Shown here: piece by piece, positions 1-37,476 of the stretch
Numbering within the stretch: the first letter of the stretch is position 1
How the letters are laid out: every line of letters starts with the position of its first letter
Position numbers and translations under genes: made by a program
Notes under the pieces: model-generated
What the model was told of the DNA's origin: nothing
Databases searched by the model: none
What the model saw: the letters and a program-made list of their open reading frames with translations, nothing else
Origin: Chitinophagales bacterium
GTDB lineage: Bacteria; Bacteroidota; Bacteroidia; Chitinophagales; BACL12
Assembly (NCBI GenBank): GCA_014380545.1
Contig: JACMJP010000274.1
Span: 1 to 37,476, forward strand
Length of the DNA stretch: 37,476 nucleotides
Direction of reading: 5' to 3'

Positions 1-1969
1 CGACAGAAATTGTTTGTTCTTCAATACCGAAAATTCTCCCATCATTTAATTGGGAAATATTGCTATTTATATAATTCAATATTTCTTTTTGAGATCTTTG
101 TCTTTCATCCGGAGGTGGCAACATCAACCTCACAAAACCTGAATTTACACCTGTAGCTGAGAAACTGGGTAGCGCTGCAAACACATCTTGTTTTTCGGGA
201 ATAGAATCATTTAAAAAATTTTCTATCTGCAAAGCAAAATCGCTTGTGGCTTCAAAGCTTGTTCCTTCAGGCGTACTCACTGAAAACCGAATATTGCTTC
301 TATCTTCAATTGGCGCTAATTCACTTTGCAAATTATTATATACCAAAACCATCAGCCCAAAACAAACAATAATAATTACAATTGCTGCCCACCTTATTTT
401 TATAAAAGATGATAATAATCTTTTATAACCATTTTCCATTCCTGTAAAAAAGGGCTCTGTCTTTTTATAAAACCATCCTTCATGTGCGTTCTTTTTATTG
501 AGATATACATTTAGCACAGGTGTTATTGTTAGCGATACAAATGCTGAAATTAAAACAGCACCCGCAACAACAACCCCAAATTCACGAAATAAACTTCCCG
601 TAAAACCTTCTAAAAATATTACCGGCATAAATACCACTGCGAGCGTTATGGAGGTAGAAATAACTGCAAAGAAAATTTCTTTGCTTCCTTCTAATGCAGC
701 TTTTTTTACCGGCATACCTGCTTCTAATTTGCGGAAAATATTTTCAGTAACAACAATACCATCATCCACTACTAAACCTGTTGCTAAAACAATTCCAAGC
801 AACGTAAGTACATTAATTGAAAAACCTGCCAGATACATGATAAAAAATGCTCCGATAAGTGAAATTGGAATATCAATGAGCGGGCGCAGTGCAATTTGCC
901 AGTTGCGGAAAAATAAAAATATAACAAGTATTACAAGACAGATGGCAATTAATAAAGTATCTTTCACCTCGCTAATTGCATTACGTACATTTTTGGTTGA
1001 ATCTAATGTTACAGTTAATTCAATTCCTTTTTCGGTTGTTGTTTTTTTTATATCTTCTAATCTTTTATAAAACTCATCAGCAATTGTAATATAATTTGCT
1101 CCTGGTTGCGGAATTACTGCAAGCCCAATTGAATAAGCACCATTTAATCTATATACTCTTTCTAATTCTTCAGGACCTAGTTCCACATTTGCAACATCGC
1201 TTAAACGAATAATACCATTTTCATTTTGTTGTAGTATCAAATTTGCAAAATCACTTTCAGTAATTAAACGCCCCATGGTACGGATTGTAATTTCTGTTTT
1301 TTCACCATACAATTTTCCGGATGGTAATTCCACATTTTCTTTTTGTAATGCATTATTTACATCCTGAAAGGTGAGTGAATAAGCATTTAATTTAGCAGGA
1401 TCAATCCAGATGCGCATTGCATATTTTTTTGATCCGAATACATTAATTGTACTTACTTCAGGAATAGTTTGGAGTTGCTCTGCTAAATCATTTTCTGCAT
1501 AATCACTTAATTCAAGCAAACTCATTGTTTTGCTTTGTATAGCAAGAATAATTATGAAATCACCGGAAGCATCACTTTTTGAAATAACGGGAGGCGCATC
1601 AAGATCCTGTGGTAAATTTCGTTGCGCCTGGCTGACTTTATCCCGTACATCATTCGCTGCATCTTCAAGATCAGTTCCTAAATTAAATTCAACTGTAATG
1701 TTACTTTGCCCTACACTGCTTGATGAAGAAATTGTTCTTACCCCCTGAATTCCGTTAATTGATTTTTCGAGTGGTTCTGTAATTTGACTTTCAATAATAT
1801 CTGCATTTGCACCCGTATAATTTGTACGCACTGTTACAATGGGTGGATCAATTGCCGGGTATTCCCGCACACCGAGAAACGAATATCCTACAACACCAAA
1901 AATAACAATGACAATACTCATAACTGTTGCGAGTACCGGTCTTCTGAGAGAGAGTTCTGATATATTCAT
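1..1969 (-). CDS. Efflux RND transporter permease subunit (AcrB/HAE1-like), 3' part cut by the left window edge
   Basis: Minus-strand reading frame open from ATG (complement of cat, 1967-1969) to the window edge, so it is absent from the ORF track. Translation begins MNISELSLRRPVLATVMSIVIVIFGVVGYSFLGVREYPAIDPPIVTVRTNYTGANADIIES and contains LLGIVLATGLVVDDGIVVTENI, typical of RND permeases. Confidence 0.95.
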   Translation of the reverse strand, partial: MNISELSLRRPVLATVMSIVIVIFGVVGYSFLGVREYPAIDPPIVTVRTNYTGANADIIESQITEPLEKSINGIQGVRTISSSSSVGQSNITVEFNLGTDLEDAANDVRDKVSQAQRNLPQDLDAPPVISKSDASGDFIIILAIQSKTMSLLELSDYAENDLAEQLQTIPEVSTINVFGSKKYAMRIWIDPAKLNAYSLTFQDVNNALQKENVELPSGKLYGEKTEITIRTMGRLITESDFANLILQQNENGIIRLSDVANVELGPEELERVYRLNGAYSIGLAVIPQPGANYITIADEFYKRLEDIKKTTTEKGIELTVTLDSTKNVRNAISEVKDTLLIAICLVILVIFLFFRNWQIALRPLIDIPISLIGAFFIMYLAGFSINVLTLLGIVLATGLVVDDGIVVTENIFRKLEAGMPVKKAALEGSKEIFFAVISTSITLAVVFMPVIFLEGFTGSLFREFGVVVAGAVLISAFVSLTITPVLNVYLNKKNAHEGWFYKKTEPFFTGMENGYKRLLSSFIKIRWAAIVIIIVCFGLMVLVYNNLQSELAPIEDRSNIRFSVSTPEGTSFEATSDFALQIENFLNDSIPEKQDVFAALPSFSATGVNSGFVRLMLPPPDERQRSQKEILNYINSNISQLNDGRIFGIEEQTISV

Positions 1970-1988
1970 TTACCTGCTTACTGTGTAT

Positions 1989-3047
1989 TTAATTTTGATA
2001 TCCTAATTCAGCGGGAGTTTTCATTTCTTTTATCTGCACTGCAGCATCTGGTTTTAAATATAAAATCCCATTAATTGCAACAGTATCATTTTTTTCAACA
2101 CCACTTGTAATTTGAACCCAGGTATTTTTTCTTGATCCTGTTTCCACGAGCTGAAATTTCGCCTTACCATTTTTAATTAATACGATCGTACTGCCTCTGG
2201 AATCAGGTATAATTGCATTTGACGGTACAACAAATGATGTATTATTTTTGTCAGTGGTATTAATTAATACTTTCGCAAATGCGCCCGGTTGAAGAGAAAG
2301 ATTTTTTTCTTTTAATATTGCCCGCACTTTCATATTTCTTGTTGTTGTATTTATTTGTGGTTCTATTGCAATAACTGTTGCGGCAAATATTTTATCGCTG
2401 GCATCTGCCTTTACTTCTACCTCACTATTTTTTTTAATTGCACCCGCATAACTTTCAGGAATTACAAAATCCACTTTTAATTGCCCGGTCTCCTGTATGG
2501 TAGTGATTACATCGTTTGGCGAAACATAGGCTCCTACACTTACATTACGCAAACCGACAATACCTGTAAACGGAGCTGTAATCTTTGTCTTCTGAATTTG
2601 TGCTTTCACAACATTTATATCTGCACTTAATGATTGAACTGTATTTAATGCATTATCATACTCTTGCCGGCTCACACCATTTTTATCAAATAATGTTTTT
2701 AAACGTTGTTCAGATTGCTGTGCAATAATTACTTGTGCATTTATTTTTTCAAGTTGTGCATGCAGGTCATCATTAAATAATGTTGCAAGCAGGGTTCCTT
2801 TTTGCACCATGCTCCCTTCAGGAATATTTAGAGAAGTAATTCTTCCTGCGGTTTCAGGTTTCAGTTGCACATATTCATTTGCGATAATATTTCCGCTTAC
2901 TTCTATTGTATTTAAGAAAGATTCAGATTGCAGAACCATGGCATCAACAGAAACAGATACATTTTTTTGAGCAGGAATTTCCTGCTTTTTTCTGCATGAG
3001 AGAATAAATAGACTACAGAAAATAGGATATATTAGTAAAAATCTCAT
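1989..3047 (-). CDS. Efflux RND transporter periplasmic adaptor subunit (membrane fusion protein)
   Basis: 352 aa. Lipoprotein-like N-terminus (FILSCRKK), lipoyl/hairpin region (GRITSLNIPEGSMVQKGTLLATLFNDDL), directly upstream of the permease on the same strand. Confidence 0.93.
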   Translation of the reverse strand: MRFLLIYPIFCSLFILSCRKKQEIPAQKNVSVSVDAMVLQSESFLNTIEVSGNIIANEYVQLKPETAGRITSLNIPEGSMVQKGTLLATLFNDDLHAQLEKINAQVIIAQQSEQRLKTLFDKNGVSRQEYDNALNTVQSLSADINVVKAQIQKTKITAPFTGIVGLRNVSVGAYVSPNDVITTIQETGQLKVDFVIPESYAGAIKKNSEVEVKADASDKIFAATVIAIEPQINTTTRNMKVRAILKEKNLSLQPGAFAKVLINTTDKNNTSFVVPSNAIIPDSRGSTIVLIKNGKAKFQLVETGSRKNTWVQITSGVEKNDTVAINGILYLKPDAAVQIKEMKTPAELGYQN

Positions 3048-3205
3048 TGGCGTACCCCTGTTTTGCGAATGTATAACAATACAAAAAAACTAAAAAAATA
3101 ATTCTCTTAAATGGGTGTGTGAAGATATAAAATGAAAATATTATAGTATAAAAGGGGTAAATTGAAAGGTCAACCAACTTTTCAATTAATTGACCTTTAT
3201 TTTCG

Positions 3206-3277
3206 TAGCCCGTAGGGGAATCGAACCCCTGTACCAAGAATGAAAATCTTGTATCCTAACCCCTAGATGAACGGGCC
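3206..3277 (-). tRNA. tRNA-Glu (anticodon TTC)
   Basis: Reverse complement GGCCCGTTCATCTAGGGGTTAGGATACAAGATTTTCATTCTTGGTACAGGGGTTCGATTCCCCTACGGGCTA folds as a cloverleaf. Anticodon stem CAAGA/TCTTG with loop TTTTCAT (TTC); T arm AGGGGTTCGATTCCCCT. Confidence 0.95.
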
Positions 3278-3315
3278 ATCATATTTTGGAGTACCCATTT
3301 GACTTAAACGGGCAG

Positions 3316-3323
3316 CAAAAATA
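3316..3323 (-). promoter_or_regulatory. Predicted -7 element (TATTTTTG) upstream of tRNA-Glu
   Basis: Reverse complement TATTTTTG matches the Bacteroidota TAnnTTTG consensus, about 40 nt upstream of the tRNA 5' end. Confidence 0.5.
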
Positions 3324-3408
3324 ACCGAAAAAAGTTTTCTATAAAAATTTCACTTAAAAATTCTGCATGGAACCCTAATTTTACAACCTCAAAAAGAAAT
3401 AAAAAAAT

Positions 3409-4404
3409 ATGTATCGTATAGCAATAAATGGTTTTGGACGCATTGGCAGGGTGTTTATGCGTCGTATCCTCGAAAAAGAAAATATTGAAGTTGTTGCCAT
3501 TAATGATCTTGCAGATGTAGCAACGCTTGCACATTTATTCAAATATGATTCAATACACAGAAAATTTCCGGGTTCAGTTTATGTAGAAGGAAATAATTTA
3601 GTGATAAATGAAAAACGAATACAGGTATATGCTGAAAAAAATCCGGAACAATTGCCATGGAGGAATTTGAATATTGATCTTGTGCTGGAATCAACAGGAT
3701 TATTTTTAGATTCAGCACATGCCCAAATGCATATAAAAGCAGGGGCAAAAAAAGTTTTATTATCAGCGCCTCCTAAGGATCAGGAAATCAAAACAATTGT
3801 TTTAGGTGTAAATGATTACTTATTATCAAAAGAGGATGCAATAGTTTCTAATGCAAGCTGCACCACAAATTGCGCTGCACCGATGATAAAAATTTTGCAT
3901 GAAAATTTTGAAATTGAGCAGGCTTACATTACAACTGTGCATGCATATACATCAGATCAGAAATTACATGATGCACCACATAAAGATTTGCGCAGGGCAA
4001 GAGCGGCTGCTTTAAATATTGTTCCAACTTCAACGGGTGCAGCAAAGGCCATTACACTAACATTTCCTGAACTTGAAGGAAAAATTGGCGGTGCCGGAAT
4101 TCGTGTACCTGTTTCTGACGGATCTATTACAGATATCACCTGTACAATTAAAAGAAATACTACAATTGAGGAAATAAATAAAAAATTTAAAGAGGCTTCT
4201 GAAAATAATTTGAAAGGGATTTTAAGTTATTCAGATGAGCCGCTTGTAAGTATGGATATTGTTGGGGACCCTCATTCCTGCATTTTTGATTCAGAATTAA
4301 CTTCCGTAATTGGAAATATGGTAAAAATTGTTGGATGGTATGATAATGAATACGGATATTCCAGCAGGCTTGCAGATTTGATTGAAAAAATATCTTTGAT
4401 GTAA
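3409..4404 (+). CDS. gap: Type I glyceraldehyde-3-phosphate dehydrogenase
   Basis: 331 aa. MYRIAINGFGRIGRVFMRR Rossmann start, catalytic SNASCTTNCAAP, C-terminal WYDNEYGYSSRLADL. Confidence 0.97.
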   Translation: MYRIAINGFGRIGRVFMRRILEKENIEVVAINDLADVATLAHLFKYDSIHRKFPGSVYVEGNNLVINEKRIQVYAEKNPEQLPWRNLNIDLVLESTGLFLDSAHAQMHIKAGAKKVLLSAPPKDQEIKTIVLGVNDYLLSKEDAIVSNASCTTNCAAPMIKILHENFEIEQAYITTVHAYTSDQKLHDAPHKDLRRARAAALNIVPTSTGAAKAITLTFPELEGKIGGAGIRVPVSDGSITDITCTIKRNTTIEEINKKFKEASENNLKGILSYSDEPLVSMDIVGDPHSCIFDSELTSVIGNMVKIVGWYDNEYGYSSRLADLIEKISLM

Positions 4405-4425
4405 AATCTAAATAACGAAATAAAT

Positions 4426-5622
4426 ATGAGAACCGTAAACGATTCTAATTTCGCAAATAAGAAAGCATTAATAAGAGTTGATTTTAATGTTCCGCTTGAT
4501 AAACAAACTTTTGCAGCAACAGATGATACAAGATTAAGAGCTGCACTAAAAACAATTAATAAAATAATTGCTGATGGAGGTTCTGTTATTTTAATGAGTC
4601 ATCTCGGCAGACCGAAGGGGGGACCTGAAGACAAATATTCTTTAAAACATATCGTTGAACATTTATCCGGCTTATTAAATAAACCGGTGAAGTTTATAAA
4701 TGATTGTATAGGAGATGATGTGAAAGATGCTGCAGAAAATTTAAAACCGGGTGAAATTTTATTATTGGAGAATCTGCGTTTTCATCCTGAAGAAGAAAAA
4801 GGAGATGAAAAATTTGCAGAGCAGTTAAGTAAATTGGGAGATGTATATGTGAATGATGCCTTTGGTACAGCACACCGTTCGCATGCAAGTACAGCTGTTA
4901 TTGCAAAATATTTTTCCACTGAAAATAAAATGTTTGGTTATTTAATGGCTGCTGAGATAGAAGCAGGAAATAAAATTTTAAATAACCATCAGAAACCATT
5001 TACTGCAATTATTGGCGGGGCAAAAGTTTCTGATAAAATATTAATACTTGAAAAATTAATTGATAAAGCAGATAACATAGTTGTTGGGGGTGGAATGGCT
5101 TATACATTTATTAAAGCTACGGGAGGAAAAATTGGAAATTCATTATGTGAGGAAGACAGGTTAGAATTAGCAAAACAATTATTGGAGAAAGCAAAAAATA
5201 AAAATGTAAATTTCTTATTGCCTTATGATTCTGTTATTGCTGATAAGTTTGATAATGATGCTATGAAAGCAAATTGTATGAGCCATGAAATAGAAGATGG
5301 CTGGATGGGATTGGATATAGGAAACAAGGCAATAAATGACTTCATTGAAGTAATTAAAAATTCAAAAATAATTTTGTGGAACGGACCGATGGGTGTATTT
5401 GAAATGGAAAATTTTAAAAACGGTACCGTTGAAGTTGCTAAAGCAATTGCTGAAGCAACACAAAATGGAGCATATTCGTTAGTTGGTGGTGGTGATAGTG
5501 TTGCTGCAGTAAACAAATTTGATCTTGCCGATAAAGTAAGTTATGTATCAACAGGTGGTGGCGCTATGTTAGAGTTTTTTGAAGGGAAAATTCTTCCCGG
5601 TATTGCCGCAATTGAGGAGTGA
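4426..5622 (+). CDS. pgk: Phosphoglycerate kinase
   Basis: 398 aa. [59 protein letters not shown]; directly downstream of gap. Confidence 0.97.
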
Positions 5623-5642
5623 TATTTCATACTTCCTGAAAT

Positions 5643-5681
5643 AAAAAAAAGCTTCGATTTAATTATCGAAGCTTTTTTTAT
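5643..5681. terminator. Bidirectional Rho-independent terminator between convergent pgk and porV
   Basis: aaaaaaaagcttcgatttaattatcgaagctttttttat: perfect AAGCTTCGAT/ATCGAAGCTT stem with an A-run 5' and a T-run 3'. Confidence 0.9.
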
Positions 5682-5702
5682 AGGAATAATTTAATAAATA
5701 TA

Positions 5703-6905
5703 TTACATATCAGTTTCTTTCGCATCTTCACCACCTTCAGTTTTTAGTGATGCAAAATCAAATGCAAGTGTAAAGCGCAAAGTATTATCTAAAGGATTTT
5801 GCTGGTTGCCTGATGGAATTAAATAAGAGAAATCTAAACCGAAGACATTGTATTTTAATCCAAGACCAACTGTAAAGAATTTCCTGTTGCCTTTTTCAGC
5901 GGCTTCATAAAAATATCCTGTGCGCACTGCAAATTGATCGCTATACCAATATTCTATACCTGCTGCAATAACTATTTCTTTTATTTCCTCGCTGAATCCT
6001 CTTGGCGCATCACCAAATGAACTAAATATTCCTGATACTACACCTTGTTCTTTGTAGTCAAATATTGTGTTTCCGTTTGCATCTGTTGAGTCAGGAGTCG
6101 GTACTAATAATTTATTAAAATCAAGTGCAATTGCAATTTCATTATGTTCATCAAAATTGATTCCGTACGTGACACCAAGTCCAAGATTGGTTGGAATAAA
6201 ATCTTTTTCAATTGAATTAGTATAAGTGATCTTATTTCCGATGTTTGAGATATTTACTCCTGCATTTAAATAAGAGTCTTTATCACCCTTATTAAATTCT
6301 GTAGTATAAAATAAAGAAACATCTGCTGCAACACCGTTAGCAGGTTTAATAGGAATACCATTTACATATTGGCCTGTTGCAAGGTTTGAGTAAATATATT
6401 TAAGGTTCAAACCTGCAGATAATTTATCAGCTAATTTTCTTGCATATGCAACATCAAAAGCAAATTCATTGGGGCGGAAATCCTGTAATATATTTCCTGA
6501 GGCATCTGTGAATGTGATACTTCCCAGCGAAAAATATCGTAATGATGCGCCTAATGTTGAGAGATCATCCACTTTCCAGAAGCCTGTTAAATATGCTAAG
6601 TAAATATCGTTTACAAGGTTTCTGAGCCAGGGAGTATAAGTAATACTTAATCCTGAATTATCTTCAACGAAAGCTAATTTGGATGCATTCCAGAAAATGG
6701 AATTTGCGTCCGGAGAGATTGCGATACCCACATCCGCCATTCCTCCTGATCTTGCATCAGGAGCTATGCGCAAAAATGGAACTGCAGTGCTCACAGTATT
6801 TAAATAGTCGTCGCCTGTTGCCCCGATTGTTATTTGTGCATTAGAATTTTTTCCAACACATAGTGCTAAAACAATTGCAACTGTAAGTTTTGTTATAGAT
6901 TTCAT
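5703..6905 (-). CDS. porV: Type IX secretion system outer membrane protein PorV (LptO)
   Basis: Translation MKSITKLTVAIVLALCVGKNSNAQITIGATGDDYLNTVSTAVPFLRIAPDARSGGMADVGIAISPDANSIFWNASKLAF is PorV-like. Start taken at Met7 of the listed ORF because the upstream -7 element overlaps the longer start; adjacent to porU. Confidence 0.93.
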   Translation of the reverse strand: MKSITKLTVAIVLALCVGKNSNAQITIGATGDDYLNTVSTAVPFLRIAPDARSGGMADVGIAISPDANSIFWNASKLAFVEDNSGLSITYTPWLRNLVNDIYLAYLTGFWKVDDLSTLGASLRYFSLGSITFTDASGNILQDFRPNEFAFDVAYARKLADKLSAGLNLKYIYSNLATGQYVNGIPIKPANGVAADVSLFYTTEFNKGDKDSYLNAGVNISNIGNKITYTNSIEKDFIPTNLGLGVTYGINFDEHNEIAIALDFNKLLVPTPDSTDANGNTIFDYKEQGVVSGIFSSFGDAPRGFSEEIKEIVIAAGIEYWYSDQFAVRTGYFYEAAEKGNRKFFTVGLGLKYNVFGLDFSYLIPSGNQQNPLDNTLRFTLAFDFASLKTEGGEDAKETDM

Positions 6906-6920
6906 ATTCTGAATTGATTG

Positions 6921-6928
6921 CAAATTTA
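6921..6928 (-). promoter_or_regulatory. Predicted porV promoter (-7 TAAATTTG, with TTG about 18 nt upstream)
   Basis: Reverse complement reads TTG-N18-TAAATTTG, about 16 nt upstream of the ATG at 6905. Confidence 0.55.
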
Positions 6929-7058
6929 GTTATTTGGTTGAATAGTCAAGAGACAGGTATAAATGGTAATGTGTCTTCAGTTTTAATTATAATCTTCCTT
7001 TTAACGGAATTAAAAGGGAATATTGTTTTTGAAAAAAAATAATTTCCCGCTCATTGTA

Positions 7059-10000
7059 TCACCTAAGGATGACAAGTTTTTGGAATTCGTTTGCTTTTGA
7101 GCGATCAGAATTTGCGATAACGGTTAATTTATAAACATAAACACCTCTTCCGATCTGGTCTCCGTAGTTATCCAAACCATCCCAGGCTATATCGCTTACT
7201 CTATAGCCATCCGTCTGCACCTGTTGCTGAATTGTTTTTATTAGTTTACCGGATACTGTAAATACTTCCACTTTAACATCCAGAATATCGCCCGGTCTGT
7301 TATGTTCAAACCAGAATGATGTATTTGTTGTGAATGGATTTGGATAATTGAGCACATGGTCTAATGCAAGCTTTGCTGATTCAGCTACAACAAATTCAGT
7401 ATAACCTTCCCCTGAATTATTATATACATCCCATGCCTTTACTCTAATTGAATGCCTTCCGGCAGCAATATCTCTCAAAGGATATTTTACTGTGCCTTTC
7501 TGATAATTATCTAATTCAGCTTCATAATATTCATTCAGCTCAGCTTCTGATTGTTGGTTTTCATCTAAGGTTGAAGTTATGTCATGCCCAATACCATTTC
7601 CAACTGTATTCATACCATTCGAATCTTCAAGCACTACATACAGAAACGGATCCTCATCCGTTAATCCGCCAAATACAAAACTTTCATCATTCATATAAAC
7701 ATCCACTGCTGGTCCATCATTATCAGTAGCAATTGAATCTGCTGTTCCGCCGACAAAAACATTTTTTTCATAACCTCCCGCATCTTCAGTTTCATTATTA
7801 GCGTAATAACTTAATTTTCCATTTCCGAAATCATAAGAAATATCTTTTGGCACCACAAAGGAGTATTCAAATGCGCCACTGTCAACACTTGCTTTTCCTT
7901 TATAAATTGCATTTTTTTGTAATTTAAATGTATAAAAATAACTTCCGGGATCATTTACAAGCGTTGTAACATTAATTGGTTTATCATACACAGTTGGATA
8001 AACTGTTCCATTAAATCCTGTTAGTTGAATTCCGCTTTGGTCAGTAATAATTCCTTTAATGGTAACTTTCTCTAATGCTTTTAATGTATCTGCACTAACA
8101 ATCGGGATACCGTTTACTTCAGTTGTTTTCACATTGTATTTAGGATAATTTAATTGAATGCCCGGATCACCGAATAAAAAGAATTTTCTTGTATTTACTG
8201 GTTGCGAAACCACAGCATTTTTCCCCATCATAAAAGCAGTTCCTAAAGTGGGCATTATTCCGTCTATCGGTGCAAATGCATTTTCATTGAAATTAGAATT
8301 CAATTCATAGTTTGCATTTGAATATACAATTCTTACTGTTGAAACTAAACCAACACCACCTCCCTGCGGATTTAATAAAATTAACTCACCTGCACTTGTT
8401 CTTTCCGGATTATCAAAACGGGAAAAAGAACATGTTGCTGTAATAAATAAGGGAAGCTTATCATAATTTGTCCAGCTATTAATATCATCAACACTTAAAA
8501 TTCTTTCCTGTGCCCAGTTTTGTTCGTTACCATGACCGGCCCAATTAATAATTAATGCTCCGGTGAATATCTGATTATTAATTCCAATATTCACATCAGG
8601 ATATCTTTCACCTCCTGCACCGGGCACCTGCTGATATGCATCAAGATATAATTTATTCAAATTATATTGCGGGTAGGTCGTATCAAAAAAAGTTGCAATA
8701 TCATCTGCATCATCTATATGTGTATTGCCATCTTCATCGTCTGCAATAAAACAAATTGTGTTTCGCCAGTTGCCAAAAGTTTCCGTTGATTTGTAATGCA
8801 TGATCTTATTAATAATATCAGTTGCTTCGCTAATTTCACGAACAGGGAATCTTCCTATACCGATATCCAATTTATTAATATCATTGCTCATGTCAGCTCC
8901 TTCAGAGGAATCTAAACAACCGAAATAATCATCAGTTGGATATGTTTGTGTTTGTATGTTCGATTCATAACTTTCATAAGTAGGAACATAATTAGAATTT
9001 AATTCTTCACTGAAAAGAATATTTTTATAATCGAATGATGCATCACCAAGTAACAATAAATATTTTGGCATTATAGATTCATCACCAGCAGCACGGTCGT
9101 AAAACATACGCATCATATTTCTTATAGCCGTAATATCCTGTGTGCCGGAGGAAAATTCATTATATACCTGGTCAATTGTTGCAACAAGCGTATCATAATT
9201 ATGTGTATCATAGTGCCATGCTGCAAGCCTCCTTGCTTCTGAAATAAAATCAGGATGAGAAATAATAATATATTCAGGTGTATTAGAAACATCATGCAGG
9301 TTTTGGTTTGCAACAGCACCTGCAAAAGTTATTTCTGATGATGGAAAAGCGTCAGCAGCTGAAAATGCAATGAATTGTTTTAATGTATCAGATGGAAGAG
9401 TAAAATTTCTTGTTGAGGAAAAATCATAATCCTGATTTAAAACATTATTTTCATTTGTAATATCCCAAATAAAAATATCGCCTGATCCGCTTATTTTATA
9501 TTCTGTGTAATTTCCTGTGCCAACTCCGCGGCTATCCCTAAAAATTAATTGTGCATTATTATAATTCAAATTTGCCCGGCTTATTAATTCAATGTAATCC
9601 ACCCATCCGAGATCACTTCCTGAAGCATCAAATGTTACAGTTAAATTTATATCACCTGATGCCGGAGGTTCAAATTCATGTTTTAATAAAGTTGTCTTTG
9701 CATAATCGCTTTCTGTAGTTACTGGCGTAACTGCAAATTCATAATTTGTATCTGCTCCACTTCCGGTAATAGAAATTTTCGGTGTATTTGTGCTGCTCTT
9801 TGCCGCAAGATAAGCCTGCAATACAGCATTTTCATCTGTGTTTATTGAAGGAATTGTTGTAGAGTAAATTCTTGGTTCAGTATAAGCATCCATTGGTGTG
9901 TCAAACCATCTTCTTCCTGAATTTACCAGGTTTATTTTATCATTATCCCATACAAATAGATGATCATAATCGGTAGTTGAATAAGTAGCTGTGCCCAAAC

Positions 10001-10916
10001 TAATTTGGGTTAAAAGATTTTTATCTGTTCCCATGTCTGTTGTAATAAAATAATAGGCAACATCACTATATAAATGTTTTTGATGCGCATAACTTTCATC
10101 AGCAACATTAAATTTCCAATTGTCAGCACCATTTGCATAAAATAAAATATAATCGCCATCATCAAAACTTCCATCTTCTAACCCGGAACGATAAATATTA
10201 TTTTCAACCAGGTCGTCATAATTTGCAAGATCATTTGCTTCAGGCAACATGCCACCGGTACCGAAAATACCAAATGTTTCAGCGTTAAATGATTCCGTAT
10301 TTATTCCCAGCTCAGTTAAAAATGATTTATCAATTTTATATACGCCCTCTTTTGTAGTTCCTATTTTATACCATGTTCCGATTTCTAAAACTGAAGAGGC
10401 AGCATATGTATGTTCATCATCACCTCTGAAAGAATTGGCATTTGCATCGGGCTGAATATTTATTTGCAAGGTAAAGCTTATTAATTTTTCATACTTGCCT
10501 GTAAAAGAATTTTTCCTGATTGGAATAAAACTAACAACGACATAATTTTTGGTTCTTGATTTTGTGAAGTAATAACTTGTATTTATTTCACCGCTTATTT
10601 TTTTCCCTTTTATCAGATCCTGCCTTTTTATTGGTTCATAAACGGGATTTATAATTTCTATTGATGCAATTCCCCTGCTTTCAATTTCAAAACTTTCGGC
10701 CCAAACAGGTACTGATGGTGAAGATTCATAATCGAAAGAAGCTCCTTTAAAATAAACGGCTTCATGATTTACAGAACCATCTGAGAAATAATAATAGGTA
10801 GAATCATTCCATTCCAAAGAACGATTTACAATAATCTGATCATTTGCATATACAGAACTTGCAGCGAAAAGCGTTAAAATTGCAATCTGAATTTGTAAAT
10901 AAAGTTTAGGTATCAT
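7059..10916 (-). CDS. porU: Type IX secretion system sortase PorU (C25 gingipain-like peptidase)
   Basis: About 1285 aa. Catalytic-type motifs INWAGHGNEQNW and FITATCSFSRFDNPERTSAGE, C-terminal YPNPF...FTVSGKLIKT...GRGVYVYKL. Start MIPKLYLQIQIAILTLFAASSVYA preferred (signal peptide); the ORF track extends to 10985. Confidence 0.93.
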   Translation of the reverse strand: MIPKLYLQIQIAILTLFAASSVYANDQIIVNRSLEWNDSTYYYFSDGSVNHEAVYFKGASFDYESSPSVPVWAESFEIESRGIASIEIINPVYEPIKRQDLIKGKKISGEINTSYYFTKSRTKNYVVVSFIPIRKNSFTGKYEKLISFTLQINIQPDANANSFRGDDEHTYAASSVLEIGTWYKIGTTKEGVYKIDKSFLTELGINTESFNAETFGIFGTGGMLPEANDLANYDDLVENNIYRSGLEDGSFDDGDYILFYANGADNWKFNVADESYAHQKHLYSDVAYYFITTDMGTDKNLLTQISLGTATYSTTDYDHLFVWDNDKINLVNSGRRWFDTPMDAYTEPRIYSTTIPSINTDENAVLQAYLAAKSSTNTPKISITGSGADTNYEFAVTPVTTESDYAKTTLLKHEFEPPASGDINLTVTFDASGSDLGWVDYIELISRANLNYNNAQLIFRDSRGVGTGNYTEYKISGSGDIFIWDITNENNVLNQDYDFSSTRNFTLPSDTLKQFIAFSAADAFPSSEITFAGAVANQNLHDVSNTPEYIIISHPDFISEARRLAAWHYDTHNYDTLVATIDQVYNEFSSGTQDITAIRNMMRMFYDRAAGDESIMPKYLLLLGDASFDYKNILFSEELNSNYVPTYESYESNIQTQTYPTDDYFGCLDSSEGADMSNDINKLDIGIGRFPVREISEATDIINKIMHYKSTETFGNWRNTICFIADDEDGNTHIDDADDIATFFDTTYPQYNLNKLYLDAYQQVPGAGGERYPDVNIGINNQIFTGALIINWAGHGNEQNWAQERILSVDDINSWTNYDKLPLFITATCSFSRFDNPERTSAGELILLNPQGGGVGLVSTVRIVYSNANYELNSNFNENAFAPIDGIMPTLGTAFMMGKNAVVSQPVNTRKFFLFGDPGIQLNYPKYNVKTTEVNGIPIVSADTLKALEKVTIKGIITDQSGIQLTGFNGTVYPTVYDKPINVTTLVNDPGSYFYTFKLQKNAIYKGKASVDSGAFEYSFVVPKDISYDFGNGKLSYYANNETEDAGGYEKNVFVGGTADSIATDNDGPAVDVYMNDESFVFGGLTDEDPFLYVVLEDSNGMNTVGNGIGHDITSTLDENQQSEAELNEYYEAELDNYQKGTVKYPLRDIAAGRHSIRVKAWDVYNNSGEGYTEFVVAESAKLALDHVLNYPNPFTTNTSFWFEHNRPGDILDVKVEVFTVSGKLIKTIQQQVQTDGYRVSDIAWDGLDNYGDQIGRGVYVYKLTVIANSDRSKANEFQKLVILR

Positions 10917-10931
10917 GAATTCACTATCTGA

Positions 10932-12023
10932 ATGAACAAAGTTCGAGAAAAAATAACGCAAAGACAACGAAAGAGGTTTGCACATATTGCCCGATATTTT
11001 CGTGCTGTTATTTTTTTTGACAAAAAAATACAGTACTTATTTTTCGTACTGTTTTTAATTTGCTGTAAAAGCATTTTTTCTCAGGATCTGCGCTTCACTC
11101 AATTTCATGCATCGGATACCTGGCTTAATCCTGCTTTTGCAGGAAACAAAGGACAGCCAAGACTTGAAATAAATTTCCGGGATCAATGGCCGGCTATACC
11201 ACAAACATATGTGAGTTATCGAATTGCCTTTGATGCTGCAATAGAGGACCTGAATAGTGGGATAGGGCTATTTATTGTGCGGGATGATGAAGGGCAAAGT
11301 ATTTTAAAAACACAACAATTCGGTGCGCAGTACATGTACCAGGTGCAATTAACGAAACAAATGGCTCTGAATACTGCTGTTCAGGCAAGTTACACACAGC
11401 GAAGCATTGACTGGAATGAATTGCAGTTTTATGATCAGATAAATCCAATATATGGGTTTACTGATGCTACAGGAAATCCAAATCCAATAAGTCAAACTCC
11501 ACCATCTCAATTTGAAATACATTACTCAGATTTTGCAGCAGGGGCATTACTTTTTACAAATAAATGGTATGCCGGCATCTCAGCATCTCACCTCACTCAA
11601 CCCGATCAAAGTTTTTATACCGGGAACGAAAGCAAATTACCACTTACTGTGACTGTACAAAGCGGACTTCAGTTTTACGACGATCAAAAGCTTTATCCCT
11701 TTGTAGTAAACCCTTTAGCGCTTTTTACATTGCAAAAAGACTATAAGCAAATGATGGCAGGCAGTTACTTTAAAAAAGGAAATTTGTTAGCCGGAGCTTT
11801 CACCAAATATAATTTTCAGCATCTAACCGACGTTAGTGCTCTGATTGGATTAAGAAAAGGATGGATGACATTTGCTTATAGCTATGATGTTCCTTTAGGG
11901 GCATTAAGCGGAGCAAGTGGTGGGGCACATGAAGTTTCAATTGTAGTTTTATTTATGGAAAGCAGTAGTAAAATGACGACAAAAAGACAAAAGCGTTCAT
12001 TAGAGTGCCCGTCAATATTGTAA
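10932..12023 (+). CDS. Type IX secretion system membrane protein of the PorP/SprF family
   Basis: CCKSIFSQDLRFTQFHASDTWLNPAFAGNKGQPRLEINFRDQWPAIPQTYVSYRIAFDAAIEDLNSGIGLFIVRDDEGQS is the canonical PorP/SprF N-terminal pattern. The true start may lie downstream, for example GTG near 11001. Confidence 0.9.
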   Translation: MNKVREKITQRQRKRFAHIARYFRAVIFFDKKIQYLFFVLFLICCKSIFSQDLRFTQFHASDTWLNPAFAGNKGQPRLEINFRDQWPAIPQTYVSYRIAFDAAIEDLNSGIGLFIVRDDEGQSILKTQQFGAQYMYQVQLTKQMALNTAVQASYTQRSIDWNELQFYDQINPIYGFTDATGNPNPISQTPPSQFEIHYSDFAAGALLFTNKWYAGISASHLTQPDQSFYTGNESKLPLTVTVQSGLQFYDDQKLYPFVVNPLALFTLQKDYKQMMAGSYFKKGNLLAGAFTKYNFQHLTDVSALIGLRKGWMTFAYSYDVPLGALSGASGGAHEVSIVVLFMESSSKMTTKRQKRSLECPSIL

Positions 12024-12042
12024 CATATTACAATTTTATTTT

Positions 12043-12050
12043 TACATTTG
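12043..12050 (+). promoter_or_regulatory. Predicted -7 element (TACATTTG) upstream of gldJ
   Basis: TAnnTTTG match located 28 nt upstream of the gldJ ATG. Confidence 0.45.
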
Positions 12051-12078
12051 CGTTTACAGAAAAAAATTCATTAGCCGT

Positions 12079-13596
12079 ATGAAAAGAATCCTGCTCTCAG
12101 CAACCATTTTATTTTTTGTAGGAAGTATTATTTCTTCCTGCGCCAAGCGTTCATCAACTACTGGTTTCAAATATAACGATCCTAAATACGGCGGATTTGA
12201 AGCACATAATTTTGAGGGGCAGCCTACAGGGCCAAATTTAGTTTTGGTTGAGGGCGGAACTTATACAATGGGAACAACTGAACAGGATGTTACTTTTGAA
12301 TTTCACAATGTACCCCGCCGAGTAACAGTTTCATCTATGTACATGGATGAAACGGAGGTATCCAACCTCCATTATCGTGAATATTTATACTGGCTTACAA
12401 GAGCATTTTATGCAGATTTTCCTGATGTGGTAAAAAGAGCTTATCCCGATACATTGGTTTGGAGAGATGAATTGGCGTACAATGAACCATATGTAGAGTA
12501 TTACTTCCGTTATCCAAGTTATGATAATTATCCTGTGGTTGGAATTTCATGGTTGCAGGCTACTGAATATGCAAGGTGGAGAACAGACAGGGTAAATGAA
12601 AATATTTTAAATGATAAGGGAATAGTTGATGTAAATATCAACTCATTAAATGAAGATAATTTTAATACTGAATCATATCTCTATGGTCAATATACAACAG
12701 GTGTTCAGAAAGGATTGAAAGATTACAGTCCTGAGGCAGGTGATTCAAAGGAAGGAAGGCAGGTGAAAATGGAAGATGGTGTCTTATTACCTGATTATCG
12801 TCTGCCAACAGAAGCTGAGTGGGAATATGCAGCACTTGGTTTAATTGGTAACCAGGTTGAAAATAATGAAATGCTTACCGACAGAAGATTATATCCCTGG
12901 GATGGAAATACACTTAGAGAGCCATCCAGCAAAGAAAGATGGGCGCAGGGCGGTATGCTTGCAAACTATAAGAGAGGCAGAGGTGATTATGCAGGTCTTG
13001 CCGGAAAATTAAATGATAATTCAATAGTAACTGCTCCAATTTATTCTTACATGCCGAATGATTACGGTTTATTTAACATGGCAGGTAATGTAAATGAATG
13101 GGTAATGGATGTTTATCGTCCGCTTACATATTATGATATGGATGATCTAAATCCATTCAGAGGTAATGAATTTGAAGTTAGAGAATTGGATGAAGAAGGA
13201 CTTGTTGCTGAAAAAGATAGCGTCGGAAGAATTAAATATCGTCCTCAAAAAGATGAAGAAGTGGTGAACAGAAGAAATTATAAAAAAGGCGATGAAAAAA
13301 ATTATGTAGATGGAGATTCAATTTCATTAGCATATTACGATTATGCAAAAACAACATTAATCAGCGATAAATCAAGAGTTTATAAAGGAGGATCATGGAC
13401 TGATGAAGCATTTTGGTTATCACCGGGTGCAAGAAGATATTTGGAAGAAGATCAATCAACAGCTACATTAGGTTTCCGTTGTTGTATGATTCGCCTTGGA
13501 GGTGATGTAGATAATTTCACTAAAGGTGGAAATCAATTCAAAAAAACTGAAAAGCAGGCTAAGGTCAATAAAAAGATGCGCAAGCAATCAAACTAA
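12079..13596 (+). CDS. gldJ: Gliding motility lipoprotein GldJ (SUMF1/FGE-sulfatase domain)
   Basis: 505 aa lipoprotein (IISSCAKRSST). LVLVEGGTYTMGTTEQDVTFEFHNVPRRVTVSSMYMDETEVSN, RLPTEAEWEYAALG, GNVNEWVMDVYRP, YKGGSW, GFRCCM. Conserved neighbourhood with porU and murF. Confidence 0.93.
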   Translation: MKRILLSATILFFVGSIISSCAKRSSTTGFKYNDPKYGGFEAHNFEGQPTGPNLVLVEGGTYTMGTTEQDVTFEFHNVPRRVTVSSMYMDETEVSNLHYREYLYWLTRAFYADFPDVVKRAYPDTLVWRDELAYNEPYVEYYFRYPSYDNYPVVGISWLQATEYARWRTDRVNENILNDKGIVDVNINSLNEDNFNTESYLYGQYTTGVQKGLKDYSPEAGDSKEGRQVKMEDGVLLPDYRLPTEAEWEYAALGLIGNQVENNEMLTDRRLYPWDGNTLREPSSKERWAQGGMLANYKRGRGDYAGLAGKLNDNSIVTAPIYSYMPNDYGLFNMAGNVNEWVMDVYRPLTYYDMDDLNPFRGNEFEVRELDEEGLVAEKDSVGRIKYRPQKDEEVVNRRNYKKGDEKNYVDGDSISLAYYDYAKTTLISDKSRVYKGGSWTDEAFWLSPGARRYLEEDQSTATLGFRCCMIRLGGDVDNFTKGGNQFKKTEKQAKVNKKMRKQSN

Positions 13597-13612
13597 AAAA
13601 ATATTTACAATT

Positions 13613-13650
13613 GAAAAGCCTTTCGTTATTTTGCGAAAGGCTTTTTTATT
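13613..13650 (+). terminator. Rho-independent terminator after gldJ
   Basis: gaaaagcctttcgttattttgcgaaaggcttttttatt: AAGCCTTTCG/CGAAAGGCTT stem followed by a T-run. Confidence 0.9.
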
Positions 13651-13675
13651 TCATGCCGGTATATTTTTATAATTC

Positions 13676-14950
13676 ATGCGAGCAAAAGAACTATTTCAAC
13701 TATTTCAAAAATCTACAGGCGTTACAATTGATTCAAGAAGTGTTCAGCCGGGAAATATTTTTTTTGCATTAATGGGTGAGCATGCCAATGGAAATGCCTA
13801 TGCTGAGATAGCAATTGAAAAAGGAGCATTATGTGCAGTAATTGATGATGTGAATTATAATATAAATGAGAATTTTTTTTTAGTAGATGACAGCTTAACA
13901 GCATTACAACAACTTGCAAAAACATATCGTGATACATTAGTAATTCCATTTATTGCAATAACAGGATCAAATGGAAAAACAACAACCAAAGAATTAATGC
14001 AGGCTGTATTAAATAAGAAATACAACGCATTCGCAACAAAAGGTAATTTGAATAATCATATAGGCGTACCGCTAAGTATTTTATCTGTTATGAGGCAACA
14101 TACTATTGCAATTATTGAAATGGGAGCCAATCACCAAAAAGAAATTGAATTTTTGTGTTCTCTTTCAAACCCAACACATGCGCTAATAACAAATATTGGC
14201 AAAGCACATTTAGAGGGATTCGGCGGTCCGGAAGGTGTAAAAAATGGGAAGTCAGAATTATATTATTACATCATGCAAAATAATGGGATTGTGTTTGCAA
14301 ACAGCGGTCAGGAACAATTATTTGATGTATATGCAAAATATGATAAGGTAATTACATACGGGTTTAAGGAAAATGATTTTGTTAATGGAAAAATAATATC
14401 CAGCTTACCATTTGCAACAATTAAAATAGATGATTTTATCATTGAATCAAATTTAGTAGGACAATACAATGCCGAAAATATTTTAGCTGCGGCTTGTGCA
14501 GGCAAGTATTTTGGGATTGATCTGCAGGAAATAAAAGATGCAATTGAAACTTATATTCCAAGAAATAACCGCAGCGAATGGAAAGAAATAAACGACAACC
14601 ATTTTATTTTAGATGCATATAATGCAAACCCAAGCAGCATGAAAGTAGCAATAGAAAATTTTATGCGCTTGGATGTTTCACCTAAGATTGTAATTCTTGG
14701 TGATATGCTCGAGATGGGAAAATATGCAGCGGAAGAACATACACATATTTTAGATACGGCTTTATCAGGAAATTTTAATGCGATAATAACTGTAGGAAAT
14801 GAATTTGAAAAAGCTGCAGCAGGAAAAAATATAAAAGCATTTAAAACAAATGCTGCAGCAAAAGAATATTTTAATTCACAAAATTATAAGGGGGTTTATA
14901 TTTTGTTGAAAGGCTCAAGGGGAATTGCACTGGAGAAAATTATTGAGTAG
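13676..14950 (+). CDS. murF: UDP-N-acetylmuramoyl-tripeptide--D-alanyl-D-alanine ligase
   Basis: 424 aa. VTIDSRSVQPGNIFFAL, ITGSNGKTTTKELMQAVL, AIIEMGANHQKEIEFLC, ILDAYNANPSSMK, ILGDMLEMG. Confidence 0.96.
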   Translation: MRAKELFQLFQKSTGVTIDSRSVQPGNIFFALMGEHANGNAYAEIAIEKGALCAVIDDVNYNINENFFLVDDSLTALQQLAKTYRDTLVIPFIAITGSNGKTTTKELMQAVLNKKYNAFATKGNLNNHIGVPLSILSVMRQHTIAIIEMGANHQKEIEFLCSLSNPTHALITNIGKAHLEGFGGPEGVKNGKSELYYYIMQNNGIVFANSGQEQLFDVYAKYDKVITYGFKENDFVNGKIISSLPFATIKIDDFIIESNLVGQYNAENILAAACAGKYFGIDLQEIKDAIETYIPRNNRSEWKEINDNHFILDAYNANPSSMKVAIENFMRLDVSPKIVILGDMLEMGKYAAEEHTHILDTALSGNFNAIITVGNEFEKAAAGKNIKAFKTNAAAKEYFNSQNYKGVYILLKGSRGIALEKIIE

Positions 14951-14988
14951 TATTTTATTTCACTCACTACTGACTACTCACCATTCAC

Positions 14989-16152
14989 CTAATGACTCAG
15001 CTTCATAAAAACTTTCATCCATTTATCAGGTAAAATATTATTTGTGGCATCCAAATAATCTTCATAAGCACATGGCACTAATTGCTGCCGCTCAAATTTT
15101 TTATGCACTATGAATGGAACTTCAACCCACCATCTTCCGCTTTTGTTGCTTTTCCAAAAAGTGAGATCATATCCGTTTCCATGTAGGTTAACTATATATT
15201 TTGTAAAATTCCTTTCATCTGTTATCGGGTAATCCTGCTTGCGTTTATAATATCCGTCAATAAAGTACCAGATCATTTGCGCAATGAGCTGTGCAGTTAA
15301 TTCCTGTGTATCAAACATAGGGTTATATTCATAAATACCAACAGAACTCACTTTATCACTCATGCCTGCATAGCGCATTATCTGACATGCCTCTTCACTT
15401 GTTAGTCCATTTGGAGTTGCATGCGCATGACCGGGTGCATCGCATGCTTTAATTGCACTCATATCAAAACTTACAATATCAGCATCACGAATTTCAGGTT
15501 CCATGTAGCGATAACTTTCTTTTATTTTTCCAAGCCGGCATATATCAAAGAACATTGTATCAATGGTATTCAGCATTTCCTGCGCAAGAAAATGTCCCTG
15601 GGCACCTATGGCAGTATAATTAAATAAATAATTTTTTTCATGCGAAAAAATATCCATCAGCCAATTACATGCTGCCGGGTATCTATGCTTTTCCCGCAGA
15701 TCAATTTGTTCATCAATAACAGCAAGATTAACTGCCTGCCCTAAAAATTCATATCCATTATATTGCCCGATAGTTATATCCTGGCTTCCACCGATAATTA
15801 TTGGAATTATTCTTTGCTGTAAAAAATATTCCATCGCCATCTTCAAATTATCATAGGTTTCTTCAGGAGATTCACCTATAATTATATCACCGGCATCAAT
15901 CATTTTAATTGGCAGGTCAGCTGCTGATAAATTATAAAAATGTTTACGGATAATGTCGGCGCCGTTTGCACTGCCACTGTTATTATAACTTGCCCGGCTT
16001 TCATTCACTGCTATCAGCGCAATATTAATATCTGATGTATCAGGAACTTCATGCAAATTGACAGCGATGCGCTGACCTATCTTGTAGCCTGAAAAATTTT
16101 CTTCTTCAAAATAATTCCCCATACGGGCAGGAGTGAGCAGCCTATTTATCAT
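14989..16152 (-). CDS. Arginase-fold (formimidoylglutamase-like) family protein
   Basis: 387 aa. Arginase-like layout with IIIGGSQDITIGQYNGYEF, LAVIDEQIDLRE and VSFDMSAIKACDAPGHAHATPNGLTSEEACQIMRYAG, but with altered metal-ligand positions (see findings). Confidence 0.85.
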   Translation of the reverse strand: MINRLLTPARMGNYFEEENFSGYKIGQRIAVNLHEVPDTSDINIALIAVNESRASYNNSGSANGADIIRKHFYNLSAADLPIKMIDAGDIIIGESPEETYDNLKMAMEYFLQQRIIPIIIGGSQDITIGQYNGYEFLGQAVNLAVIDEQIDLREKHRYPAACNWLMDIFSHEKNYLFNYTAIGAQGHFLAQEMLNTIDTMFFDICRLGKIKESYRYMEPEIRDADIVSFDMSAIKACDAPGHAHATPNGLTSEEACQIMRYAGMSDKVSSVGIYEYNPMFDTQELTAQLIAQMIWYFIDGYYKRKQDYPITDERNFTKYIVNLHGNGYDLTFWKSNKSGRWWVEVPFIVHKKFERQQLVPCAYEDYLDATNNILPDKWMKVFMKLSH

Positions 16153-16301
16153 GATTGTAAAATTGATGGTTTATTTGCAATCAACTACTAACGTTATTAA
16201 AATGAAATTTTGTATTTGTCTATTTATTCAGTCAGCAATGATTTTAAATAGATAATAAAAATTATTGACTTTTAGCCTGAGACTGTTGGCTGAGAACTGA
16301 T

Positions 16302-16309
16302 TACTACCT
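16302..16309 (+). promoter_or_regulatory. Predicted -7 element (TACCTTTA) directly upstream of the MscS gene
   Basis: TTG-N16-TACCTTTA followed by cacc and then ATG at 16317. Confidence 0.5.
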
Positions 16310-16316
16310 TTACACC

Positions 16317-17441
16317 ATGTTATTATATTTTTTTGACAGGGTCTTTTTAGATAATACATATCGTCAATATGCCTGGCTGTTTGGTATATTATTATTTGTA
16401 ATTATTTTCAAAAGATATATTTCCAAACTCATAAGTTTACTTCTGTTCCGCCTGGCAGGTAAAACCTACGCAGGAAAAATGACGGAAGAATTCCTTTCGC
16501 TTATATTAAAACCGCTCCAGTATTTAATTATTCTCAATACCATTTATTTTGGTTTCAGTTCGCTTGCATTTCCGGAAATATGGAAAGTTGAATTTGGAGG
16601 GATACAATTACAAAATTTCATCATCGGCATATATACATTTTTTCTTATACTTTGTGTTGCATTTCTGTTTTCAAGGCTTGCAGAATTTATAACAAGAGTA
16701 TTAAAATCAAAAGCTGCATTAACTGAGGATCCATGGGATGATCAGCTTGTTGCATTTTTTAGAGATGTATTAAAAGTATTCATTTGGTTTATTGCAATAT
16801 TTTCTATCCTGTCAATTGTATTTCATGTAAACCTTGCTTCACTTCTGGCAGGCGCCGGTATCGCAGGTATTGCATTAGCATTTGCAGCACAGGAAAGTTT
16901 ACAGAATATTTTCGGCAGCATCGCTATATTTTCAGAGAAGCCATTTGTAGTGGGCGATCTTGTTGAAGTAGATGGTGTAACGGGCAAAGTTGTGAAGGTC
17001 GGTTTCCGCAGCACAAGAATACGCTCCGTAGATACAAGTTATATGACCATACCGAATAAAAATATTGTAAATAATAAACTAAGTAATTTAAAAAGAAGAA
17101 CTTCAAGACGCATTCAGTTTAATCTTGGGCTTAACTATGATACAACTAAAGAACAGTTGGAAAAAATAATTTCCGAAATAAAAAAATATGCTAATGAACA
17201 TCCCAAAAAAAATGATGAAGTAAATGTTGGATTATATAATTTCGGAACGTATGCAATTGAAATTATGGTTGAAATACATCTGGAGTACGAAGCATGGGAT
17301 AAATACATTGAAACAAGAAATGAGGTATTATTCTCTATTCTAGGTATTGTAAAAAATAATAAAGCGGTAATTGCTTATCCTACTCAGATTTTGAAAATTG
17401 AAAATGAGAAGTTTTTATTTGGTGGTGAAAAGATTCAATAG
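16317..17441 (+). CDS. Mechanosensitive ion channel family protein (MscS-like)
   Basis: 374 aa. Several TM segments, then LASLLAGAGIAGIALAFAAQESLQNIFGSIAIFSEKPFVVGDLVEVDGVTGKVVKVGFRSTRIRSVDTSYMTIPNKNIVNN (MscS pore helix and beta domain). Confidence 0.96.
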   Translation: MLLYFFDRVFLDNTYRQYAWLFGILLFVIIFKRYISKLISLLLFRLAGKTYAGKMTEEFLSLILKPLQYLIILNTIYFGFSSLAFPEIWKVEFGGIQLQNFIIGIYTFFLILCVAFLFSRLAEFITRVLKSKAALTEDPWDDQLVAFFRDVLKVFIWFIAIFSILSIVFHVNLASLLAGAGIAGIALAFAAQESLQNIFGSIAIFSEKPFVVGDLVEVDGVTGKVVKVGFRSTRIRSVDTSYMTIPNKNIVNNKLSNLKRRTSRRIQFNLGLNYDTTKEQLEKIISEIKKYANEHPKKNDEVNVGLYNFGTYAIEIMVEIHLEYEAWDKYIETRNEVLFSILGIVKNNKAVIAYPTQILKIENEKFLFGGEKIQ

Positions 17442-17460
17442 TTTTGATTCACCCTCTTAT

Positions 17461-17482
17461 CCCTCTCTGAAAACAGAGAGGG
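17461..17482. repeat. Perfect inverted repeat CCCTCTCTG-AAAA-CAGAGAGGG
   Basis: 9-bp perfect stem with an AAAA loop in the convergent intergenic region, with no adjoining T-run. Confidence 0.85.
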
Positions 17483-17553
17483 ACGTCTGTTCTAAAATTA
17501 TGGCAAGTGAATCTGTAAAATTGATTTTATAAATAAGCTAGGTTCAGTTGGGA

Positions 17554-18057
17554 TCATGAATTAATAACTCCGCCTATTTCCAAAGACTTATTTCTCAGAT
17601 CAATGCCACCTTCTAAAATAGATTTTAAATTGGCAAGATAAAATGTCCAGCCTTCCATACAACCGATGTGATATTTTACTTTATGCTCTTCATCATCCGG
17701 AATATTTTCCTCCGTTAATTCAACAATAGAAATTGTTTCCGAGAAAGAAGAAATCTTAATTGTTACAATACAAGTTTCAGCAAAATAAAATTGCACTATA
17801 TCTTTTCCGTTTGCCGCAATGATCTTATTTTTTTCGTTTGTACTATCAGGATAGCCATGCCACATCCAATTGTACATGTCCTCTTTTTGAATATATTCAT
17901 CCGCTCTGCGTAAGCTCCCATCAGGTTTAGTAAATACAGAACTGCGCAAAAACCATTTTTCCAAACCTTGCTGTGTTGTGCAAACATTATAAATACTTTG
18001 AACGGGTTCAGAGACATTAATGCGTTTGGTGAATTTGGTCCAGTTGTAAACTTGCAT
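17554..18057 (-). CDS. SRPBCC (START-like/AHSA1-like) domain protein
   Basis: MQVYNWTKFTKRINVSEPVQSIYNVCTTQQGLEKWFLRSSVF ... GCMEGWTFYLANLKSILEGGIDLRN, the usual AHSA1-type start and end. The listed ORF extends to 18096. Confidence 0.82.
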   Translation of the reverse strand: MQVYNWTKFTKRINVSEPVQSIYNVCTTQQGLEKWFLRSSVFTKPDGSLRRADEYIQKEDMYNWMWHGYPDSTNEKNKIIAANGKDIVQFYFAETCIVTIKISSFSETISIVELTEENIPDDEEHKVKYHIGCMEGWTFYLANLKSILEGGIDLRNKSLEIGGVINS

Positions 18058-18138
18058 AAAATAATTTCCAATAAAATTAAGAAATAATTTTTCCACACTA
18101 ATCTGAAATCATCACTCTGCAATTCGCAGTCAATAATT

Positions 18139-18146
18139 TATCTTTG
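18139..18146 (+). promoter_or_regulatory. Predicted -7 element (TATCTTTG) upstream of carA
   Basis: TAnnTTTG match 7 nt upstream of the carA ATG. Confidence 0.5.
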
Positions 18147-18153
18147 CTTTTTA

Positions 18154-19257
18154 ATGGAAAACTTCGAAAAAGTTCCGGCGGTTATCTTGCTGAAAGACGG
18201 AACGGCGTTTCATGGCTACAGTGCCGGAAAGATTGGTACAACAACCGGCGAAATTTGTTTTAATACCGGAATGACAGGCTATCAGGAAATTTTTACTGAT
18301 CCAAGCTATTACGGGCAAATTTTGGTTATGACTAATGCACACATTGGTAATTATGGTACTATGAATGAGGAGGTGGAAAGCGAAGGAATAAAAATTTCAG
18401 GACTTGCGGTAAAAAATTTCACCAATTTATTTTCAAGAAGATTGACTCAAAACTCCATTCAGGATTTTTTGCTGGATGAAAGCCTGGTTGCAATAAGTGA
18501 TGTAGACACAAGAGCAATTGTGCGCCACATAAGAAGTAAAGGCGCCATGAATTGTATTATCTCAAGCGAAATAACTGATCTTGAAATATTAAAAAATAAA
18601 TTAGATGATGTGCCAGATATGATTGGGCTGGAATTATCAAGTAAAGTTTCTACCGATAGATATTACTTCGTTGGTGACCCCGATGCAGAAAAAAAAGTAA
18701 TTGTTTATGATTTTGGAGTAAAGAAAAGTATTTTAAAAAATATTGCTGACAGAAATTGTTATTTAAAAGTAGTAAATGCAAAAACAAAATTTGAAGACAC
18801 TTTAGATTTTAATGCAGACGGATATTTTATTTCGAATGGTCCCGGCGATCCTGCAAGTATGGATTATGCTGTTGATACACTTAAAAAAATATTACATGCT
18901 GATAAACCTTTATTCGGAATTTGCTTAGGGCAACAACTTTTGGCGCTTGCAAATGATATTTCAACATATAAAATGCATCACGGCCACAGAGGCTGTAATC
19001 ATCCGGTAAAAAATTTAAAAACAGGTTTGTGTGAAATAACAACACAAAATCACGGATTCAATGTAAATGAAGACGAAATTAAAAGATCGGCCAACACAGA
19101 AATAACGCATATTAATTTGAATGATGATACAATAGAAGGATTCAGATTAACAGATAAAAAAGCATTTAGTGTGCAGTATCATCCTGAAGCAACACCTGGG
19201 CCTCATGATGCAAGATATTTATTTGATGAATTTGTAATGATGATGAAGGAGGAATAA
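18154..19257 (+). CDS. carA: Carbamoyl-phosphate synthase small subunit
   Basis: 367 aa. LLKDGTAFHGYSAG, GEICFNTGMTGYQEIFTDPSYYGQI, SNGPGDPASM, FGICLGQQLLALA, YHPEATPGPHDARYLFDEF. Confidence 0.96.
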   Translation: MENFEKVPAVILLKDGTAFHGYSAGKIGTTTGEICFNTGMTGYQEIFTDPSYYGQILVMTNAHIGNYGTMNEEVESEGIKISGLAVKNFTNLFSRRLTQNSIQDFLLDESLVAISDVDTRAIVRHIRSKGAMNCIISSEITDLEILKNKLDDVPDMIGLELSSKVSTDRYYFVGDPDAEKKVIVYDFGVKKSILKNIADRNCYLKVVNAKTKFEDTLDFNADGYFISNGPGDPASMDYAVDTLKKILHADKPLFGICLGQQLLALANDISTYKMHHGHRGCNHPVKNLKTGLCEITTQNHGFNVNEDEIKRSANTEITHINLNDDTIEGFRLTDKKAFSVQYHPEATPGPHDARYLFDEFVMMMKEE

Positions 19258-19293
19258 TTTTTTGAATAATAAAACTATCAAATAATTTAATAA

Positions 19294-19324
19294 CCCCGCC
19301 CGACTGAACGTCGTTCGGGCGGGC
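19294..19324. repeat. GC-rich palindromic intergenic element between carA and eno
   Basis: ccccgcccgactgaacgtcgttcgggcgggc: CCCGCCCGA/TCGGGCGGG outer stem, with a competing inner GAACG-T-CGTTC palindrome, in an otherwise AT-rich intergenic region. Confidence 0.8.
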
Positions 19325-19338
19325 AATTAACTTAATAA

Positions 19339-20640
<1,302 letters not shown>

Positions 20641-20905
20641 TAAGGATTAGTGTATTCACTGTTTTGCTGCGCCCAATTAATTACTACGCTTATTTTTAAA
20701 AAAAATTCGCCCCGCTTTATTCACAATCCAGTGACAAATTCCATTATTCAATTTGAAAACCTTTCATCTATATTAGCGTCTTCTTAGCTGAAAGTAACAC
20801 ACTCCTCCTTTTTACACACACTCTCTTAGTATAATACACACAGTCGCAGCCTTTATAAAACAACACAGCTTTAACCCTTTTTATTAACGAAAAATTATAA
20901 GTATC

Positions 20906-23900
20906 ATGAAGAAAGTGTATCTATTCTTTACCCTCCTCTATTCCACACTATTTTGTTTTAAAATTTCCTTTGCGCACGGTGACGATTGCGATGTACATTC
21001 TGATAATCCTGTTTTGCAGGCAGAACATTGCGCCGTCATGGAATTAGTGCATGAAGAAGACGCAACACATATTGCGATTAACAGCGGCTCATGGTTCACA
21101 GCATCTACATGGGATGCAATGGAAATTCCACCTTCCGGCGCACGGGTTTTAATTGACAGTGGAGTTGTAGTTACTTACGATCAGGAAAGTACTACTTCTA
21201 TTTTCTGGATCAGAGTAAATGGAACCTTACAATTTGCAACAAATGTAAATACCAAACTCAGAGTAAATACAATAGTTGTTGATGCTGCCGGCACAATGAC
21301 AGTTGGTACTTCTGCTATACCCATTGCATCAAATAACACCGCAAAAATTATTTTTTCTGATGAAGGCGCTATTGATACAGACTGGGATCCATTTTTATTC
21401 AGCAAAGGATTAATTAGCCATGGTGCTTTCAATGTTTATGGAGCATCAAAATTATCTTATGCATCTATGAACACAGATCATACTGCTGGAAAAACGTTTT
21501 TAAAATTATTGGAAACACCAACCGCATGGAGTGTTGGTGATAAATTAGTTTTGGCAGGAACAAATTCATCATGGCTTGGTATCAGTGGAGATAATTCCCG
21601 TTATCATGATGAGGAATTAACCATCACATCCATCTCAGGAAAAAATGTATATTTTACAAATGATGGTGATGGAAGTAATGCTTTAAAATATACGCATAAA
21701 GCACCCACGGGATATGGATTAAAATTTCATGTTGCAAATCTTTCCCGCAACGTAATTTTTGAAACAGAAAACTGGGAGTCACTTCCTTTTTCAGAAAGAG
21801 GGCATGTAATGCTCATGCATAATCCAAATCAAAATGTTTATTATGCTTCTTTTATTGGTTTAGGAAGAACCGATAAATTAAACTTTGCTACAGACCCGGC
21901 TGTGGATGCATTAGGTAATTATTTAAGCGGAGAAGAGAATGTAAGGGGAAGGTATCCATTACATATTCACAGAGCAGGAACAAATAGTACTACAATTGAT
22001 CCGGTTAATCTGAAAGGAAACGTTGTATATACTACACCGGGTTGGGGAATTGTAAATCACTCCAGTAATGTTGTTGCAGAAGAAAATATTGTTTATGAAT
22101 TTTCAGGTGCTGCATTTGTTACTGAAGCAGGAGATGAAATCGGTTCCTTTATTAAAAATCTTGCTTTAAAAGGTGTTGGAAATGAATCGCTGCCAAATGA
22201 CTCACCGGTATTTTCAAGAATTTTGCGTTCGCAAAATTTTGATCTTGGCTATGAAGGTGATGGTTATTGGATGCACAGTAATAATTTGGAATTAGAAGGT
22301 AATATTGCTGCATCATGCAAAGGAAAAGGGTTTCATTATTTTGCTGATGATGATGATATTGCTGCTTCAAAAAAATTAAAGGTACCTGTTTCAACAATTA
22401 TGAGTCCTGTTATTGCAGGAAGTGATGATTCTGTTTCAGCAGCAATTATTCCAATAAGAAAAAACAATAATTCTGTTGTTTATAATTCTGTTGAGGCAAT
22501 GGCATTCTGGACCTTTATGTATAATGAGGATAACATAGGTGGTTTTTCGCATTCCGAAGACCAGCCTTATGCGCACAATATACTTAGTGTAATTGATAAC
22601 TTTAAATTTTGGAATTTGTTAAACAAGGGTGTTGATTTAACATATTCCGGACAAATCCATTTCAGAAACGGATTGATGTTAGGAGATCTCGAGAATCATT
22701 TTGATGACGATGACTGGATAACAGATAATGAAGATGATGGTATTGCAGTTACATCAAGTATTGTTACGGGTCAGGTTGTTATGGAAAATGTAACAATGAA
22801 AGGATGGAGAAAGGCCGCAGTAGTATTCAGAACAGATAATTCAGAAGGAACTGATGATTTGGAAGCTAATTACCGCACATCAAAAATAATTGGTGGTGTA
22901 TATGAAAACAATTATTACAATATGTATCCTGAAAAAGGAATAAGTACTTTCGGATCAAATACCTTTCAGTTTCCGAAATATTTTGAAATATCAGGTAGCC
23001 CGGTATTTAGTTCAATAACATCTAATACAGCACCTGTTGCAAATTTTTCTTATGCATCAGCAGGCGGAAAAACCGTTCAGTTTAATGGTGGATTATCATC
23101 AGATGCTGATCAGTATGTATCAACAAGCGGAAACGGAATTGCTGCATATACATGGGATTTCGGAGATGGAACTACTGGAAAAGGTGTAGACCCTGTTCAT
23201 TATTATTCTGCAGGAGGAACATATAGCGTTAACCTTACAGCTTATGACTGCCAGGGTGCAACAAATACTTTTACGAAAAGTCTTGTAGTGCATAATGAAA
23301 AATACCCGAACACTATTAAAGATTCAGGATTTGAATTATACCCTTTAGTTCAAAAAACAAATATCACAAGTACAAGAGATTTTGTTGGAATTGGATGGAT
23401 GGAAAATGGCGATTGGTTATTGCAGGATGATAAAGCTACTATCATTAATAGTATAGTTCCAAATAAACCGCTTATGCAGGTAAATAAAAATGACCGTGCA
23501 CTGCAGGAAGAAGTTGAATTTTCTTTCCAGGTAAAAAATGTTGGAACAGGTGCAATAGGAAATACATTGCAGGTAGAGGTAATTGGTATTAATGGTGAAT
23601 TTGTTAATACGAATATTGATATGTTTGGCAACTTTGAAAAATGGCCGCATAATGATATGACATTTGAACAGGATGTCTTATTAAGCGAAGAGTTTGGTAT
23701 GAGTAATTATGACTGGACAACGTTTAAAAGAACTGTTGACTTTGGAACAGGGTATGATTATATTGCTGTTTCATTTTATTCTTATGGTGTAAAAAATGTG
23801 TGGGGAGATATGCAGGGAGTTGATAATGTTTGTTTACCATGCGATTGTTCAACACCATTAGATAACTTTGAAACTCAACTTACATCCACTCATGTTAATT

Positions 23901-24667
23901 TAATTTGGGAAAATGTAGGTAGTGAAGAATATCAAATGGAAATTAAACAACAGGGTGGATCATGGACAGATTATACAGTAGAAAATACATCAATGGAATT
24001 TTCTGATCTGATTCCTAACAAAACATATAACTGGAGGGTGAAGGCATTTTGTGATGGAGCGTATACAAACTATTCTGAAATAAGAAAGTTTATAACGCCA
24101 GTTACTGGTGGCGCATGCACAACACCTACACTCACAGAAGTTTCCTTAATAACAAGCACTACAGCAACACTTAGCTGGAACCAGGTTCCCAGTGTTTTAC
24201 AATATCAGGTTCAGTACAAAAAAACAGGGACAACTACCTGGACGAGTGTTTATACAACAAATGCTTTCCTTGCAGTTACCGGTCTTTCACCAAGCACATC
24301 CTATCAATGGAAAGTGCGCAGTCAGTGTACTGAAGGATGGAAACAGTTTACAAATAATAACTCTTTTGCAACACCTTATCTTAAAGAGGGAGAAATTTCT
24401 GCAGATGAAATGGATTTAGATATTTATCTCTATCCAAACCCTGCCAGTGATGTTGTAAATGTTTCTGTTAATTCAAATATAAATGAAACAGTAACAGTGC
24501 AGTTAATTGATCTTACAGGAAGAACTGTACTTGAAGAAAGTATTTCTTTACTATACGGAGCCAGTGAGTTTTCGATAGACGTTCATGCTATCGCCCGGGG
24601 CGCATACATTTTGGAAATAAGCAGTACAAGCGGATTTTCTGAAACAACTAAGCTTATGATTGAATAA
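20906..24667 (+). CDS. Large secreted G8-domain protein with parallel beta-helix (CEMIP/TMEM2-like), PKD and FN3 domains and a T9SS type A sorting domain
   Basis: 1253 aa. Signal peptide; G8-like GSWFTASTWDAMEIPPSGARVLIDSGVVVTYDQES; HIHRAGTN...NVVYTTPGWGIVNHSSNVVAEENIVYEFSGAAFVTEAGDE; PKD AYTWDFGDGTTGKGVDPVHYYSAGGTYSVNLTAYD; two FN3-like repeats; C-terminal LYPNPASDVVNVSV...LIDLTGRTVLEESIS...GAYILEISS. Confidence 0.87.
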   Translation: MKKVYLFFTLLYSTLFCFKISFAHGDDCDVHSDNPVLQAEHCAVMELVHEEDATHIAINSGSWFTASTWDAMEIPPSGARVLIDSGVVVTYDQESTTSIFWIRVNGTLQFATNVNTKLRVNTIVVDAAGTMTVGTSAIPIASNNTAKIIFSDEGAIDTDWDPFLFSKGLISHGAFNVYGASKLSYASMNTDHTAGKTFLKLLETPTAWSVGDKLVLAGTNSSWLGISGDNSRYHDEELTITSISGKNVYFTNDGDGSNALKYTHKAPTGYGLKFHVANLSRNVIFETENWESLPFSERGHVMLMHNPNQNVYYASFIGLGRTDKLNFATDPAVDALGNYLSGEENVRGRYPLHIHRAGTNSTTIDPVNLKGNVVYTTPGWGIVNHSSNVVAEENIVYEFSGAAFVTEAGDEIGSFIKNLALKGVGNESLPNDSPVFSRILRSQNFDLGYEGDGYWMHSNNLELEGNIAASCKGKGFHYFADDDDIAASKKLKVPVSTIMSPVIAGSDDSVSAAIIPIRKNNNSVVYNSVEAMAFWTFMYNEDNIGGFSHSEDQPYAHNILSVIDNFKFWNLLNKGVDLTYSGQIHFRNGLMLGDLENHFDDDDWITDNEDDGIAVTSSIVTGQVVMENVTMKGWRKAAVVFRTDNSEGTDDLEANYRTSKIIGGVYENNYYNMYPEKGISTFGSNTFQFPKYFEISGSPVFSSITSNTAPVANFSYASAGGKTVQFNGGLSSDADQYVSTSGNGIAAYTWDFGDGTTGKGVDPVHYYSAGGTYSVNLTAYDCQGATNTFTKSLVVHNEKYPNTIKDSGFELYPLVQKTNITSTRDFVGIGWMENGDWLLQDDKATIINSIVPNKPLMQVNKNDRALQEEVEFSFQVKNVGTGAIGNTLQVEVIGINGEFVNTNIDMFGNFEKWPHNDMTFEQDVLLSEEFGMSNYDWTTFKRTVDFGTGYDYIAVSFYSYGVKNVWGDMQGVDNVCLPCDCSTPLDNFETQLTSTHVNLIWENVGSEEYQMEIKQQGGSWTDYTVENTSMEFSDLIPNKTYNWRVKAFCDGAYTNYSEIRKFITPVTGGACTTPTLTEVSLITSTTATLSWNQVPSVLQYQVQYKKTGTTTWTSVYTTNAFLAVTGLSPSTSYQWKVRSQCTEGWKQFTNNNSFATPYLKEGEISADEMDLDIYLYPNPASDVVNVSVNSNINETVTVQLIDLTGRTVLEESISLLYGASEFSIDVHAIARGAYILEISSTSGFSETTKLMIE

Positions 24668-24688
24668 GAGCTTTTTGTAAGTTTTTTA

Positions 24689-24719
24689 AAAGCCACGATT
24701 TTTATCGTGGCTTTTTTTG
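24689..24719 (+). terminator. Rho-independent terminator after the G8 gene
   Basis: aaagccacgatttttatcgtggcttttttt: AGCCACGAT/ATCGTGGCT stem followed by a T-run. Confidence 0.92.
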
Positions 24720-24807
24720 TATGCAATATTTTTTTAATCCACACTTACAGCTACAACTTTTGCGTTTTGCTATAAGAATACAATTATAATTTTAGGTAAC
24801 AATTAAA

Positions 24808-25134
24808 ATGATCAGCATAAAAAATATAAGAGAGCGCATCCGGCTGTGGAATGTCCCGAAATTTTTCAGAAATAAATTTGTCTTTACTTTTTTTATTTTT
24901 ATTGCATGGATGTTATTTTTTGATCAGAATAATTTTTTTGTACAGTTCGGCAGAATGCAGGATCTGCGCTCAGCAAAACAGAAAAAAGAATTTTACGAAA
25001 CCGAAACCAAAACTATACAGCAGCAAATTACTGCTTTACTAAATGATAAAAGATCACTCGAAAAATTCGCCCGTGAAAAATACTACATGAAAAAACCAAA
25101 TGAAGATGTGTTTGTGATTGTTGAGAAGAAATAA
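24808..25134 (+). CDS. Septum formation initiator family protein (FtsB/DivIC-like)
   Basis: 108 aa. Single TM segment, coiled coil (LRSAKQKKEFYETETKTIQQQITALLNDKRSLEKFAREKYYMKKPNEDVFVIVE) with the family LEKFAREKYYMKKPNEDVFV motif. Confidence 0.9.
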   Translation: MISIKNIRERIRLWNVPKFFRNKFVFTFFIFIAWMLFFDQNNFFVQFGRMQDLRSAKQKKEFYETETKTIQQQITALLNDKRSLEKFAREKYYMKKPNEDVFVIVEKK

Positions 25135-25138
25135 ATAT

Positions 25139-25921
25139 CTAAACATCATACTTTCTCAGCAATTTCAGCAGTACCTGCAAATCATCCGGCATTTCACTTT
25201 TACAAATAATAACTTCTTTGGTTGAAGGGTGATGAAAATGTAATTCAGAAGCATGTAATGTTAATCTTGATATAATAGGCTTCTCTGTGGTGTTCATCTC
25301 TAATAGCTCTTTATTTTCTTTGTCTTCAATGTTTATATCTGGTAGCACAGTGGATTTAGTTTTATAGTTTTTTTTAATGGATGATAAATAAAATGCATCA
25401 GCCCCGGCATATACTTCATCCACTAATAAGCCATGGCCTATTGCTGCAAGATGCACTCTTATCTGGTGTGTTCGTCCTGTTTTTATTTCTACATTTAATA
25501 CACTTGCATGTTTAAATTCTTCTTCTACTTTATAAATGGTTAAAGATTTTTTTCCTTTCGGATGTGTAACCATTATATTTGGTTTTACAGGATGCGGCGC
25601 AATTGGAAAATTTATCTGCCCGGCTTTATTCATTAATCTTCCCCGCACAATTGCTTTATATAATTTTTTCACATTATGTTTTTCAAATTCCTCATTTAAA
25701 AATTTATGTGCCGCTTCATTTTTTGCAAAACAAATTACACCGCTGGTGTTTTTGTCAATTCTGTGCACAACAAATAATTTCCCGTATGTTTTTTCCAATT
25801 CTTTTTGCAGGCAGGGCACTTCAATATTCCGCTGGGGAATTACTGCAATGCCTGCAGGTTTATCTGCAACCAGCACATCAGCATCTTCAAATAATATTTT
25901 AAAACTGCTTTTCATCCGCAT
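25139..25921 (-). CDS. RluA family pseudouridine synthase
   Basis: 260 aa. VLVADKPAGIAVIPQ, VHRIDKNTSGVICFAKN, IKTGRTHQIRVHLAAIGHGLLVDEVYAG. Confidence 0.95.
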   Translation of the reverse strand: MRMKSSFKILFEDADVLVADKPAGIAVIPQRNIEVPCLQKELEKTYGKLFVVHRIDKNTSGVICFAKNEAAHKFLNEEFEKHNVKKLYKAIVRGRLMNKAGQINFPIAPHPVKPNIMVTHPKGKKSLTIYKVEEEFKHASVLNVEIKTGRTHQIRVHLAAIGHGLLVDEVYAGADAFYLSSIKKNYKTKSTVLPDINIEDKENKELLEMNTTEKPIISRLTLHASELHFHHPSTKEVIICKSEMPDDLQVLLKLLRKYDV

Positions 25922-25970
25922 AAAAATACATGTTCAAAATGGAGTGTTAAAACGTTTTAAGCTAATAACC

Positions 25971-25998
25971 TTGCAACGTTCTAACTTTCCTATCTTTA
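25971..25998 (+). promoter_or_regulatory. Predicted promoter TTG-N17-TATCTTTA upstream of the DUF2723 gene
   Basis: ttgcaacgttctaactttcctatcttta, 24 nt upstream of the ATG at 26023. Confidence 0.55.
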
Positions 25999-26022
25999 CC
26001 GCCAGCAAAAAAAGAACAACAA

Positions 26023-29000
26023 ATGATCGCATATAACAGGATCAATAATATAACAGGATGGGTAGTATTTTTCATTGCTCTCATTTCTTATACAATGACG
26101 ATGGAAGCATCCGCAAGCTGGTGGGACTGCGGGGAATTTATTGCAGCAGCATATAAATTGCAGGTTGTTCATCCGCCGGGTGCACCAATTTTTTTAATGA
26201 TGGGGAAAATTTTCACCCTGTTTGCATCATCACCCGAGCAGGTTTCAGTTATGATGAATTTCTTTTCTGCTTTGTCAACTGCATTTGCCGTGCTCTTTTG
26301 TTTTTGGATTGCTACAAGACTTGCAAAAAAATTATTAATAGGTGATGGCGAAATAACAAAAGCAAATACTGCAGCAGTTATGTTCACTGGAATAGTTGCA
26401 GGTTTAACCTGTGCTTATATGGATAGTTGGTGGTTCAGTGCTGTGGAAGCCGAGGTTTATGCACTTGCAACATTCTTTTTTGCAATGACTTTTTGGGCAA
26501 TGATAAAATGGGAAGAGAAAGCTGATACTCCTGAAGGTGACAGATGGATATTATTTATATTCCTTATGATAGGATTGAGCATGGGAGTGCATTTATTAAG
26601 CTTACTTACAATTCCGGCAATGGGATTAATTTATTATTTCCGCAATTATAAATATTCCGCAAAAGGATTTTGGGCAGCAATGGGAATAAGCTTTGTAATT
26701 CTCGGAATTATTCTTTTTGGTGTAATTGATAAATTTATTGCAATAGCAGCATGGTTCGACAGGACATTTGTAAATGGTTTTAGCCTGCCGTTTAACAGCG
26801 GAACATTTTTCTTCTGTGTGTTATTAGTTGGCGGAACAATTTATTTAGTGCGTTACGCTGCTCTAAGGGGAAAGCGGGTTATTTATATAGCCTCTATGAG
26901 TTTCCTTATGTTAATTATTGGGTGGAGTTCCAATGCAATGGTACTAATACGGGCGAAAGCAGAACCTGTAATTAATATGAATGGAATTAATGATGTGCAT
27001 AGTTTTCTTTCTTATTTGCGCCGTGAACAATACGGTTCAAGAGACCTTGGGTATGGGCCGTACTGGACAGCAAGACCTCTTGATATTGAATATACCGGTG
27101 ATAAATGGGGTAAAATACCCGGAGGTGAAGAGTATGTTTCTGTAGGAAAAGATTTTAAAATTATTTACGACTTGCCGGATGATCAATTACGGGCAGCGGG
27201 ACTAACTCCCGCTCAAATTGATCTTATGAAAAAGAGGAATAAACAAACTTTATTTCCAAGAATGGGATCTCTCGAGTCGAGACATGCCAGTTTATATTAC
27301 AATTTTGTTGGAGTACCTGAAGGTCAGGAATCAACTTATGTTCCGGATGGTTTGGATAATTTTCAATTCTTCCGTGAGTACCAGATCGGGTATATGTTCT
27401 GGCGGTATTTTATGTGGAATTTTTCAGGAAGACAAAATGATTCGCAGGGTTATTTCCATGATGGAATGAAGGATGGTAACTGGATAACCGGTATTGAAGC
27501 CCTGGATAAAACAAAAAACGAACATCTGCAAAATCTTCCGCCAAGCATGAAAGATGTAATGAGCCGCAATACATTTTTCATGATACCATTTATTCTTGGT
27601 TTACTCGGAATGGTCATTCACTTGCGAAAAGACTGGAAGGGCTTTCTTATTTTATTTATGTTTTTCTTTTTTATGGGGTTTATGAATCTTTTTAATTCAA
27701 ATGAACCCCCTATAGAACCACGGGAAAGGGATTACGCATTAGTGGGTGCTTTTTTTGTTTACGCAATTTGGGTTGGGTTTGGAGTGCTTGCATTATTTGA
27801 TATTGCAAAAAAGAAAGACACAAAAACAATTACTGAATACTTATTATATGCCGGAATTATTATGGTAATAATGTTTTTAATAGGATTAACCGTATATGAC
27901 TTTGGTAGCTTCATTGCGTATTTAATTTATGCTGCAGCAATAATTGGCATTTTATCTTTTATTGTAATTGCTGCAGGCAGGGCCTTAAAAAGTGATTATG
28001 CAGTGGCTGTATTAATAGGATTGCTTTGTTTATCTGCCCCTGTATTAATGGCGCAACAGGGATGGGATGATCATAACCGGCATAACAGAACAATGGCAAG
28101 AGATTTTGCAAGAAATTATTTAGAAAGCTGTCCGCCCAATGCTATTTTATTTACACAGGGAGATAATGATACATATCCTTTATGGTATGCACAGGAAGTA
28201 GAAGGAATAAGAACAGATGTGCGTATTATTAATTTAAGTTTATTAGGAGTGGATTGGTATATCAATCAATTACGGCATGCGGCAAATGATGCAGGGAATA
28301 TTGATCTTTTATTAGGCTATGAAAAAATATTAGGTGATAAAAGAAATTCAATTCGATTTGATACTAAAAGTAAATTTCAAAATCGTGTGGTCGATTTAAA
28401 AGAAGCAGTTTTATTTATGGGGAATGATAATCCTGAAGCGATGAGTCAAAGCACGGGAGAAAATTATATTCCTTCTCTAAAATTTAAAGTAGCCGTTGAT
28501 TCAGCAACTGCGGCACAAAATAACTTAGTGCCTGATAATTTGAAAGGAAATATTGTTTCAGAAATGCCATTTGACTTAAAAAATAAATCATTGTTAAAAA
28601 ATGATTTGATGGTGCTTGATATTGTGGCAAGTAATATTTCAAAACGCCCGATTTGTTTTGCTATTACGGTTTCGCCTGATGCATATCTCGGTCTGGAAAA
28701 ATATTTTATGCAGCGAAGCATGGTTTGGCAAATAGCACCTGTTATGATAAATGGAAACGGGTTTAATCGTGCAATAAATCAGGAGGTGATGTTTGATCAG
28801 CTTGTAACCAATAATATATTTACATACGGTGGTATAGAAACCGGAGAAAAGCTAAACCTTGAATCATCTTCTCTTGGAAGTGCTATGACTGCAAAATATG
28901 TAAACTACCAGGCGCTTGCAGGTGATTACATGGAAGAAGCATTAAATGCAGAGGCACAGGCGAAACAAATGCTTGCACAGGATTCATCCAATACCGAATT

Positions 29001-29433
29001 AAAGGAAGTTGGAAATCAACTAATGGAAGAGAGCGCTGAGAAGAAACAAAAAGCGGCTCAGGTGTTAGATATGATGATGAAAAAATTTCCTGAGAGTAGT
29101 ATGCCTTACGATTATAATATGATAAATACAGCAAATTATTACCAGTTGATAGGCAATAATGAAAGGGCATTGGAGGTAATTAATATTCTTGGGTCAAGAT
29201 GTTTGCAGGATCTGGAATATTTTTATCATATAAACAATGAAGGAGCAATGACTTCAGTTATCGATAGTGATAAGGGAGATGCTGAACGTTGTATGAATAA
29301 TGTGATAGCCATCGCTAAAAAAATTGGTGACACAACATTAGCTGATAATTATCAAAAACAGTGGGATATGTTGCGATCAACATATAATGTTCGTCCACAA
29401 CCTACTCAGCAAAATGTTCCGCAACCAAGATAA
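26023..29433 (+). CDS. DUF2723 / TMEM260-like protein O-mannosyltransferase family multi-pass membrane protein
   Basis: 1136 aa. MIAYNRINNITGWVVFFIALISYTMTMEASASWWDCGEFIAAAYKLQVVHPPGAPIFLMMG is the hallmark DUF2723 N-terminus; many TM helices followed by a soluble C-terminal part. Confidence 0.92.
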   Translation: MIAYNRINNITGWVVFFIALISYTMTMEASASWWDCGEFIAAAYKLQVVHPPGAPIFLMMGKIFTLFASSPEQVSVMMNFFSALSTAFAVLFCFWIATRLAKKLLIGDGEITKANTAAVMFTGIVAGLTCAYMDSWWFSAVEAEVYALATFFFAMTFWAMIKWEEKADTPEGDRWILFIFLMIGLSMGVHLLSLLTIPAMGLIYYFRNYKYSAKGFWAAMGISFVILGIILFGVIDKFIAIAAWFDRTFVNGFSLPFNSGTFFFCVLLVGGTIYLVRYAALRGKRVIYIASMSFLMLIIGWSSNAMVLIRAKAEPVINMNGINDVHSFLSYLRREQYGSRDLGYGPYWTARPLDIEYTGDKWGKIPGGEEYVSVGKDFKIIYDLPDDQLRAAGLTPAQIDLMKKRNKQTLFPRMGSLESRHASLYYNFVGVPEGQESTYVPDGLDNFQFFREYQIGYMFWRYFMWNFSGRQNDSQGYFHDGMKDGNWITGIEALDKTKNEHLQNLPPSMKDVMSRNTFFMIPFILGLLGMVIHLRKDWKGFLILFMFFFFMGFMNLFNSNEPPIEPRERDYALVGAFFVYAIWVGFGVLALFDIAKKKDTKTITEYLLYAGIIMVIMFLIGLTVYDFGSFIAYLIYAAAIIGILSFIVIAAGRALKSDYAVAVLIGLLCLSAPVLMAQQGWDDHNRHNRTMARDFARNYLESCPPNAILFTQGDNDTYPLWYAQEVEGIRTDVRIINLSLLGVDWYINQLRHAANDAGNIDLLLGYEKILGDKRNSIRFDTKSKFQNRVVDLKEAVLFMGNDNPEAMSQSTGENYIPSLKFKVAVDSATAAQNNLVPDNLKGNIVSEMPFDLKNKSLLKNDLMVLDIVASNISKRPICFAITVSPDAYLGLEKYFMQRSMVWQIAPVMINGNGFNRAINQEVMFDQLVTNNIFTYGGIETGEKLNLESSSLGSAMTAKYVNYQALAGDYMEEALNAEAQAKQMLAQDSSNTELKEVGNQLMEESAEKKQKAAQVLDMMMKKFPESSMPYDYNMINTANYYQLIGNNERALEVINILGSRCLQDLEYFYHINNEGAMTSVIDSDKGDAERCMNNVIAIAKKIGDTTLADNYQKQWDMLRSTYNVRPQPTQQNVPQPR

Positions 29434-30193
29434 ATTTCATAAGCGAAGGAAATTTGATAATCTTATTTTCGGGCGGCAGCCCGTATTGGAATTATTAAAT
29501 AGCGAAAAATCTGTCGATAAAATTCTTTTACAAAATAATACTGATGGAGATATACTTTCAGAAATAAAAAAAATTGCAGCACAAAAAAATATTCCGGTTA
29601 AATATGTTCCAGTAGAAAAATTAAATACTCTCACCGGTGGAATTCACCAGGGAATAATCGCATTTACTGCTGAAATTGAATTTCAGAATATTGAAAATAT
29701 ATTACCGCTTATTATTGAGCAGGGAAATGTTCCTCTTTTTGTATTATTAGATGGAATTACAGATGTAAGAAATTTTGGTGCGATTGCAAGAACTGCTTAT
29801 GCCGCAGGCGCACATGCAATTATTCTTGCTGAAAACGATGCTGCACCTGTGAATGCTGAAGCAATGAAAACAAGCGCCGGCGCCTTATCAAAACTTCCGG
29901 TTTGCCGTGAAAAAAATTTCAATCATACATTAGAATATTTAAAATTAAACGGTTTGCAAATACTTGGTGCAGACAGCAAAGCTGAAAAAATGTGTTTTGA
30001 AATTGATTTTACATTACCTGTTGTGATTATTCTTGGCAGCGAAGATATTGGAATAAGCCCTTCAGTAAAAAAATATATTGCTACAACAATTAAACTACCA
30101 ATGCAAAATAATTTTGATTCCTATAATGTAAGTGTTGCTGCGGGAATGTTATTGTATGAAATTATGAGGCAGAGATTAATCGATAATCTGTGA
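29414..30193 (+). CDS. rlmB: TrmH/SpoU family 23S rRNA (guanosine-2'-O-)-methyltransferase (RlmB-like)
   Basis: FGRQPVLELLNSEKSVDKILLQ, LLDGITDVRNFGAIARTAYAAGAHAIIL, ILGSEDIGISPSVKKY, LPMQNNFDSYNVSVAAGMLLYE. Start placed at the internal Met (29414); the ORF track begins at 29387. Confidence 0.92.
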   Translation: MFRNQDKFHKRRKFDNLIFGRQPVLELLNSEKSVDKILLQNNTDGDILSEIKKIAAQKNIPVKYVPVEKLNTLTGGIHQGIIAFTAEIEFQNIENILPLIIEQGNVPLFVLLDGITDVRNFGAIARTAYAAGAHAIILAENDAAPVNAEAMKTSAGALSKLPVCREKNFNHTLEYLKLNGLQILGADSKAEKMCFEIDFTLPVVIILGSEDIGISPSVKKYIATTIKLPMQNNFDSYNVSVAAGMLLYEIMRQRLIDNL

Positions 30194-30332
30194 TTAAAAA
30201 GATTAATACCTAATCTCCTATTAATTACCTGCACAAATAAAACGTTGTCTGCAAACAGGAAAAATGTGAACAGGTAAAATCTTTCTGTTTATTAATTATC
30301 AAATACCGTTTTTAATAAAAAATATTTAGACA

Positions 30333-30372
30333 ATAAAAAAGGCTGCATATTTTTATGCAGCCTTTTTATTAG
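30333..30372. terminator. Bidirectional terminator between rlmB and the convergent lipoprotein gene
   Basis: ataaaaaaggctgcatatttttatgcagccttttta: AAGGCTGCATA/TATGCAGCCTT stem with A and T runs on both sides. Confidence 0.9.
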
Positions 30373-30398
30373 AATTTAAAATTCTTTTGTAATGATAA

Positions 30399-30956
30399 TT
30401 AATCGATACACTCGCAATATTCAAAGTACATAGCGCCTAGAATTCCTCCGAGAGAAGTTCCTTCGCCCCATGCAACACCTGAACCTGATACATGGCCTCC
30501 CGGACCTATAATATTGAACTTAGCCATAGCTACTATACACATACATTCATCAACATCGTCTAATGAAATTGTGTAAGCATAAAGCGTAGTTCCCGGAACA
30601 TGAGAAGCCTGATAAGGGAAGTCTTTAAATCTTGGACCAGCAGGGCCCATTGGAATTAAATCGCAATCACCAGCATACAGGTAAGTTTTTGTAGGCTCAT
30701 AACCAGCATCAAAAACATAACCTACAACTAATTCATCATCAGTATTACCAACGAATACTAAACCAATAACATCACCAGTACTTGATACAAGATCTACTAC
30801 AACAATCGAATCACATAAGTGATCAGTAGCACTTTCTAATACGCTCCTAAGTGAAGTGGGGTCAGTAATTTGTTCGTTTACTTGTGGCGTTTCCTTAGAA
30901 CAGGAAACCAAAACGGCGATAATACATACCGCCAAAATCTGTGTTAGTCTTTTCAT
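30399..30956 (-). CDS. Hypothetical cysteine-containing lipoprotein
   Basis: 185 aa. MKRLTQILAVCIIAVLVSCSKE lipobox. Conserved-looking FPYQASHVPGTTLYAYTISLDDVDECMCIVAMAKFNI...GVAWGEGTSLGG...YFEYCECID. Confidence 0.8.
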   Translation of the reverse strand: MKRLTQILAVCIIAVLVSCSKETPQVNEQITDPTSLRSVLESATDHLCDSIVVVDLVSSTGDVIGLVFVGNTDDELVVGYVFDAGYEPTKTYLYAGDCDLIPMGPAGPRFKDFPYQASHVPGTTLYAYTISLDDVDECMCIVAMAKFNIIGPGGHVSGSGVAWGEGTSLGGILGAMYFEYCECID

Positions 30957-31277
30957 AAAAACAGGTTTTTTTGAGTTATAAAATTAGATTCGGAAGCAAT
31001 ATACGCACATTTTTCAATTGGTAGATTGAATTTTTAAGAATTTTTTTTCAAATAACTATTTTCTCTTTACGAATTACGGTGATGTGACACTTTATTAAAT
31101 TCATAAGAGATATATATAAATCATAAGATAAGATAGATCAGACCAATTTATTCTTTCATACGGTTATTAAACAATACAACACTGTCGAGCCTATCTTTTT
31201 ATTTCATAATATCCCTGCATATAATTTGCAGATTAAGTGACTTGACAGTAAACTGCTTTATGTTACAAAATAAAATA

Positions 31278-32258
31278 CTACATAGATAAAATATCTACCA
31301 ACCGCAGCATATCCTGATTAATATCCAGGTTATGTTTTGTAGCATTTGCAAATGGAGTAAATACTACCTCATCATTAATTAAACCCGCCATTACGTTTTT
31401 CTTTCCCTCCATTAGTGCCTCAACAGCAGCAATACCCAGCCTGCTTCCCAATATTCTATCTCTTACCGTAGGGTTACCACCCCTTTGTATATGACCCAGT
31501 ACTGTTACCCGGGTATCATATTCATTAAATTTTTCCTTTACTTTTTTAGCTATTTCATAAGCACCGCCTGCTTCATCTCCTTCTGCGACAATTACTATTG
31601 CACTGCTCTTTTTATGATACCATCCCCGTTCAAGAATGCCTATAAGGTTATCAATATCTGTTTTTGTTTCGGGTATAATAACAGCTTCCGCACCCCCGGC
31701 AATTGCGCAGCTTAATGCAATAAAACCAGCATCTCTTCCCATTACCTCTACAAAAAATAAACGGTTATGCGCATCTGCAGTATCTCTTATTTTATCAATA
31801 GCTTCAATTGCTGTATTAATTGCGGTATCAAAACCTAATGTATAATCAGTACCATAAAGATCATTATCAATTGTACCTGGAACGCCAATACAGGTAACCC
31901 CGAATTCTTCCTCAAATACCGTTGCACCTCTAAATGTTCCATCACCTCCAATAGCTACAAATCCATCTATACCCGCAACTTTTAATCGCTCAAATGCTTT
32001 TTGCCTTCCTTCTTTTTCCATGAATCGTTTGCTTCTTGCTGTTTTCAGCATAGTACCACCTCGCTGAACGATATTGCTTACTGCATGCGATTGCATTTTA
32101 AAAAAGTCGCCGTCAATCATTCCTTCATATCCACGATTGATACCATATACTTCAAGGTTATTATAAATTGCTGAGCGAACAACTGCACGGATACATGCAT
32201 TCATTCCCGGTGAATCGCCACCGCTGGTCATTACGCCTATTTTTTTTACTGCTGCCAT
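31278..32258 (-). CDS. pfkA: 6-phosphofructokinase
   Basis: 326 aa. IGVMTSGGDSPGMNACIRAVVR, AIGGDGTFRGA, VPGTIDNDLYGTDYTLGFDTA, EVMGRDAGFIAL, LGHIQRGGNPTVRDRILGSRLG. Confidence 0.97.
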   Translation of the reverse strand: MAAVKKIGVMTSGGDSPGMNACIRAVVRSAIYNNLEVYGINRGYEGMIDGDFFKMQSHAVSNIVQRGGTMLKTARSKRFMEKEGRQKAFERLKVAGIDGFVAIGGDGTFRGATVFEEEFGVTCIGVPGTIDNDLYGTDYTLGFDTAINTAIEAIDKIRDTADAHNRLFFVEVMGRDAGFIALSCAIAGGAEAVIIPETKTDIDNLIGILERGWYHKKSSAIVIVAEGDEAGGAYEIAKKVKEKFNEYDTRVTVLGHIQRGGNPTVRDRILGSRLGIAAVEALMEGKKNVMAGLINDEVVFTPFANATKHNLDINQDMLRLVDILSM

Positions 32259-32294
32259 AATTTAAAAAAATTTGTGCGCCTTGTTCAGGCGGTG

Positions 32295-32302
32295 CAAAAA
32301 TA
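32295..32302 (-). promoter_or_regulatory. Predicted -7 element (TATTTTTG) upstream of pfkA
   Basis: Reverse complement TATTTTTG followed by CACCGCC, about 37 nt upstream of the pfkA start. Confidence 0.5.
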
Positions 32303-32326
32303 GTTTTCTCTTTTGAAAGTAATTTT

Positions 32327-32353
32327 TTGAGTGATTATCGCCTGTTATCTTTG
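32327..32353 (+). promoter_or_regulatory. Predicted promoter TTG-N16-TATCTTTG upstream of proline dehydrogenase
   Basis: ttgagtgattatcgcctgttatctttg followed by ccaccgcc. Confidence 0.55.
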
Positions 32354-32392
32354 CCACCGCCTGCCGTTGGCAGAAATATATAATAGAACTGT

Positions 32393-33571
32393 TTGGAACC
32401 TGCACCAAAAATAAATTTCAACAATACGCAAATTGCCTTTTCCGGAAAAAGTAATAAAGAATTAAAATGGGAATATTGGTTATTTAAATTAATGAATAAC
32501 CCGGGACGCACAAAATTTTTTACATCTGCGGCAAATCTGTCAATTAAATTGCACTTGCCAGTAAAATGGATGATAAAAAACACAGTGTATGAACAATTTT
32601 GCGGAGGTGAAACACTGGAAGAAACAATTCCTGTTTTAAATAAGCTGGAAAAATTTAGTATCGGGGCAATTATAGATTATGGTGTGGAAGGAAAAGAGAA
32701 TGAAGAAGAATTTGAGCGCACAAAAAATGAATTAATAAATATTCTGCAATTTGCAAAAGGTAAAAAAAATATTCCTTTTATAAGTTGTAAGGTAACAGGG
32801 TTAACGAGATTTGTTTTATTGGAAAAAATAAATGGGGATGTTGTGTTAAGTGAGGATGAAGAAAAGGAAAAACAAAAGTTATATGAACGCTTGCGTCAGG
32901 TAACACAGGTTGCTACAGATGCGAATGTTGGTTTATTTGTGGATGCAGAAGAAAGCTGGATACAAGACGCCATAGATGAGATTGTTTTTATTTTGAGCAG
33001 GGAGTTTAATAAAGAAAAAGTAGTTGTATTTCATACTGCTCAGATGTACAGGCATGACCGGCTGGCATTTTGTTCGAAATGTTTAAATGATGCAAAACAA
33101 CATAATTATGTATGCGGAATTAAATTAGTGCGGGGTGCATACATGGAAAAAGAAAGAAAGAGAGCTGCTGAAAAAAACTATGCTTCACCCATTCAGCCAG
33201 ATAAAGAAAGCACTGATAAAGATTATGATGCAGCAATTGATTTTTGCCTGGATAATCTTGAGAAAATTTCTTTTTGTGTAGCTACGCATAATGAAAAAAG
33301 CAACTTACATGCAGCAACAGAAATGGATAAAAAATATATCCCGCATAATCACCCGCATATTTCTTTTTCGCAACTCTATGGCATGAGCGACCAGATAACA
33401 TATAACCTTGCAAAGGCCGGATATAATGTAAGTAAATATCTTCCTTACGGTCCTGTAAAAGATGTAATTCCTTATTTAATAAGAAGGGCAAATGAAAATA
33501 CAAGTGTGAGCGGACAAATGAGCAGGGAATTATTATTGATTGATAAAGAGATGAAAAGGAGAAAGGTTTAA
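32393..33571 (+). CDS. Proline dehydrogenase family protein
   Basis: 392 aa, apparent TTG start. FSGKSNKELKWEYWLFKLMNNP, FVDAEESWIQDAIDEI, VVFHTAQMYRHDRLAF, GIKLVRGAYMEKERKRA, VATHNEKSN, QLYGMSDQITYNLAKAGYNVSKYLPYGPVKDVIPYLIRRANENTS. Confidence 0.95.
   Translation: MEPAPKINFNNTQIAFSGKSNKELKWEYWLFKLMNNPGRTKFFTSAANLSIKLHLPVKWMIKNTVYEQFCGGETLEETIPVLNKLEKFSIGAIIDYGVEGKENEEEFERTKNELINILQFAKGKKNIPFISCKVTGLTRFVLLEKINGDVVLSEDEEKEKQKLYERLRQVTQVATDANVGLFVDAEESWIQDAIDEIVFILSREFNKEKVVVFHTAQMYRHDRLAFCSKCLNDAKQHNYVCGIKLVRGAYMEKERKRAAEKNYASPIQPDKESTDKDYDAAIDFCLDNLEKISFCVATHNEKSNLHAATEMDKKYIPHNHPHISFSQLYGMSDQITYNLAKAGYNVSKYLPYGPVKDVIPYLIRRANENTSVSGQMSRELLLIDKEMKRRKV
33518..33567 (+). repeat. Parent copy of a partial direct duplication (3' end of the proline dehydrogenase gene)
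   Basis: atgagcagggaattattattgattgataaagagatg is near-identical (31 of 36 positions) to the copy at 33873. Confidence 0.8.
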
Positions 33572-33601
33572 GAATTTTACAATTATAATTAATTTGTAAG
33601 T

Positions 33602-33859
33602 ATGGATATTCATGTGGGCAGTATTCCTTTTAAAATAAAAGAAGCTGAGCTTAAAATTTTATTTGAGCAATTCGGTGCAGTTGATTCTGTAAAAATTATT
33701 ATTGATAAAATTACCCGTCAAAATAAAGGGTTTGCTTTTGTAAGTATGCCTGATGATAAAGAAGCATACCTTGCAATTGATGCATTAAACGGAACTGAAT
33801 TGAAAGAAAGAAAAATTACTGTTACAAGAGCCGGGAGCAGACCGAATAAAAAATTATAA
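33602..33859 (+). CDS. RNA recognition motif (RRM) RNA-binding protein
   Basis: 85 aa. RNP2-like IHVGSIPF, RNP1-like KGFAFVSM, and ELKERKITVTRAGSRP. Confidence 0.93.
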   Translation: MDIHVGSIPFKIKEAELKILFEQFGAVDSVKIIIDKITRQNKGFAFVSMPDDKEAYLAIDALNGTELKERKITVTRAGSRPNKKL

Positions 33860-33872
33860 TTGTTTGGTAGCC

Positions 33873-33922
33873 ATGAGCAGGAAATTATTGTTGATTGATA
33901 AGAAGATAGGCGAGAGGTTTGA
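33873..33922 (+). repeat. Second, diverged copy of the proline dehydrogenase 3' end
   Basis: atgagcaggaaattattgttgattgataagaagata aligns with 33518 onward; encodes MSRKLLLIDKKI vs MSRELLLIDKEM. Confidence 0.8.
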
Positions 33923-33973
33923 ATTGTTAGGATTACTTCAAGGGTATGCTTTTTATTATCTTCATTTGGTTTT

Positions 33974-33981
33974 TATCTTTG
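33974..33981 (+). promoter_or_regulatory. Predicted -7 element (TATCTTTG) upstream of the hypothetical gene at 33999
   Basis: TAnnTTTG match 17 nt before a GTG start. Confidence 0.45.
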
Positions 33982-33998
33982 ATATAAATAAATAAAGA

Positions 33999-34760
33999 GT
34001 GATAAACACGAATGGAGATCTGCAATCGATAATCCAAGAAATTAAAATTTTAATTGAGCCTATAGTAATTAAGAAAGAAGCTCAAAACATTAATTTTCCT
34101 GTGGAGTTTACATTCTTTCATGTGCTTGAGAGGGCTTATGTAAATATGATATCTTTAAGATTACTTGTCGGGGATAGTTTGATTAATCATGACCATGCAA
34201 TAGGGTTAATTTGTAGAAATTTGTTGACAGATTTTATTACAACAGGCCATATTATCCGAAATGTAAATTCAAATGAGGAGTCATATCAGAATTTATATTC
34301 ATTACATTATTCTGATATAAAAAAAATCGATTCTTTGATTAAAATGTATAAGAAATATAAGGTAATAAACGAAATTGAATTCTCTAAAATAAAAGAAAAA
34401 ATAGATAATGAATCAAATATTTACAAAATTGTAAAAGATTATGCAATTGAATATAAGCTAAAAACATTTCCTGGAACTAGGGAGATAATTGAGAAATTCT
34501 TAAGTACGAATTTAAGTGATATTTGGGTGCAGGAAATAAAGAACTCATATGATACCTGGCTTTTTTATAGCAAGTATGAACATTTAGGATGGTTTTCATA
34601 TGAATTAACTAGAGACATTGGGAGTGCAGCGATTAAAAAAAGAATTATGATGGTTTTAAGATGTACAACAATTATGATAGGAAGTTGTTTGGAAATTTTA
34701 AATGAAAAAGAGATGATGAAAAGGTCAATTGTGATTTATGAAAAACTTTATAATTCATAA
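33999..34760 (+). CDS. Hypothetical protein (helical, no recognised domain)
   Basis: 253 aa ORF with GTG start preceded by a -7 match; no motif I can name with confidence. Confidence 0.65.
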   Translation: MINTNGDLQSIIQEIKILIEPIVIKKEAQNINFPVEFTFFHVLERAYVNMISLRLLVGDSLINHDHAIGLICRNLLTDFITTGHIIRNVNSNEESYQNLYSLHYSDIKKIDSLIKMYKKYKVINEIEFSKIKEKIDNESNIYKIVKDYAIEYKLKTFPGTREIIEKFLSTNLSDIWVQEIKNSYDTWLFYSKYEHLGWFSYELTRDIGSAAIKKRIMMVLRCTTIMIGSCLEILNEKEMMKRSIVIYEKLYNS

Positions 34761-34828
34761 TGTGATTTAATTTATTGAACTACACTATCAGCAATTCCGC
34801 CTTTATTTAAGTTGGATCATTTTTCCTT

Positions 34829-35239
34829 TCAGCCCCGCTTTTCTCTAATAAATATAAGTGATAATATTCTTGCGTATGTTGATGGGTATAAAATCTCGCT
34901 AATAATACTAATTACAATTATTATAATGCACAGTAAAATGAGTATTAATATGATTTGCATTAGGAACTTAATTTTTAGCGATGCAGTATCATCATAATTA
35001 ACTTTATGCTTTTTTAACGGATTTTCTTTTGAATGTAATTTATCATGAATTGAATAAGCTAATTTTTCAATAAAATTTTTGGGTTTTGGAATGTCTTGCT
35101 CAGGAAAATCCTTAAAATCTATAATTGGTAACTTATTCTTTACCCGAAACAATTTATCCCTCAAATAGAAGTAGTAAATAAATAAAAGGATCAAAAAAAA
35201 TAGCACATTGTACATTGACCAATAATAATTTGTAATCAT
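34829..35239 (-). CDS. Hypothetical membrane protein with two predicted TM segments
   Basis: 136 aa. YNVLFFLILLFIYYFYL and FLMQIILILILLCIIIIVISIISEIL hydrophobic stretches separated by a basic, proline-rich linker. Confidence 0.6.
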   Translation of the reverse strand: MITNYYWSMYNVLFFLILLFIYYFYLRDKLFRVKNKLPIIDFKDFPEQDIPKPKNFIEKLAYSIHDKLHSKENPLKKHKVNYDDTASLKIKFLMQIILILILLCIIIIVISIISEILYPSTYARILSLIFIREKRG

Positions 35240-35332
35240 AAATATATGCTAATTGAGAAGAATTCGAAATTTATTTCTTTATCTGCAATAGCTTAGTGAT
35301 AAAAGGATCCTTTTATAAAGCATCAGTTTCGT

Positions 35333-35340
35333 AACTTTGT
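35333..35340 (+). promoter_or_regulatory. Predicted -7 element (TAACTTTG) upstream of hmgA
   Basis: gtttcgtaactttgtaag, about 23 nt before the ATG. Confidence 0.45.
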
Positions 35341-35362
35341 AAGAACATAATAGAAAATAAAT

Positions 35363-36520
35363 ATGCCTTTCTACAGCAAACTCGGTCAAATACCACCTAA
35401 ACGCCATACACAGTTCAGAAAAGCGGATGGCACATTATATCATGAAGAATTATTTTCTACAGAAGGGTTTTCCAATACATATTCTTTACTATATCATTTA
35501 TATCCGCCAACAAAAATTAAACAGGTAGGTGAAGCATATTCCGTGGAACCGAAAGTTGTTTTATCAAAACAATTAAAACACAGAAGCCTGCATGGTTTTA
35601 AAATAAAACCCGAAGATGATTATTTGGACAGCCGCAAAGCAGTTCTTGTAAATAGTGATCTGCATATTTCTCTTGCCGCCCCACAAAAAAGTATGACAGA
35701 TTATTTTTATAAAAATGTTGATGCTGATGAAATGATCTTTTGCCATGAAGGAAGCGGGAGTGTGAAAACAATGTATGGAGAAATTAATTTTGAATATGGC
35801 GATTATGTAATTGTGCCGAGAGGAACTTTATATCAAATTCATTTTAATACTGAAAATAACAGGTTATTTATTGTTGAATCCTTTTCACCAATTGTTTTTC
35901 CAAAAAGATATTTGAATAATACGGGACAACTTATGGAACAAGCTCCGTTTTGTGAAAGAGATATTAAAACACCGGCTAATTTAATTACCAATGATATTCA
36001 GGGTGATTTCTTTTTCAAGATAAAAAAACAGGGCATTATTTATCCGTATCATTATGCAAATCACCAGTTCGATTTAATTGGGTGGGATGGATTTGTTTAT
36101 CCCTGGGCATTCAGCATTCATAATTTCGAACCGATAACAGGAAGAGTGCATCAGCCGCCCCCGGTTCATCAAACTTTTGAAGCAAGAAATTTTGTTGTGT
36201 GCAGTTTCTGTCCGAGATTATTTGATTATCATCCGCTTTCAATTCCTGCTCCTTATAATCACAGCAATATTGATAGTGATGAAATATTGTATTATGTTGA
36301 CGGAGATTTTATGAGCAGAAAAAGTGTTGAGAGAGGAATGATCACATTACATCCCGGTGGTATTCCGCATGGTCCTCATCCGGGCACTTATGAAGGCAGT
36401 ATCGGGAAAAAAGAAACACATGAACTAGCAGTAATGATAGATCCGTTTAAACCTTTACAATTAACAGAGGATGCTTTGTTAATAGAAGATAAAGATTATT
36501 ATTTATCGTGGCTAAGTTAA
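35363..36520 (+). CDS. hmgA: Homogentisate 1,2-dioxygenase
   Basis: 385 aa. MPFYSKLGQIPPKRHTQFRK, DEMIFCHEGSGSVKTMYGEINFEYGDYVIVPRGTLYQIHF, PPPVHQTFEARNFVVCSFCPRLFDYHPLSIPAPYNHSNIDSDEILYYVDGDFMSR, GIPHGPHPG. Confidence 0.95.
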   Translation: MPFYSKLGQIPPKRHTQFRKADGTLYHEELFSTEGFSNTYSLLYHLYPPTKIKQVGEAYSVEPKVVLSKQLKHRSLHGFKIKPEDDYLDSRKAVLVNSDLHISLAAPQKSMTDYFYKNVDADEMIFCHEGSGSVKTMYGEINFEYGDYVIVPRGTLYQIHFNTENNRLFIVESFSPIVFPKRYLNNTGQLMEQAPFCERDIKTPANLITNDIQGDFFFKIKKQGIIYPYHYANHQFDLIGWDGFVYPWAFSIHNFEPITGRVHQPPPVHQTFEARNFVVCSFCPRLFDYHPLSIPAPYNHSNIDSDEILYYVDGDFMSRKSVERGMITLHPGGIPHGPHPGTYEGSIGKKETHELAVMIDPFKPLQLTEDALLIEDKDYYLSWLS

Positions 36521-36575
36521 TTTATGATTTACAAATTACAATTGACAATTATTTAAAATTTTAAATTTATTATGT

Positions 36576-37476
36576 ATGGATACATTGGAATTAAAAAAAG
36601 TAGAAAATGAAGTGGTTGATTTTCTTCCTTTGAACGGAACAGATCATTTGGAATTTTATGTCGGTAATGCAAAACAATCTGCCTATTATTATCAAAGTGC
36701 CTGGGGTTATAAATTGGTAGCATATGCAGGATTGGAAACTGGTGTGAGGGACAGGGCAAGTTATGTTCTGCAACAGGATAAAATAAGAATTATCCTCACA
36801 TCATCTTTTGATCCGGAAAGTGAAATAAGCCAGCATGTAAAAAAACATGGTGATGGTGTAAAGGTGCTGGCATTAATGGTTGATGATGCAGCAAAAAGTT
36901 TTGAAGAAACGGTAAAGCGGGGAGCAAAACCCGCAATGGAACCCACAACATTAAAAGATGAATTTGGTGAAGTGGTGGTTTCTGCAATTCATACGTATGG
37001 TGATACAATTCACAAATTTGTTGAACGCAAAAATTATAAGGGTGTATATATGCCGGGTTTTATTGCAAAGGAATCTAACATAGAAATAAAACCTATCGGA
37101 TTAAAATATGTAGATCATTGTGTAGGTAATGTTGAGTTGGGAAAAATGAATGAATGGGTAAAATTTTATGAAGATGTAATGGGTTTTAAATTACTCATCA
37201 CATTTGATGATAAAGATATTTCTACAGAATATACTGCGTTAATGAGTAAAGTTGTAAGTAATGGAAATGGCTTTGTAAAATTTCCCATTAATGAACCCGC
37301 TGAAGGAAAAAAGAAAAGCCAGATAGATGAATATCTCGACTTTTACAGAGGGGCAGGTGTACAACATATAGCAGTGGCTTCAGATAATATTATTGAAACA
37401 GTGACTGAATTAAGAAAACGGGGTGTTGAATTTTTATATGTTCCCGGAACATATTACGATGATGTACTTGAAAGAG
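36576..37476 (+). CDS. hppD: 4-hydroxyphenylpyruvate dioxygenase, cut by the right window edge
   Basis: Frame open to the edge: MDTLELKKVENEVVDFLPLNGTDHLEFYVGNAKQSAYYYQSAWGYKLVAYAGLETGVRDRASYVLQQDKIRIILTS ... LKYVDHCVGNVELGKMNEWVKFYEDVMGFK ... YRGAGVQHIAVASDNI. Confidence 0.95.
   Translation, partial: MDTLELKKVENEVVDFLPLNGTDHLEFYVGNAKQSAYYYQSAWGYKLVAYAGLETGVRDRASYVLQQDKIRIILTSSFDPESEISQHVKKHGDGVKVLALMVDDAAKSFEETVKRGAKPAMEPTTLKDEFGEVVVSAIHTYGDTIHKFVERKNYKGVYMPGFIAKESNIEIKPIGLKYVDHCVGNVELGKMNEWVKFYEDVMGFKLLITFDDKDISTEYTALMSKVVSNGNGFVKFPINEPAEGKKKSQIDEYLDFYRGAGVQHIAVASDNIIETVTELRKRGVEFLYVPGTYYDDVLER

Follow-up and report, generated by a model that had tools for sequence, protein, structure and literature searches.

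A putative arginase-fold pseudoenzyme, near-universal in Bacteroidia and often encoded near type IX secretion genes

Does a gene that resembles a ureohydrolase, but in which metal-binding residues are altered, still encode an enzyme, and what else might its product do? The question is raised by a reverse-strand gene of a Chitinophagales bacterium (GenBank assembly GCA_014380545.1), located on contig JACMJP010000274.1, whose 37,476 nucleotides constitute the window analyzed here. The gene is termed argX, a label used here and not an established name. The original prediction, placed at 15430-15797, described an arginase-fold protein lacking the canonical histidine metal ligands; that range spans the motifs, but the gene itself is larger, with 1164 bp (Table 1). 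The motifs on which the claim was based are present in the translation: IGGSQDI at residues 120-126 (window 15775-15795), VIDEQID at residues 145-151 (window 15700-15720), and the third, SFDMSAIKACDAPG, at the position given in Table 1. Alignment with relatives that keep all the ligands confirmed that both ligand histidines are replaced by glutamine (H>Q124 and H>Q149), and that the third motif is altered (D>S232, with D230 retained).

Table 1. Position of argX, its motifs and its neighbours in the window
Feature	Position	Strand	Remarks
porV, T9SS outer-membrane protein	5703..6923	-	profile match
porU, T9SS sortase	7059..10985	-	1288 bits vs cut-off 420
porP/sprF family T9SS membrane protein	10932..12023	+	profile match
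gldJ, T9SS/gliding lipoprotein	12079..13596	+	GldJ_short above cut-off
murF, convergent neighbour of argX	13676..14950	+	profile match
argX, putative arginase-fold pseudoenzyme gene	14989..16152	-	ORF of 387 aa, 1164 bp, ATG start, intact
C-terminal extension past the arginase domain, residues about 305-387	14992..15240	-	contains SGRWW motif
YEYN, residues 274-277	15322..15333	-	E275 aligns with the substrate-guanidinium Glu of arginases
motif 3, SFDMSAIKACDAPG, residues 228-241	15430..15471	-	D230 retained; S232 in place of the site-B Asp
motif 2, DEQID, residues 147-151	15700..15714	-	Q149 in place of the site-B His; D147 and D151 retained
motif 1, GGSQD, residues 121-125	15778..15792	-	Q124 in place of the site-A His
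mscS-type channel, divergent neighbour of argX	16317..17441	+	kept in same-family genomes

The arginase fold, which had been thought to be retained, is retained by several measures. ArgX scored 82.7 bits against the PF00491 (Arginase) profile, for which the superfamily cut-off is 22, and an AlphaFold2 model built from an alignment of 47 relatives had a pLDDT of 89.1 and a pTM of 0.92. The top Foldseek match in the PDB was Trypanosoma cruzi formiminoglutamase (4mxr; E 3e-17), with a TM score of 0.81 by target length and an rmsd of 2.4 over about 290 residues. Metformin hydrolase and Bacillus subtilis HutG (3m1r) were also matched, and all 50 of the top 50 matches were arginase-family proteins, as expected for the three-layer alpha-beta-alpha fold. 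Among the NCBIfam models the best was hutG, although its 91.6 bits are far below the TIGR01227 equivalog cut-off of 229.15; argX also scored far below the cut-offs of the agmatinase and arginase equivalog models.

In arginase, site A is formed by H101, D124, D128 and D232, and site B by H126, D124, D232 and D234. The argX equivalents, judged by alignment and not by the geometry of the model, are Q124, D147, D151 and D230 for site A, and Q149, D147, D230 and S232 for site B. Hence, three of the six ligands of catalytic ureohydrolases (two His and four Asp) are retained, and three are replaced (His124>Gln, His149>Gln and Asp232>Ser). The same positions were counted in 159 aligned, non-redundant core family members. 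Position 124 is Q in 120 members, H in 29, N in 9 and A in one; D147 is found in 158 members, D151 in 147 (N in 9) and D230 in 156. H149, by contrast, is found in 8 members and D232 in none, and no member carries the full ligand set. E275 is present in 129, with N, G, Q and others elsewhere. The outgroup comprised five relatives from other parts of the phylum and two paralogues from the window genome; all seven have the site-B pair, and five have the first His. Since no core member has the full set and D232 is absent from all 159, the ligand loss is more than chance; and since the site-B-only positions are gone, the site-A positions are conserved and the outgroup keeps the site-B pair, the loss is selective for site B.

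The altered motifs reported for a single protein are thus a trait of the family. Decay in one genome or a sequencing error was ruled out by the intact ORF and by the family-wide ligand losses. We also looked in the family alignment for other histidines that might supply a normal binuclear site, and none is invariant: the commonest (H171, H288 and H356) are each present in 71-72 of 81 sequences, and the window protein has Gln at two of these positions, so no replacement ligands were seen. With both site-B-only ligands absent throughout the family and no invariant His as a substitute, the binuclear metal site of argX, judged from the aligned residues, cannot form in the usual way. Among the options first put forward (a non-canonical metal site, a different activity or a regulatory pseudoenzyme), these alignments favour the pseudoenzyme, with a residual mononuclear site A as a possibility.

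A GTDB genome similarity scan gave 392 relatives, from which 80 were kept, all of them Bacteroidota records. When 393 genomes from across the phylum were searched with a profile, full-length members were found inside the class of the window (Bacteroidia) only. Within the class, argX is present in 279 of 296 evenly sampled members (281 matched, two of them weakly only). The family was split from the outgroup in the tree with an SH-aLRT of 96, and the tree broadly tracks taxonomy, which suggests vertical descent; the long branches, namely f3 (f-codes denote taxonomic family-level groups in the sample) and the paralogue L004, are uncertain. Four unsaturated pairs of argX genes gave dN/dS values of 0.04-0.09. 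Between the window gene and its same-family relatives synonymous sites were saturated (pS 0.77-0.88, with pN 0.25-0.27), so no dN/dS is given for the window pair itself. ArgX is under strong purifying selection, and it combines a kept fold, lost catalytic ligands and purifying selection, as in a pseudoenzyme family.

The portion under selection can be approached from lineages in which decay went further. Two f3 members from the order of the window (L115 and L116; 277-278 aa) align from about profile position 200 onwards only. They have no recognisable N-terminal half and have lost both first motifs, and retain PSGLYSED and SGRWWVKIP; their locus is murF-gldJ-porP-porU, as in the window. The f5 members have lost nearly all ligands. 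W341, W342 and C361 of the C-terminal extension are invariant (A1), and the extension is retained even where the N-terminal half is lost. This decay series argues that the C-terminal half and the extension, and not the catalytic site, would be the selected part.

An automated annotation of formimidoylglutamase had been anticipated for this gene, and such a label is plausible given that hutG, albeit below its cut-off, is the best NCBIfam model. In one flavobacterium genome a formiminoglutamase was the sole histidine-degradation enzyme reported (PMC11278836); this orphan, taken from the annotation in that paper, fits as a candidate for misannotation of the argX family. In all five argX genomes inspected (L204-L207 and L210) an intact HutG-type gene (GGGHD, DAHxD) adjoins the hut genes, and argX is at a separate locus. 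Of 80 argX genomes, 71 have urocanase and nine lack it, so the readings are told apart by gene position and not by the mere occurrence of hut genes. The window genome carries, on other contigs, three further PF00491 genes whose motifs are intact, namely an arginase (above cut-off), an agmatinase-like gene and the HutG-like L004 (GGGHN/DPHAD). Two urocanase matches were also noted on separate contigs of this genome (L208 and L209, on G000:C257 and G000:C188), which possibly reflect a second hut locus or an assembly of mixed origin.

The neighbours of argX include genes of the type IX secretion system (T9SS). The class-wide nature of the trait, this neighbourhood and the conserved C-terminal extension had all been missed in the original prediction. 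Being convergent with murF and divergent from mscS, argX is not co-transcribed with the T9SS genes in the window, and an operon with gldJ/murF was ruled out by the strands. Genes for GAPDH, phosphoglycerate kinase and enolase flank the T9SS genes (window 3409-5622 and 19357-20640). Further along, window 20906-24667 encodes a 1253-aa protein that combines G8, CEMIP beta-helix, PKD and fn3 domains with a C-terminal signal for T9SS sorting and is probably a cargo of this system, and window 26023-29433 encodes a 1136-aa TMEM260-like protein O-mannosyltransferase.

Two distinct T9SS loci contain argX: topA-argX-(porP)-gldKLM, and the window type, argX|murF-gldJ-porP|porU. A co-directional topA lies upstream of argX in 99 loci, with a median gap of 42 bp. 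The gldK gene (or a gldJ-like one) is no more than 3.5 kb downstream of argX in 64 loci, and porP follows in 40. These counts include overlapping loci, and many loci were chosen by similarity to the window protein. The gldL and gldM genes come next wherever such loci extend far enough. ArgX is beside murF-gldJ in the window, in four further same-family genomes and in several other families, with porP and porU beyond in most. Many argX loci, including those of f4 and of much of the order of the window, have neither arrangement, and argX is accompanied by topA more consistently than by gldK.

The presence of argX was then compared with that of GldL in the 296 class genomes: 277 have both, 12 GldL only (f11, f13 and others), two argX only (G347 and G490, with no GldL match) and five neither. 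Fisher's test gave p 7e-6, but this is not a clean test, because the sampled genomes are related and kinship is uncorrected. Strict dependence of argX on the T9SS is not supported by these counts. GldL served as the T9SS marker because PorU was scored on two candidates per genome only, which makes its absence in f4 and some f6 genomes unreliable; GldL was found in nearly all f4 and f6 genomes lacking a PorU match. Several f4 genomes (G002, G080, G099, G122 and others) have GldL and no PorU above cut-off among the two candidates scored; either PorU was missed by the limited scoring, or these cells have a motor without the known sortase. The link between argX and the T9SS is a genomic association and is suggestive. 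ArgX was not found in the T9SS literature searched, and no paper tying an arginase-family protein to the T9SS or gliding was found in that search, which covered few subscription papers.

Several other explanations have to be weighed against a pseudoenzyme with a T9SS partner. That argX is a true formimidoylglutamase acting in histidine breakdown, its site changed yet functional, is hardly credible: the closest NCBIfam model, the closest folds (formiminoglutamases) and the frequent company of urocanase would fit, but both site-B ligands are absent, nine argX genomes lack urocanase and the window genome has a HutG-like gene of its own. HutG as the identity of argX was ruled out by the score (91.6 vs 229 bits) and by the intact HutG-type genes in the hut loci of the same genomes, and this reading is largely refuted. 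ArgX might instead be a non-catalytic subunit that pairs with an intact ureohydrolase of the same cell, as MetCb does with MetCa, a direct precedent in the superfamily (PMC11271267). Three intact-motif paralogues exist in the window genome; metCa and metCb, however, lie side by side, whereas in the window argX has no PF00491 gene next to it, and the intact HutG genes are in separate hut loci, so we regard such a pairing as improbable. A single hard metal ion (Mn, Mg or Ca) held at site A, serving another reaction or metal sensing, would account for the joint conservation of four site-A positions (Q/H/N124, D147, D151 and D230) in nearly all 159 members while the site-B-only pair drifts, and for E275, a substrate contact in arginases, in 129 of them. 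In T. cruzi formiminoglutamase the first His is naturally Asn, and Mn2 structures nonetheless exist (4mxr, and 4myn for the N114H variant). Yet the protein is kept in f3 and f5 clades without most site-A ligands, E275 is lost in Flavobacterium-type members and the conserved Asp residues could serve folding; a mononuclear metalloprotein thus seems unlikely.

The proximity to T9SS genes could also be inherited gene order, with argX acting as a housekeeping regulator unrelated to secretion (linked, for example, to topA or to amino-acid status). Its commonest neighbour is indeed topA, and nearly all of the class has argX, including f4, in which PorU did not exceed the cut-off. On the other hand, the order of the window has a second, different T9SS locus without topA, GldL is present in 10 of 11 f4 genomes, and genomes without GldL are mostly without argX. 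We consider this alternative rather doubtful.

The explanation that we place just on the probable side of even is that argX is a pseudoenzyme of arginase fold that has taken on a binding or regulatory role in the cytosol, and that its partner most likely belongs to the T9SS; a T9SS-related role as such is about evenly balanced. ArgX would descend from a formiminoglutamase-like (HutG-type) ureohydrolase, and an ancestor in the class would have lost the site-B-only ligands and with them the usual binuclear Mn centre. Without that centre argX is very probably not a ureohydrolase; the ligand loss is seen in the residues themselves, and the loss of activity is what we infer from it. The fold, the site-A residues and the C-terminal extension would then have been kept under strong purifying selection. 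A reading of the N-terminus, with no evident signal peptide, points to a cytosolic protein. Its old pocket may bind either a ligand or no more than one metal, and its C-terminal half may contact a protein partner. Because argX neighbours two different T9SS loci, that partner would most likely be in type IX secretion or its assembly, e.g., at the cytosolic side of the GldL motor. A bolder version, which we think quite unlikely, makes argX a nearly class-wide T9SS/gliding component: a site-A-only former ureohydrolase that binds one ion or a guanidino-type ligand, and thereby controls either the GldLM motor or how the GldK/GldJ complexes are assembled.

A strongly conserved, near-class-wide gene thus looks like a histidine-degradation enzyme and is likely to carry that label, almost certainly wrongly, and pathway reconstructions in the class can therefore err at the formiminoglutamase step. 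If the T9SS link is true, argX would be an undescribed cytosolic factor of the secretion/gliding machine. The selective dismantling of a single metal site out of two, after which some lineages also lost the whole catalytic half, would be an unusually clear natural series from enzyme to non-enzyme.

Compared with known systems, argX shares its fold with HutG (T. cruzi 4mxr and B. subtilis 3m1r), and with the T. cruzi enzyme also the SFD...SxDxPG motif context and the absence of the first His (Asn114 in T. cruzi). Unlike HutG, it has lost the site-B His and Asp, lies outside the hut operon and carries an extension at its C-terminus in which WW and Cys are invariant. The T9SS core (GldK/L/M/N, GldJ, PorU, PorV and PorP) has neighbourhoods and, largely, genomes in common with argX, but argX has no evident signal peptide, appears cytosolic and is absent from some T9SS genomes. 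A T. brucei arginase-like protein is described in a citing review as missing key residues (PMC10820115); it resembles argX in having an arginase fold without the binuclear Mn cluster, and differs in being eukaryotic, of another lineage and without linkage to a secretion system. The metal-free metformin hydrolase subunit (MetCb, MfmB or MefH-beta) is likewise an arginase-family pseudoenzyme: five of its six ligand positions are altered, it contains no metal, and its active partner depends on it (PMC11271267). Its gene adjoins that of the partner and belongs to the metformin pathway, whereas argX is found almost throughout its class, has kept the site-A positions and lacks an active paralogue next to it. 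Arginase pseudoenzymes, including ones that act by binding, are therefore already known as a kind; what appears to be new is one that has selectively lost half of its metal site throughout a class and is encoded beside a secretion system.
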